Assembly: GCA_005223125.1 (NCBI GenBank) | Contig: NJBH01000003.1 | Location: forward strand, 1-64,000 | DNA length: 64,000 nucleotides | From: Promethearchaeota archaeon Loki_b32 | GTDB taxonomy: Archaea; Asgardarchaeota; Lokiarchaeia; Sigyniarchaeales; SOKP01 | Direction of reading: 5' to 3' | Shown: piece after piece, positions 1-64,000 of the stretch | Layout of the letters: every line of letters begins with the position of its first letter | Position numbering within the stretch: position 1 is the first letter of the stretch | The notes under the pieces: generated by a model | What the model saw: the letters and a program-made list of their open reading frames with translations, nothing else | Told to the model about the DNA's origin: nothing | Database searches by the model: none | Program-made: the position numbers and the translations under genes

Positions 1-1180
1 TAAATGAAAATACCAAATTTCTACCATAAAATATAGAAATACCTTGAGTCATAGATAATCCATTAATTTCATAACTGTGGATTTCAGGTGGGTTATTTTT
101 CACTGTTAAAAAAGTTGATTTTGAATCGATTCCGTTATCATCATCCATTGCTGTGATATCAACTTTATACCTACCAGCAGGTCTATCCGGGAGAATAACG
201 AATGTAGTTGAAAAAAGATTATCTCCCTTATAACTCAAATCTTTTTCAATTACATTTCTACCTTCAGAATCTTGAATGGCCACAGTAATAGTGAGATTCT
301 CTGCTACGGTTTCAATATCAGTGGCATTTATTGAAACCAAACATTCGTCTGTTCTAAAAAGTTCATCAGGAGAAAGATCAATCTCAGAAATAATTGTTGG
401 ATTAGAATTTATTATGTTGAAAGGAAAATATGCTGCTACTATTTTTCCACTAGGTATATCGGTCATATTAACTTTTAGATAGTATATTTTATTTACATCC
501 TGGAAAGTCTCGTTATCTATAGGGAGAGTGAATTGATTAACATTACTTTTAAGATCTAATAAATTATTTTGTGTCGCCTCGTCCATACTATCGACAATAG
601 TAAGGTCCCATTGAAATCCATAATCAATAAAATTACTAGTAAAGTTATTTACCATCAATTCTGCATATAGTGTATCTCCAATAAAGTATTCAGAACTATT
701 AAACCATGCAATACAATTTGAGTGAATTGTGAAGTTTTTATACGTGGTGTGATCATTTAAAAGTGTGCGAGTATCATTGTATATGTAAAAGCTTACATTT
801 TGAACCTCTAAAGGAGCATTATATTCTGGTATATATTCATAATAAAATTCGTTAATTTCGACTTGATCCATATCATAATTTCTAACAGAATTATTACTAA
901 ACTGAATTTCCATTGTTATATAAACCGCATCAGGAAAATCATTTGATGTATCGATAGTAAAATTAATAGATTCAAACAACCGATATATATTTGTAGCGTT
1001 TTGAATTATATCATCATAATTTAGAGCGGTTGCGAATTTAGGGTTTATAAATTCCTCAATTTCATTATCCTCATAATTAATCGTTTGAAAATCATTTAAA
1101 GAAATTAGCATTGAATTTAAACAAAATCCAAATAAAATGAATGAAAATAAAATTATAATTTTGTACCGATTCTTTGTCAA
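1..1180 (-). CDS. Secreted/membrane-anchored surface protein, partial (C-terminus beyond window start); TTG start at 1180
   Basis: Manual reverse-strand translation gives an open frame (L/M)TKNRYKIIILFSFILFGFCLNSMLISLND... with N-terminal hydrophobic segment, many N-x-S/T sites and Ig/CARDB-like beta repeats. Absent from ORF track because it runs off the window and uses TTG. Confidence 0.7.
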   Translation of the reverse strand, partial: MTKNRYKIIILFSFILFGFCLNSMLISLNDFQTINYEDNEIEEFINPKFATALNYDDIIQNATNIYRLFESINFTIDTSNDFPDAVYITMEIQFSNNSVRNYDMDQVEINEFYYEYIPEYNAPLEVQNVSFYIYNDTRTLLNDHTTYKNFTIHSNCIAWFNSSEYFIGDTLYAELMVNNFTSNFIDYGFQWDLTIVDSMDEATQNNLLDLKSNVNQFTLPIDNETFQDVNKIYYLKVNMTDIPSGKIVAAYFPFNIINSNPTIISEIDLSPDELFRTDECLVSINATDIETVAENLTITVAIQDSEGRNVIEKDLSYKGDNLFSTTFVILPDRPAGRYKVDITAMDDDNGIDSKSTFLTVKNNPPEIHSYEINGLSMTQGISIFYGRNLVFSF

Positions 1181-1187
1181 GATTATC

Positions 1188-3989
1188 TCATCTTCTTAAT
1201 TTCTTATGTTTTATATCTCTATTCTTAAAAAAAAGTATTACTCCAATAGGGATTACAATCGGTAAAATATAGAAAATGACTAAATTAAAAGATGATAATT
1301 TTAAACCAATTTCAAAATAAAACCTTTCAATTTCTTCATCAGAACTATCTTTTAATACAATTCTATATACCTTAGTTCCAAATTCATAGGGATTTATTGT
1401 TGGCGTTATTTTTGCTACAATTGTATTTTCCCCCGTGTTTAACTCAGCTATGTTCGTGCCAACCCTTTTTCCGTTAAAATATAAGGAAAATTCCTCCGAA
1501 TTATCTTGGTTGTTTTGGATTACTATTATTAACTGAGCAATAGCCCCTTGAGGTACAGTTTTTGGAAAGGTAACACTTATTAACTCAAATTTAGGTATTA
1601 TTTCTATTAAAAATACTTCAGAATAAAATTCTGTTGTGTTGATTAATATGCTCATTTTAACTCTGATGGTTTCATTATCAATAAATTCTAAGGTTTTGAG
1701 ATAGTAGGAAACCGTTTTTATTTCATTTTCGTTTAATGTCTCCTCTTTAATATAATCTTCAATACTATTATCATTATATCCTGTAAAACTTACGTTAAAG
1801 GTTTGAGTTGCATTTGGGAGAAAACTCTCCAAATTCATTGATACCAAGAGATAATCACCACCAACCACTTTACTTTGATATATAAAGTTACTGTAATCAA
1901 ATGGATATCCAATTTCTATTACTTTTTTTATTTCTAAGTAAATAATATCATCTTTTTTAATTCTAAAAAAGATTTCACTACTTCCTGGTATTGCACCAAG
2001 CTTGGCTGTAAGGTTAAAGTTTATTCGAATTTCTTCCAAAGTTACAAAACTAATTTCCTGAGAAGGGTAATTTTGTAATTCTTCACCTTCTAAAGATGCT
2101 GTTAATGTTAAATTTTCATAACGGGTATAATTAATAACTAAGGACACATTTATTACAGGTCCTTGATATAACGTACTTGGTAATCCCTCAATTGATTTGT
2201 TAATTAATCCAGAAACAACATTAAAACGTTTTAAAGTGCTTGTCAGTCTAAAATATGTTGTATTAGCCCAAATATAAATATTATACCCATCACCTATGGA
2301 TAAGGTTTCAGTAATATTATATAAAAGAGTATGGGATGTTGCAGGTTCATTAATTTGATCTTCAAATTGATAATAAAAAGTTCCATTAGGATATTTAAAA
2401 ACATAATTAATAGTGGCATTTGTTATATCATATTGTACTATAGAACGTCCATAAGACTCATTTTCTGGATTATAGAAAGGAATACTTTTAATAAATGAAT
2501 AGGTTGATGTTAAATTCATTTTTTCTTGATTAAAAATAAAATCTGGTATATTTCCCGATACATTATAGACTCCAGTTAAAACTGTGCTATTATAAATATT
2601 AAAAGCATCTAGATATGCCCTACTTAATTTAAGATTTGAATAAAATGATTTAGATGTATCACTTAAAGATAAATTGTAGGCACCGTTGATATCGTCATAT
2701 AGACTTTCTAGAGAATTGTATAATTTCAATGCCCTGTTATAGTATGTTATATTTCCTGTACCTTCAAACAATTTCAAACAAGCACTCATCATCAAAGCGT
2801 TACTATCAAGGTTTAAACTAGGATCAAATATTATAGCCCAAGTAGGTTGGCCAATATTCTTATATAGATTATTACTTGAATCCCATAAATGAGTTTCATC
2901 AGATAAGCTCTCATATAGGTCGATAGCCATTTGTAAATAAGTAGAATCATTTTGCATGCCAGATTCAATCCAAAATTCTATTAAGCTGATTATACCTAAA
3001 GCATTTGTGCTTAAGTGATAATTTTTTTGCTGGCCACCACCTGTGCCCCAATTTCTATCAGCATTATGATAGAAAGCCTCATCTAAAGGATTCCACATAT
3101 TGTCAATCATATCAATCATAGTTAAATTTGCGAGTTCATAAGCTCTGTTTCGTATTGTAGCGTCTAAATTGAGATCATAATAGTTTTGGTGAATTAAGAG
3201 ATTTGCCAATATAGCATAAAAATTACTTTCAGAATATTTAACATTAATATTGAATGGCGGCTCTAAATATGAAGAATTATAATGATAAAATCCATTATAA
3301 TTAATTCTATCATCCCAAAATTCAGAAGAATTCATTAAATAGAACATTTCATTAATATAATTTCTTGGAGATTTTCCATTAATCGAGATAGTGTTAATTT
3401 CAGCACCAATATTTTCAATTAAAAGGAATATTGGCAATAAATTATCATATAAGTATCTATTATCATCTTTTATTTCCCCTGTTGCATTATCAATTGAATT
3501 AATAAAGCCATATTCAAACTCATTTACATCACCTTCATACCATAAAGTAGTATCTTTTAAATCTAAGTAAATATCAAATGTTTCAAGATCATCAATTTCC
3601 ATTTTCATTAACGAGTTGTAATAAAATAAATTGTCTTCTGAAAAAATTGTATCATCTGTAATAACACCATCACTATCTCCATATCTGAAATAGGTGGGTA
3701 TTTCAAAATCTAAACTTGATTGATACTTTGTCTCAAAAAAGTCGCGTAATAGATCAAAATTTTCTGTAAATGGGTCTTGAAGCATTGAAGTTGCAGAAGT
3801 TGTCTGCAGATTATCTATAGGATTATCAAGAATATCTCTATTTTCTGCAGAAAAGTTTTCTCCTGAAAAATTAATATTTAAAATATTTAGTAAGAAAATT
3901 GAAACAAAGAAAAGAGATATTACTATTTTTAGACGTTGGTCTATTTGTCTTCTTTTCTTTCCTTTAATGAATAAATTTGATAACTCCAT
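1188..3989 (-). CDS. Large secreted protein: N-terminal TM, alpha/alpha-toroid-like region, CARDB-like beta domains, C-terminal TM with basic tail
   Basis: 933 aa ORF; hydrophobic N-terminus and C-terminal 'LVIFYILPIVIPIGVILFFKNRDIKHKKLRR'; numerous N-glycosylation sequons; stop is 8 bp from the next gene's TTG start. Confidence 0.7.
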   Translation of the reverse strand: MELSNLFIKGKKRRQIDQRLKIVISLFFVSIFLLNILNINFSGENFSAENRDILDNPIDNLQTTSATSMLQDPFTENFDLLRDFFETKYQSSLDFEIPTYFRYGDSDGVITDDTIFSEDNLFYYNSLMKMEIDDLETFDIYLDLKDTTLWYEGDVNEFEYGFINSIDNATGEIKDDNRYLYDNLLPIFLLIENIGAEINTISINGKSPRNYINEMFYLMNSSEFWDDRINYNGFYHYNSSYLEPPFNINVKYSESNFYAILANLLIHQNYYDLNLDATIRNRAYELANLTMIDMIDNMWNPLDEAFYHNADRNWGTGGGQQKNYHLSTNALGIISLIEFWIESGMQNDSTYLQMAIDLYESLSDETHLWDSSNNLYKNIGQPTWAIIFDPSLNLDSNALMMSACLKLFEGTGNITYYNRALKLYNSLESLYDDINGAYNLSLSDTSKSFYSNLKLSRAYLDAFNIYNSTVLTGVYNVSGNIPDFIFNQEKMNLTSTYSFIKSIPFYNPENESYGRSIVQYDITNATINYVFKYPNGTFYYQFEDQINEPATSHTLLYNITETLSIGDGYNIYIWANTTYFRLTSTLKRFNVVSGLINKSIEGLPSTLYQGPVINVSLVINYTRYENLTLTASLEGEELQNYPSQEISFVTLEEIRINFNLTAKLGAIPGSSEIFFRIKKDDIIYLEIKKVIEIGYPFDYSNFIYQSKVVGGDYLLVSMNLESFLPNATQTFNVSFTGYNDNSIEDYIKEETLNENEIKTVSYYLKTLEFIDNETIRVKMSILINTTEFYSEVFLIEIIPKFELISVTFPKTVPQGAIAQLIIVIQNNQDNSEEFSLYFNGKRVGTNIAELNTGENTIVAKITPTINPYEFGTKVYRIVLKDSSDEEIERFYFEIGLKLSSFNLVIFYILPIVIPIGVILFFKNRDIKHKKLRR

Positions 3990-4214
3990 GTTAAATTAAA
4001 TAAAGCAATTATGTATGTTCTAACCAAAGTTTAATTTTTAAATTATATTTGTAAAAAATCCTTCTCTTTAAAATTTTTTCTGAACATACCAAATAGATCA
4101 TAATATTTAACAAAAGTTTAAGAGTTAATTCAATTCTTAATTTTAAACATAGATCTATTATTAAAAATTAGAGGATTTGATATTTTTATAAAAAAATATA
4201 CATGGATACTTAAT

Positions 4215-5711
4215 TCACTTAAAGGTTCTGAGTTTATTTCTTATGATTTCAACTAATTCATTTATATTTACTCTATCTTGTTTCATTGTATCTCTAAATC
4301 TAAGAGTAACTGAATTGTCTTCTAGAGAATCATAATCAATTGTAACACAGTACATTGTGCCAATTTCGTCTTGTCTTCGATACCTTTTACCAATTGAGCC
4401 AGAAGCATCATAAAATGAATTAATCCGATTTTCTAATAAGTCTCTATGCACACTTAATGCTAATTTTCTAATATTTTCCTTATTTTTGACAAGAGGAAAG
4501 ACTGCTACTATGTTTGGAGCTAAATTTGGGTTAAGTTTCAAATTAATTCTTCCTTCTTCCACATTAAAATTTGTCTCAAGTAATGTATATATGATTCTAT
4601 CAATTCCAAATGCAATTTCAAGAATCTGAGGAATTTCTTTGGTTTCTGAATCAGAACTCATATTTATGTTAAAATTCTGTTTCGAGAATTCTCCATGTCT
4701 TCTTAAATCATAATTAGTTCTATCATGGACCCCACATATCTCAACCCATCCAAATTGTTTTGTCTTTATTTCCAAATCCCAAGCATCATCAGCGTAATGA
4801 GCACGTTCATTTATTGAATGTTGCCTTAATCTAATGACTTCTTCTGGAAACCCTAAAATTCTGGTCAAATAATAAGTGATATAAAGACAATAAGCATATG
4901 CTGGTTTTTTGAGTATTTTTGTGTTAATTGTGGTCTCTAATGAAATTTTTTCTGGTTTAACGATATTCTTCTCTTGGAGTTTCCAATCTAAAAGAGGTAA
5001 AATTTTATCTTTAATCTCTTCATAATCCTCAAATTCCATCTCTTGCTGTTTACCGATAAATAATTGGAGTTCCAATTGATCAAATGCCCTCATTCGAAGA
5101 ACTCCTTGACGTGGAGAAATTTCATTTCGATACGCTTTACCAAATTGGCATATCCTAATTGGGTATTGCCTTCTAGCATCTTGATTTAAACGATTGAATA
5201 ATAAGTATGTTGTGGTGGCTGTTTCTGGTCGTAAATATGCGGTAACATTATTACCTACTTGTGTTTTTAACATTAAATTATATTCTTCTATTTTAGTAAA
5301 AGTATTTCCGCAATTAGGACAAGCTAAATTATGTTTTTTAATTAAATCTTCCATAGCCTGAAATGACAAACCATCAATCATAAGGTCTGGAAGCTGTTCC
5401 TGAAGGAATTTATCTGCTCTATATAATGTATTACATTTCTTACATCTCAGAACAGGATCAATAAAGCGTTCCAAATGCCCAGATGCTCTCCATACAATTT
5501 CAGGCATAATTGTTGGGCATTCAACTTCTCCAAAACCAAAATATTGTAATTCTCTCCTAAATAAATTTAAAATATTGTTCTTAAGAGCCATTCCCGAGGG
5601 GGCGTAAGAATAGAACCCCGCTAATCCACCATAAATCTCTGGTGAAGGTCCCCATATAAATTTTCTTCTAATTAATGAATTAAATGTTTCAAAATTATCC
5701 TCAATTTTCAT
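4215..5711 (-). CDS. glyS: Glycyl-tRNA synthetase (archaeal/eukaryotic alpha2 type)
   Basis: 498 aa; 'FIWGPSPEIYGGLAGFYSYAPSGMALKNNI', 'VECPTIMPEIVWRASGHLERFIDP', class II motifs 'FGKAYRNEISPRQGVLRMRAFDQ', C-terminal anticodon-binding domain. Confidence 0.96.
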   Translation of the reverse strand: MKIEDNFETFNSLIRRKFIWGPSPEIYGGLAGFYSYAPSGMALKNNILNLFRRELQYFGFGEVECPTIMPEIVWRASGHLERFIDPVLRCKKCNTLYRADKFLQEQLPDLMIDGLSFQAMEDLIKKHNLACPNCGNTFTKIEEYNLMLKTQVGNNVTAYLRPETATTTYLLFNRLNQDARRQYPIRICQFGKAYRNEISPRQGVLRMRAFDQLELQLFIGKQQEMEFEDYEEIKDKILPLLDWKLQEKNIVKPEKISLETTINTKILKKPAYAYCLYITYYLTRILGFPEEVIRLRQHSINERAHYADDAWDLEIKTKQFGWVEICGVHDRTNYDLRRHGEFSKQNFNINMSSDSETKEIPQILEIAFGIDRIIYTLLETNFNVEEGRINLKLNPNLAPNIVAVFPLVKNKENIRKLALSVHRDLLENRINSFYDASGSIGKRYRRQDEIGTMYCVTIDYDSLEDNSVTLRFRDTMKQDRVNINELVEIIRNKLRTFK

Positions 5712-5838
5712 ACCATATTAAAAAGTGTATTATTTTATTTGTATTTTAAGATATTACAAGTAAATTAAAATAAATTTTTATAATAGTAATATAATAATAA
5801 TATTATTATTTCTTAAAAGTAAAAAAAATTGAAGACTT

Positions 5839-6696
5839 ATGTTATTTCAAGAAACTCCATTGGAATATTTATCATTTTTTGATGCCATAGAGATGGGTCT
5901 CTATTTTATTATTGTAGGTTACTTTTTCCTCTTATTTTTCTACTTCCTCTTCATACGATATAGAACTTCAAGGAAGTTGTATTGGTTGTTTTTTAGCTTA
6001 TTTTTTCTATGTTTTGGCATTGCAAGGGTATTTTTCATTGTCTATTATTTCTTCGGTCCAGAACTATACGATTTAACAAATGGTGCTGAAGTCGTTGCAT
6101 TTTTAATGATAAATTTTCGCTTAGCAACATTCTTTACTTGGATGGGGGTAGCTTGTGCTGTTGGAGTTTTAGGAATTCTTTTATTTCCACCTGAAACACA
6201 GGAGGAAAATAAAGGAAAAAAAACATTAAACGAATGGTTAAAAAATAGAAAAAATCTCGAATTACTTATTCGGATAGGATTATTTGCTCTCCCTATAATT
6301 ATAGGAATTCTCGCTTTAACATTACCAGATGGCTTATTTATGGATCCTGATTTTATTGACGAGTATATTGTACCTGATAATATTGTTAAAATCACTATTG
6401 GCTCATGGAATTATCCACTTGGTAGATTTCTATTTAATTTCATTTTTATGCCACTATTCCTCACATTGATTCCTTTTATCTTTCTATATCTTGCCTGGAA
6501 AACTTTTGGAGTATTAAGAAAATCATATGCTTTAAATGCTATTGGTTTCATTCTTTATTTTATCGGGGGAAGAATATTACAAGGTGTACTAGATGTAGCT
6601 ACATTACCTCATTTGAGAGCGATAATGCCCCCATTAATAATATTACTCGCGCTTCTTATTTTAGTTATAGCAAATAATTACGAACAGCTCAAATAA
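5839..6696 (+). CDS. Polytopic membrane protein of unknown function
   Basis: 285 aa with about 7 hydrophobic segments. Confidence 0.7.
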   Translation: MLFQETPLEYLSFFDAIEMGLYFIIVGYFFLLFFYFLFIRYRTSRKLYWLFFSLFFLCFGIARVFFIVYYFFGPELYDLTNGAEVVAFLMINFRLATFFTWMGVACAVGVLGILLFPPETQEENKGKKTLNEWLKNRKNLELLIRIGLFALPIIIGILALTLPDGLFMDPDFIDEYIVPDNIVKITIGSWNYPLGRFLFNFIFMPLFLTLIPFIFLYLAWKTFGVLRKSYALNAIGFILYFIGGRILQGVLDVATLPHLRAIMPPLIILLALLILVIANNYEQLK

Positions 6697-6910
6697 AATA
6701 ATTTTACTTTTTACTTATATAATTATTTTTTGTCAGTGGCATTTCTCAAATTACATTATAGCAACCCTTGAAAGTAGTAGAAACATTTAAACTACTATTT
6801 TTTTTTCCTAAAGAAAAAAAGATTAAAAATTTAAAACTGGAGCTCTTTAAATTTAATATATTTGATATATATATATTAAAGATATAAATTAAAAATTCAA
6901 GATAATATCC

Positions 6911-8545
6911 ATGACTGTACACGGAAATCAGTATTTGTTACCATTTTTTATCAGAAAAGATTCACGACCCCTTTCAATTCAAGGAAATGATGAATTAGCG
7001 CTTTCGTTTTATCTTTTAACTAATGAATTGAGTAAAAATAAAAAAATTATTTCTTTTTCAAGACTTCTTTGGCCTATTTTAAGCATTCAAGGCGTAATTA
7101 GTACCCATATAATGTTAGATGGATTAAAGCTTTTTAATAATAGAGGTAGGTTTTCTAATCCCCCACGTCAACCTTTAATTGGTCATATTCTTAGGAATAT
7201 AGACAATAAAACACGAATTGAATTACTCAATAGAATTCTTGACGTTTTAACCTATAAAGACATAGAAGCTGAAGAAATTGGTGAAGGAGAAGAATCTGAA
7301 TTTCAAACACTTAAAATTGATAGTATAATTAATCCAGTGTTTCTTCAGTCATTAATAAAATTCATTCCTCTTATTGAATATAAACCGATTGTAGATTACA
7401 CGGTGTTAGATTCTAGTATTTCTACTGAAAATGCTTTAAATATCTCGGAAGAGTATCGCCAAATAATCAATGCTATGAAAGGAAATGCGTTAAGATGGAA
7501 GACTCAAATTGAATTAATAGATAAAGAAGTAAGTAAGTGGCTTATTGATCTAAACGTTCAATTAAAAGATATTGATTCACGTTATTCGAGTCAAATTACT
7601 AAAACTACCTCTTCAATAGATACATTTCAAGTGAATGAAAAAACAAAATTAGAATTAGATAAAATTGATCAATGGAGTGTTAAAGAGAAGAAAAAAATAA
7701 TTGAAAACATGTCTACTTTATTTAAAACATTTGAAAGACACCTAGAAGAAATAATAAAGAAAAATAAATTTTTTACAAGTGGAGATTCTTTAAAAAGTAG
7801 AGTTTTCAAAGATATTGTACCTCACTTTGAAAATCAATTTTTATATCTAAGAGATGAGGGAAAAAAGTTCTTAGAATCCATTGAAGGTCTTCACCAAAAA
7901 TTCAAAGAATTAAAAGAACGAGGAACTCAAATTGATATTGAAGCAGAACAAAAGTTAGCTAAATTTAAGGACTCATTACATATAAAACTAAAAGATAGAG
8001 ATAAACAATTAACTGAATTTGAAAGTGAAAAAGAAGTGAAAATCTCTGAGTTAAATAATCTAAAAACTCAGATAGAAGATTTAATTACAAATATCAAAAA
8101 AATTATACAAGAAAAACAAAATTCATGCTTACAAGAAGCGCAAAAATTGATTGAATGGTCTCTTAATGATGATCAATCAGATTTATTTTCGAGGCCTATA
8201 CAGTGGATATATATGCCAATATATGCGATTTTTATTGAAGATGAGGATAATATGGAAGAATATATGAATATTTTATTTCCGGGATATATAACCAACGACC
8301 CAAATGCTATATATCAAAACATTGATGATGCCTTCATTAGTTTAAAGAATATTGTGAATGAAAAAGTCGAAACAGACATGGCTACACGATCGAATTTTGA
8401 ATTTTCTTGTGAAAGGAAAAATTTAATTAACGATCCTAACCTTAAAAAGAGAATTCAGTTAGGAATTTCCAAATTAAGAGAAAAGACGCTACTTAATGAA
8501 ACCATTGAAAGAATTATTCGAGAAAAATTAAATTTGTTAACCTAA
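6911..8545 (+). CDS. Coiled-coil protein of unknown function
   Basis: 544 aa; long charged heptad-rich centre flanked by globular ends. Confidence 0.7.
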   Translation: MTVHGNQYLLPFFIRKDSRPLSIQGNDELALSFYLLTNELSKNKKIISFSRLLWPILSIQGVISTHIMLDGLKLFNNRGRFSNPPRQPLIGHILRNIDNKTRIELLNRILDVLTYKDIEAEEIGEGEESEFQTLKIDSIINPVFLQSLIKFIPLIEYKPIVDYTVLDSSISTENALNISEEYRQIINAMKGNALRWKTQIELIDKEVSKWLIDLNVQLKDIDSRYSSQITKTTSSIDTFQVNEKTKLELDKIDQWSVKEKKKIIENMSTLFKTFERHLEEIIKKNKFFTSGDSLKSRVFKDIVPHFENQFLYLRDEGKKFLESIEGLHQKFKELKERGTQIDIEAEQKLAKFKDSLHIKLKDRDKQLTEFESEKEVKISELNNLKTQIEDLITNIKKIIQEKQNSCLQEAQKLIEWSLNDDQSDLFSRPIQWIYMPIYAIFIEDEDNMEEYMNILFPGYITNDPNAIYQNIDDAFISLKNIVNEKVETDMATRSNFEFSCERKNLINDPNLKKRIQLGISKLREKTLLNETIERIIREKLNLLT

Positions 8546-8569
8546 CTTTACATTTTTTTACTTCTGATC

Positions 8570-9250
8570 ATGTCACAATCAAAATTAGAGCGTAAAAAAA
8601 GATTAAATCTCAAAAAAAGGAAAATTAGAGCTTATTTCTTATCAATCGAAACAAAAAAAAAACATAAAGTAGAAGTTGATAAGGTTGCAGAGGAACTTTA
8701 TCAAGATGGTATGGTTTACATCCAAATGAAACTCCCTGTTGAGAAAATAACTAATGTTGAAAAAAATTTAAAGGAAAAAATAGAACATAACATAGTACAA
8801 GCAAACATACGAGAAGCTACGAAATCAGATCTTGAGAGCTTGAAATATATTTATAATAGAGCTTGGCTAACTTCCAATACCCCGTTTCGCCCAATAACTA
8901 AAACAGATTTACAAAAAATCCTTGAATATCCTGAAACTGTATTCCTTATAGCAAAATTATATGGATCTGATGCTGCATTTCTTCTTCTAGATTTTGAAGG
9001 TGAAAATAAAGAATTTGCAATCATAGCTGCTTTAGCTGTTATTCCTAGATTTCAAAGGAAAGGTCTTGGATCAGTTCTAGGCATGGCAAGTTGGCAATAT
9101 CTTAAAAAGGAATTCCCTAATGTAAAGGAAATTAGATGTGAAGTATATAAAGATAATAAAGTCTCATATGCTTTCATAAAAGGCATTGGATTTGAAGAGT
9201 ATGGCAAAAAGGTTTATAAAAAAGAAGATTTTGAGATTTCCGACAACTAA
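8570..9250 (+). CDS. GNAT family N-acetyltransferase
   Basis: 226 aa; 'VIPRFQRKGLGSVLGMASWQYL' acetyl-CoA binding motif. Confidence 0.85.
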   Translation: MSQSKLERKKRLNLKKRKIRAYFLSIETKKKHKVEVDKVAEELYQDGMVYIQMKLPVEKITNVEKNLKEKIEHNIVQANIREATKSDLESLKYIYNRAWLTSNTPFRPITKTDLQKILEYPETVFLIAKLYGSDAAFLLLDFEGENKEFAIIAALAVIPRFQRKGLGSVLGMASWQYLKKEFPNVKEIRCEVYKDNKVSYAFIKGIGFEEYGKKVYKKEDFEISDN

Positions 9251-9281
9251 AAATAGTATTTCAATCATAAAGCTTTTATTT

Positions 9282-10736
9282 CTATAAAATATTAATATCT
9301 GTTTGATTTCTTAACGATTTTATTTTTTCGTTTAACAAATTCGCGCTATAGTCATCTTGCATTTTTTGATAATAGTCTCTTGCGCTTTCGAAATTGGATA
9401 TAGCCCGTTCAGTTATTCCTTTATGGAGGTATATATCACCTAATTTATGATAGATTATTGCACATTCTTTAATATATTCTAGATCTTCATATATGTTCAA
9501 AGCCTCTTCTATGTAATTTATCGCTTTTGATGTGTCTTCCTCAAATTCTAAAATAATCTTTCCTATTTTGAATTTAAGTTCAGCATTTTTTCTATTGTCT
9601 CCAAATTTATAAAAAATCTCGCAAGATAGATCATAATATTCAATAGATTTATCAATATCTCCTTTAGAGAGATATAATTCTGCTAAATTTTCTAAGATCT
9701 CACCTTCTTTTATATTATCTCCAATTTCAAAAATGCGGACTGCTTCTAAACTTTGGAGAAATAAGTTTTCAGCTTTAGTAAGATTATCCCATAAACTATA
9801 AATTTTTCCTAGATAAAGAAAACATTCCCATTCTAATTTTGCTTTAATATAAACAGTGATATTTTTTTTTATTAATTCAATTAACTCTAAGGCTTTAGTT
9901 AAATGTTGAAGAGATTCACTAAAATCCTCCCCCATCATATAATAAAGTTTCCCAAATTTAATATGGGTTTGAATCATTCCAAATACATCTTCATTATCTT
10001 TAAAGAAGTCCAGATTTTTTGTTAAGATTCCTTTAATCCGATCGTAATCCTTTAATAAATATAGGACTTCCACTAAATTACTAGAAGATTTTACTTCTTC
10101 AAAAATGAAGTTTTCTTGTTGAGAAAGTTGATATGCTTTTTGATAATAATTATAAGATTGTTCTATATCCTTAATAAGAAAATATACATTTCCTAGATTA
10201 TTAAAAACTTTAACAATTTTAGATGTATCATTTAAATCCTTAAGAATCTCAAGAGATCTGTTAAAATGATAAATTGCTTGGTCAAAAAATCCATTGTCTT
10301 CTTGGATTATTCCTAATTCATTGTGACATATGGCAATATTAGATAAATCATTTTCCTCCTTAAAATTAGTAAGAGCTAATTCAAGAGTTTTTAGAGCTTC
10401 TGGAATATCTCTTTTTCTATAATAGAGACTTGATTTCTCTAATAATAATGATCCAGGGATTGGTTCTCCTAGGACTTCTTTACTTTCTAAAGTTGAATCT
10501 ATTTTTTTTATTTTTTGATCAATTTCCTCATCTTTAATAATAATATCATCATAGGCATCACTTTCTTCCTCCAGATCTAGATGAAAAATCTCCGGTTCAC
10601 CATAAGTAAATCTTACATTTCTATCTAAAGCATCCTCTAAATTTGCAATTAAAGGTTTATTACAATTTCTACAATATGACCAAAATTCCTCAATAGGATT
10701 TTTACAATATGGACATGTCTTCATAAGCATAGACAA
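9282..10736 (-). CDS. Zinc-ribbon + tetratricopeptide repeat protein
   Basis: 484 aa; N-terminal 'CPYCKNPIEEFWSYCRNC' and many TPR units. Confidence 0.85.
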   Translation of the reverse strand: MSMLMKTCPYCKNPIEEFWSYCRNCNKPLIANLEDALDRNVRFTYGEPEIFHLDLEEESDAYDDIIIKDEEIDQKIKKIDSTLESKEVLGEPIPGSLLLEKSSLYYRKRDIPEALKTLELALTNFKEENDLSNIAICHNELGIIQEDNGFFDQAIYHFNRSLEILKDLNDTSKIVKVFNNLGNVYFLIKDIEQSYNYYQKAYQLSQQENFIFEEVKSSSNLVEVLYLLKDYDRIKGILTKNLDFFKDNEDVFGMIQTHIKFGKLYYMMGEDFSESLQHLTKALELIELIKKNITVYIKAKLEWECFLYLGKIYSLWDNLTKAENLFLQSLEAVRIFEIGDNIKEGEILENLAELYLSKGDIDKSIEYYDLSCEIFYKFGDNRKNAELKFKIGKIILEFEEDTSKAINYIEEALNIYEDLEYIKECAIIYHKLGDIYLHKGITERAISNFESARDYYQKMQDDYSANLLNEKIKSLRNQTDINIL

Positions 10737-11014
10737 ATTAATTTGTTTGAAGTGAAAACTCTTAAAATAAAAATGAAAATAACATTATTTATAATTAATT
10801 ATCAATTCTAACAACCATTACATTAATATATCCTTCTCATTTTTTTAATTTTTAACCCCTAAATAGCAAGAGATTCTAAGAAAAACATTAAATAGAGATA
10901 ATTTCACTTATCTATTAAGAAACCTTGACATATCTCTGGATTTATAAAAAGAAATAAAAGGGATAAAATTTTTTTTTATAAAAAAAACTTCGATTTTATA
11001 AAGAGTGAATAACG

Positions 11015-11170
11015 TTGGATGATAAATTATTTAAAAAAACCTTTCCTTTCATTTGTAACGATTGTGGAGCATTTGCTCATACGGACCATGAATTTTGCGA
11101 TAAATGCGGAGCAAAAGGGTTAAGAAAAGCTACAAAACATGATTTTAAAAATCTTAAAAACTCTAAGTAA
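11015..11170 (+). CDS. Small zinc-ribbon protein (51 aa, TTG start), not in ORF track
   Basis: Manual translation: (M)DDKLFKKTFPFICNDCGAFAHTDHEFCDKCGAKGLRKATKHDFKNLKNSK*; two CxxC knuckles. Confidence 0.65.
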   Translation: MDDKLFKKTFPFICNDCGAFAHTDHEFCDKCGAKGLRKATKHDFKNLKNSK

Positions 11171-11223
11171 GAAAAATAGGGGATTTAGGAAAAACAGATA
11201 TTATCTTCTTTATATTATCAGTG

Positions 11224-12141
11224 TCAATTTTGATTTTTTTCAATTTCTTTTAATTCTTCTGTGATATTTTTATCTTGCAGTCCAAGTGATTGTAGAAGAA
11301 TTCTAATTTGAATTATAGCATTTTTGGCATTAATATTCTCAGCAATATTTAACGCTTTTATAAATTGGTTTTTTGCTTCCTTAATTTTTCCGAGATAAAA
11401 TAAGGTCTCACCCACATAACCAAGACCTTTAATAATTTGTTCTGCATAGTTTCCATCAATTGCCACATTGGTTCCTTTTTTAAAATATCTAAGGGCTTCT
11501 TCAAGATCATTGCTTTTCTTTTGAAGGATTCCTAAATTAAAATAAGCTGTTATAATTCCCTTATTATCATTAATTTCTTTAAATGCTTTTAAGGTTTTTT
11601 TATATAGCTCAAATAAAACGTCCCATTCTTCATTAACCTCATGGATATAGATTAAATTTCCTAAACAATCCAATAAATTATAAATGTCATTATTATCTGA
11701 ACAAATTGCGCTACAGTCCATAAAGACATCGCAAGCCTCATCAAATTGGTTTAATTTTATATATGTATTCCCTATTCCCTTCAAACAAGTGATCTGTTCT
11801 TGAATCTGTTTTAAGATCTCGTAGATATCGTAGGCTTTTTCATAGAATTCTATTGATTTCTTGTAATCACCTTTCCTAAAGTATAAAGTAGCTAACACAC
11901 CATAATCTGCAGCTTGTCCTAATCTATCTTTTTGCTTTTTGAAGTGGTTTAGACAAATTAAATAATTTTCTTCTGACTCTTTAAATTGTTCTAATTGTAA
12001 TTGAATTAGAGCAATATTACTTAATTCATGAAAGTAATTAGAATCTTTGCCAAATTCTTCTAGTTCGTTTAAGTTTTCCAACTTTTTATTTAATAATTTT
12101 ATTAATTCCTCTTTTTTTAGCTCTGTCTCATTCTCCGTCAT
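11224..12141 (-). CDS. Tetratricopeptide repeat protein
   Basis: 305 aa; repeated TPR signatures (e.g. 'AADYGVLATLYFRKGDYKKSIEFYEKAYDIYE'). Confidence 0.85.
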   Translation of the reverse strand: MTENETELKKEELIKLLNKKLENLNELEEFGKDSNYFHELSNIALIQLQLEQFKESEENYLICLNHFKKQKDRLGQAADYGVLATLYFRKGDYKKSIEFYEKAYDIYEILKQIQEQITCLKGIGNTYIKLNQFDEACDVFMDCSAICSDNNDIYNLLDCLGNLIYIHEVNEEWDVLFELYKKTLKAFKEINDNKGIITAYFNLGILQKKSNDLEEALRYFKKGTNVAIDGNYAEQIIKGLGYVGETLFYLGKIKEAKNQFIKALNIAENINAKNAIIQIRILLQSLGLQDKNITEELKEIEKNQN

Positions 12142-12181
12142 AAAAATTCTAAATAATAAGTAGTTCCTTCATATAATATTT

Positions 12182-12625
12182 TTATAATAGTTCTTCTAAA
12201 ATCTCTGCTGAGTTCTTTACATATTGAAGACATTTCTTTTCTAAAAATTCATGCTTATCGAAATAGTCTTTCCCTTCAGAAGTATTAATATCACAGCCAA
12301 GTAGTTCCTTGCAAACTACAGAGCCATTATTTTCCTGAAATCGTTCGGTAAATTCTCTAATAACCTGATATGTCTTTTCTTTCGCTTCTAAATTTTCATC
12401 TATTCCCATACCATATTTCAAACCTATAACCATATAAGCCCCCGTCACGGCACCACATGTTCGACCAAACCGAGCCATTCCTCCTCCAAATCCAGTAGAG
12501 ATTTTTAGAGCTATATCTCTATTCAGCCCATATTGAGTGCTGTAAGAAATTAATACTGATTGAGCACAATTACAATTACCATTAAAGTAGGAAACAGCTT
12601 CTTCTATTTTTGATATTTCTATAAC
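12182..12625 (-). CDS. C_GCAxxG_C_C family protein (redox-type Cys-rich); annotated ATG at 12478 is probably internal
   Basis: 'ARFGRTCGAVTGAYMVIGLKYG'; frame stays open to 12625 and encodes the family-typical 'CNCAQSVLISYSTQYGLNRDIALKISTGFGGG' but has no ATG/GTG/TTG. Confidence 0.7.
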   Translation of the reverse strand, partial: VIEISKIEEAVSYFNGNCNCAQSVLISYSTQYGLNRDIALKISTGFGGGMARFGRTCGAVTGAYMVIGLKYGMGIDENLEAKEKTYQVIREFTERFQENNGSVVCKELLGCDINTSEGKDYFDKHEFLEKKCLQYVKNSAEILEELL

Positions 12626-12734
12626 CTACTCTTTAAAATATTATAATTTAAATCTATAAGAATTATAAAATTTCATATCTATTATATATTTAGAGACACA
12701 TTACTCAAATTGTTTATATAAAAAGGATATTTAA

Positions 12735-13847
12735 ATGAAATTCAAAGCTAGGTTATTTGATAAACTCGATGGAAATAAGGTCAAGTGCCATGTATGTGCA
12801 AATGAATGTACAATCTTACCAGATAAAGTAGGAATATGTAGAACAAGAAAAAATTTTGATGGAGAACTTTTCACACTTATTTATGGATCACTTATTTCTT
12901 CTGGAAGCATAGATCCAATTGAGAAGAAACCACTTTACAATTTTTGGCCGGGTGCAACAGCATATTCTATTGCGTCAATTGGATGTTCTTTTAAGTGCCA
13001 GAATTGCCAAAATTGGAATATATCACAAGCAAATCCAACAGATAATGGAAAAAATGGATTTTATAATATTCAAGGTTATGAAGGTCGCGTTATATCACTA
13101 GCGGAAATGACTCCAGAGCAACTAGAAAAGAAAGTAGTAAAGAGTGGAGCTAAAACTGTTGCTTATACTTATAATGAGCCATTAATATGGCACGAATGGA
13201 TTATAGACACAGTTCCTCTCCTGAAAAAGCATGATATTAAAACTATTTTAGTAACAAATGGATATTCAACTCCAGATGCGACACAAGAGTTGATTCAAGC
13301 AGGAATAGATGCTGCAAATATCGATATTAAAGCAATGACCGATGATTTTTACAAAAAAATATGTGGAGTTAAGTCTGTTCAACCCGTTTTAGACACTGCT
13401 AAACGATTTAAAACTAGTGGAATTCATATAGAAATCACTAATTTAATTATACCCGATTTAAATGATAGTAAGGAAGATATTCAAAAACTCTGTGTTTGGA
13501 TTGTGGAAAATTTAGGGAAAGATACTCCTACTCATTTTTCTTCTTATCATCCGGATTTCAAAATGCCTTCAATGAAACGTACTCCTTATGAAACACTCGA
13601 TATTGCTTATAAAATTGCGAAGGAAACAGGATTATACTTCCCATATATAGGCAATATAAGTCATGAGGAGGGAGGAAATACCTATTGTCCAAACTGCAAC
13701 TTTCTATTAATAGGAAGAAGGGGTTATAGTTTCAAAAATATTGATGTGACTGATGATAAGAAATGTCCAAATTGCTCCTATGAACTAAGCAATGACATTA
13801 TTGGTGAAATTAATAAGCACCCTTCACATAGATTCAGTATTTTTTAA
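12735..13847 (+). CDS. amrS: AmmeMemoRadiSam system radical SAM enzyme
   Basis: 370 aa; 'GCSFKCQNCQNW' CxxxCxxC cluster, 'AYTYNEPLIWHEW', C-terminal Cys-rich region. Confidence 0.9.
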   Translation: MKFKARLFDKLDGNKVKCHVCANECTILPDKVGICRTRKNFDGELFTLIYGSLISSGSIDPIEKKPLYNFWPGATAYSIASIGCSFKCQNCQNWNISQANPTDNGKNGFYNIQGYEGRVISLAEMTPEQLEKKVVKSGAKTVAYTYNEPLIWHEWIIDTVPLLKKHDIKTILVTNGYSTPDATQELIQAGIDAANIDIKAMTDDFYKKICGVKSVQPVLDTAKRFKTSGIHIEITNLIIPDLNDSKEDIQKLCVWIVENLGKDTPTHFSSYHPDFKMPSMKRTPYETLDIAYKIAKETGLYFPYIGNISHEEGGNTYCPNCNFLLIGRRGYSFKNIDVTDDKKCPNCSYELSNDIIGEINKHPSHRFSIF

Positions 13848-13917
13848 CGATGATTCAAAAAAATCTCGAAAAAATATCCATTATTATATTTAGTCTTTAA
13901 TTTGTATTTACTTACTT

Positions 13918-14397
13918 CTATCTTTCATTTATTTGTTTGCCAAATATAATGGCATTTTTTTCTCCGATCCAAAATACTTTTCTGAATTTGGATTGGTCGA
14001 TTACTTGAGCACCTGCTTCCTCAACTTTTACTTTCATATAATCAAGTGCTTTTCCACCAGTAAAACGAGCTGTATTAAAGACAACTGCTCTTTTTCCACT
14101 AAAATTTCTAATTCTAGCTACAATTTCATCAAAAGCTTGCGGGGGTTTATTTCCATAAGTGGGCATACCAAAAATAATTAAATCATAATTTGCAGCATCG
14201 AGGGTATTTAATTCAGTTTCTATTGCAGAAAAGTCTTTATTCTCGAACTTGTCTAACATTTTTATCTTTTCGACAAATTTCCCAGTTAATTCCACTGGAA
14301 AATAGCTCACTTCATAATTAGTTAGAGCATTTGCGATAGCCTCAGCAGTTTTCTTCGTTCTTCCTCCCATTGTGAAATATGCAATTAGAGTTTTCAT
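13918..14397 (-). CDS. Flavodoxin-like protein
   Basis: 159 aa; 'MKTLIAYFTMGGRTKKTAEAIA' FMN-binding loop, 'FGMPTYGNKPPQAF'. Confidence 0.88.
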   Translation of the reverse strand: MKTLIAYFTMGGRTKKTAEAIANALTNYEVSYFPVELTGKFVEKIKMLDKFENKDFSAIETELNTLDAANYDLIIFGMPTYGNKPPQAFDEIVARIRNFSGKRAVVFNTARFTGGKALDYMKVKVEEAGAQVIDQSKFRKVFWIGEKNAIIFGKQINER

Positions 14398-14506
14398 AAT
14401 TTAAAGTAATTATACTTACTAAAAAACCTTTATTCTGATTAGTTCTATAAAAAAATAGATTTTCTTTATTTTAAATTTAATAAAAGATAAAAAAAATTAG
14501 ATAAAA

Positions 14507-15181
14507 TTAGAAATATCCCGAAATTGAAACTCCAATTACTAGTAATAAGAATCCTTGAATAAGACAGAAAGCAGCAACTATAAATGCTAATGGAGGCCAT
14601 GATAATGCTTTTGAGATTGCCATTACTCCAGACATATAGAATTTTGCTGTAAGAGCGATTATCGCAAAGATAATTATAAATATGATTACTAATAATATCT
14701 TCGGATCAATAAATACCGCGATAGCTTCTACTAGTTTTGGGGGGATTGCTAAAGCTATTATAGCCACAATTAAACTAGCAACCATTAAACCAATAACACT
14801 TGCGATTGGAAGATCATTTATAGGTTTTAAAAAAGTAAATATCCCAAAGACGATTAGAATAATAGCTGTAAAAACGCTCCTACCAGCTGTGGGATTTAAT
14901 TCAGCAAAAAGTGTGCTTGGTGGTTCATCAAGAATTAACTCTCCAACTCCGCTCAATATGCTGAAAATTCCTACAATAAAACCCAAATAAGTTAAAACTT
15001 TAAGAAATTTGGTAACATCAAAATCCCAAGTTTCTACTTTCCGTTTTTTGACAGATCCTCTCCTTTTTGTCTCATATAATGCGTAAATTATCCAAATAAT
15101 ACCAAGAAGCAAAAGGAAAAATCCTCCCCATTGTGATAAAGGTTTCAAAATATTTTTTGTAAAATCAAATGCAAAAATCAA
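14507..15181 (-). CDS. Polytopic membrane protein
   Basis: 224 aa with multiple hydrophobic helices. Confidence 0.7.
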   Translation of the reverse strand: MIFAFDFTKNILKPLSQWGGFFLLLLGIIWIIYALYETKRRGSVKKRKVETWDFDVTKFLKVLTYLGFIVGIFSILSGVGELILDEPPSTLFAELNPTAGRSVFTAIILIVFGIFTFLKPINDLPIASVIGLMVASLIVAIIALAIPPKLVEAIAVFIDPKILLVIIFIIIFAIIALTAKFYMSGVMAISKALSWPPLAFIVAAFCLIQGFLLLVIGVSISGYF

Positions 15182-15290
15182 TTATGTTCACTCTTAAATG
15201 TAAATTTAGATTTGTTATTATATTGTATATACAAACTTAAAAATATATTTCAAAGGGAGTCCAATAATTAAAAAATGAAGTCAGAAGGGA

Positions 15291-16976
15291 TTAGTTAATA
15301 AATGAAACAGATTTCTTAATGTACTCCATATATGACTCAATTTCTTGATTTTTCTTATTTTCATCCCAAGAGTATTCTTTTGCCATAATTTCAGCAACTC
15401 TTTTAGCGGCTATATCCGCAATTTTATGGTCAATCCAAAGTGACATTTCTGTTCGTCTACAAAATAGATCAATTAGATGAGGAGTCGGTTCATATCTTAA
15501 ACAATAAAGAATTTCTGATAGAATAAAATCATTTTCTTCAATTATTTTTTCTTTTAATGATTCATCTTCTTTAATCATTTCAAGAATCTTTATAGCTCCC
15601 TTACCATATTGCTGATATAGGCGATCTTTAATATCGGTCTCCAACTCAATCTTTGATATTTTAACTTCAGCTTCCCATTCTTCTTTTTCTATGCTTATAA
15701 CGAACTTTTGTTTTGAGAAGTTTTCTTTTCTTCCAATATTGGGAAAAATTTCTTTTTCTTCAATTTTTTTGAGTAAATCCTCAGCCATACTCCTCCAAGT
15801 TGTTAGTTTCCCACCTGTAATCGTTAATAATCCATCATTTGAGAAAAATATTATATGTTTCCGAGAAATTTCACTTTCAGATTTACCTTTTTGCATAACT
15901 AAAGGTCTTATTCCCGCATATGTAGAAAGAATGTTATTATAATCTAATTCTGCTTTGGGAAAATAGTGTTTGACGGATTCAATTAAATAATCAGCATCCT
16001 GTCTATTACAAAATGGATTAGCTAAATCCTCCTTATAATCTGTATCTGTTGTACCAATAATCGTAAAATGGTTATTACGAGGTAAAACAAAGAAAGCACG
16101 ACCATCTGTTATTGATCGAATAATAGTGGCCATTTTATTTTTTACATGTTTGCGCTTAAATTGTAAATGGACTCCTTTTGTTGGCCTAATAAGAGGTTCT
16201 GGGATCTCATCAGGATAGTTCTCTAATAATTCATCAGTCCAGATACCAGTTGCATTTATAATTAATTTACCCTTTATCTCTAAGATTTTATCTTTTTCTA
16301 AATCCTTACATTCTACACCCATGATTTTTCCATTCTCTTTAATGTATCCAGTAACTTTACAATAATTAACAATATCTGCACCCCTAATTATTGCTTCTTT
16401 AAGAACCTCAATTGTTAATCTAGTATCATCTACATTATTATCATAATATACTGCTCCACCAATATTTCCTTCTTTAATGAACTCAGGCTCCATCTTAAAA
16501 ATTTCCTCTGGAGGGTACCATTTATACTTTTTATAATTCTTAAATTCTGATTTGTTATCACTTAGAAAATCATATAATTTACATGCTCCTACAATATCTC
16601 GTTTTTTATATTTACCACCTTCTAATGCAACAAAAAGAAAAGGGATTGGTCTTACCAAATGGGGTATATGCGCTCGCATCCAGTTTCTTTCTGTAGTAGA
16701 TTCTTTTACTAAATCCATATCACCGTGAGCTAAATATCTTATGCCTCCATGAGCTAATTTCGAACTCCTTGATGATGTCCCTGCTGCAAAATCTTGCATA
16801 TCAATACAAGCGACCTTTAGCTCTCTCATTGCTGCTTCTCTTGCAACCCCTGCCCCTGTAATCCCCGCTCCAATAATTATTACATCATATTCGGTTTCTT
16901 GCAAGTTATTAATAATTTTGTCCCTATTTTTATAATTCCATGACTTATCAAACAATTTCTTTTCTAAATCTTTCAT
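15291..16976 (-). CDS. FAD-dependent glycerol-3-phosphate dehydrogenase (GlpA/GlpD family)
   Basis: 561 aa; 'EYDVIIIGAGITGAGVAREAAMRELKVACIDMQDFAAGTSSRSSKLAHGGIRYL'. Confidence 0.93.
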   Translation of the reverse strand: MKDLEKKLFDKSWNYKNRDKIINNLQETEYDVIIIGAGITGAGVAREAAMRELKVACIDMQDFAAGTSSRSSKLAHGGIRYLAHGDMDLVKESTTERNWMRAHIPHLVRPIPFLFVALEGGKYKKRDIVGACKLYDFLSDNKSEFKNYKKYKWYPPEEIFKMEPEFIKEGNIGGAVYYDNNVDDTRLTIEVLKEAIIRGADIVNYCKVTGYIKENGKIMGVECKDLEKDKILEIKGKLIINATGIWTDELLENYPDEIPEPLIRPTKGVHLQFKRKHVKNKMATIIRSITDGRAFFVLPRNNHFTIIGTTDTDYKEDLANPFCNRQDADYLIESVKHYFPKAELDYNNILSTYAGIRPLVMQKGKSESEISRKHIIFFSNDGLLTITGGKLTTWRSMAEDLLKKIEEKEIFPNIGRKENFSKQKFVISIEKEEWEAEVKISKIELETDIKDRLYQQYGKGAIKILEMIKEDESLKEKIIEENDFILSEILYCLRYEPTPHLIDLFCRRTEMSLWIDHKIADIAAKRVAEIMAKEYSWDENKKNQEIESYMEYIKKSVSFIN

Positions 16977-17182
16977 ATATATCAGTCAGCAGAATTTTTA
17001 GATCTAAATTAATCTTACTTGATAATACTATAATACGTAAATTAATATTTCAACTTTTTTTTTGAATTAATAATTATTCGTGTGGACAATACATATTTTT
17101 GCGAAATGTAAAAATTTAAAATAAAATTATTTTATGATCAATGAGTACAGCTAATTTTTGATTCAAAAAAGGATATAAGAAT

Positions 17183-17563
17183 ATGCCAAAATCAGGAAAA
17201 AAAAAAATTTTGATTGTAGACGATGCTCAATTTGTAAGAAATAAGATTAGAAAAGTAGTTGAAAAAATGGATTTTGTCGAAGTTGCAGGTGAAGCTTCAA
17301 ATGGAGATGATGCAATATCTTTATACAAAGAGTTAAAACCTGATTTAGTTACAATGGATCTAGTAATGCCAAATACAGATGGAATTAAAGCTATTGAAGA
17401 AATTATGAAAATTGATAAAAATGCTAAGATCGTTGTAGTAAGCGCGATGGGACAGGAGTTAAGTATTCTTGATGCAACCGAGAAAGGAGCTAAGGATTAC
17501 ATAAAAAAACCTTTTAAAGAAGAAGATATTTACAGAACAATTGAAAAATTTTTAAAAGCCTAA
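17183..17563 (+). CDS. Stand-alone CheY-like response regulator receiver
   Basis: 126 aa; 'ILIVDDAQFVRNKI', 'PDLVTMDLVMPNTDG', 'GAKDYIKKPF'. Confidence 0.93.
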   Translation: MPKSGKKKILIVDDAQFVRNKIRKVVEKMDFVEVAGEASNGDDAISLYKELKPDLVTMDLVMPNTDGIKAIEEIMKIDKNAKIVVVSAMGQELSILDATEKGAKDYIKKPFKEEDIYRTIEKFLKA

Positions 17564-17589
17564 TTTTTATAACCATTCAAGACTTATTT

Positions 17590-18564
17590 TTAAAAGTCTT
17601 TTAGAAGTATTTTAAGGATTAAAGGCATAGAATAAATATCATAATAATTATGCTCAACTATTTCCTTTATTAAGCCAATATATCTTTTAGGATTTTCTTT
17701 ATATTTGCGGTAACAGAGTCCTACGAGATTACTTGGTAGTGTATTTTCTCTTGTCCAATTTAATAAATTTTCTTCCATATTGGTTAGAGTATAATTATTA
17801 AATCTTCCTTTAAATAAGCGCCGACAATGATGATATAAATCTATATGGTGGAATTTAGTATTACGTTTCTCATATGGTTGATCATCAATTGAAATCATCG
17901 GATTTTCATCAAAAAAATATAAGAATCTATTTGCTAAATAAGGGATATCGAATGACTTTCCATTATAGGTAATGAAACATTTAAAACGTGGAAATATTTT
18001 AGTTCTTAGATGTTCATATATCGCTATTTCTTCTTCCAGTTCTCTAGTGAAAAGGATATGAATTTTAAATTTATCATTTTCAAAAAAGCCAATCCCTACC
18101 ATAATAACAGGACTATCAATTATTCCTAAGGTTTCAATATCTAAAAATAGGAAATCTTGGATTTTAAAGCAAAAACTTACATCCAATTCATTAATATATC
18201 GATTTTTTGTAAGAGTCTTATAATCTTTATGTTTTATTAAGTTTAAAACCTGATTTGCTGAACTACTAAAATTTAGATTAAATTTTAAATCTGTTAGAGT
18301 CTTTATTCCTCTCTGCTTCAGTTTTTCTTCAATATAATCTCCAATATAGTGTACTGTTTTAAGATTATATAGTAATTTTTTCTGAGTTTTAAATAAATTA
18401 ATGTTATTTGGAATATCTTTTTCTTCCCAAAAGAGTTCTGCAAATTCGCCCATCTTATTTGTAATAATGTGATAATGGTTTTCAAATAGATCTTCTAATC
18501 TTTTTCCATGATACTGTTCTATTAATGGTGTAATCTCAAAGCTTTCGAAATTATAGTAGTTCAT
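17590..18564 (-). CDS. Ribonuclease H-like / YprB-type 3'-5' exonuclease domain protein
   Basis: 324 aa; 'FLFLDIETLGI', 'CFITYNGKSFDIPYLANRF', 'HHIDLYHHCRRLFK'. Confidence 0.82.
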   Translation of the reverse strand: MNYYNFESFEITPLIEQYHGKRLEDLFENHYHIITNKMGEFAELFWEEKDIPNNINLFKTQKKLLYNLKTVHYIGDYIEEKLKQRGIKTLTDLKFNLNFSSSANQVLNLIKHKDYKTLTKNRYINELDVSFCFKIQDFLFLDIETLGIIDSPVIMVGIGFFENDKFKIHILFTRELEEEIAIYEHLRTKIFPRFKCFITYNGKSFDIPYLANRFLYFFDENPMISIDDQPYEKRNTKFHHIDLYHHCRRLFKGRFNNYTLTNMEENLLNWTRENTLPSNLVGLCYRKYKENPKRYIGLIKEIVEHNYYDIYSMPLILKILLKDF

Positions 18565-18747
18565 TGCCTATAATTAATTAAGATTTTTTATTTAATAATG
18601 TATTCTCTTAAGATTTATAATAAAACTAAAGTATAAGGACACAGAAAATCTAATATAACCTAATTTATAGATTTATTCTCATTGTGGAGAAAATAATAAA
18701 AGGGAGGTATTAAATTCCCTTGTTTAGCAATTTTAATTGATATCTGT

Positions 18748-20037
18748 TTATGTAGTTTTAAATAATCTTCTAGACTCAGCATCTCCTAGCACATAATGAC
18801 TTCCACCACCATGAATCATACAAAAGGCATCAAGAAGTGCTATCTGATTACTATATTGCTCTGTGAATGCACGCCCCCCCATAGTTCTAAATAAATCAGT
18901 AGAACTTTGTAAAGCTAATTCAGAAGTTTGGATTTTTAAACCCATCCCGTGAGAAGCCATTATTTTAGAACTAGCTGATTGAGGATGACTATCAATCTCT
19001 CGAGTATAGTTTATCAAAGCGGAAAGAAATAAATTGATTTGGCGTATGTTTTGAGCAATTGGAAATCTTATAATCTGATACTGATGTAATTTGTGTTTAA
19101 ATTGTTCACGTTGAAGGGCAAAACTATGAGAAAAAAACATTTTTTTAATAGAGTCACCTATAGCTTCAGCACTGATGACTAATCTCTCTTCAGTGAGTTG
19201 ATGAAACATAATATCTAAACCATCTCCTTCGAGAAGATTCTCTTTAGGGATTTCTACATTATTAAAAACCAAACGACTGACAAATGCATCATTCATTCCA
19301 TAAGTTCTTACTCTGGAAGATTCATAGTTCTTCAATTGTTGATGTTCAGTATCTACTATTATACCTCCTAATCTTCCACTATTTAACCTACCATAAAGAA
19401 TAATATAGTTTGCCAATACTCCATTAGTGATGAAAAGTTTTTTTCCATTCGCAATTACTGTATCATTTTTATCATCAAGTTCCAACTCAATTCTAACAAT
19501 ATCACTACCCGATTTAAATTCAGTCATAGCCGAAGCAGCCATTAAACCATTTTTTACCACAGGAATAAGAAATTTCTTTCTTTGAAATTCATTAGCTTTA
19601 TAGTTTACAGGATTACAATAAAGTGTTCCTCCTGCTAATCTCCCCATTTCAATACTCCAGTTTCCATTTATATATCTTCCACTATTTTTAGACCAAAAAC
19701 CTCCACATAATGCTAAAGCAATAAGTGCATTTCTAGTAACATTTCCAACTTCATATTCTTCAAAATCTATTACTGTACTATAATATCCCTTTTCCGCTAA
19801 TTTCTTCATAAAATTAGCCACGATTTCTTTCTTCCTTTCTTGAATAGGTTCCTCTGCCAGATAATTTAATTCTTCTAAGGCTTTCAAATCTTTTTCGAGG
19901 ATTTCTTCCATATATTCATAAAACTCAGTTAAAAATTCCTTTTCTTTCGTAGTAAATATTGGGTTATTTAGTAAATCTAATTCGGGGATATAACCACTAA
20001 TTTCTAGTCTTGGAAATTCTGGGAGTCTTGTATCCAT
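18748..20037 (-). CDS. Acyl-CoA dehydrogenase
   Basis: 429 aa; 'MAASAMTEFKSGSDIVRIELELDDKNDTVIANGKKLFITNG', ACAD C-terminal helices 'RTMGGRAFTE'. Confidence 0.88.
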   Translation of the reverse strand: MDTRLPEFPRLEISGYIPELDLLNNPIFTTKEKEFLTEFYEYMEEILEKDLKALEELNYLAEEPIQERKKEIVANFMKKLAEKGYYSTVIDFEEYEVGNVTRNALIALALCGGFWSKNSGRYINGNWSIEMGRLAGGTLYCNPVNYKANEFQRKKFLIPVVKNGLMAASAMTEFKSGSDIVRIELELDDKNDTVIANGKKLFITNGVLANYIILYGRLNSGRLGGIIVDTEHQQLKNYESSRVRTYGMNDAFVSRLVFNNVEIPKENLLEGDGLDIMFHQLTEERLVISAEAIGDSIKKMFFSHSFALQREQFKHKLHQYQIIRFPIAQNIRQINLFLSALINYTREIDSHPQSASSKIMASHGMGLKIQTSELALQSSTDLFRTMGGRAFTEQYSNQIALLDAFCMIHGGGSHYVLGDAESRRLFKTT

Positions 20038-20227
20038 AATAAATAAGTCAATTTTCTCATGATTTTAAATTTTCTTCTACATCACGTTGGATTTTTTTCT
20101 CATTAAGATTAAAAAGTCTAATTAGTAAGCTTTTAATCAAAATAAAACATAACAATAAAATATTAACTCTATTTGAAACTAAATTCTAAAATTAAAAAGA
20201 CATGAAATTGTAAAAAGTGAAGATATT

Positions 20228-21649
20228 ATGATAAAATTTAGTGATAAACAATTAAAAATTCCTAAATTAATGCGCCCAGTCTATTTAGCTACAGTAGGAA
20301 TGTCAAAATTTGATCGGGCATTTCCAGAAACGCGGATTGAAGAATTATGTATAGATGCATTAACAGCAGCAGCAGATTTTGTAAATATGACTCCTAGTGA
20401 ACTAAAAAAGTATATTCACACATGTTATTATGGTCATTTTGCTGATCATTTTGGGGATCAATTACTTGGAGAGGCTGTAATTCATGATAGACTTGGATTA
20501 GATCCATTAGGGAATATTGGAGTAAAAACTGGTGGTGCTACAGGAGGTTCTGCCATGTGGGAGGCTGTAAAAGCTGTTGCTTCTGGATATAGTGATTGTG
20601 CTCTCGCATTAGGTTGGGAGAGAATGGATGAAGTACCAACAGATGAGGGTAATCACCTTATTTCTTGCGCTGCAGATAAAGATTGGGAAACTCCACTTGG
20701 ACATATATATACAGGTTATTATGCTGTTATGGCTCAAAGATATTGGAAAATATTTGGTAAGGAAGAAGACTCATTTCGAAATACTATGGCAGAAGTAGCT
20801 GTAAAGAATCGAGGGTACGCTAGAATGAATCCTCATGCTCAAGGACCGATGAAGATAACTGTTGAGGACGTGATTAACTCTCCTATAGTTGCTTATCCTC
20901 TCCGTGTTTTAGATTGTTGCTTAATGAGTGTCGGATCTGCGTGTGGTATAGTATGTGATGAAAAAACAGCTTATGAAATCACAGACAAACCACTTAGGAT
21001 TTATATTGCAGCCGGGAGCCATACATTAAGGGTAGCTGATCGAAGAGATATGAAAATACCTCTCTTACCAAATGAGAAACCAAATCAATATGATGATTTA
21101 GGGAAAAGATTTCCAGGAGGAAATCGTTATCCAGGATTCACAGGCTTTTTAGCAGCAAGGATGTCCGCTTATTATGCATATAACATGTCTGGTGTTGTTG
21201 ATCCAACTGAAGATCTTGATTTAGTTGAACTTCATGATGCATTTACAATCAGTGATATTCAAACTTACGAAGATATTGGAATTAGGCCTTACGGAGAAGG
21301 AAGAGATTATATTGAGAGTGGAGATGCATATGTTATTAACCCACATACTAAAAAACCAGGAAAGCTACCTAGTAACCCATGTGGTGGGTTAATAGGGTGT
21401 ATGCATGCTGTAGGGGCGACAGGTCTAATGCAAATTGCTGAGATTGGATATCATATTTGGAACCGATGGGATGAAATCCATGAGCCTGAGGAGAAGTGGA
21501 AAGCGTTCGGAAGGGAAAAACCAAAAGATTGGACAAATCTACAAGTTAAGGGAGCAAAAAGAGGTTTGGCAATTTCTCACGCGGGAGTAGGTTCCCATGT
21601 AACATGTACAATTTTAATGGATCCAAATAATTTAATAAAGGAGGATTAG
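20228..21649 (+). CDS. Thiolase-fold protein (SCP2-thiolase/acetyl-CoA acetyltransferase-like), Cys-less
   Basis: 473 aa; 'VKTGGATGGSAMWEAVKAVASG', 'NPCGGLIGCMHAVGATG'. Confidence 0.9.
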   Translation: MIKFSDKQLKIPKLMRPVYLATVGMSKFDRAFPETRIEELCIDALTAAADFVNMTPSELKKYIHTCYYGHFADHFGDQLLGEAVIHDRLGLDPLGNIGVKTGGATGGSAMWEAVKAVASGYSDCALALGWERMDEVPTDEGNHLISCAADKDWETPLGHIYTGYYAVMAQRYWKIFGKEEDSFRNTMAEVAVKNRGYARMNPHAQGPMKITVEDVINSPIVAYPLRVLDCCLMSVGSACGIVCDEKTAYEITDKPLRIYIAAGSHTLRVADRRDMKIPLLPNEKPNQYDDLGKRFPGGNRYPGFTGFLAARMSAYYAYNMSGVVDPTEDLDLVELHDAFTISDIQTYEDIGIRPYGEGRDYIESGDAYVINPHTKKPGKLPSNPCGGLIGCMHAVGATGLMQIAEIGYHIWNRWDEIHEPEEKWKAFGREKPKDWTNLQVKGAKRGLAISHAGVGSHVTCTILMDPNNLIKED

Positions 21650-21653
21650 AAAG

Positions 21654-22256
21654 ATGCCAAAAACAGAAGAGGAAAAAGGTTTTGTAGATATTGTTGATAG
21701 TAGATATAAACCTAAAGGAGTTTTTCATATAATTGAAGCAAATCAACCCATTTATAATAAAGATACGGGAAAATTAGCAGGTGTTACAAACCCAAGAGAT
21801 ATGACATATATACATACATATGGAGGAGAAGCTATATTTTTTGAATCTCTTGGTAAAGGAAGACTTATGGCTTCAAGATGCGATAACGAAAAATGTGAAA
21901 CAAAAGGTTCTGTTTATGAACCGTTTAGAATCTTTTGTCCAGACTGCTTAAGAAAAAACACCGTTGTAGATATAACAGAGAAAGCCCAGAAGACTGCAAA
22001 AATCCACTCATTTATTATTACACATCGTTCTGGAGCTTTCAATACATTGCCTAAACCCATAAAATTCATAAATGTAGAATTTGATGAAGAAGTGGTAACG
22101 ATTCTTATGAGTGTGTTAGTTGTCGGAGAACCTGAAATGGGAAAAATAGTTGTGCCAATTTTTCGAACTAAAAGTCCAACCTATACAATTATGGATTTAA
22201 TGTTTGTTGTTGAAGGTACAACCGAGTCAGAGTTACCTGAAGGCTTTACATTTTAA
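21654..22256 (+). CDS. DUF35 Zn-ribbon/OB-fold protein (divergent)
   Basis: 200 aa directly downstream of thiolase; 'CDNEKCETKGSVYEPFRIFCPDC'. Confidence 0.8.
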   Translation: MPKTEEEKGFVDIVDSRYKPKGVFHIIEANQPIYNKDTGKLAGVTNPRDMTYIHTYGGEAIFFESLGKGRLMASRCDNEKCETKGSVYEPFRIFCPDCLRKNTVVDITEKAQKTAKIHSFIITHRSGAFNTLPKPIKFINVEFDEEVVTILMSVLVVGEPEMGKIVVPIFRTKSPTYTIMDLMFVVEGTTESELPEGFTF

Positions 22257-22491
22257 TTTTATATTCTATTACTCTTTTTTTTATTTAGAATATTATTTTC
22301 AAATCCAAAGATTTTATAAACTCAATTTCTGTCAATAAATTATTATTTTATTTTGAAATATTTAAGATTTTCTCTACTTAAAGCAAATTGCTTAAATTAT
22401 CAATTTGATTTTAATTAGTTATAATACGATACTAAAATAAGTAAAAAGTAAAAGATTTTATTTATAGTTGTTTATCGGTTTAGATGACTGC

Positions 22492-23391
22492 TTATAATAT
22501 CACATGTTCTTGCTTTAGATGAAATATTTTTCTTGCCTCTTCACCTTGAGCAATTTCTCGTCCTGAAATCTCAGCAACCTTTTTGGCCCATGCTACTTGT
22601 TCATAACTGCCTTTAGCTAATTCTCCTGTAATATTACGTGTATTATCTTCGAGACCAACTCGAATATGCCCTCCCAAAGCTGCAGCGCATAATCCACCTT
22701 GAAATTGTTGCTTAGAAACACCACATACACTCCAAGTAGCATCTGGAGGTATCAGATCTAGCAGTAGAGCGAGATTTTTTGGATTGAATGGAATTCCTCC
22801 GAGTACGCCCCATACAAATTGGAAATGTAATGGTTGTGTGAATGTACCTTCTTGTTTATTTAGGAAAAGCATATTATACAAGCCTCCTAAGTCGTAAATT
22901 TCCATTTCTGGTTTAGTTCCAGCTTTCTTCATCTCCTTCGCAAATTTCGAAATAGTTCTAAATGTATTTGCAAAAATATTAGTTGCACCCATACCAACTT
23001 TTCCTGTTCTGTAATCACCAACAGCAAAATTCATGGAGGCTGTATTTAAAGATGCTAGGGGGGGTTTATAGGTTTGAACTGGCGCTATTCTTTGTTTATC
23101 AGTTGCAACTGAACTAATAGCCGTACTCAAATTTATTATTACATCTGGTGCTTTTGATTTAATATTTTCTAGCACAGCCTTTATTAACTCTAACTCATGT
23201 GTTGGATTGCCTTTTTCTGGATCTCGAGCATGAATGTGAACAATCGCAGCACCTGCATCATAACATTTTTTTGCTTCATCTCCAAATTCTTCTGCTGTAT
23301 AAGGAACACCTGGATTATTAACCTTAGTCGTAATTGCACCAGCTAATGCTGCTGAAATAACTAACTTATTTTCTGGGTTTGATTCTGACAT
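22492..23391 (-). CDS. Beta-keto acid cleavage enzyme (BKACE / 3-keto-5-aminohexanoate cleavage family)
   Basis: 299 aa; 'AGAAIVHIHARDPEKGNPTHE', 'GGHIRVGLEDN'. Confidence 0.92.
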   Translation of the reverse strand: MSESNPENKLVISAALAGAITTKVNNPGVPYTAEEFGDEAKKCYDAGAAIVHIHARDPEKGNPTHELELIKAVLENIKSKAPDVIINLSTAISSVATDKQRIAPVQTYKPPLASLNTASMNFAVGDYRTGKVGMGATNIFANTFRTISKFAKEMKKAGTKPEMEIYDLGGLYNMLFLNKQEGTFTQPLHFQFVWGVLGGIPFNPKNLALLLDLIPPDATWSVCGVSKQQFQGGLCAAALGGHIRVGLEDNTRNITGELAKGSYEQVAWAKKVAEISGREIAQGEEARKIFHLKQEHVIL

Positions 23392-23568
23392 TTAATATCA
23401 CATTTTTATTTATTTTGTTTGGATTTATTTTAAGAAGAAAAATTAATTGTTTAGTAAAAATTACACATCTTTATATTTAAACTTTGAATGATAGAATTTC
23501 TCTGAAGCAAAGCTTTGAATTCTTTGAACAAAATTGAGGAAATTTTGCTTAAAAAAATCAACTCAATG

Positions 23569-23591
23569 TTAAAATGAATTAGTCATTTTAA
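23569..23591. promoter_or_regulatory. Perfect inverted repeat TTAAAATGA-N5-TCATTTTAA upstream of the thiolase operon
   Basis: Read directly; about 80 bp upstream of ATG 23669. Confidence 0.35.
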
Positions 23592-23668
23592 CTCAATTAG
23601 AAATTTTTTTTATTAATTCAACTAATATAATAATAATTTGAATTAAAAAAAAAAAGAGAAAATCAAAT

Positions 23669-24814
23669 ATGGATAAAGAAGTTGCTATTGTTGGATGTAC
23701 TCAAACTAAATATGAAGCAGATAAAATAGATTTAACAATTTCAGAACTTGTATTTGAAGTTGTCAAGAAGCTTCATAATGATTTAGGAATCACAAATGAT
23801 GATGTTGGGTGTGTAATATCTGGTTCTAATGATTTCAATGATGGGCGAACAATTGCTAATATGGCAATTCAAGATGCCGTAGGATCTGTTAGAAAATCAG
23901 AATCTCGAGTTTCTGGAGATGGTGCTTTTGCTTATGTGTATGGTGCTATGAGGATTCTTTCTGGTGAATATGATACAGTCTTGGTTGTTTCCCATTCTAA
24001 ATGTTCAGAAGGGGATCAATTTCTTATAAATAATTCAATATTTGATCCCTATTATCAACGACACTTAGGATTAGATCAAATTTCTTCTGCTGGTTTAATG
24101 GCAAATATGTATATGAGTAAATATGGAGTTAGTGAAGAACAAGCTGCTAAAGTGGTTGTAAAAAATCGGAAAAATGCTATAAATAACCCACATGCACATC
24201 TACAAAAAGAGGTATCTATGGATGAGGTTTTAAGCTCACCAATGTTAGCATATCCACTGAAAGAATTGGATTTTCCACCATATAGTGACGGTGCAGTAGC
24301 AATGCTTCTCACTAACAAAGAAAAGGCTAAAAGGTTTACAAATACACCAGTTTGGTTAAAGGGATATGCAAGTTGTACTGATGCTTATTATCTTGGACAT
24401 CGAACCATGACCGATCTAATTGGATTAGAATTTGCTGCAAAAGAAGCCTATAAGATGGCAAAAATCAAGGATCCGGTTAGGGATTTGGATGTTGCTGAAG
24501 TTTTTGAAGCCTTTTCTACACATGAACTGATGATTTATGAAGCATTAGATTTTTGTGATAAAGGAGAGGGAGGAAAATTTATAGATAGTGGAGAAACAAA
24601 TATAAATGGTACAATTCCAGTTAATCCTTCGGGTGGTGTTTTATCTAGCAACGTAGCAATGGCTAATGGATTAATTCGTGTAGCAGAAATTACTTCACAA
24701 CTAATGGGTGCAGCAGAGGATCACCAAATACCTAACGCAAAAACGGGACTAGCATATGGGATGAATGGTATCTGTTCGCAAGGAAATTGTGTATTAATAT
24801 TTGGAGGTGAATAA
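23669..24814 (+). CDS. Thiolase-fold protein, type A subunit
   Basis: 381 aa; 'MDKEVAIVGCTQTKYEADKIDLTISELV', 'NPSGGVLSSNVAMANG'. Confidence 0.88.
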   Translation: MDKEVAIVGCTQTKYEADKIDLTISELVFEVVKKLHNDLGITNDDVGCVISGSNDFNDGRTIANMAIQDAVGSVRKSESRVSGDGAFAYVYGAMRILSGEYDTVLVVSHSKCSEGDQFLINNSIFDPYYQRHLGLDQISSAGLMANMYMSKYGVSEEQAAKVVVKNRKNAINNPHAHLQKEVSMDEVLSSPMLAYPLKELDFPPYSDGAVAMLLTNKEKAKRFTNTPVWLKGYASCTDAYYLGHRTMTDLIGLEFAAKEAYKMAKIKDPVRDLDVAEVFEAFSTHELMIYEALDFCDKGEGGKFIDSGETNINGTIPVNPSGGVLSSNVAMANGLIRVAEITSQLMGAAEDHQIPNAKTGLAYGMNGICSQGNCVLIFGGE

Positions 24815-24817
24815 AGA

Positions 24818-25990
24818 ATGCCAAAACATAATGTAGCGGTAGTAGGGATTGGTCAAACTAAGTTCAGGAGTAAAAGAAGAGATGTGAATATACCTGAAAT
24901 GATCTATGAAGCAGTTAAGATGGCCCTTGATGATGCTCAAATGGAACCGAAAGATGTTGATGCCATTCTTATCGGCAATATGGATCATTTTGAAGGGATT
25001 AATTTCTCTGAGATGTGGTGTGGAATTGATGCTGCACCAGGATATCTAAAACCAGTTGTTAAAATTGCAACTGGAGGGACAACAGGGTCATCTTTAGGGA
25101 TATGTGGATATTATAATGTCGCTTCTGGGATATACAAAAACATTTTAGTTGTGGGATGGGAGAAATTAAATGAAGGAGGAGCCACAACAGGAATAATCAC
25201 AGCATTTGATCCTGTATGGGAACGCCCCTCATTGGCAGGAGCTCTAGGACCACTCGCTCTAATGGCAAATATTTATGCTGCTCGATATGGAATAACCTCT
25301 GAACAAGCAGCAAAAGTAACTGTTAAAAATAGAAGCAATGCTGCCAATAATCCATTTGCCCATATACAAATGCCTGATATTACTTTAGAAGATGTAATGA
25401 ATTCTCAAATGATATCTTATCCCTTAAGATTACATGATTGTTGTCCACAGAGCGAAGGAGCTTGTGCCGTTATCTATGCTAATGAGGAAGAAACAAAGAA
25501 AATAACAGATAATCCTGCATGGTTTAAAGGTGTGTCAACAGCTCATTACTACACATTTGGTTGTGACGATTTAATGTTTGATTTGCCCACTGCCGCCATT
25601 GCGTCCAAGAAAATATATAAGAAACTAGGTATAAAAGACCCTGTAAAGGATCTTGATGTTGCGGAGATATATGAACCTACATCATGGTCAGAACTTAGTT
25701 GGACTGAAAGCTTAGGTTTTTGCGGTAAAGGAGAAGGAGGTAAGTTATTGGATGAAGGTATAACTCAAATGACGGGAGAGTTACCCGTTAATCCCTCTGG
25801 TGGAGTATTAAGCACTAATCCTATTGGAGCAACAGCATTAGTGCGATTCGCTGAAGCTGCTATCCAGGTTATGGGTAGAGGAGGAAAACGACAAATTCCT
25901 GATGTCGAAACAGCAATGGGAATGGGATTTGGTGGATCTCTTTGGACTGAATTAGCAATATTAGGTAAAGATCCAAAACCGTTGAGGTGA
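24818..25990 (+). CDS. Thiolase-fold protein, type B subunit
   Basis: 390 aa; 'VVKIATGGTTGSSLGICGYYNVASG', 'NPSGGVLSTNPIGATA'. Confidence 0.9.
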   Translation: MPKHNVAVVGIGQTKFRSKRRDVNIPEMIYEAVKMALDDAQMEPKDVDAILIGNMDHFEGINFSEMWCGIDAAPGYLKPVVKIATGGTTGSSLGICGYYNVASGIYKNILVVGWEKLNEGGATTGIITAFDPVWERPSLAGALGPLALMANIYAARYGITSEQAAKVTVKNRSNAANNPFAHIQMPDITLEDVMNSQMISYPLRLHDCCPQSEGACAVIYANEEETKKITDNPAWFKGVSTAHYYTFGCDDLMFDLPTAAIASKKIYKKLGIKDPVKDLDVAEIYEPTSWSELSWTESLGFCGKGEGGKLLDEGITQMTGELPVNPSGGVLSTNPIGATALVRFAEAAIQVMGRGGKRQIPDVETAMGMGFGGSLWTELAILGKDPKPLR

Positions 25991-26475
25991 TAAAAATGGG
26001 AAAAAAAGAAAAGGAATTTCAGATTAAATGGAAAACAGACTTACCTTATAGGTATTCTATAGGAAAATTGGCAGTAAAATATTTTGAAGAACTTAAAAAT
26101 AAGAAGATTATGGGTTCAAAATGCCCTAAATGTGATAAAAGATATATGCCTCCGAGAGCCGTATGTGCGAATTGTTTTATTGAAATGACTGTGGAAGATA
26201 TGATAGAATTTTCTCCTAAAGGTACTTTAGTAGGATTTACAGTTGTTAATTATCCCTTTATTGATCCAAATACAGGAGGTATGCGTCCATTCCCTTATGG
26301 TTATGGAATATTCAAATTAGATGGAGCAGACACGTATATGATGCACTTTGTTGATGAAACTGATCATACTAAATTTAAAATCGGACAAAGAGTTGAAGCA
26401 GTGTTCAAAGAAAAAACTGAAGGTGATATTTATGATATTCCATACTTCAGGCTTATTAAGGAGGAGGAAGAATAA
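25987..26475 (+). CDS. DUF35 Zn-ribbon/OB-fold protein
   Basis: 162 aa; 'CPKCDKRYMPPRAVCANC'; 4-bp overlap with upstream thiolase. Confidence 0.92.
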   Translation: MIKMGKKEKEFQIKWKTDLPYRYSIGKLAVKYFEELKNKKIMGSKCPKCDKRYMPPRAVCANCFIEMTVEDMIEFSPKGTLVGFTVVNYPFIDPNTGGMRPFPYGYGIFKLDGADTYMMHFVDETDHTKFKIGQRVEAVFKEKTEGDIYDIPYFRLIKEEEE

Positions 26476-26939
26476 TGGAGGGAGAAAAAATGAATGAAGA
26501 ATTAGAAAAGAAAGTATTTAGAGGGAGAATTAAAGTTCCTTATAAACATACTGCTGGGGCCTATGTAGAGAAGTTCATAACTGAAATCGGAAAAAATAAC
26601 AAAATTATGGGAGTAAGATGTCCAAAATGTAGTAAAGTGTTTGTACCTCCCAAGATGATCTGTTTTAAATGCTTTGAAAAAATGGAAGAATGGGTTGAAG
26701 TCGGAAATCAAGGAGTAATTAAAGGTTTTACAGTAATTTCTCATTCGACGCCTGTGTTGCCTTTGAAACCTCCATTTGCTTATGGGATAATTACACTCGA
26801 TGGTGCAGACACAGATTTTGTACATATTATAAATGAGAGCGATCCTAAAAAATTAAAAGTAGGAATGCGAGTCGAAGCTGTCTTTAAAGAGAAACCAAGA
26901 AAACGAATATTGGATATTGAATATTTCAAACTAATTTAG
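26475..26939 (+). CDS. DUF35 Zn-ribbon/OB-fold protein
   Basis: 154 aa; 'CPKCSKVFVPPKMICFKC'. Confidence 0.92.
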   Translation: MEGEKMNEELEKKVFRGRIKVPYKHTAGAYVEKFITEIGKNNKIMGVRCPKCSKVFVPPKMICFKCFEKMEEWVEVGNQGVIKGFTVISHSTPVLPLKPPFAYGIITLDGADTDFVHIINESDPKKLKVGMRVEAVFKEKPRKRILDIEYFKLI

Positions 26940-27015
26940 TAAGCAATAAAACAAATTTTTTATTATATTAATTTTAAACTTCCTTGGTATAAAGAAAATA
27001 AAGAATATAATTATT

Positions 27016-29028
27016 TTATATACTATTTGCCACTTTGTAAGCTCTGTGAACCGCTTCTAGGACTGTTTCTGGTTTTCTTGCATCTCCGATTTTTTGAACC
27101 TTAATGTTTCTAAGTTGTTTTATTTCATTAAATAGGTTATCATTTGGTTCTACTCCAGTAGCATAATATACCATATCCACATCATTAATCATTTGTTCTT
27201 TATCTGCGGCATCAAGATAACTTACAAAATTCTCTCCAATTTTTTTAACTCTAACGCTAGTATGAAATTTAACACCTAAAGCATCACATTTATCGAGAAG
27301 TACCCATTTTGTCGTTTTTCCAAGAGCTGTACCTAATTTTGGTAATTGTTCCAATACAGTTACCTTATTTCTCCCACCATGTAACATTTTTAAAGCAATA
27401 TCTGGCTCTAAAGCTTTGTAAAATGTAAGAAAATCAAAGGCTTCAAGACTTAAAGCCCCAAATTTAGCTAAATAAATGGCAAGTTCGATTCCAGTAGCTC
27501 CTCCACCAATTATTACATTATTATTTCCAACTGGAGCATCTCCATTAAAAACATCATTAGCCCAAAAGACATTTTCTCTATCTATACCGGGAATCGGTGG
27601 CGTTATTGGATTTGATCCAGTTGCTAAAAACACTGCATCGGGATTAAATTCTTTAACAGTATTAATTGAAACTTCTTTGTCAAGATGTAAGTGGATTCCA
27701 TATTTTTGAATCCAATATAAATAATTATCAATCATTCTTTTGAATTCATTTCTTCCGGGAGGAATCCAGATGATGTTTAATAAGCCTCCAATTTTGTCAT
27801 CCTTTTCAAAAACGTGAACTTCATGACCTCTCATCGCTGCAACTCTCGCAACTTCTAATCCTCCAGGCCCAGAACCAATAATCATTATTTTCTTTTTTTC
27901 TTTAAGAGGTTTTAATTCTGTTTTAGCTTCATTTGCAGCTCTTGCATTTCTTAAACAAGAAATTGGCATCATTTTAAATATTGCATCAAAACATCCTTGA
28001 TTGCAACCAACACAAGTCATAATATCTCTCAATTCACCTTTTTTTGCTTTCATTGGTAAATATGGATCAGCTATCAATGATCTACCCATACAGATAGCAT
28101 CCGCTTTTCTAGCCATTAAAACTTGTTCCGCTAATTCAGGATTATTAATTCTATTGGAGGCAAAAACCGGGATAGACACATTATTTTTAACATTTTCAGC
28201 CAAATAGGTGTAGCATCCTTCTGGAACATCCATAGTTGTCTGGGGGGTTTTAGTTTCATGCCAACCTCCAGTTACATTGAAATAATCTAAATATTTTCCC
28301 AAGTTTTTAGCTATTGCAGCTTTTTCTTTATAAGTATTACTATCTGGAACAAAATCATCACCAGAAATTCGGTATCCTATAGGAAAATCATCTACACTTG
28401 ATCTCATTAATTCAATTGTTTCAATGGGAAATCTTAAGCGATTTTCAAAACTACCTCCATACTCATCAGTTCGGATATTAGTCTTCGGAGATACAAATTG
28501 AGTAAACAGATAACCAGCATTAGCACAAATTTCCACTGCATCAAATCCTGCTTTTTTTGCCCGTACAGTAGCATCAGCAAAAGCTTGTTGTTCTCTTTTA
28601 ATATCTTCAAGAGTCATCTCTCTCGGCGTTGTTTTACTGAAGTTACTGTAAACAGCGGAAGGAGCGATGGGAGTTTTTCCAATTATAAAAGGCATCGTAT
28701 ATGCTCCACCATGGTATAATTGGCAAACAATTTTTACATCATCTCTAGCTTTATGTAGAGCTTCTGTAAACTCTGTTAATTTTGGGACATATTCATCGCT
28801 TTCTATTGAAATCATGGCAGGTAATCCTTTTCCATATACGTCTACATAACAACCCCCCACAATTAACATACCAGCACCCCCCTTTGCCCTTTCACGATAA
28901 AAATTTATTAATTTTTTTGTGATAAAACCATTATTAGCAAGGTTAAGATTCAAAGCAGGCATAACAATACGATTGGAGACCGTCATATTCCTAATTTTAA
29001 AAGGTGTAAACAATTTAAAGAACTTCAA
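27016..29028 (-). CDS. Old yellow enzyme / 2,4-dienoyl-CoA reductase-like FMN-FeS-FAD oxidoreductase
   Basis: 670 aa; '[26 protein letters not shown]' FeS motif, '[24 protein letters not shown]'. Confidence 0.93.
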
Positions 29029-29261
29029 TTTTAATCCTCAACATAATATAATTTTATAATAAGAATAACATGGTAATTTATTAAAATTTATTTGGAGTAA
29101 AAATAGGGGGCTTATTTATTATACGTTTTAGTAAAGAGGACAGCAGTTTAAATTGTTAAGCAAAAGAAATTGTCTTCTTACATTAGAAGAAGGAAAGAAA
29201 TAATTTTTTTATCAAAATACAATTATACTATACAAAAATAAAAATTAATACGTGAAAAAAA

Positions 29262-30086
29262 ATGTCTGAAAACGCAATATTAATAGAGGAAAATGAAGAT
29301 AAGACAATCACGATAATTAAAATGAATCGTTTAAGTAAAAAAAATGCGATGAATTATGATTTAATGGTCGGACTTCAAAAAGCAATTGATAAAATCGAAC
29401 GAACTAATACGAGAGTTGTTATTATAACTGGAGGAGACGATTTTTTTAGCTCAGGTATAGATTTAAACTTTTTAACGGGGCAAGAAAAAGATTCTGAGGG
29501 TGTAATTCCTGATTTACGAATTCCAAGGAATTTTAGATATTTTGCAAATACTTGGATCCATCCGATTTTCACAAAAATTGAAAAGATGGAAAAACCGGTG
29601 ATTGCTAAGATAAATGGTTACTGTTATGGAATGGCATTTGAATTAGCTTTAGCATGTGATTTTCGATTTTGTACAGAATCAGCCGAATTCCATATGTTAG
29701 AATCAAAGATAGGTATGAACCCCGACGTGGGGGGTACAATTAGACTAACAAGACTTGTGGGTATTCAAAATACTAAAGATATCATTTTAACAGGACGGAA
29801 ATTTGATGGAAATGAAGCTTATAGACTTGGAGTTGTAAATCGGGTTGTTAAAAACCATCAAGAATTAGATTCAATTATTAAAAAGTATACCGATGAACTT
29901 ATGACAAGTGGACCCCTAGCGGTAGGACTTGCAAAAAAATTAATAGATGATTGTTATGGTAAGGATACAGCTTTTGGATTAGAACTTGAAACGCTTGTTA
30001 GTTCACAATTACTTCAAACCAAAGATGCTACTTCAGGAGTGCTCGCTCGTTTGCAAAAGGTAAAACCTAAATGGCGATGGAAATAA
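29262..30086 (+). CDS. Enoyl-CoA hydratase/isomerase family protein
   Basis: 274 aa; crotonase fold 'KPVIAKINGYCYGMAFELALACDFRFCTESAEF'. Confidence 0.9.
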   Translation: MSENAILIEENEDKTITIIKMNRLSKKNAMNYDLMVGLQKAIDKIERTNTRVVIITGGDDFFSSGIDLNFLTGQEKDSEGVIPDLRIPRNFRYFANTWIHPIFTKIEKMEKPVIAKINGYCYGMAFELALACDFRFCTESAEFHMLESKIGMNPDVGGTIRLTRLVGIQNTKDIILTGRKFDGNEAYRLGVVNRVVKNHQELDSIIKKYTDELMTSGPLAVGLAKKLIDDCYGKDTAFGLELETLVSSQLLQTKDATSGVLARLQKVKPKWRWK

Positions 30087-30104
30087 ATTTTTTTTCTTAT
30101 TTTA

Positions 30105-31952
30105 TTAAAGATCTCCTAAACCTAATCTTTTTAAATCTTCTTGCTTAAATTTTCCTGTTTCGATATCCCATTGTCTATATTTATAATATTCCATTTTTAA
30201 TTGTTCAAAGTCAGGGGATTTGCCAGCACACTCCGTTCCTTCTAATGGGTTGAGTAAAATTTTTGGTAATCGATCATCTTTTGGAGAAATCCCCATCTTT
30301 AGATTAAACATTCGTTTTATCATGAAAATTCTTTCACCGTAAATTTTTAGTCTTTCTATATCACATTTTAAACCTATAGCTGTTTGTACTAATTCAGCAA
30401 TTATTGAAGGTAATGGATTAGCAAAAACACACATAATTAATGAACTATAGAGTGCACGGTAATCTTGAGCTCTAGCACTCATTATCGCCATTTCTGAGTC
30501 ATCTTTAAATTTATCAATAGTCTCTATCCCAAATTCTTCAAGAGGAGTTCCTAATAAAATAGTACACATATCACAAGAATTATGGCAAGGACCTCTAGGA
30601 GCAGCTATTGCATATGCTATTGCCATACCGAAATTCGATCGTAAATCATGATATGGGACTTCCATTCCATATACAGTTGCTATTTCGTCTTGAGGTATAT
30701 TGAATTCTTTCCCTATCTCATCAGATCCCTCAGCTAATAAATCTCCTATGCCTTCTCTTATTGATATTTTTTCAATCATCTCTAAAGCAGGTTTAATGTC
30801 TCCCCATTTAGGACTCAAACCATCAATTTGTTCGGATTTTAGTTTACCAGAATCATATAAGTAATATATAAGGGCAATTATACTGCTACAACTAATTGTA
30901 TCAATTCCATAATCATTACATAATTCGTTTGCTTTTACAATTGATTCAATATTATCATTTAAAATCATAGAGCCAAAACCAGCGAGAGTTTGATATTCTG
31001 GAGCTTCAACTTCTCCCTCAGTTTTATATTCTCCGGTTTTTACAATAGCTTTTTTAGCACATCCAATTGGACATGAAAAGCAAGGATATTTCCGTGTAAC
31101 AGTTTTCTCTAAAGCAGTCATTCCAGAAATATTGTAGGCGCCTTCCCACTCATCACCATAAGTCCAATATTTTTTGGACATTTCTCCAGTTGAGTTCCAT
31201 AAGTCTATACCTGCTGATGTACCAATATCACCATACATTTTTGAAGTAAATGATTGATTTACTTCAGTTAATGCTTTTTGAACTGATTGTTTGAAATTTT
31301 TTGAGTCAGCCGCTTCATATTGCCTTTTTTTACCTCGTACAGATATAGCTTTTAATTTTTTCGATCCCATAACAGCGCCCATTCCCGTTCTTCCAGCAGC
31401 TTTTTCTTCAGAGGCAATAATAGCAAATTTAATTAAATTTTCACCTGCTTGACCTATGCAAGCTATCCTAGTTAAATTTGAGCCAGATTGCTCTTTTAAG
31501 ATTTTTGAAGTTTCTAATATCCCTTTTCCCCATAAAGATGAAGCATCTTTAATTTTAGCTTCATTTTCTTTAACTTCAAGATATATAGGTTTTTCTGAAG
31601 CACCTTTAATAATGATTCCATCATACCCTGCTTTTTTAAGCTCTGGTCCAAAATATCCTCCGCAATTAGATTCTCCCCAAATTCCAGTATATGGAGATTT
31701 CGCACATACAACAAATCTTCCACTTGTTGGAATAGTCGAACCGCAGAATGGGCCTGTCATAAACATTAAAATATTATCTGGAGATAAAGGATTTGTTTTT
31801 TTATCGATATGATCATAAAGATACCTACAGCAATATCCAGAACCTCCAAGAAAGTCTTTTGCGATTTCTTCATTAAGCAATTCTTCAGAAATTTCTTGAT
31901 TAGTTAAGTTAACTATTAATAATTTGCCCGTAAACCCTTTTAATGTACTCAT
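30105..31952 (-). CDS. Tungsten-dependent aldehyde ferredoxin oxidoreductase family
   Basis: 615 aa; 'YLYDHIDKKTNPLSPDNILMFMTGPFCGSTIPTSGRF', 'CFSCPIGCAKKA', 'AAGRTGMGAVMGSKKLKAI'. Confidence 0.93.
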   Translation of the reverse strand: MSTLKGFTGKLLIVNLTNQEISEELLNEEIAKDFLGGSGYCCRYLYDHIDKKTNPLSPDNILMFMTGPFCGSTIPTSGRFVVCAKSPYTGIWGESNCGGYFGPELKKAGYDGIIIKGASEKPIYLEVKENEAKIKDASSLWGKGILETSKILKEQSGSNLTRIACIGQAGENLIKFAIIASEEKAAGRTGMGAVMGSKKLKAISVRGKKRQYEAADSKNFKQSVQKALTEVNQSFTSKMYGDIGTSAGIDLWNSTGEMSKKYWTYGDEWEGAYNISGMTALEKTVTRKYPCFSCPIGCAKKAIVKTGEYKTEGEVEAPEYQTLAGFGSMILNDNIESIVKANELCNDYGIDTISCSSIIALIYYLYDSGKLKSEQIDGLSPKWGDIKPALEMIEKISIREGIGDLLAEGSDEIGKEFNIPQDEIATVYGMEVPYHDLRSNFGMAIAYAIAAPRGPCHNSCDMCTILLGTPLEEFGIETIDKFKDDSEMAIMSARAQDYRALYSSLIMCVFANPLPSIIAELVQTAIGLKCDIERLKIYGERIFMIKRMFNLKMGISPKDDRLPKILLNPLEGTECAGKSPDFEQLKMEYYKYRQWDIETGKFKQEDLKRLGLGDL

Positions 31953-31987
31953 AATAAAAGTCTCCTTTTTAAATTATAGTGATATCT

Positions 31988-33187
31988 TTAAAAATCGATG
32001 TCTTTCCCTTCATAGGCATAATAATATATTTTTCTGTAATATTCGTCTGTAATTGATCTTGGAGTCATTACACTAGTAGCATCTTGAAAACAACAAGCAA
32101 CTAGCATTTCTATATTATTTTCAAAATCAGTTTTTGAAACTCCTAAATCTTGTAATTTAGAAGGAAAGTCAACTTTCTTTTGAAGTTCTTTGATTTTATC
32201 GACAGCTTTAAATGCTGCTTTTTTATCATCATCATCCCATTTAGCCCATCCTAGCTGTTTAGCAATCTTAGAATGTATTTCTAGAGTATCATCATCTTTA
32301 TCAGGGTTATTTAGGCAAAATTGCGAGACATATGGAAGTAAAATTCCAACTGTTCTTCCATGATGGGTATGAAAAACCGCACCCCAACTATGCCCCATGC
32401 CATGACCAATATGAACCTGAGAATTACTGAAAGCTAAACCAGCCATAGTCGCTGCTTGATGTAGATAATCCCTTGCTTCCATATTTTTCCCATCTTTGTA
32501 AACAATTGGCAAATATTTAAAAATGAGTTCTATCGCTTTTAAACCCATTGCGTTTGAAAATTCATTCTTCCAATTTGAAACCATACCTTCGATAGCATGC
32601 GATAATGCATCAAAAGCAGTATCAACCGTTAATTGTGGAGGCATTCCTTTTGGAAATATAGGATCTACAATAGCATACGTAGGAGTTATTCCCCGATGGG
32701 CATAAATAAATTTTTTCCATATATCATCCTCTAACTGCGAAATAATTGTTCCGTTTGTTGCTTCTGACCCAGTTCCCGAAGTAGTTGGTATTGCAATAAA
32801 TTTTGCCTTTTTCCCCGTCTCATATAAATCAGATCTAAATAGATGAATATCACCAATGTTCAATTCTGGAAATTCATATAGAACCCATGCTGTTTTAGCA
32901 GTATCTATTACAGATCCTCCACCTAAAGCAATAATTATATCGGGAGAATAAACATTACACTGTTTTCTCGCCTTTAAAACACCTTCTTCTCTTGGATCTG
33001 GAACAACTTCATTAAAAACCTGAAAATCTTTGCCAAATTTTTCTAATTTTTCTGTTAATATTTTAAGATAGCCTAATTCTTCAATTAACTTATCAGTAAC
33101 TATATAACATTTATTTCCCTTAATATTTTCTATAAAACCTAAGCTATCTTCTCCATAAATTATATTTGGACTATAGAAATACCACAT
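31988..33187 (-). CDS. Iron-containing alcohol dehydrogenase
   Basis: 399 aa; 'ALGGGSVIDTAK', 'AIPTTSGTGSEATNGTII', 'ALSHAIEG'. Confidence 0.93.
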   Translation of the reverse strand: MWYFYSPNIIYGEDSLGFIENIKGNKCYIVTDKLIEELGYLKILTEKLEKFGKDFQVFNEVVPDPREEGVLKARKQCNVYSPDIIIALGGGSVIDTAKTAWVLYEFPELNIGDIHLFRSDLYETGKKAKFIAIPTTSGTGSEATNGTIISQLEDDIWKKFIYAHRGITPTYAIVDPIFPKGMPPQLTVDTAFDALSHAIEGMVSNWKNEFSNAMGLKAIELIFKYLPIVYKDGKNMEARDYLHQAATMAGLAFSNSQVHIGHGMGHSWGAVFHTHHGRTVGILLPYVSQFCLNNPDKDDDTLEIHSKIAKQLGWAKWDDDDKKAAFKAVDKIKELQKKVDFPSKLQDLGVSKTDFENNIEMLVACCFQDATSVMTPRSITDEYYRKIYYYAYEGKDIDF

Positions 33188-33302
33188 ATTTTTTCCCCTA
33201 TAAAATTAGTATAAATATTTTGAATATATTCCTTAAATATTAATAAAATTTAACTTTCTTTGAAAAATCCATTCTAACAAAAAAAATAAAATTAGAATTT
33301 TG

Positions 33303-33713
33303 TTATAAAAATTCAAATTCGAAGCGCCCAAGACTGTTCACAATTTCTAGTGCTGCTTTAGTATTACGCATTAACTTTGCCATATCACCTTCAAGTCTTA
33401 ATTTACCAGCCATTATAGCTCTTATTGGATCAATTTCTTTTTTCGTAACTGCTACAAAATTATCATAAGGTCCAGCCATGGTGGATTCTGTTTCTATTTC
33501 TTCACCTTCTGGTACCAATCTAGTTCCTGTACATTCTCCATGATGTAATCCTATAAATACTCTAACTTCATGATCTAACTTACCACTAGGTTCGATAACA
33601 AGAAGCATATCCCCTTCCCAAGTAAGTGCTGATGGTTTATAATCTGGATTTTCATTTATAGCTTTGCCAAAAGCTTCAACCCATTCTTCTGATAAAATTT
33701 TCATTCTTATCAC
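33303..33713 (-). CDS. SCP2 sterol-binding domain protein
   Basis: 136 aa; 'AIMAGKLRLEGDMAKLMRN' SCP2 C-terminal signature. Confidence 0.82.
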   Translation of the reverse strand: MIRMKILSEEWVEAFGKAINENPDYKPSALTWEGDMLLVIEPSGKLDHEVRVFIGLHHGECTGTRLVPEGEEIETESTMAGPYDNFVAVTKKEIDPIRAIMAGKLRLEGDMAKLMRNTKAALEIVNSLGRFEFEFL

Positions 33714-33802
33714 TTCAGTTTTTTCAATTTAAATTTATTTTCTTCATAATTTGTTAGTATATTAATTGTTAAAATTGAATTTAAGATTTCAATTTTTTTA
33801 AT

Positions 33803-35002
33803 TTAGATTAAAGTTAAATCAATATGAATATCAGTTATGGGGTAAGACACACAGGGGTGAATATAACCATAATCTTGATCAATTTCTCTCATTGTCACTT
33901 CTGGGGGCATGAATATTTTGCCACTCACAAGTTTAGTTCTACACAAAGCACATGCTCCTGAGCGGCACCCATTATTAATAATTATGCCTAAATCTTTTTC
34001 TCTTTCAAGACTATTTAATATTGGTTCAACACATGATGCTTCAAATGTCTCTTTAACTTTTCTTCCCTGATTTAAAAACTCTATAGTAATATTCACAGTG
34101 TTTGAAGTATTAATATCTTTTGGCCAACCTATTACTTCTGTAACATCATCAGGGACCCCATAAGATTCGTAAATCATGTGATGTCTAGGGACACCCAACT
34201 CTTTCATTTGTCCTTCTATAAATGAATACATTGCACGATTTCCAACTATATAAAAGAATTTATTTTCAATTGATTTTATCTCATCTAAAATCTTATCTTT
34301 TGTAATAAAGCCGGAAGCACCATCCCAACTTGGTCCTGGTTCTGAAAGAATGTATTTAACTCTAACATTAGAACGTCTTGTTTGTATATCCTCAAGTTCG
34401 TCTTTAAATAACATATTATCTTCAGATAAACATCCAAATATTAACCAGACATTCAATTTTAAGTTCTGTTCAGAAATATCTCTCAACATTGAAATGAAAG
34501 GTGTTATACCAGAACCACCAGCAATAAAAACTAAATCGGTCCCATGAAAAACACGATTATAATACAATTCTCCTAATGGTTCTGTTGCTTCTAATATATC
34601 ACCAACTTTTATTGCATCAAGTAAATAAATGCTAACAAATCCTCCCTCTTTTCTTTTTACTCCTAATTCATAATAAGCAAGCTGATTTGGAGATGAAACA
34701 AGTGAAAAAGGTCGAGATGTTCTAACACCACTAATTTCTACAGTAAGACCAATATACTGGCCGGCTCTGAATGGAGCAAGAGGCTTATTAGGTCTTGCTG
34801 AGACGAACCGATACAGTTTAGTATCCTTAGAGAGTTCTTGTATATCTGTGACTTGCAATAATTGTTTTTCGGGATGAATACGATCACAGAGATTTTCCAA
34901 TCCATCATAATACCAAGGAATTGGCTCAACTTCATCTCGCCATTTTTTTAATTTCTCAAGTTTTTGATACTTCTTAACATCATTCATTATCTCTTTTTCC
35001 AC
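33803..35002 (-). CDS. FNR-type flavin reductase with C-terminal plant-type [2Fe-2S] ferredoxin domain
   Basis: 399 aa; 'RPFSLVSSP', 'FIAGGSGITPFISMLRD', 'CRSGACALC...HPC'. Confidence 0.93.
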   Translation of the reverse strand: MEKEIMNDVKKYQKLEKLKKWRDEVEPIPWYYDGLENLCDRIHPEKQLLQVTDIQELSKDTKLYRFVSARPNKPLAPFRAGQYIGLTVEISGVRTSRPFSLVSSPNQLAYYELGVKRKEGGFVSIYLLDAIKVGDILEATEPLGELYYNRVFHGTDLVFIAGGSGITPFISMLRDISEQNLKLNVWLIFGCLSEDNMLFKDELEDIQTRRSNVRVKYILSEPGPSWDGASGFITKDKILDEIKSIENKFFYIVGNRAMYSFIEGQMKELGVPRHHMIYESYGVPDDVTEVIGWPKDINTSNTVNITIEFLNQGRKVKETFEASCVEPILNSLEREKDLGIIINNGCRSGACALCRTKLVSGKIFMPPEVTMREIDQDYGYIHPCVSYPITDIHIDLTLI

Positions 35003-35005
35003 TAC

Positions 35006-36559
35006 TTACCACCTCCCTTCTTTGTTATCTCTTATATACATACCAGCAGCAATCCTTCCACTCAAAATACTTGATGAGAATCCACCACCAATATTTGTCC
35101 AAGCACCGCACTGATATAACCCAGGAATTGAACCACGGCTTTTTAACCTAAGTGTTGGACCATTCATAAGATCCTGAGTATATCCATAGATAGCTCCTTC
35201 TAAATTCTTTGAATATCGATAATATGTAAGAGGAGTTGCGGCTTCAACTACTTCTATATAATCACGAATCTCTGGACAAATTGTTTTTTCTACTAATTCA
35301 ACCATTTTATCGGTAATATAATCCTTGACTTTAAAATACTGGTCAGGGGATATTGATTGCCATAATTTGCCCATTTGTAATGTAGTAAGAACAAGTTGGG
35401 ATGTTCCTGGAGGAGTAATATCATCATAAATATGATTATAACAAGCTGCTACCATATATTTAGGTGGTTCTAATTTAGTAAATGTTTCATAGGCTTTATT
35501 TAAATCATCTGTCTCATTTATAAACATTTCATGAACATTCAATCCTAATTCTTTGTATGAAGCATTCAGACCTATATAAACTGAAAATGCAGATGGACCT
35601 ATTTCTGGAGCATAAATTTGCTTTTTATAACTATCTGGGACTACATCATTGGGAAGCATCTTCATTGTTGTACAAATCGGATTGACATTTGAAATTACTG
35701 TTTTACATTCATATATATCACCATTAAGAAGTTCAACACCACAAACTCTTCCATTTTGAACTAGTATTCGGTTAACTAAAGCATTAAACCTAATTTTACC
35801 ACCTAATTCTTCAAAAGCCTTCACAATAGCAGTTGTAAAAGCATGTGATCTTCCAATTGGAAAGGCAGCACCCCATTTTAAATACGTAATTAACATAGCA
35901 ACAAATGCATATGCATTTAATCGAGATGGAGGCAGACCCAAGTATCCCCATAATTGTGCGATAATTGCCATCAAACGTTTATCAGTAAAGAATTTATCAA
36001 ATACTTCTTGTAATGTAAGACCAGAAACCCGTACAAGCCATGGATGTTCTTTAAGTACTTCTGCGGGCGAATACTGACCTCTTCTTCTTACCATAAATTC
36101 AATACCCTCCAACACTTTTTGACACATATCTAAAAATTCTTCGATTCCCTTTTTCTCAGAAGGAAATAATTCAATGAGCTTCTCAATGTATTCTTCTAAA
36201 CCGATAGGTAGAGTAACATCATATCCATCTAAAAATACACTTCTATAAAACTCTGGAATTTGTTTGAATTGGATTTTGTCAGGAATTACTCCTATTCTCT
36301 CCAAAAATCGGTATAAGCCACCTTTATTGGCTTCTGTACCAATATCACTTAGTTCATGTAAGGCGCCCTCAAATTCAAACCTACCTCTTACAAAAGAAGT
36401 TGCAAAACCACCCGGGACATTATGTTTTTCCAGTAATAATACTTTCTTCCCTACAAGGGCAAGTTGACATGCAGCACCGAGTCCTCCGAGACCAGCTCCA
36501 ATAATAATAACGGGATAACTGTCTACTACTCTAGTTTTATCATAAATACTATCATTCAT
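35006..36559 (-). CDS. CrtI-like (phytoene desaturase / retinol saturase superfamily) FAD oxidoreductase
   Basis: 517 aa; 'YPVIIIGAGLGGLGAACQLALVGKKVLLLEKHNVPGGFATSF', C-terminal 'GLYQCGAWTNIGGGFSSSILSGRIAAGMY'. Confidence 0.92.
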   Translation of the reverse strand: MNDSIYDKTRVVDSYPVIIIGAGLGGLGAACQLALVGKKVLLLEKHNVPGGFATSFVRGRFEFEGALHELSDIGTEANKGGLYRFLERIGVIPDKIQFKQIPEFYRSVFLDGYDVTLPIGLEEYIEKLIELFPSEKKGIEEFLDMCQKVLEGIEFMVRRRGQYSPAEVLKEHPWLVRVSGLTLQEVFDKFFTDKRLMAIIAQLWGYLGLPPSRLNAYAFVAMLITYLKWGAAFPIGRSHAFTTAIVKAFEELGGKIRFNALVNRILVQNGRVCGVELLNGDIYECKTVISNVNPICTTMKMLPNDVVPDSYKKQIYAPEIGPSAFSVYIGLNASYKELGLNVHEMFINETDDLNKAYETFTKLEPPKYMVAACYNHIYDDITPPGTSQLVLTTLQMGKLWQSISPDQYFKVKDYITDKMVELVEKTICPEIRDYIEVVEAATPLTYYRYSKNLEGAIYGYTQDLMNGPTLRLKSRGSIPGLYQCGAWTNIGGGFSSSILSGRIAAGMYIRDNKEGRW

Positions 36560-36704
36560 AAAAAATAATTCTATCAGATAACATTTAAAATTATAGATTT
36601 TAATCTAAATAATTTAATTTTTAATAGATAAGAAAATAGAAGAGGAACATTTGTATATTAATGAAAAATAGATATTCAATATAGATTTTGTTAGTAGGGT
36701 TTAA

Positions 36705-37520
36705 TCAACGACCAACAAAGACTGGATCTCGTTTTTCTTTGAGAGCTTTCATAGATTCATTAAAATCTTTTGAGGTAAAGGCTTTTCTTAATGCTCTATT
36801 TTCTAAATCTAAAGTTCTATCTAAGATCTCCCGAAAATAAGCATGCATAGTTTTTTTCATCAGCTTCAAAGATAGGCTTGGACCTTTTGGTGGGATTAAT
36901 TTTAAAGCTTGTTCTCTAGAATAAGGGATTAATTCATCTGGTGGCAAAACTTTATTTACAAGTCCAAGTTCATAAGCTTTTTGAGCAGTTATTTTATCAC
37001 CAAAATAACAAATTTCCTTTGCTTTTTGAAAACCGACTAGTAATGGTAAAAGAAATGTGCAAGAAAATTCTGGAATTATGGCTCTTTTTGAGAAGAAAAA
37101 TCCTAACCAAGCATTTTTTGACATATATATTAAATCGGCACCAGCCAAGGGCATTGTAATACCACCTCCAATGGCCATTCCATTAATAGCGGCTATGACT
37201 GGTTTATTAAAATCCCAAAATTTCATACACACTTTTTTTTGTGCGATATCCATAAGATCAATTTCTGGATATTTTCTCATTTCTTCCATCATTTCTGGTT
37301 TAAAATAACCACCAGATGTAAAAGCGTTTCCCTTGGGATCTCCAGTTATTATTAGTACTTTAGCATTTCTATCGTTTTCCATATCTTCTAAAACAGTATA
37401 GATTTCTAAGAAAGTAATATAAGTCACAGCATTCCTTCCTTCAGGTCTAGAAATTGTGGCAGTACATATCCCATTATCTTCCTTCTCATAAATAATATCT
37501 TCAAAATCTTCTATTATCAT
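36705..37520 (-). CDS. Enoyl-CoA hydratase/isomerase family protein
   Basis: 271 aa; 'KPVIAAINGMAIGGGITMPLAGADLIYMSKNA'. Confidence 0.9.
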   Translation of the reverse strand: MIIEDFEDIIYEKEDNGICTATISRPEGRNAVTYITFLEIYTVLEDMENDRNAKVLIITGDPKGNAFTSGGYFKPEMMEEMRKYPEIDLMDIAQKKVCMKFWDFNKPVIAAINGMAIGGGITMPLAGADLIYMSKNAWLGFFFSKRAIIPEFSCTFLLPLLVGFQKAKEICYFGDKITAQKAYELGLVNKVLPPDELIPYSREQALKLIPPKGPSLSLKLMKKTMHAYFREILDRTLDLENRALRKAFTSKDFNESMKALKEKRDPVFVGR

Positions 37521-37638
37521 AATTAGATTTAAATTAAATTTTTAATATTGAATACTTTTCAAATTTATGATTATTTATACTTAAGTTTATAGCAAATTTA
37601 AAGAAAATATGTAAAAAAAAGTTTAATTATTTAGTTCT

Positions 37639-39348
37639 TTATTTTTTTTCTTCTTCGCGAAGTGCTTTTTTCAATACTTTACCAACCATAGTTAATGGTA
37701 GTTCTTCTCGGAAGTCCCAGATCTTGGGAACTTCATATTTTGAGAGATTTTCTTCAGCATATTTTTTAATACTATCTTTAACTTCACCAGCTGCTTCAAC
37801 TCCTTCTTTGAGTTGAATAACTGCTTTAACTATTTCAGCTCCAGGTCTATCAGGATTAGGAACCCCTATTATTGCAAGTATTTGAATATCAGGATGCTTT
37901 GTCATTACTTCTTCAACATGAACACTATATACCTTAAAGCCGCTAACTATCAGCATATCTTTGGTACGATCTACAATCTTTAAATAGCCATCTTCATCGA
38001 AAACACCAACATCGCCCGTATGAACATAACCATCTTTATCAAATGTGGCTGCTGTAGCTTCAGGTTTATTATGATATTGCTTAACAACTGAGGGACCTTT
38101 TATCAAGATTTCACCGGGTTGTCCAATCTCTTTTATATCTGCTCCAGATTCTGTATCTATTAGTTTAATATCTGTATCTGGCCATGGCAATCCAACAGTT
38201 CCAATTTTTTTCTCTCCATACATTGGATTAGCGCATATTACAACAGCAGTTTCAGTCATTCCATAAACCTCGACAAATTTATTCTCTGTATGAAATTGTT
38301 TTTCAAATTCTCTTATTGCTTCTGGAGGAAAGGGTGCAGCACCACTTACATATAATGAAATATTATCTAATACTTCTGGTGGGATTTTTTTTGACATTGG
38401 ATTATTCTGAACCATTAAAAACAGAGTTGGTACATTTCCAAAACTTGAAGGTTTCTTATCAATGATCTCCTTTATTATATGGTCAGTATCTCTTGGATTT
38501 GCTATTAATATTTGTGCTCCTCCTAAATAATTCAAAAAAAGTCCTATAAGGAATCCCGCAACGTGAAAGAAAGGAAATGCTGAAAGAAGTATTTCTTTAC
38601 CTTTCTCTCTATTGACCCAGACATCAAATTGATGAATATTTGCCATCAAATTGGAATGAACGATGTCTACTCCTTTAGGAAGTCCTGTAGTTCCTCCTGT
38701 ATATTGTATCAAGGCCAAATCTTTTTTCGGATCAATATCAACCTTTTTCAAATCAATTTCCGTTTCTAATGCCACTAGAAATGGGACTACAGTTTTTCCA
38801 GGCCAAGGTATAATTTTACCCTTTGGAATCTTTTTTATTAATTTTCCCATAAATACTTTAAATCCCCCGAAACCCATAAATTCTGAAATATTTGTTGGGA
38901 CTATAACTTTCAAATCATTTAAGCGATCATAAATCTTTGAAATGACTTTTTCATGAAGTATATCCATAGTAATTAAAAATTTTGCACCTGAATCCTTCAT
39001 TTGATAAGCCATTTCTTCGGGGCTTAACAGTGGTGAACATCCTGTAACAGTACCGCCAGCTATATATGTTCCATAAACAGCAAAGAGGTATTGAGGAGAA
39101 TTCGCAAGACAAATTGCAACTACATCACCCTTATTTAGACCATTTTTCTGTAAGAATGTAGCAAATTTCTGAGAATATTTTAATATCTCTTTGAAAAGAA
39201 ATGTGCGGTCCATGAAATAAAAACCTACATTATCTGCATATTTGGTCATGTTTTGGGTTAAAATCGTTCCAAGATCTTCTGTTGGATATGTTAAAGTTGC
39301 TGGAACATGTTTATCATATGATTTAAGCCATATTTTTTCATTACTCAT
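37639..39348 (-). CDS. AMP-binding acyl-CoA synthetase
   Basis: 569 aa; 'LIQYTGGTTGLPKGVD', 'EVYGMTETAVVICANP', 'VHTGDVGVFDEDGYLKIVDRTKDML'. Confidence 0.94.
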   Translation of the reverse strand: MSNEKIWLKSYDKHVPATLTYPTEDLGTILTQNMTKYADNVGFYFMDRTFLFKEILKYSQKFATFLQKNGLNKGDVVAICLANSPQYLFAVYGTYIAGGTVTGCSPLLSPEEMAYQMKDSGAKFLITMDILHEKVISKIYDRLNDLKVIVPTNISEFMGFGGFKVFMGKLIKKIPKGKIIPWPGKTVVPFLVALETEIDLKKVDIDPKKDLALIQYTGGTTGLPKGVDIVHSNLMANIHQFDVWVNREKGKEILLSAFPFFHVAGFLIGLFLNYLGGAQILIANPRDTDHIIKEIIDKKPSSFGNVPTLFLMVQNNPMSKKIPPEVLDNISLYVSGAAPFPPEAIREFEKQFHTENKFVEVYGMTETAVVICANPMYGEKKIGTVGLPWPDTDIKLIDTESGADIKEIGQPGEILIKGPSVVKQYHNKPEATAATFDKDGYVHTGDVGVFDEDGYLKIVDRTKDMLIVSGFKVYSVHVEEVMTKHPDIQILAIIGVPNPDRPGAEIVKAVIQLKEGVEAAGEVKDSIKKYAEENLSKYEVPKIWDFREELPLTMVGKVLKKALREEEKK

Positions 39349-39584
39349 TTGTTAACTCCTCTATATTAACACTTTTTTGAAATTTTATTATTATATTATT
39401 ATAATTAATTATTTACTATCTTTGTAAAAGCTTATAAAAATTGACATTTTTTTTCTGAAGATTAATGGTTTATATCTCCATTAAAATACAACAATGGACA
39501 GTGTATATTATTGTTGAACTTGCATTGTTATTTACGAAAATTTGGTTAAATTTATAAAAAAGATAAGAAAAAAAAAAAGAAATG

Positions 39585-40865
39585 TTAGAGCAATTTAAAT
39601 AATTGTCTTAGTGTTAGACTCATGATATATTGCTGAATTTGTCTTGTACCTCCGCCAATTTCCTGAATTCTGGTTATGCCTAGTAAATCTTGCATTAATG
39701 TATTATCACACACACCAGCACCTCCCATAAGATTAGCACACTCATAAGCTGTTCTTTGAGCCAACTTAGCACTTATTGATTTCAGTTGGGCTGCTGTGGC
39801 CATTAAAGTTAAACTAAATTGTTTAGGGAGGGATCCAAATTGTTCCACTTTTTTATCTACCATTTGACATACGTTTAAAGTAGATAAAGTAAGATTCATA
39901 GTTTCTGCCCATAAATCTGCTAAAGGAAATCCAACCCCTTGAAATTTTAAAATCTCTTGATCAAATTGCTTTCTCATGTTAGCATAAATAACAGCATGAG
40001 TTATAGCATTCCAAGCTTCTGCCGCGTTTAGTATCACAATCCCTAATCGTTCCAAATTCAATCCTTCAAAAAGATATTCCCTTCCTTGACCTGGTTTACC
40101 TAAAACATACTCTGGAGGTACTTTTAAATTTGTGAAAGTTTCTTTACCAAGATGAATTCTTGGAGTCCATGGAATATTGATTCTTTCTGCTTTCCATCCA
40201 TCCCAAGATGTATCAACTAAAAATTGTCCCATAGTATTGCCACTATTCTTTTCAGTAACGGCATAAATTATTGCCCAATCTGCTTTAGGTCCATTTGTTT
40301 GGTAAATTTTTTCTCCGTTAAGAATATAACTTCCATCTTCTTGTTGATCACAAGTTGTTAACATATGAACTGCATCAGAACCTCTTTCAGGTTCGGTGAT
40401 ACAAATACATCCATTTTTCTGCCCTGTTACTAATTCTTTTAGCGCTTTTAAGCGAATATCAACATCTTCATGATGCACCAATAGAGGATTTATTGCTAAA
40501 ACATTAGCACCCATTCCCATTGTAAGTTGAGGGTCAAAAAAATCAGTAGCTAATGTTCTCATAAATTCAGCTGTTAATCCATACGGCTCAAAATTCATAT
40601 CAAGAACATCAAAATTATTTATTCGTGTAACTAAACCTTCTTTACCAATTTCAGGAATCCACTCATAAAAATCTTCATTATGAGTGATATTATTCCTCTT
40701 TTCAAAACCGATATAGAACTTTTGAGCTTTCTTAAGAAAATCTAAATGCTCCTTTTCCAAAAAAGACATCAAATTGTAATTCAAGAATTTATAACGATTC
40801 TTTAAAGAAAGCTTCTCAAGTATTTCATCATTAATACATTGAACTTCTCCTTTTTTGATAACCAT
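39585..40865 (-). CDS. Acyl-CoA dehydrogenase
   Basis: 426 aa; 'GCICITEPERGSDAVHMLTTC', 'GGAGVCDNTLMQDLLGITRIQEIGGGTRQIQ'. Confidence 0.92.
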   Translation of the reverse strand: MVIKKGEVQCINDEILEKLSLKNRYKFLNYNLMSFLEKEHLDFLKKAQKFYIGFEKRNNITHNEDFYEWIPEIGKEGLVTRINNFDVLDMNFEPYGLTAEFMRTLATDFFDPQLTMGMGANVLAINPLLVHHEDVDIRLKALKELVTGQKNGCICITEPERGSDAVHMLTTCDQQEDGSYILNGEKIYQTNGPKADWAIIYAVTEKNSGNTMGQFLVDTSWDGWKAERINIPWTPRIHLGKETFTNLKVPPEYVLGKPGQGREYLFEGLNLERLGIVILNAAEAWNAITHAVIYANMRKQFDQEILKFQGVGFPLADLWAETMNLTLSTLNVCQMVDKKVEQFGSLPKQFSLTLMATAAQLKSISAKLAQRTAYECANLMGGAGVCDNTLMQDLLGITRIQEIGGGTRQIQQYIMSLTLRQLFKLL

Positions 40866-41046
40866 TTAACTCAACTCTAAAAATTTAAATTAATTTTTTT
40901 AGTAGTAATATTGCCCATATCTCTTAAAATTATTTAAAATGTCTGTAAAAATTAAAGAAAGGGAATCAGAGGTTTTTAAAATTATAAATACTACTAATCA
41001 CAATATTAATCATTATAAAAATTACAATCAAAAAAAATTTAAAATA

Positions 41047-41508
41047 ATGACTGAAAAAATAGTTGTTGCAAATAAAGGGTTAGTAAGAGCAGAATTTGCT
41101 TTTTGGGTTGGCCGATACATGGACAAGTTTTTTGATGCTTTTGAAAATAAGAAAATACTTGGAAATAAATGTCCTAAATGTGGAGATGTTTTTGTTCCAC
41201 CAAGAAAAATATGTGGAAAATGTAATATTATGATCCCTTTTGATCAAAATTGGGTAGATTTGCCAGATACTGGTACTTTAAAGAATTATACTATAACATA
41301 TTACAAAATAAATGATAGAGCCAGTCGAAAGGTTAAGAAACCTCAAATTATTGGGATGGTACAAATTGATGGGAGTAATACAGCAATAATTTACCGTCTA
41401 TTAGATATTGAACCAGAAGAAGTGAAGATAGAAATGAAAGTTAAAGTTGTATGGGAAGATAAAACTAAAGGCGACCCTTCAGATATTAAGGGTTTCGTAA
41501 AAATCTGA
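41047..41508 (+). CDS. DUF35 Zn-ribbon/OB-fold protein (start re-set from 40939 to internal ATG)
   Basis: 'CPKCGDVFVPPRKICGKC'; ATG 41047 in frame gives an N-terminus matching paralogs. Confidence 0.88.
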   Translation: MTEKIVVANKGLVRAEFAFWVGRYMDKFFDAFENKKILGNKCPKCGDVFVPPRKICGKCNIMIPFDQNWVDLPDTGTLKNYTITYYKINDRASRKVKKPQIIGMVQIDGSNTAIIYRLLDIEPEEVKIEMKVKVVWEDKTKGDPSDIKGFVKI

Positions 41509-41523
41509 GAGGTGATAAAATAG

Positions 41524-42666
41524 GTGCAAAAAGTAGGAATTGTAGGATTCTACCAAGTAAAATTACTTTCTGATGCAAATTATGGTCGTTATGAAATGAT
41601 CTTTGAAGCGGTAAGAGGAGCTCTTGATAAAGCAGGATTAAAGAAAAAGGATATAACAACGGTAATTTCATGTACAAATGATTATTATGATGGGAGAACT
41701 ATTTCTAATGCTTTTGCTGTTGAAGCAGGTGGTGCATACTTAGCAGATGAGTCAAAAGTAGAGATGGATGGTGCACACGCATTACTTTATGGGATGATGA
41801 GAATTTTATCTGGGAATCATAAATTAGCAGTGATTTGGGCAGGGAGTATGGCTTCATGTTTTCCATATCATTCAGCTAGATTATTTGAGACTGATCCAAT
41901 ATGGGAAAGACCTAGTGCTTATGTTAATGATATAACAGCAGCTGGGTTTCAGATGAGAGCTTATATGGAGAAATATGGGGTTAGTGTTGAAGAAATGGCC
42001 AAAGTAGTGGTCAAAAATAGAAGAAATGCATCCAAAAATTTATTAGCTTTAGAAGAAGCTCAAAATCCTAATTTAACAGTTAAAGATGTTTTAGACTCTG
42101 AAATTTATGCTGATCCGGTGACTGAACTTATGGTGGCTCAACCTTGTGATGGTATTGCAGCAATACTTTTAGCTCCAGAGAAACAAGCTTTAAAAATTAC
42201 TGATAAACCAGTATGGATTACTGGAGTAGGATATAATCAAGATGCTTATTATCTTGGCGATAAAGATTTATCAGAATCTAAATCAATGAGACTAGCAGCT
42301 AAAATGGCATACGAAGCTGCTGGAATTACAGATCCAATAAAAGAAATTAATGTTGCTGAAATATTTGAAGCATATGCTCATGAAGAATTAATCTTAAAGG
42401 AAGCTCTAGGATTTGCTGAAAAAGGAAAAGGAGCATTTTTGAATTCTGAAATTGATGGAGAGCTTCCAATTAATCCTTCTGGGGGTGCACTCGGAGGTAA
42501 TCCACCTTGTGGAACAGGATTAATTAGAATTATTGAAGCTACGAAACAAATTACAGGTGAAGCAAATGGATATCAAGTAGAAGGTGTTAAAAAAGCTCTA
42601 GCAACAGGGCAGATTGGTATGTGTGCCCAAAATAATATAGTATATATATTGGAGGGGGGGAATTAA
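41524..42666 (+). CDS. Thiolase-fold protein, type A subunit (GTG start)
   Basis: 380 aa; 'QKVGIVGFYQVKLLSDANYGRYEMIFEAVRGALDKAG', 'NPSGGALGGNPPCGTG'. Confidence 0.88.
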   Translation: MQKVGIVGFYQVKLLSDANYGRYEMIFEAVRGALDKAGLKKKDITTVISCTNDYYDGRTISNAFAVEAGGAYLADESKVEMDGAHALLYGMMRILSGNHKLAVIWAGSMASCFPYHSARLFETDPIWERPSAYVNDITAAGFQMRAYMEKYGVSVEEMAKVVVKNRRNASKNLLALEEAQNPNLTVKDVLDSEIYADPVTELMVAQPCDGIAAILLAPEKQALKITDKPVWITGVGYNQDAYYLGDKDLSESKSMRLAAKMAYEAAGITDPIKEINVAEIFEAYAHEELILKEALGFAEKGKGAFLNSEIDGELPINPSGGALGGNPPCGTGLIRIIEATKQITGEANGYQVEGVKKALATGQIGMCAQNNIVYILEGGN

Positions 42667-42667
42667 A

Positions 42668-43915
42668 ATGGGAAGACAAGTTTGTATCGCTAGCGCTGGA
42701 TTCAGCGAACATGCTTCAAAAAGATCTGATGTGAATATGCCAGAATTAGTCAGTGAAGCAATTGAAGATTGTTTAAAAAAAGTTCCAAGTGTCAGTGTAA
42801 ATGACATCGATGCTTTTGTTAATGGGAATATGCCTGCCTTTGAAGGTTCTAATATACCAGAATTATGGATGACTGATTGGATGGGAGCACGAAACAAACC
42901 ATTAATGAGAATTACAACTGGTGGAACAACGGGAGGATCAGTCGCTATTGGTGGATATTATACTGTAACAGCAGAATTACCAGGGATCGACACAGTTTTG
43001 GCAATAGCATTTGAACAACAATCCCAAGGGGACACTAGCACGGGCTTAGCTTCTGTTGCATATGGGGAAATATCAGTTCTAAACACTTTAGGCATTTCTT
43101 ATGAACAATTAACCCAATTATTATCTGCTGGCGCCGCAATTGGAGTTGCTTCTTACCAAGCTACTAATTATATGCGTAGAAGTAAAATTACGGAAGAAGA
43201 CTTAGCTAGAGTTGTTGTACAAAATAGACATAATGCTGCTAATACTTGGTGGGCTCATTTGAAAATGCCCGATCTAACAATCGCAGATGTATTAGAAACA
43301 CCATATATTTCATATCCTTTAAGATATGGTATGGTTTGTCCTGCGTCGGATGGAGCATGCGCCATGTTATTTACTACTGAAGAAAAAGCAAAAGATCTAT
43401 GCGATATACCTGTTTATGTAAATGGAGTAGGTAGTGTAGCTAATGAATCAGGAGTGCTAGGATATAATGGTAGTGGTGCTGGTCAATTAGATACTTCTGA
43501 ACAATTAGGAGCAATGAAATCTGCAGAACTTGCTTTTGGGCAGGCAGGCATTTCATTTCCAAGGAAAGAAATTGACTATGCTGAGGTTTATTCGCCTTTT
43601 CCAAACCAAGAACTAATGTGGATTGAAAGGTTAGGGTTGTTTGAGGAAAATACAGCTTCAGAAATGTATGAAACGGGTGTTACAGCTCTTAATGGAGAGT
43701 TACCAATAAATTGTTCTGGTGGAGTTAATTCAACTAACGCGATTGGAGCTTCAGCCATGGAAAGACCTGCAGTAGCAGCACTTCAGATTATGGGTAAAGC
43801 TAGTAATCAAGTACCAAAAACGGTACACACCGCTATTGGTCATGGATGGGGAGGTATTATAAATTTAATTACGATGATGGTGATGTCAAATAAACCTACA
43901 AGGAAAATTAAGTAA
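42668..43915 (+). CDS. Thiolase-fold protein, type B subunit
   Basis: 415 aa; 'LMRITTGGTTGGSVAIGGYYTV', 'NCSGGVNSTNAIGASA'. Confidence 0.88.
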   Translation: MGRQVCIASAGFSEHASKRSDVNMPELVSEAIEDCLKKVPSVSVNDIDAFVNGNMPAFEGSNIPELWMTDWMGARNKPLMRITTGGTTGGSVAIGGYYTVTAELPGIDTVLAIAFEQQSQGDTSTGLASVAYGEISVLNTLGISYEQLTQLLSAGAAIGVASYQATNYMRRSKITEEDLARVVVQNRHNAANTWWAHLKMPDLTIADVLETPYISYPLRYGMVCPASDGACAMLFTTEEKAKDLCDIPVYVNGVGSVANESGVLGYNGSGAGQLDTSEQLGAMKSAELAFGQAGISFPRKEIDYAEVYSPFPNQELMWIERLGLFEENTASEMYETGVTALNGELPINCSGGVNSTNAIGASAMERPAVAALQIMGKASNQVPKTVHTAIGHGWGGIINLITMMVMSNKPTRKIK

Positions 43916-43932
43916 ATGGAGGTATTAAAAAA

Positions 43933-44463
43933 ATGTCGAAAAGAACTCAAAGAAAATCAATGGGTTATATTAAAAAAGATTATATAAGAACTCGAACAAT
44001 GCCAGGCAGCTGGTATCTTTCCAGTTATAGGTTTAAATTCAATATAACTCACTTTAAACCTTTTCAGGACAAATTAAAAGAGAGAAAATTAGTAGGTTTA
44101 CAGTGTTCGAGCTGTAATCGAGTTTTCTTTCCACCTAGACTTATCTGTGGTAAATGTTTTGTAAAACCAGATCGATGGGTGGATTTACGTGAAACAGGGA
44201 GAGTTGCTACATTTACTATAACATACTTGAAGGATCTGGAAACTGGAGAAGTATCAGAAAGACCCGTTGTATTAGTTCAACAAGATGGATCTGATACTAC
44301 ATATACTGCTCAATTAAGCCCTGATGTGGATTATAAGGATACATATATAGGAATGCCAGTTAAGGTCCACTGGGCCGAAGAACCTACAGGGGGCTTAATG
44401 GATATTCAATTTTATGATTTAGTTGAAGATAATTCAAAAGATTTAGAATTACGTAAAGATTAA
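43933..44463 (+). CDS. DUF35 Zn-ribbon/OB-fold protein
   Basis: 176 aa; 'CSSCNRVFFPPRLICGKC'. Confidence 0.92.
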   Translation: MSKRTQRKSMGYIKKDYIRTRTMPGSWYLSSYRFKFNITHFKPFQDKLKERKLVGLQCSSCNRVFFPPRLICGKCFVKPDRWVDLRETGRVATFTITYLKDLETGEVSERPVVLVQQDGSDTTYTAQLSPDVDYKDTYIGMPVKVHWAEEPTGGLMDIQFYDLVEDNSKDLELRKD

Positions 44464-44518
44464 TTATTTTTTTTTTATTTTTTATAATTTACTCTTAGTA
44501 ATATTGAATATATCATTT

Positions 44519-45583
44519 TCAAGCACTTAGATAATTAGTTAATACATTGCTAATTTTTTCAATAGAATACTGTATATCATCTTCAAATATTCCATAATGA
44601 GTTACAAATCTAATTTTTTCTTTACTGATATTGAAAGCTAAAATCCCATCTTTTCCAAGCGTATTTACTATTTTAAATATACGTACATTTTTCTTAAGTT
44701 CAACAATTACAATATTTGTTTCTGGTTTATGTACATTTATAGGTAAATCATAAGATTCAATTCCTTCAGCAAGTAGTTTTGCGTTTTTATGATCTTCTTC
44801 GAGTCGGTCAATCCATTTTTGCTCAAGCGCTATTAATCCAAAAGATGCAATTATTCCAGCTTGACGCATGCCTCCACCAAGCATTTTTCGATATCTCCTA
44901 GCATTTGTGATAAATTCTTTTGATCCAGCAACAATTGATCCAACTGGACAAGATAATCCTTTAGATAGACAAAACATGACACTATCAATATGTCTGGTGA
45001 ATTCTGTAATCGGAACTTTAAGGCTTACTGCTGCATTAAATATTCTTGCTCCATCTAAATGTAATTTTAAATCATTCTTGTCTGAAAACTCCTTCATATC
45101 TTTAATTACTTCCGGTCGAATAATTACTCCTCCGTGATAATTGTGAGTATTTTCTACAGAAAAGAGAGTTGTAGGTGGTTCATGTATATCCTCTCTATCA
45201 CGAATTAGTTTTTGGAGTTGATCAAATGAAGGAACACCTTTATTCGAAGGATAAGTCCTAATCATTAATCCTCCAATACGAGCAGCACTACCTACCTCAT
45301 TTTTGTATATATGACTTAATTCTTCTAATAGAATCTCATCACCAGGATTAGTTTGTGAGAGTAATGAAACTAAATTTCCTTGTGTCCCAGAAGTAACAAA
45401 TAATGCTGCTTCTTTACCAATAACTTCAGCTGCTCTTTTTTCCAGTTTATTTACGGTGGGATCTTCTCCTTCAACATCATCTCCAATTTTGGAATCATCA
45501 AGTGATCTGAGCATCTCCCACATTTCTTCAGATGGCTTGGTAACAGTATCAGAACGAAAATCTACAATTTTCAATTTAATCAA
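44519..45583 (-). CDS. ltaE: Low-specificity threonine aldolase (intact copy A)
   Basis: 354 aa; 'DFRSDTVTKPSEEMWEML', 'LFVTSGTQGNLVSLL', 'LHLDGARIFNAAVS'. Confidence 0.94.
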   Translation of the reverse strand: MIKLKIVDFRSDTVTKPSEEMWEMLRSLDDSKIGDDVEGEDPTVNKLEKRAAEVIGKEAALFVTSGTQGNLVSLLSQTNPGDEILLEELSHIYKNEVGSAARIGGLMIRTYPSNKGVPSFDQLQKLIRDREDIHEPPTTLFSVENTHNYHGGVIIRPEVIKDMKEFSDKNDLKLHLDGARIFNAAVSLKVPITEFTRHIDSVMFCLSKGLSCPVGSIVAGSKEFITNARRYRKMLGGGMRQAGIIASFGLIALEQKWIDRLEEDHKNAKLLAEGIESYDLPINVHKPETNIVIVELKKNVRIFKIVNTLGKDGILAFNISKEKIRFVTHYGIFEDDIQYSIEKISNVLTNYLSA

Positions 45584-45654
45584 GACTTTATTTATTATAA
45601 GTTAAATCTCTATAATGTATCATAAAAATAAAAGAGTATGATAATAAGTGATAT

Positions 45655-45780
45655 GATCAATAATTTGAAATTTCATTTTAGGACGCAAAACAGAAGTTCA
45701 AATTCAAAATTTCAATACCATAATCTTTTAATCGAAGAATCTCATTTAATCTAAAAAATTTGTCATCAAAGATTGAGATA
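45655..45780 (-). pseudogene. Internally deleted remnant of a DUF362 family gene (copy A)
   Basis: 'ataatttgaaatttcattttagg.cg.aa.acagaa' and 'ccataatc.tt.aa.cga..aat.tcattta' match two separated parts of 52156-52995. Confidence 0.7.
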
Positions 45781-45845
45781 TCAAATTAATAGACGTAATT
45801 AAAAAAATAAAAAAAAATTTTAAATTTTATTTAAAGTTAAGTAAA

Positions 45846-46595
45846 TTACAAACCTGGAATTCCTGTTCGTTTGTGAACGATATCTAATCCTTTGGAAATA
45901 ATCGCAATTGTGACTAGAAAGATAATAGCGACAAGGATGTAGGTAGTTAGCGATATAGCCGTAACTGACACGATAGATTTCGCCTGAGCAAATAGTTCGG
46001 TGGCTCCAACTAAAGAAACAACGACAGTATATTTAGGAAGGTATGCTGCTTCATTAGACCACGAAGGAATGACACGGCGTAGTGTTTGTGGTAATACAAC
46101 ATGGCGAATACCAGCTAGACGAGACATGCCCAATGATTGGGCAGCCATTAACTGCCCAGTCCCTACCGACATAAAAGATCCACAGAAGTATTCAGCTTGA
46201 TAGGCTGCACTATTTAGACCTAGTGTGATTAGGGCGACTAAAGTTCGGTGATTTAGGAGGATGATAGTGATATCCTTATCTAGTATTTTGAAGCTAGTAT
46301 CTAATCCCTAGCTTCCCACTGGGATATTTAGGCTAACGTGAAGAAAATAAATGAATAATAATTACGCGAGCAAAGGTGTACCACGCATAAACTCAATATA
46401 CACGATAGCAATTCGTGAGAGAATCCAACCACCATACTGACGGAGAGTAGCTAGGATAAGACCAAGAAAAAAGCCCATCATAAGCGCCCATGCATACAAC
46501 CACATCGTCAATAAAAAACCTGAGAAGATATGATCACAGTATTCTAGGACAGTAAGAAGTTCGGCTATGGGATTAGTAGTACCTTGAAATATCAT
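45846..46595 (-). pseudogene. Polar amino-acid ABC transporter permease, degraded copy with two in-frame stops
   Basis: Frame is 750 bp, same length as intact 54893-55642; TAA at 46362-46364 and TAG at 46308-46310 interrupt it. Confidence 0.85.
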
Positions 46596-47323
46596 TTACT
46601 TTCCTCCTCATATGATTGCTTTAAAAGCTCTTCATGGCTTCCATATAATATCTGAAGCTGTTTGAGAAATTTTTTTACTCGATCAGACTTAGGCGAGGTG
46701 AAGAAATGTTTAGGAGTTCCCTGTTCTAAGATAACTCCATCACCGAGAAAAATCATTTCTGATGCAACAGCTCTCGCGAAACCCATTTCGTGAGTGACAA
46801 CTATCATTGTAGTACCTGCTTTAGCAATATCCAACATCACTTGGAGTACTTCGCCAATCAGTTCAGGATCTAAAGCAGAAGTAGGCTCGTCAAACAAGAT
46901 TACATCTGGCTCCATGGCCAAAGCACGTGCAATACCTACACGTTGTTGTTGTCCACCAGATAGTTCTGCAGGATAGTGATCAGCCCATTGCTCCATTTTA
47001 ACTTGTTGCAATGCCTCTAGTGCCTTTGCGCGAGCTTCTTCCTTTAAAAGACCTTTCACCCGGCGAAGCCCTATACTAACATTATCTATCGCTTTGAGAT
47101 GAGAAAATAGATTAAAAGTTTGGAATACCATGCCGATCCTTGCTCGTATCGTATTAAGATTTATTCCAGATGCCATAAAATTCTGTCCACGAAGATATAC
47201 TTCACCCTTATCTGGTGGGCTTAGCATATTGATGCAACGAAGTAGTGTACTTTTACCAGAACCACTTGGCCCAAATATTACCTTGACTTCTCGCTCTGCT
47301 ACTTCGAGTGAAACACCCTTAAT
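46592..47323 (-). pseudogene. Polar amino-acid ABC transporter ATPase, N-terminally truncated copy
   Basis: Homology to 55639-56430 (Walker A 'GPSGSGKST', 'LSGGQQQR', '[14 protein letters not shown]') continues upstream of the ORF-track ATG to '[17 protein letters not shown]', then stops; about 20 N-terminal codons missing. Confidence 0.8.
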
Positions 47324-47326
47324 AAA

Positions 47327-47897
47327 TCCGGAGCAATTCCAAGATAAAGATTTAATGGTATTTCCCTGTTTAGTGTCACATTCAAAATTTTCTCAGAGGG
47401 GAATTGGGAAACAATTAATTGAAGCAGCAGAGAAAGAAACTTTCAATCAAAAGCGAAAGGGAATTGCAACGATTGGTTATTTTTGGGATTTTTGGTTTAT
47501 GCCTGCAAAGTATTTTTTAAACCTTGGTTTTAAAGTCATGGTAAGGAGGGGTGAAGAAACAATATTATAGAAACAGTTTGATCAAACTGCAGAACCACCT
47601 ACATTTAGGGAAGAAAACTATAAATTTAAACCCATTAAAGGAAAAGTGGTAATAGATCTATTTTGGAGTACTTTCTGTTTAACCAGTGATGTTGAAGCCC
47701 AAAGAGTTCGAGAAATAGTCTCAGAATATGGAGGTACTGTGATTTCAAATGAATATTCTGCTGATAATCAATCAATTTTACAACAATATGGTATTTCTCG
47801 AAGAATCTATGTGAATGGTAAAATAGTTGAAGTGAGTCCAGAAATAGAAAAAGAAGAGCTTAGACAAGAAATTGAAAATGCTAAAATAAAGATTTAG
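47327..47897 (+). pseudogene. GNAT acetyltransferase with C-terminal thioredoxin-fold-like extension; 5'-truncated, in-frame TAG
   Basis: '[110 protein letters not shown]...' continuous frame across TAG 47568-47570. Confidence 0.75.
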
Positions 47898-49030
47898 CTT
47901 TGCGAATTTTTTAACTCCATAATTAATTCATGTATGCGACTAAGTGCTTGGGTAAGGTAATCTTGCGGCAGTCCAAAACCAATCCGAAGGAACTTGTCCA
48001 TACCGAAAAAATCCCCTGGTATAATGAGTACATTCTTTTCCTTTCGCAAACGCTCTGCAAATTCAGTAGAATTGATATCTAAGTGATAACGTAAGAAAAG
48101 GATTGCAGCTGCTTGTGGAGGTATAAAACTGAATGTATTTTTGTGGTTATCCATCCATGATTGTAAAACCAGATATCCATTACGAATGAACTTACGAGTA
48201 CGCTTGATAATGCGCGGTCTTACTTTAGGGGACAAGGCGATCGCAGCGAGTTTGTTTGATAACATCGTGGCACTGATTGTAGTATACTCGTGTCGTGCCC
48301 AAATATTATCTATAGTATCAATAGGACCGAGTACCCAGCCAATACGAAGTCCAGGTAAACCATATGCTTTACTCATACTACCCACCGCTAGTACTTTGTC
48401 GTATCGTCCATAAAATGAAGGAGTTTGATCGTTTATCAAACGTTCAGTACCATTATAGACTTCATCGGCCAAAATCCATGCACCAACTCGTTCTGCTGCA
48501 TTAACAATAGCATCCATTTCATTCTCAGTAAGGATATAACCAGTAGGGTTATTAGGATTACATACGGCGATGAGTTTGGTATTTTTTGTCACTTTTTCTT
48601 GTAATTCATCTAAGTCAGGTGCCCAACCATTTTCCTCGAGTAGATGGAGTGTTCTTAACCTAAAATTATTGTTCTTGGCAATACCCCAAATTTGCATGTA
48701 ATTTGGTAGCATCATGACGATTTCATCACCAGCAGCAAGTAAAGTACGGATAGCATTATAATTGGCTTCAATTGCCCCTACCGTAACCAAAACATTGTCC
48801 GCCGTAGCACCATCATATAACACAGCAATATTTTCCCTTAGTTCGGGGATGCCATTAACATGTGGATAATTCAGATCAGTAGCAAGAAGATGATTGATAT
48901 AATCTGGATCATCTGAAAGTAATTCGCTGAGCGACATTGGATGAACACTACTTTCGGTCAGGTTGAACTCAACATCCTGCTCAAACTTGGACATCCAGCG
49001 TTCTTTAGCAAAGGGTTGAAATTTTTGCAT
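47894..49030 (-). CDS. PLP-dependent aminotransferase class I/II
   Basis: 378 aa; 'AVCNPNNPTGYILTENEMDAIV', 'ILADEVYNG', 'VGSMSKAYGLPGLRIGW'. Confidence 0.93.
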   Translation of the reverse strand: MQKFQPFAKERWMSKFEQDVEFNLTESSVHPMSLSELLSDDPDYINHLLATDLNYPHVNGIPELRENIAVLYDGATADNVLVTVGAIEANYNAIRTLLAAGDEIVMMLPNYMQIWGIAKNNNFRLRTLHLLEENGWAPDLDELQEKVTKNTKLIAVCNPNNPTGYILTENEMDAIVNAAERVGAWILADEVYNGTERLINDQTPSFYGRYDKVLAVGSMSKAYGLPGLRIGWVLGPIDTIDNIWARHEYTTISATMLSNKLAAIALSPKVRPRIIKRTRKFIRNGYLVLQSWMDNHKNTFSFIPPQAAAILFLRYHLDINSTEFAERLRKEKNVLIIPGDFFGMDKFLRIGFGLPQDYLTQALSRIHELIMELKNSQS

Positions 49031-49329
49031 TTTATTGTTTTACTATTTGGAATTAATTTAAAAGAGTATTAAATCTATTTTAAATCTTCTTTGATCTATT
49101 ATTTTTCTTAATCAATTGTACAATTATTCTATTTGATAAATCGAAGTATGTCTCTAGGTTACCTTAAATCAAAATTTCAATTAAGAATTTCAATATTATT
49201 CTAATATATCTATATATAGATTTTCGATCAATTCTTTAAAATCTTGAATTTAATGTTTAACAGAAGTTTTGTTTCCATCAGAAAAATAGATTAATTCCTA
49301 AATCTTGTGTATATATAAATGATTTTTTC

Positions 49330-50403
49330 TTAATTAATAAAATTGCGCACTTCACCTCCAAGCTGTAATTGCATGCGATTTACTATGTGATCGAGCCCCT
49401 GTCGATTCAAACTTGCTTTAAAAGGCGCTTTCACGCGTTTATTGAGCCATTCCATGTTTGCACGACAGGCTTTTCCTAATTCGGGATATTCGAGAAAAAC
49501 TTTAGCAAACGCTATTATTTCAGATTTATATTTTTTGAGCGTTGTTATAGCAGTGTTTAATTTATCGGAGTAATTCTTTTTTTGAGTTAAGGCGTCTATT
49601 TGCCGACCATCTATAACCTTATAGGGTTCTCGATAAATTTCTCCTATCATTAACGTCATTTCGCGATATTCCCGGAGAATCGGATGTTGCTTTAAGAATT
49701 CTTCTATAATCGCTTCTACTTTAGGAGACACCTTTTCGGGCTGTTTAAAAAGAAGAAATTGCTTTTTACTGAATTCTCGTGCCTCTTCTTTCAGCGGTTT
49801 TCTAAAACTAACACAGAGTGTCTTCAATTTTTTCAAGAGCTCTCCTTGGACACGATTGCGTCCTTTAATGGTAAACTTCCGTTTTGGGAATTTAGAGCGC
49901 AAAACATCGCAAAACTCCTTTACTCTTTCGCCGTGTTCTTTTAAAAGCTTTTTAAGCTCCACGTCAAAAACGATAAAAAAAGAGTGAGGATCCCATAGGG
50001 TTAAAAGAAAAAGTAGCTTCTTTATGACATCGCTACATGTTTTTGCTCCGGAATGGGAAGGGGTAATACTTTTTAAAGGAGGAATGCTTTCAAGGGTAAG
50101 GAGATCTGCGTGCTTACGCATCTCTTGGAGTCCATTAAGATAAGAACGAAGCTCTAAAAATTCATTTATTTCATTACGATAATGTTTAGCCCTGTAATAC
50201 TTGAAATCTCGTCTTATCCCGTTATTGAGTTCTCGCATGACGTGAAAGCCGTCAATTTGAACGGTAGATTCAGGAAAAATCGCCTTGATTGATGCGATTA
50301 ATGCGGGACTAAAATCGCACGTGATAATATAAGGGTTAATGGGTGCTTTTTTTCTTACGGCGAGTAAAGAACGGCAGCCATTCTCGAAATCTTCTACTCC
50401 CAC
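49330..50403 (-). CDS. DDE transposase, C-terminal part (second frame)
   Basis: 'ITCDFSPALIASIKAIFPESTVQIDGFHVMRELNNGIRRDFKYYR'; overlaps upstream ORF in -1 frame. Confidence 0.8.
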   Translation of the reverse strand: MGVEDFENGCRSLLAVRKKAPINPYIITCDFSPALIASIKAIFPESTVQIDGFHVMRELNNGIRRDFKYYRAKHYRNEINEFLELRSYLNGLQEMRKHADLLTLESIPPLKSITPSHSGAKTCSDVIKKLLFLLTLWDPHSFFIVFDVELKKLLKEHGERVKEFCDVLRSKFPKRKFTIKGRNRVQGELLKKLKTLCVSFRKPLKEEAREFSKKQFLLFKQPEKVSPKVEAIIEEFLKQHPILREYREMTLMIGEIYREPYKVIDGRQIDALTQKKNYSDKLNTAITTLKKYKSEIIAFAKVFLEYPELGKACRANMEWLNKRVKAPFKASLNRQGLDHIVNRMQLQLGGEVRNFIN

Positions 50404-50936
50404 CAGGTCAGTAAGTATATTCCGTCTGACAACTTGACTGCTGATGACAATTGCACATCGTTTTTTTTTCCTAAAAGCTTATTTCCTAAACTAAAACCCG
50501 TTCCATCGATCATTAGTGCTTTATACACTTCTAATGCCTTCTCAGGCTCGGCTTTAAATTCACTTTTCATGAAGTCTTCAGTTAAAGCATTGATCCATGA
50601 GTAAATCGTCTTAGGAAGCATCTGAACGCTAAAATATTTCGCAAGCTGAGCCGCAATTCTGTTTCCTGAGACATTATCTTGAAAATGGAGAGACAAGGCC
50701 GTTTGAATTATACTTCTTGAATATTCATATCCCTTAGGGTAATCGGGGTGTTGTGGCGTGTATTTATTCCTGCAATTCTCACATTCAAAGGTAGCTACAT
50801 GGAGTTCCACAAATAATTCTGTAATAATATTTCCAAGCTCGGATATTGTCCTTTTATGGCTTGTCCTTATTGCAATTTCACCACTTCCGCAAGATGGGCA
50901 CGCTTTTGGTGCATATTGGTGGGTAGAGATCTTCAC
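50394..50936 (-). CDS. DDE transposase, N-terminal part with zinc ribbon (first frame)
   Basis: 'CPSCGSGEIAIRTSHKRTISELG', 'FECENCRNKYTPQHPDYPKGYEYSRSIIQTAL', 'LMIDGTGFSL'. Confidence 0.8.
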   Translation of the reverse strand: MKISTHQYAPKACPSCGSGEIAIRTSHKRTISELGNIITELFVELHVATFECENCRNKYTPQHPDYPKGYEYSRSIIQTALSLHFQDNVSGNRIAAQLAKYFSVQMLPKTIYSWINALTEDFMKSEFKAEPEKALEVYKALMIDGTGFSLGNKLLGKKNDVQLSSAVKLSDGIYLLTWWE

Positions 50937-51108
50937 GATTTCTTTTTTGACGCATCAACTAAAGTCCATAAATTCAAAAGCAGTAAATTTTGTTATAATA
51001 AGCTGTGATATCTATGTGATACCTTCAAACGAAAACTTTTTTTTTTTGCCCATACACAAAGTTTAGGAATTAATCAATTTTTTTGAATAATAGGGAAAAT
51101 ATCTGTTT

Positions 51109-52144
51109 TCATTCACTTAGAAACTTGTTTAATACATTACTAATTTTTTCAATAGAATATTGTATATCATCTTTATTTATTCCGTAATGAGTTACAAATC
51201 TGATTTTTTCTTTACTGATATTGAAAGCTAAAATCCCCTCTTTTCCAAGGGTATTTACTATTTTAAATATGCGTGTCTTTTTCTTAAGTTCAACAATTAC
51301 AATATTAGTTTCTGGTTTATGTACATTTATAGGTAAATCACTAGTTTCAATTCCTTCAGCAAGTAGCTTTACATTTTCATGATCTTCCTCAAGTCTGTTA
51401 ATCCATTTTTGTTCAAGTGCAATTAAACCAAAAGAAGCAATTATTCCAGCTTGACGCATACCTCCACCAAGCATTTTTCGATATCTCCTAGCATTCGTGA
51501 TAAATTCCTTGGATCCCGCAACAATTGAACCCACTGGACAAGAAAGTCCTTTAGATAGACAAAACATTACGCTATCAACATATTTAGTGAACTCTGTAAC
51601 AGGGATTTTTAGGCTTACTGCTGCATTAAATATCCTCGCTCCATCTAAATGTAATTTTAAATCATTCTTTTCTGAAAATCCCTTCATCTCCTTAATTATT
51701 TCTGGTTGGATAATCACTCCTCCATGATAATTATGAGTGTTTTCTACAGAAAAGAGAGTAGTTGGTGGCTCATGTATATCTTCTTTATCACAAATTAATT
51801 TTTGAAGTTGATCAAATGAAGGAACACCTTTATTCGAGGGATAAGTTCTAATCATTAATCCGCCAATACGTGCAGCACTACCTACCTCATTTTTGTAAAT
51901 ATGACTTAATTCTTCTAAGAGAATCTGCTTTTTCTTCTAACTCATTAACAGTAGGATCTTCTCCTTCAACATCATCTCCAATTTTTGAGTCATCCAAAGA
52001 CCTTAGCATTTCCCACATTTCAGGAGATGGTTTGGTTACGGTATCAGAACGAAATTCAACTACTCTCGAATTAATCAAGACTTCATCAATAAAAGTTAAA
52101 ATTCTATAATGTTTCATTAAAATAAAAGAGTGTATTAAAAGCAA
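51109..52144 (-). pseudogene. Threonine aldolase copy B, inactivated by about 95-bp out-of-frame internal deletion
   Basis: N-terminal piece 51887-52144 'RSDTVTKPSPEMWEML...TVNELEEKAD|SLRRIKSYLQK*' and C-terminal piece 51109-51855 nearly identical to copy A; the segment with 'SGTQGN' is missing. Confidence 0.9.
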
Positions 52145-52155
52145 TAAGATAATTA

Positions 52156-52995
52156 TTAAAATTTATAATAAACCTCATTTATAGATTTTCCTACAATTTC
52201 AATTTCATCCAAATCTGCTATACCAAGTTGTTTTTTTTCTCCATATTTTAAATATTTGACTTTATCCCACCCAAATCCTATGATTTCGCTCCCAACTCTA
52301 TCAACAGCCACAGGATCTTCTCCAGCTATAATTAAATCCATTTGGATAGGTTTGCCTCCTAGCTCCCATCCATCTGACTCAATAATTGCATCAATGATTT
52401 GAAATTTCATTTTAGGTCGTAACACAGAAACTAAATCAGTTATTTTTTTATGGATACTCGAGTGCATTATACTTTTTGGCATAATAGTACCCATCATATT
52501 TTTCATGCTTAATGTTGTTCTAGCCAAATTATGTGTTTTTAATGAGGGAACCGAAATAATACAACTAGCCTCCATAGCTGTCTTCACTATATTAACAGTT
52601 TTTAATGACAAAGGATTAGGAATTTCAATGTCATTTACAATTTCATCATTATTTAAATCCATAATTTTGATTCCATAATCCTTCAAACGAATAATTTCAT
52701 TTAATTTGAAAAATTCCTCAGCTATACCAAAAGATCCTCCATCACCAACTATTAATTTTTCAGGATCTATTTTAGCTTCTTGTATAAGATATATAACAAT
52801 TCCTTCTAACGTATCTGTTGAAGTTATGTTTCCAGTAGTAAAATGCTCGGAGGTTACCCAATTTGGATTTATTATAATTTTTTTTTCTGAATTAGTTATC
52901 AATTCCTTTAGAGGAATCATTTTAAGAATTCTTAAAACTACCGCTTGAATAGTTTCATGGGATTTTCTTTTAATTACATAAACTTTTGTTTTCAT
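52156..52995 (-). CDS. DUF362 family protein (start re-set from 53100 to ATG 52993-52995)
   Basis: 'MKTKVYVIKRKSHETIQAVVLRILKMIPLKELITNSEKKIIINPNWV', 'IISVPSLKTHNLARTTLSMKNMMG'; the ORF-track N-terminal extension reads through an IS terminal repeat. Confidence 0.8.
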   Translation of the reverse strand: MKTKVYVIKRKSHETIQAVVLRILKMIPLKELITNSEKKIIINPNWVTSEHFTTGNITSTDTLEGIVIYLIQEAKIDPEKLIVGDGGSFGIAEEFFKLNEIIRLKDYGIKIMDLNNDEIVNDIEIPNPLSLKTVNIVKTAMEASCIISVPSLKTHNLARTTLSMKNMMGTIMPKSIMHSSIHKKITDLVSVLRPKMKFQIIDAIIESDGWELGGKPIQMDLIIAGEDPVAVDRVGSEIIGFGWDKVKYLKYGEKKQLGIADLDEIEIVGKSINEVYYKF

Positions 52996-53078
52996 ATTTA
53001 AAGAATTTATCTCAAGTAAAAGGATTAAGATATTAAAATATTTAAAGTAATTAAAGAAATTAAAAAAAAACTTTAATG

Positions 53079-54841
53079 TCAAACAACACTCACCCGACAA
53101 AAATAAATAGGCTCCTTGAGCTTAATAGAAAGGTTTATCTTCGTTAAATCCTTATTTTATTTAATGCCAACAAAACCTTCTGAAATTAAAAAAGCTACAA
53201 TCCATACTTATTGGAAATCTAAAGAAGGATTGATTTGCCCCTTATGTTCTTCTCAATTACAACATGAATTTAATAATGGAGGCAGGAAGATTATTACTTT
53301 AAAGGGACCTGTATGGGTAATGACTAATTATTATAGCTGCATTAATCCTAAGTGTGAAATGCACGAGGCATTTCCAGTAGCATATCATTCTGCCATGCAA
53401 CGGAAGCGATTTTCCTTGGAAGTATGGGAAAAAGTGATACAACATCATTTCAAGCATCATCTTAATTATTCCACTATCGTTGAACTCATGTGGGACGATT
53501 GGGACGTGTCAATTTCGAGGAACACGGTGAGAAACATCTGCGAATTTTTTGAAATGGCAGGAAAGCAATACACGGACAAAAAAGTCCTAAAAGAGGTAGA
53601 ATCAAGCGGGAAAATTGTTTTATCGCTTGATGGTGCCCAACCAGTTAAGAGCGAGCCTTCTCTTTGGGTCTTTTCTGATCGCCTCACGGGAAACGTGCTC
53701 CTTGCAAGGAACTTAGAATCTGCTCCCGCATTCGCGTTATGTGCTATATTTCGAGAAATTGAAATGCTCTATGGCGTTCCCATCGTAGCCATCATTTCCG
53801 ACAAGCAAAAAAACATTGTGAATAGTGTCAAGCAATTCAAACCAGATATCCCACAGGTGTATTGCCAGTACCACTTCCTTAACCACGTTGCCGAGCCCAT
53901 TGCTTCGAAAGATTCGCATCTCAAGAAAATTCTTCGGAAATCTGTAAAACAACTCTCAATTGTCTATAATAGTAAATATACCGATTCAAACAAGTTATAC
54001 AAGTTGTTTCATCCCATTAGCGAGGAGCTGAAATGTGCCATCTCCACGCGTGGTGTTCGATTTGACGTGTTTCCGGGAATCGAAGCATATGCGAATTTAG
54101 AGTATGTTGTATCACGATTGGAACAATTCGGGGAAATAGAGTTCGCTCCGAAAGTTTTTCGCACACTGAACGCTCTTCTTGCAGCATTAAAGAATTTACT
54201 TAGAGAGAATCGTCATTTACGAGAGGAGATAACCTCCTTGATACCTGATTTTCAGCAGATTCGTAAGATTTTGGCCAAAAGGGAGAAAAAATCTTCTCAA
54301 ATCGAGAAAGAAGTGAAAAAATGGATGTACAAACTCCAGAGCCGCTTGAAAAGGAGAAAATTGGAGTCTAATCCTCAGAACATCAAGTGGCAACAACCTT
54401 CTTTCAAGTTAAGTTGCGAGGAAATATGGCAACAATGGATTAGGTTAGTAAATTCTTATAGTGAAGGATTATACAAGGCTTATGATGTCGAGGAATTAGA
54501 GTTTACCAATAACGCCAAAGAACAGCTGTTTCACCGCAGTAAGCACCATTTTAAAGCCCTATTGGGCCGTGAAAACGTTGCAAGAGCGTTTCTGAACCAC
54601 GGAGGACTGCATGTCCAGTTATTAGATATCGATTTTACGAAAAAAAAAGTTACAAGCGTGCTGTTAGCGTGCGAAACCCCACTTATTGAAGCCCACAGGA
54701 AAGAATTTAACGCACAATACGCAACAATAAGAAGAACGTGGAGAATTAGAGAAAAAGACACAGGAAACTTTACCCAATTCAAAATTAATTTGACTCAACT
54801 AGAGATGTCCTAATCTATTTTGTCGAGTGAGTGGGGTTTGA
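53079..54841 (+). mobile_element. Insertion sequence (about 1.76 kb) with imperfect terminal inverted repeats
   Basis: Left tcaaacaacactcacccgacaaaa; right-end reverse complement tcaaaccccactcactcgacaaaa; encloses one transposase ORF. Confidence 0.85.
53164..54813 (+). CDS. DDE/MULE-like transposase
   Basis: 'CPLCSSQLQHEFNN', 'KIVLSLDGAQPVKSEPSLWVFSD', 'AIISDKQKNIVNSVKQFKPDIPQVYCQYHFLNHV'. Confidence 0.85.
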   Translation: MPTKPSEIKKATIHTYWKSKEGLICPLCSSQLQHEFNNGGRKIITLKGPVWVMTNYYSCINPKCEMHEAFPVAYHSAMQRKRFSLEVWEKVIQHHFKHHLNYSTIVELMWDDWDVSISRNTVRNICEFFEMAGKQYTDKKVLKEVESSGKIVLSLDGAQPVKSEPSLWVFSDRLTGNVLLARNLESAPAFALCAIFREIEMLYGVPIVAIISDKQKNIVNSVKQFKPDIPQVYCQYHFLNHVAEPIASKDSHLKKILRKSVKQLSIVYNSKYTDSNKLYKLFHPISEELKCAISTRGVRFDVFPGIEAYANLEYVVSRLEQFGEIEFAPKVFRTLNALLAALKNLLRENRHLREEITSLIPDFQQIRKILAKREKKSSQIEKEVKKWMYKLQSRLKRRKLESNPQNIKWQQPSFKLSCEEIWQQWIRLVNSYSEGLYKAYDVEELEFTNNAKEQLFHRSKHHFKALLGRENVARAFLNHGGLHVQLLDIDFTKKKVTSVLLACETPLIEAHRKEFNAQYATIRRTWRIREKDTGNFTQFKINLTQLEMS

Positions 54842-54892
54842 AATTAAAAAAAAAAAAAAAAAAAGTATAAATTTTATTTATACTTGGACAGA

Positions 54893-55642
54893 TTACAAAC
54901 CCGGAATTGCTGTTCGTTTATGGATGACATCTAGTACTTTGGAAACAGTTGAGATCAAGACTAGAAAGATGATAGCGATAATAATGAATGTAGCCTCCGG
55001 GATAAACTCCTTAAAAACGAGATAGTGAGCCTTGCCAAAAAGTTCTGGTACTCCAATATACCAGACAACTATAGTATATTTCGGAAGATAAGCGGCTTCG
55101 TTGGACCATGCAGGAATAACACGGCGTAAAGCCTGTGGCAACACGATATGGACTATACCCACCCGACGAGACATACCCAGCGATTGGGCAGCTACTAGTT
55201 GCTCAGTACCAACAGATGTAATAGCACCACGGAGGTATTCAGCTTGATAAGCCGCACTATTAAGACCTAAAGCGAGGATACCTACTAAAATTTCTGGATT
55301 TAATAAGATGAAAGTCATCTCCCTATCACTGATTCTAAAGTTAGTGTAGAAGGCCCACCTTTCAATGGGGATATTCAAGCTATAAGGGAGAAAGTATAGG
55401 AGTAATATCTGTGCTAGTAAAGGTGTACCCCGCACAATTTCGATGTACCCAGTAGCAATCCGTGAAATAATTGCCCCCCCATATTGGCGAAGAATGGCGA
55501 GGAAAAGGCCAAGAAAAAAGCCTATCATTAGTGCCCATACATATAACCAAATCATCATTATAAAACCTTCTAGGATTTCATCCCAGTATTCTAGTACGGC
55601 AAGTAAGTCCTGAATTTCCTGAGGGAGAGCTTGGAACATCAT
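54893..55642 (-). CDS. Polar amino-acid ABC transporter permease
   Basis: 249 aa; '[21 protein letters not shown]', '[29 protein letters not shown]'. Confidence 0.93.
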
Positions 55643-56430
55643 TTGTCTTCTTCCTCTTTTGACAACTTCAGAAGTCCTTTATGGCTTCCGTATAAAATAT
55701 CAAGTTGTTTAAGAAAAGTCTTCACACGATCAGATTTTGGTGAGGCGAAGAAGTGTTGTGGAGTTCCACGTTCTATTATGACGCCATTACCGAGGAAGAG
55801 CATTTCTGATGCAACAGCTCCAGCGAATCCCATCTCGTGAGTTACTACTATCATTGTAGTACCAGTTTTAGCAAGCTCTAACATTACTTGAAGTACTTCT
55901 CCGATCAGTTCAGGATCCAAGGCAGAGGTAGGTTCGTCAAACAAGATAACATCAGGCTCCATTACCAATGCACGTGCAATACCTATACGCTGTTGTTGAC
56001 CACCGGATAGTTGTGCAGGATAATGATCAGCCCATTCCGCCATCTTTACTTGATTTAAAGCCTTTAATGCCTTCGAACGAGCTTCTTCCTTTGATACACC
56101 TTTTACTCGGCGAAGACCGATACTAACGTTATTTATTGCTCTGAGATGCGCAAAAAGATTAAAATGTTGGAATACCATACCGATATTTGCTCGCATTATG
56201 TTAAGATTGATTCCAGGCTCCATTAGATTCTGTTCCGAGAGATAGACCTCACCTTGGTCTGGTGGGTCCAGCATATTGATGCAACGAAGCAATGTGCTCT
56301 TACCAGAGCCACTTGGTCCGAAAATAACCTTCACCTCTTGTTCCATTAACTCAAATGAGACCCCCTTAAGAACCTCCAATTCTCCATACGATTTCCACAC
56401 ATCAACTATGCGTAGCACGGGTTTACCCAT
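55639..56430 (-). CDS. Polar amino-acid ABC transporter ATP-binding protein
   Basis: 263 aa; Walker A 'GPSGSGKST', signature '[15 protein letters not shown]', Walker B '[14 protein letters not shown]'. Confidence 0.96.
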
Positions 56431-56432
56431 CT

Positions 56433-57161
56433 TTATCCACCTCCCATTCCCAACTCTTTAAGTTTCTTGGTTTGCCGTTCGCCAAATAATCTTGTTATAG
56501 GATAGGTGAGTAGAAAATATAGAATCGCCACAACGCCTATAGATACAGCCCACAACTCGACAAAATTTGATGATATCTGTAAAGCTGCGTTTGTCATCTC
56601 GACTATTCCAACCGTGAGGGCAAAAGATGAATCCTTGATGACTACCGCATATTCATTAGACCAGCTAGGAACAGCTAGCCGTAAGGCTTGAGGCAATAGA
56701 ATAGTTCGTAAAGCTTGGAAACGGCTCATCCCCAATGCACGAGCAGCTTCCTCCTGTCCTGGATTCACGGATAGAAGAGCGCCGCGAAAAATCTGAGATT
56801 GATAAGCTCCACTGCGAAGGGCAAGCGCCAAAAATACACCGAAAAGTGGTCTATATTGTGGCTCTATGCCAAAACATGTATCACCAATGCAAATCTCATA
56901 CAAATTAGTTAGATAAATAGCAAAGACGAATATCAGAACCAGAATTGGGATTCCACGAAAAAGTTTTTCATAGCCACTCGCTAACCAATTAAGTTCTTTG
57001 CCACCATAAACGCGCATAATTGCCAGTGATAAACCTATCACAAACCCACCTAATAGGCCTAGAACTGTGAGTATTAACGTTCTAGGCAATCCTTTCACAA
57101 AAATATAAAAACCAATTTCAGCAAGATTAGGAGGTTTCGGAATGCTGTTCACCCAAACCAT
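56433..57161 (-). CDS. Polar amino-acid ABC transporter permease (second)
   Basis: 242 aa; '[20 protein letters not shown]', '[29 protein letters not shown]'. Confidence 0.94.
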
Positions 57162-57949
57162 TTTTCGATGAGTAAATCCATTGATCCATCTCCAAATGCA
57201 TTAAGGATGACTTTATTGATTTCTTTCATCAGTTCGGGTTCTTCCCAACGGCACCAAAGTGCTGTAGGCTCAGCTGGTACTGTGAATATAGACTTAAATG
57301 CGTACGTTTTCGCATAGACGGTAAAAACTGGTTCATCTACAAACGCAGCATCAATAGTTCCAAGATCTAATGCGGCCATAAGCACGTCAGCTTTAGGGTA
57401 TACTAAAAGATTTACGCCTTCAGTCATGCCGAGATCTTTTAAGGTATCATGCTGTGTGGTACCCGATTGAACACCAACGGTGTAAGCTGTAATTTCCGTT
57501 AAACTAGTGATATTAATCGTTGAGACACTCTGGACGATGACAACCTCATTTACACGAATATAAGGCACGGAATGCGCGAGTTGTTCTGCACGAGTTGATG
57601 TAACCATCATTGCAGCCGCAATCATATCGATACTACCTGCTTTACAAGCACCAATCAGGAGATCAAAATCCATATCTGTCATTATAAGGGCAACACCGAG
57701 GTGCACAGCTATCATGGCTGACAGATCGATGTCAAAACCTTGCCACTCATCCGCAGTAACATTAAATATCTCAAAAGGGGGCCATGGTTCATCAGTTCCC
57801 ACCATAATATAGCCTTGATCCTGAATCTCCTCGAGTAATGTTTTCCTTTCTGTTGGTTCTGCGGTAAAAAGTGGAGGTATAAACCATCCCGCCAAGAATC
57901 CTCCCGCTAAGCAAACTATCATCCCTACTACTGCAATTTCTCTTTTCAT
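57149..57949 (-). CDS. Amino-acid ABC transporter substrate-binding protein, membrane anchored
   Basis: 266 aa; N-terminal hydrophobic anchor, 'GYIMVGTDEPWPPFEIFNVTADEWQGFDIDL'. Confidence 0.94.
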   Translation of the reverse strand: MKREIAVVGMIVCLAGGFLAGWFIPPLFTAEPTERKTLLEEIQDQGYIMVGTDEPWPPFEIFNVTADEWQGFDIDLSAMIAVHLGVALIMTDMDFDLLIGACKAGSIDMIAAAMMVTSTRAEQLAHSVPYIRVNEVVIVQSVSTINITSLTEITAYTVGVQSGTTQHDTLKDLGMTEGVNLLVYPKADVLMAALDLGTIDAAFVDEPVFTVYAKTYAFKSIFTVPAEPTALWCRWEEPELMKEINKVILNAFGDGSMDLLIEKWFG

Positions 57950-58420
57950 TTTATATTTACCTCTTATTATTTTTTTTTATTTTATATAATTTTTTTAATT
58001 GATATTTTTGGATAGATTCTGATGGTAAAATAATTCCTAGGTAAATATATAAAGATTTCGATATTTGAGTATAAAATACGAATTATCTTTAATATTAAAA
58101 TTTCTATTACTCACCAACAAGATTTATCATAAAAAATTAATTTATCAATAGCTAAAACAAAACCTAAATTATTCCACGCAATATGGAATTCTTGATCGGT
58201 GTTAAATGTGAAAGTTACTAAAAACGATTTAGAGAGATTCATTTAAAACCTTTGCGATGAAATTCTAATATCACAATGAAAATTTCTTCCACCAGAAAAT
58301 CATTGTCATTAGTAGAACAAATATAAAATTGTATTTAGTTAGAGAAATTAATTAATCATCCATATAAGGTTATTTAGAAATAAAAACAAAGTTCTTATTG
58401 ATTAGGAATTTTAATAATTC

Positions 58421-59593
58421 ATGGATCTCTCAAAAATCACAGAAATTTTTACAGAATCAGTTATACGTGAAATGACACGTATAGCACATCAATATCCTGG
58501 ATGTATTAATCTTGCTCAAGGTTTTCCAGACTTTCCTGCACCTGAACCAATAAAAGATGCTGCGATAAAAGCAATTAAAGAAGATATAAACCAATATTCA
58601 ATCACATGGGGTTCTGAATCTCTAAGGAATGCAATTGCTGATAAAGTTGCTCGTTATAATAAAATGGATTTTGTAGAGGCTGATAAGAATATTACAGTTA
58701 CTTGTGGTTCAACAGAAGCAATGATTTCTTCTATGAAAGCAATTATAAATCCTAAAGATGAAGTAATTATTTTTGAACCATTTTATGAAAATTATGGACC
58801 TGATTGCTTATTATCTGGAGCAATTCCTCGATATATTAAATTATATTCTCCAGAATGGACATTTGATTTTGATGAACTTGAAGTATCTTTCAATGAAAAA
58901 ACTAAAGCCATCATTTTAAATACACCTAATAACCCTACTGGAAAAGTTTTTACCGAAAAAGAATTGAAATTTATTGTTGATTTATGTTTGAACTATGATT
59001 GTATTGCGATGACAGATGAAATTTATGAACATATATTATATGATGACCATAAGCATATCTCTATTGCGTCTTTTCCAGAAATGGAAAATAATTCAATTAC
59101 AATTAACTCAATCTCAAAATCTTATTCACTTACTGGGTGGAGAGTTGGTTGGGCAATAGCTAGTGAGAGAATAACTGCTGAAATTAAAAAAGTTCATGAT
59201 TTTTTAACAGTGGGTGCTCCTGCTCCACTTCAAGAAGCTGCCGCATTTGCACTATCGCTTGGAGACGAGTATTATACACGGTTAAGAGATTTTTATCAAA
59301 AAGCTAGAGATAAACTTTATAATGCTTTAAAAAATACAGATCTGCAGCCAATTAAGCCAGGTGGCGCCTATTATATGATGACAAATTGCGAAGAATATAT
59401 GAAAAATTATGAGCTCAAAAATTCTATGGATTTAGCTATACACTTAGTGAAACGTTTAGGTATAGTAACTGTACCAGGATCTTCATTTTATGCTAATCCA
59501 GAGGATGGACAATTTCAAACTAGATTTTGTTTTTGTAAAAAAGACGAAACGCTTCAAGCAGCCTCTCAAAAGCTAGTTAAGATAAGAAGTTAA
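58421..59593 (+). CDS. PLP-dependent aminotransferase class I/II
   Basis: 390 aa; 'INLAQGFPDFPAPEPIKDAA', 'LNTPNNPTGKVF', 'SISKSYSLTGWRVGW'. Confidence 0.95.
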   Translation: MDLSKITEIFTESVIREMTRIAHQYPGCINLAQGFPDFPAPEPIKDAAIKAIKEDINQYSITWGSESLRNAIADKVARYNKMDFVEADKNITVTCGSTEAMISSMKAIINPKDEVIIFEPFYENYGPDCLLSGAIPRYIKLYSPEWTFDFDELEVSFNEKTKAIILNTPNNPTGKVFTEKELKFIVDLCLNYDCIAMTDEIYEHILYDDHKHISIASFPEMENNSITINSISKSYSLTGWRVGWAIASERITAEIKKVHDFLTVGAPAPLQEAAAFALSLGDEYYTRLRDFYQKARDKLYNALKNTDLQPIKPGGAYYMMTNCEEYMKNYELKNSMDLAIHLVKRLGIVTVPGSSFYANPEDGQFQTRFCFCKKDETLQAASQKLVKIRS

Positions 59594-59728
59594 GATATTT
59601 ATGAACAGATCATTCCTGATTCTTTCTATTAATTCATATTATTCGGGTTAATATATTAAATTATAGTTCAATCAAGATATTAGGCATTTTTTTCTAATAA
59701 TTTCAAATGATCCGTGAGTATTATGCGC

Positions 59729-59840
59729 TAAAAAGGTCTATCTTGTCCAGGAATTTTTCCTGTTGCTATCCAAGCTTGATCATCTTTCGGTATAAAAATA
59801 CATGAATAAACACAACTCACTACTTGACTATAAATAGATC
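59729..59840 (-). pseudogene. Possible short remnant of a coding gene, C45 peptidase/acyltransferase-like C-terminus
   Basis: Reverse-strand frame 'SIYSQVVSCVYSCIFIPKDDQAWIATGKIPGQDRPF*' in otherwise noncoding spacer. Confidence 0.25.
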
Positions 59841-59975
59841 TTTTAAAATTAAAGAAATGTTTACATGAGTTATTTAATTGAATCTTATCATTCATTCATT
59901 TCTTTATTAAAATTTTATCACTTCATAAAGTAAAAATAAATAGGTTGTAATAAAATTTTAAAAGAAAAAATTAAT

Positions 59976-60347
59976 TTATTTAGTTTTTAATACGATTGTA
60001 ATTGCTCTCGTTAGGCGGATAACATCCATAACTTTACCTTTTTCCACAGTTATCTGCTCTCGCGAAATCACATGGGTAAAATCTCCTTTTCCATCACATA
60101 CTTTAACGAGTGCATCAGAATCCCCAGACATTACGATGAATGCATCAGATTTAGTACCTTCAGATAAGAGAGCTTTACGATTCTTGATTTCTAAGAAGAA
60201 GGGGTCATCTTTATCTAGATTAAACTGAAAGGACATCTCCCAATCAACATCTTTTCCTGCAATATTCGTAACAAATACCGCTTGAGCTTTTGGAATTGTG
60301 TTTAATTTCTCCACGATTTTACTTAAATTTTCTTTTGCTTGTCCCAT
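59976..60347 (-). CDS. SCP2 sterol-carrier-like domain protein
   Basis: 123 aa; 'AFIVMSGDSDALVKVCDGKGDFTHVISREQITVEKGKVMDVIRL'. Confidence 0.72.
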   Translation of the reverse strand: MGQAKENLSKIVEKLNTIPKAQAVFVTNIAGKDVDWEMSFQFNLDKDDPFFLEIKNRKALLSEGTKSDAFIVMSGDSDALVKVCDGKGDFTHVISREQITVEKGKVMDVIRLTRAITIVLKTK

Positions 60348-60844
60348 TATGATTCTCCTCCTTCATATTCTGACTTTGATATCCAATTTTCATACTCATC
60401 TTCGGGAACAAAGAAAAAATCAGTCATTTTACCCACCCTATCCTTGTTAAAGACCGCCCTAACTTTTTTTCCCTTTTTTATTTTTGAAGGTACTAAATTC
60501 TCAGAAAAAATCCCTTGAAGTAATGCGGTTTCAGCACCATCAAGTTTTATAAACCCTATTCCATAAGGTATCGCTTTGATAAAGGCTGAAGTGGTATACC
60601 ACACTATTGTGCTAACCTCTATTGTTCCAGTTTGTTTGAGTTCCACCCAATTTGCTGGTGTATAGCAATCAGAGCAGTTAATTCTAGGAGGCATCCATAT
60701 CTTTCCACATTTAGTACATTTCGTACCTAATAACTTCTTGTTATTCATTAACTCTATAAAAAACTTTGATTGACCTCCCATTGTGTATTTATACGAAATA
60801 GCAATTTTATCTCGTATTTCATGAGATAGAAATTCTTCACTCAT
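60347..60844 (-). CDS. DUF35 Zn-ribbon/OB-fold protein
   Basis: 165 aa; 'CTKCGKIWMPPRINCSDC'; overlaps both neighbours. Confidence 0.93.
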   Translation of the reverse strand: MSEEFLSHEIRDKIAISYKYTMGGQSKFFIELMNNKKLLGTKCTKCGKIWMPPRINCSDCYTPANWVELKQTGTIEVSTIVWYTTSAFIKAIPYGIGFIKLDGAETALLQGIFSENLVPSKIKKGKKVRAVFNKDRVGKMTDFFFVPEDEYENWISKSEYEGGES

Positions 60845-62097
60845 GTTTGTTTCAACCCCTCCTCATTTGCCATTACAATAACTGCGGCATATGCTGCTCC
60901 CGGTCCTCCTATAGAATGCGAAATAGCTCGCCCCTTTTCAATTGTTACTTGATGTTTTCCTGCTTCTCCTCTTAATTGAAGAGCAGCCTCTCCCGTACTC
61001 ATTATCCCAGTTGCACCAACAGCATGTCCACAACCTATTAACCCCCCAGAAGGACAGCAGGGTAATTCCCCTTCAATCCAGGGTCCCTCTCCTGATTTTT
61101 CAAAAGTTTTTTCAATCCAAGAACCACCCTCTCCAAAAGGAACAAACCCAAGCTCCTCATAGGAAATAACTTCCTGTCCTGAGAATGCATCGTGTAATTC
61201 TGCTAAATCTATTAGGCTTTTTATTCTATTATAATCTAGTCCTGCCATTTTATAGGCAGCTTTTGCTGCATATATATTTGAATAAAGTCTTCCCATATCT
61301 TCTCTGTTTCCTATAAAACAATCAGTATTTGCTGCTGCTACCCCAGTAATCCAAACTGGCTTTTCAATCTTTAATTCTCTTACTTTTTCTTCACTTGCTA
61401 GAATCAACGCCGCAGACGCTTCTGAATATAAACAACAATCCAACATTTTGAATGGATAGCAGATTATTCTTGAATTCATGACATCCTCAACGGTTATTTT
61501 CATTGGAGATTGTGCTTTTGGATTATTCATAGCATTTCCATGATTTTTAACACTAACGTAAGCCATTTGTTCCTCCGTTGGATTTCCAAATTCTTCATAA
61601 TGCGCATTTACCATCGACACATAAGAACTCGCTGCCATCATGCCCATAGGGTATTCATATGTCATATCCGCGGAATATGCTATTGCATTTAAAACTTCAG
61701 GTGTAGTAACTCCAGTTTGTTCATCGTAACAGTCATTACATTTTTCAAGACCTATGCATAAACATAAATCTGACAATCCTGAAGCAACTTCTGCATATGC
61801 CATCCTTACTGTGTATCCTCCTGTAGCACCCCCTGTTGCAATACGCGTTCCAGGTTTGTTATTCATCCCAAGATAACTATTTGTAAAAATATCTGGCATA
61901 AATTGCCGTTCAAACAATTCGTTATAGATTCCATAAACGGTTGATTGAATGTTTTTATGAGATATATCAGCTCCATTTTTATTAGCATCTTCTAAGGCAA
62001 GTTTAGTTGCATCATAAGCAAGCTCAAAATAAGTTTTATCTAAATACCTTGCCTTAAAAGGAGTAATTCCAATTCCTATTATTGCTACTTTTTGCAT
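60841..62097 (-). CDS. Thiolase-fold protein (SCP2-thiolase-like), Cys-less
   Basis: 418 aa; 'GTRIATGGATGGYTVRMAYAEVASG', 'CPSGGLIGCGHAVGATG'. Confidence 0.92.
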   Translation of the reverse strand: MQKVAIIGIGITPFKARYLDKTYFELAYDATKLALEDANKNGADISHKNIQSTVYGIYNELFERQFMPDIFTNSYLGMNNKPGTRIATGGATGGYTVRMAYAEVASGLSDLCLCIGLEKCNDCYDEQTGVTTPEVLNAIAYSADMTYEYPMGMMAASSYVSMVNAHYEEFGNPTEEQMAYVSVKNHGNAMNNPKAQSPMKITVEDVMNSRIICYPFKMLDCCLYSEASAALILASEEKVRELKIEKPVWITGVAAANTDCFIGNREDMGRLYSNIYAAKAAYKMAGLDYNRIKSLIDLAELHDAFSGQEVISYEELGFVPFGEGGSWIEKTFEKSGEGPWIEGELPCCPSGGLIGCGHAVGATGIMSTGEAALQLRGEAGKHQVTIEKGRAISHSIGGPGAAYAAVIVMANEEGLKQT

Positions 62098-62268
62098 ATT
62101 TTACCACTTTTGAAATTTTCTTTTTATTATTTTTAAGGAATAATTATTGATTCATTTTTATTTTAATTAATTATGAAAAAAGTATGAATTGATTCTAAAA
62201 AATTAAATAGGTTAAAAACCAAAATTAATTTAAATACACTTTTTGTGTAAAACTATTAGGGATGAAAT

Positions 62269-62955
62269 TTGCTTAATCGTATAGATCTCAATGGATTCAA
62301 AAAAGTTCAAAAGGAGTATAAAAAAGACCGCTCCAAATGTAAAAAAACATTAGAGGTTAAAGGAAGATGGAGATTAGATGTTGAATATGGTCCACAATTT
62401 GAGACTAAACTAAAAACAGAAAGAGCCGGGGAAATTACGGTACAAACTGATGAAACGATTATCCTTGGAGGAGGAGGAACTGCAGTACATCCTGTTCATT
62501 ATTGCATGGCAGGTTTTTGTGGATGTTTCTCTGCAGCTTTTGCTAAATGGGCTGCAATGGCAGGAATTGAGTTAAGAAAACTTGATATTAGAATAGTTGC
62601 AGATATTGACTTAACCACAGGATTTGGGATTGAGGATGGTATTGATGCCGTGGACAACTATAAACTTGAAATATTTGTTGAGAGTGACGCACCTATAGAA
62701 AAATTAAATGAGGTTCTAGAGGCTACTAAAAAAAGGTGTTTTTGCATGTATTGTATTACGACACCAATAGTTCCTAATATAGATATGATTGTAGAAATTC
62801 CAAAGGAAAAGATGGAAGAAGCTCTTTTTATTTGTCCTACATGCTTCAATAAAACATTGGTCTTTTTAGATGATAATACACAAAAGTGCAAGAATTGTGG
62901 TACTACTGGCTACTTTACTAAACAGCCCGAACCAGAAAAAGTATCTCAAAAATAA
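62269..62955 (+). CDS. OsmC-like protein with C-terminal zinc ribbon (TTG start)
   Basis: 228 aa; 'GGGGTAVHPVHYCMAGFCGCFSAAFAKWAAMAGIELRKLDIRI' then 'CPTCFNKTLVFLDDNTQKCKNCG'. Confidence 0.78.
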   Translation: MLNRIDLNGFKKVQKEYKKDRSKCKKTLEVKGRWRLDVEYGPQFETKLKTERAGEITVQTDETIILGGGGTAVHPVHYCMAGFCGCFSAAFAKWAAMAGIELRKLDIRIVADIDLTTGFGIEDGIDAVDNYKLEIFVESDAPIEKLNEVLEATKKRCFCMYCITTPIVPNIDMIVEIPKEKMEEALFICPTCFNKTLVFLDDNTQKCKNCGTTGYFTKQPEPEKVSQK

Positions 62956-63042
62956 AAATTATATGGAAAAAAATAATTGTATATAATAAAAACCATACAT
63001 AAAAGTAAAAAAGTAATTTTAAAATTTTAGAGGTTGAATTTA

Positions 63043-63252
63043 ATGACAGAAGAATGGCCATATGTTTCTGATAAAGATCAATATGTAAAGACTTTAGAAA
63101 AGGATTTAAAGAAGATTAAAAGTCAATTATACCAGACTCTATTAAACGCAAATAAAACTGTAATCCAAAACCAAAAACTACAAGAGCAATTAAATCAATA
63201 TCAAATTGAAAACTCTAAATTAAAGACTCAGATTAAAGATTTAACTAAATAA
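63043..63252 (+). CDS. Small coiled-coil protein
   Basis: ATG 63043 downstream of ORF-track TTG; 'KTLEKDLKKIKSQLYQTLLNANKTVIQNQKLQEQLNQYQIENSKLKTQIKDL'. Confidence 0.6.
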   Translation: MTEEWPYVSDKDQYVKTLEKDLKKIKSQLYQTLLNANKTVIQNQKLQEQLNQYQIENSKLKTQIKDLTK

Positions 63253-63342
63253 ATTAAAAAACGAATTATCAAAATTATAGAAGAAAAATTTGAAATTATT
63301 AGTATATTAAACTAAAATTGAAAAAGTGATGTAAGTTTGAGT

Positions 63343-64000
63343 ATGGAAAAGGGTGAAATATTAGAGGAAAAAAAAGTAATAGAAAATTATGTTGAATCAA
63401 TTTACGTTTATGACAACGCTGGAGTTTGCTTGACAAGTTGCGGAATTAAACCTGAAAATTTGGATGAACATATCGTGTCTGGATTTTTCACAGCAATTAA
63501 GAAATTTGGTCAAAAATTAATTCCTGGAACTGTTGTTAAATCCTTAATAATGAGTGGTCATAAATTATTTTATAATAATTTCGAAAATATTACTTTTTGT
63601 ATTCAATGTTATGACGATCTGCCAAATCAAGTAATTGATTATATTCTAAACAGGATATCAAATCAATTTCTGGAAATTTATCAAGAACGTCTCCCAATAC
63701 GCGATGGAAATATAAGCATCTTCTCAGATTTTAGCACATATTTATCGCAGTTTATGGAACAACCGCTAATTGAAGGTTTATTAGAAGATTTTGGGTATAA
63801 AGTATTATCCGAAGGTGTGATTTTATTTGATGAAATCCGAGAAAAAATTCTTTTTGCAAAAGTTCCAGAAGAATATTCGTCAAGAAAACAAATAGCTATG
63901 AGCGGAATGTTAATTAATTTTGCTAAAAAACTATCAAATGAATATCAAGGTGGAGATGTAAACAGTATATTAATTTCTTCTGAGAATCGGTGGATTTGTA
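63343..64000 (+). CDS. Longin/roadblock-like domain protein, partial at window end
   Basis: Manual translation: MEKGEILEEKKVIENYVESIYVYDNAGVCLTSCGIKPENLDEHIVSGFFTAIKKFGQKLIPGTVVKSLIMSGHKLFYNNFENITFCIQCYDDLPNQ...; open to window end. Confidence 0.6.
   Translation, partial: MEKGEILEEKKVIENYVESIYVYDNAGVCLTSCGIKPENLDEHIVSGFFTAIKKFGQKLIPGTVVKSLIMSGHKLFYNNFENITFCIQCYDDLPNQVIDYILNRISNQFLEIYQERLPIRDGNISIFSDFSTYLSQFMEQPLIEGLLEDFGYKVLSEGVILFDEIREKILFAKVPEEYSSRKQIAMSGMLINFAKKLSNEYQGGDVNSILISSENRWIC

Follow-up and report, generated by a model that had tools for sequence, protein, structure and literature searches.

The window, by which we mean the whole 64,000-nucleotide stretch of DNA analysed here, contains on its minus strand three genes in close succession:

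60841..62097, minus strand: thiolase-fold protein of the SCP2-thiolase-like type, 418 aa, with Gly90 in place of the nucleophile Cys, gene without introns
60347..60844, minus strand: DUF35/ChsH2-type protein, 165 aa, zinc ribbon and OB fold, the expected partner of the thiolase-fold protein
59976..60347, minus strand: SCP2-fold protein, 123 aa

A check of the open reading frames agreed with the preliminary description of this trio in both coordinates and overlaps, with the thiolase-like and DUF35 genes sharing 4 nt (ATGA) and the DUF35 and SCP2 genes 1 nt (TAATG). The close packing reported there is also seen in relatives, where 31 of 61 scored thiolase/DUF35 junctions overlap by exactly 4 nt and the DUF35/SCP2 junctions mostly fall at +1 to +3 or -4 nt, the 1-nt overlap of the window being one variant of this tight packing. 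Moreover, its expectation that synteny would be kept elsewhere was borne out in a survey of relatives, which found about 48 loci of Lokiarchaeia and Helarchaeia with the order thiolase-DUF35-SCP2, tightly packed; since the same gene order recurs this often, the trio is not a chance arrangement. The nearest orthologs are 91-95% identical and come without exception from Lokiarchaeota/Lokiarchaeia records, which places the window in a Lokiarchaeia genome. Bacterial relatives (about 52% identical) and a second Helarchaeia copy have the thiolase and DUF35 genes with no SCP2 gene adjoining, and the SCP2 gene, whose product the preliminary description took for a putative lipid-delivery subunit, is therefore a lineage-specific addition. 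Frequent neighbours of the trio are an amino-acid ABC transporter, a threonine-aldolase-type beta-eliminating lyase (Beta_elim_lyase family; in relatives often downstream of the trio), a nitronate-monooxygenase-type protein, an AMP-binding ligase and, assigned by sequence likeness, an enoyl-CoA hydratase. In the window an amino-acid ABC transporter lies at 54893-57949 (minus strand), and in about 13 relatives a transporter of this type comes immediately after the trio on its downstream side; an OsmC-domain protein with an extra C-terminal zinc-ribbon-like segment is encoded divergently from the trio at 62269-62955 (plus strand) and recurs nearby in relatives.

The thiolase-like protein matches Pfam Thiolase_C_1 (4e-24) in addition to Thiolase_N, and the DUF35 protein matches zf-ChsH2 and OB_ChsH2_C, with all Cys residues of a C-x2-C-x10-C-x2-C zinc ribbon present in its sequence. 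The third protein had been put forward as SCP2-like and does have this fold: an AlphaFold2 model of the family (29 orthologs) reached a pLDDT of 94.2, SCP2 structures ranked first when the model was compared with the PDB by Foldseek (3cnu/3bn8, 1wfr, 2cx7, 2ksh), and human SCP2 matched it with a TM of 0.71. The Pfam match of 59976..60347 to SCP2 (PF02036) scored 20.9 bits, slightly below the 21.3 cut-off, and a PDB sequence search with a single SCP2-like sequence as query gave no match, unlike the family profile and the fold, which recovered the relationship. A further SCP2 protein (37 bits) is encoded in the window at 33303-33713 (minus strand), flanked by the genes of an iron alcohol dehydrogenase and a flavin/2Fe-2S reductase, and the window's genome has about nine SCP2-type genes.

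Alignment to solved thiolases places TGGATGG (Gly90) of the thiolase-fold protein at the nucleophile motif ACASG, and this glycine lies within TGGATGG or SGGATGG in every relative checked, bacterial ones included. Every relative checked also misses the C-terminal catalytic Cys (CxG) and has HDAF for the SCP2-thiolase motif HDCF. With both Cys residues gone and HDCF changed in this way, ordinary 3-ketoacyl-CoA thiolysis is not expected. His302, Asp303, Cys356 and His358 are nevertheless retained in nearly all relatives (the alignment of orthologs keeps Cys356-Gly-His358), which together with a very low dN/dS suggests an active site. The fold model matched the archaeal thiolase 6esq, zebrafish SCP2-thiolase, the thiolase-like ST0096, benzoylsuccinyl-CoA thiolase, Ltp2 and Sal; 6esq, 6ok1, 7pxp and 9myr are among its PDB fold matches, in keeping with the earlier proposal that the thiolase and DUF35 proteins are a pair of the complex-forming type.

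The steroid side-chain aldolases Ltp2-ChsH2(DUF35) and Sal-Shy(DUF35) resemble the trio in joining a thiolase fold to a DUF35 partner, and in Sal, as in the window protein, Gly replaces the nucleophilic Cys (PMC12329534); in the DUF35-linked thiolase-fold aldolase CtSal this Gly is reported to preclude thiolysis (PMC12329534). The trio differs from both, however, in having a separate small DUF35 gene, an SCP2 gene after it, and HDAF in place of YDHF/YDCY, with His302 at the position of the Ltp2/Sal catalytic Tyr; because this Tyr is absent, the protein is neither a plain Ltp2 nor a plain Sal member. The closest solved fold, the archaeal thiolase/HMG-CoA synthase/DUF35 complex (6esq), likewise has its thiolase and DUF35 as separate proteins, but its thiolase retains the catalytic Cys that the window protein lacks, and the trio has SCP2 instead of an HMG-CoA synthase gene. 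More likely than an ordinary thiolase is a DUF35-capped CoA-ester C-C lyase similar to Ltp2 and Sal. We tentatively suggest that the thiolase-fold protein (spliced where its gene is interrupted, see below) and DUF35 could together be such a lyase, most likely one that cleaves by a retro-aldol reaction, and that the hydrophobic acyl part could be bound by SCP2.

In the preliminary description the trio had been read as a 'split SCPx', that is, an active 3-ketoacyl-CoA thiolase supplied by a separate SCP2 lipid carrier. The fold content of that proposal stands, as thiolase and SCP2 folds are associated here as they are in eukaryotic SCPx, the operon is conserved and zebrafish SCP2-thiolase is among the best fold matches; its chemistry does not, given that the nucleophilic and second Cys are absent and HDAF replaces HDCF in all relatives, and we regard a true split SCPx as improbable. 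Somewhat less doubtful, though still unlikely in our view, is that the thiolase-fold protein serves as a non-catalytic scaffold or acyl-CoA-binding subunit, with DUF35 and SCP2 acting in binding only. The nucleophile is lost, and the window encodes several more thiolase-fold proteins that lack the Cys; both would fit such a role, but the conserved His302, Asp303, Cys356 and His358 and the low dN/dS speak against it. Unlike SCPx, the trio has separate genes with DUF35 between them, and it defines a thiolase-fold protein that is linked to DUF35, lacks the nucleophile and is partnered by SCP2. More thiolase-fold genes, mostly tandem pairs with DUF35 genes, occur on the plus strand of the window at 20228-22256, 23669-26939 and 41524-44463; none of the five thiolase-fold proteins of the window that were aligned has the nucleophilic Cys, the whole set being Cys-less.

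In the window the thiolase-like gene is intronless, and among the orthologs fetched its reading frame is broken in 12 from Lokiarchaeia. Aligning their DNA to intact genes revealed 25 insertions of 29-34 nt in these 12 loci, at five sites that are empty in the window and were placed on its gene by codon mapping:

61716..61720, minus strand: empty site 1, following codon 126 or 127; 29-30 nt in L093, L095, L103 and L104
61653..61657, minus strand: empty site 2, following codon 147 or 148; 31-34 nt in L097, L104, L107, L116 and L117
61640..61641, minus strand: empty site 3, after the first base of codon 153; 30-31 nt in L097, L103 and L117
61558..61559, minus strand: empty site 4, within codon 180 after its second base; 29-30 nt in L063, L095, L103, L104, L107 and L116
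61175..61181, minus strand: empty site 5, codons 306-308; 29-30 nt in L063, L073, L094, L096, L103, L107 and L116

The insertions often are not multiples of three and mostly carry in-frame stops, and the exons on either side of them are highly similar in protein. Interrupted genes have one to four insertions each (four in L103, three each in L104, L107 and L116), and genome G017, of the window's GTDB genus, has three that are the same as those of L116. Identical or near-identical insertions recur in metagenome-assembled genomes (MAGs) from separate records. The insertion at site 5 interrupts the conserved stretch HDAFSGQEV, adjoining the HDAF active-site motif, and for L103 the predicted exon-exon join at this site is CTTCTCTGGAC|AAGAAGTC.

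For each insertion we listed the pairs of cuts that restore the conserved protein and then asked for the archaeal bulge-helix-bulge (BHB) geometry, in which the 3' part of the intron pairs with exon 1 over 4 bp and this helix is flanked by 3-nt bulges cut after their second base (2|1). A perfect 4-bp helix with 3-nt bulges at frame-restoring cuts was found in 21 of the 25 thiolase introns, with 3 of 4 pairs in the remaining four. As some thiolase introns occur in two collections, the statistics were taken on distinct sequences only: with three introns from other genes included (see below), the exact helix is present in 23 of 27, the other four again having 3 of 4 pairs, compared with 4.9 of 27 expected when intron interiors were shuffled. 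The 2|2 geometry gave the top score among 49 tried, and cells diagonally next to it were also raised, tied cuts sliding along short repeats. In several cases (e.g. the Sir2 and acyl-CoA ligase introns and L104 site 1) the minimum-energy fold displays the motif directly. An outer exon-exon helix is seen at L104 site 1 in the minimum-energy fold and, by inspection, at site 5 (CTTCT/AGAAG), but a strong one is absent from most introns, and many have the relaxed HBh' form. Removing the insertions by the BHB rule restores the conserved reading frame in the thiolase loci and in the three other genes, and the spliced frames are intact in all 12 thiolase loci (11 over the full length, one over the fragment available).

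No full-length protein would be possible unless the inserts are removed. According to the mechanism we propose, each intron would fold with the end of exon 1 into a 4-bp helix with two 3-nt bulges and an intron hairpin, the tRNA-splicing endonuclease EndA would cut the pre-mRNA at both bulges, and the RtcB ligase would then join the exons. Most genomes have two EndA-type genes and RtcB was present in all five tested; the intron-carrying genome G030, to which L095 belongs, has only one EndA-type gene, the second perhaps missing from a 92% complete assembly. Heterotetrameric EndA enzymes are built from two gene types and have relaxed specificity (PMC2738675, PMC12397907). Considering these data, the trio of the window is very probably an intron-free version of an operon conserved in Lokiarchaeia/Helarchaeia whose first gene, in at least 12 related loci, carries BHB introns predicted to be spliced by EndA and RtcB.

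In-frame stops, frameshifts and the fact that every record is a MAG could also be signs of pseudogenes or faulty assembly in the interrupted orthologs. We consider this very unlikely, as genomes assembled independently share the same 29-30 nt insert at an identical base position and the inserts follow a structural rule, and as the low dN/dS of the spliced exons (0.019-0.072, i.e. purifying selection), combined with open spliced frames in 12 of 12 loci, argues that the genes are not pseudogenes. The Lokiarchaeia inserts resemble mitochondrial bypassing elements (byps), which are likewise short, form hairpins and bring stops into conserved coding sequence, so that a ribosome hopping over the inserts might be imagined. 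The matching take-off and landing codons that this requires are possible in only 3 of 28 introns, however, whereas the BHB helix fits 23 of 27; we have rejected translational bypassing for this reason and hold it to be hardly tenable beside BHB splicing.

As a predictive check of the rule, insertions of the same type were found in three other genes of G030, encoding an old-yellow-enzyme-type reductase (the ortholog of window 27016-29028), an acyl-CoA ligase and a Sir2-type protein. These BHB-type introns, at about 165,880 and 862,890 of contig C6 and about 775,880 of contig C9, are all 30 nt long, and each shows a 4-bp helix where the rule predicts one. For the reductase no other cut gives as good a protein match as the BHB cut; for the acyl-CoA ligase the BHB cut ranks second. 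A genome-wide blind scan for BHB motifs in G030 returned 80 clusters against 73 in decoys, and this small excess indicates that such introns are not abundant; homology-based detection, which took over from the blind scan, covered 1.2 Mb of the genome. Four intron-bearing genes over roughly 410 testable 600-nt segments suggests introns in about 1% of G030 genes, a frequency consistent with the lack of excess in the blind scan. The same homology search found no such introns in the testable parts of the window's genome and of three other relatives.

Sites 1 to 5 have 4, 5, 3, 6 and 7 carriers and require 3, 5, 3, 6 and 5 changes on the gene tree, respectively, and at sites 1, 2 and 5 the intron positions are shifted by a few bases between lineages. 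This patchy distribution, together with the small shifts, suggests that introns were repeatedly gained at hot spots, repeatedly lost, or exchanged. A preference of the introns for the most conserved motifs was also considered and was unsupported (P 0.69).

To our knowledge, the confirmed introns in archaeal protein genes are only single BHB introns, e.g. that of crenarchaeal cbf5. BHB-type pre-mRNA introns of archaeal protein genes were described from cbf5 of Crenarchaeota (Watanabe 2002; Yokobori 2009, PMC2738675), and the cbf5 intron is similar to those found here in being short, of the BHB type, cut after the second bulge base, often relaxed and patchily gained and lost. However, cbf5 is an RNA-modification gene with one intron, whereas in Lokiarchaeia a metabolic gene has five intron sites, of which as many as four are occupied in a single copy, and three more genes carry introns; moreover, splicing of cbf5 was proven by cDNA, and the Lokiarchaeia introns are known here from DNA sequence. 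BHB introns of tRNAs are abundant in other Asgard archaea (Atabeyarchaeia and Freyarchaeia; PMC11291895) and share the predicted structure, with EndA and RtcB expected to act on both, but they interrupt tRNA and the thiolase introns mRNA. ARAGORN, run with the bacterial code on these archaeal stretches, returned almost no tRNAs.

In the open-access PMC literature we found no report of mRNA introns in Asgard archaea, nor of an archaeal protein gene with several introns; earlier publication or preprints elsewhere are possible for the former. We think it rather likely that Lokiarchaea express some of their protein genes via regular EndA/RtcB splicing, with several introns per gene that are gained and lost at recurrent positions. 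If so, close relatives of eukaryotes would have a spliceosome-independent, multi-intron mRNA system, and mRNA interruption and splicing by protein enzymes would be at work in the lineage nearest to eukaryotes, with automated annotation fragmenting the intron-bearing genes or labelling them pseudogenes. The analysis predicts 27 exon-exon junctions, exact to the base, and should RNA data confirm splicing, the thiolase gene would be the most intron-rich archaeal protein gene known to us.

The Beta_elim_lyase (threonine-aldolase) copy of the window at 51109-52144 (minus strand) was considered as an intron-split gene and rejected, since about 57 profile positions are missing (45-101 deleted, plus a frameshift), making it a deletion pseudogene; an intact paralog lies at 44519-45583. 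Near the transporter region, 49330-50403 (minus strand) is what remains of an ISL3-type transposase, and 53116-54813 (plus strand) holds a large transposase-like ORF with no Pfam match. At 46592-47227 (minus strand) an ABC-transporter ATPase is without its N-terminal part, with about 1 kb free of ORFs alongside and, at about 46310 (minus strand), an in-frame stop relative to a related genome, and this region is likely a decaying transporter copy.
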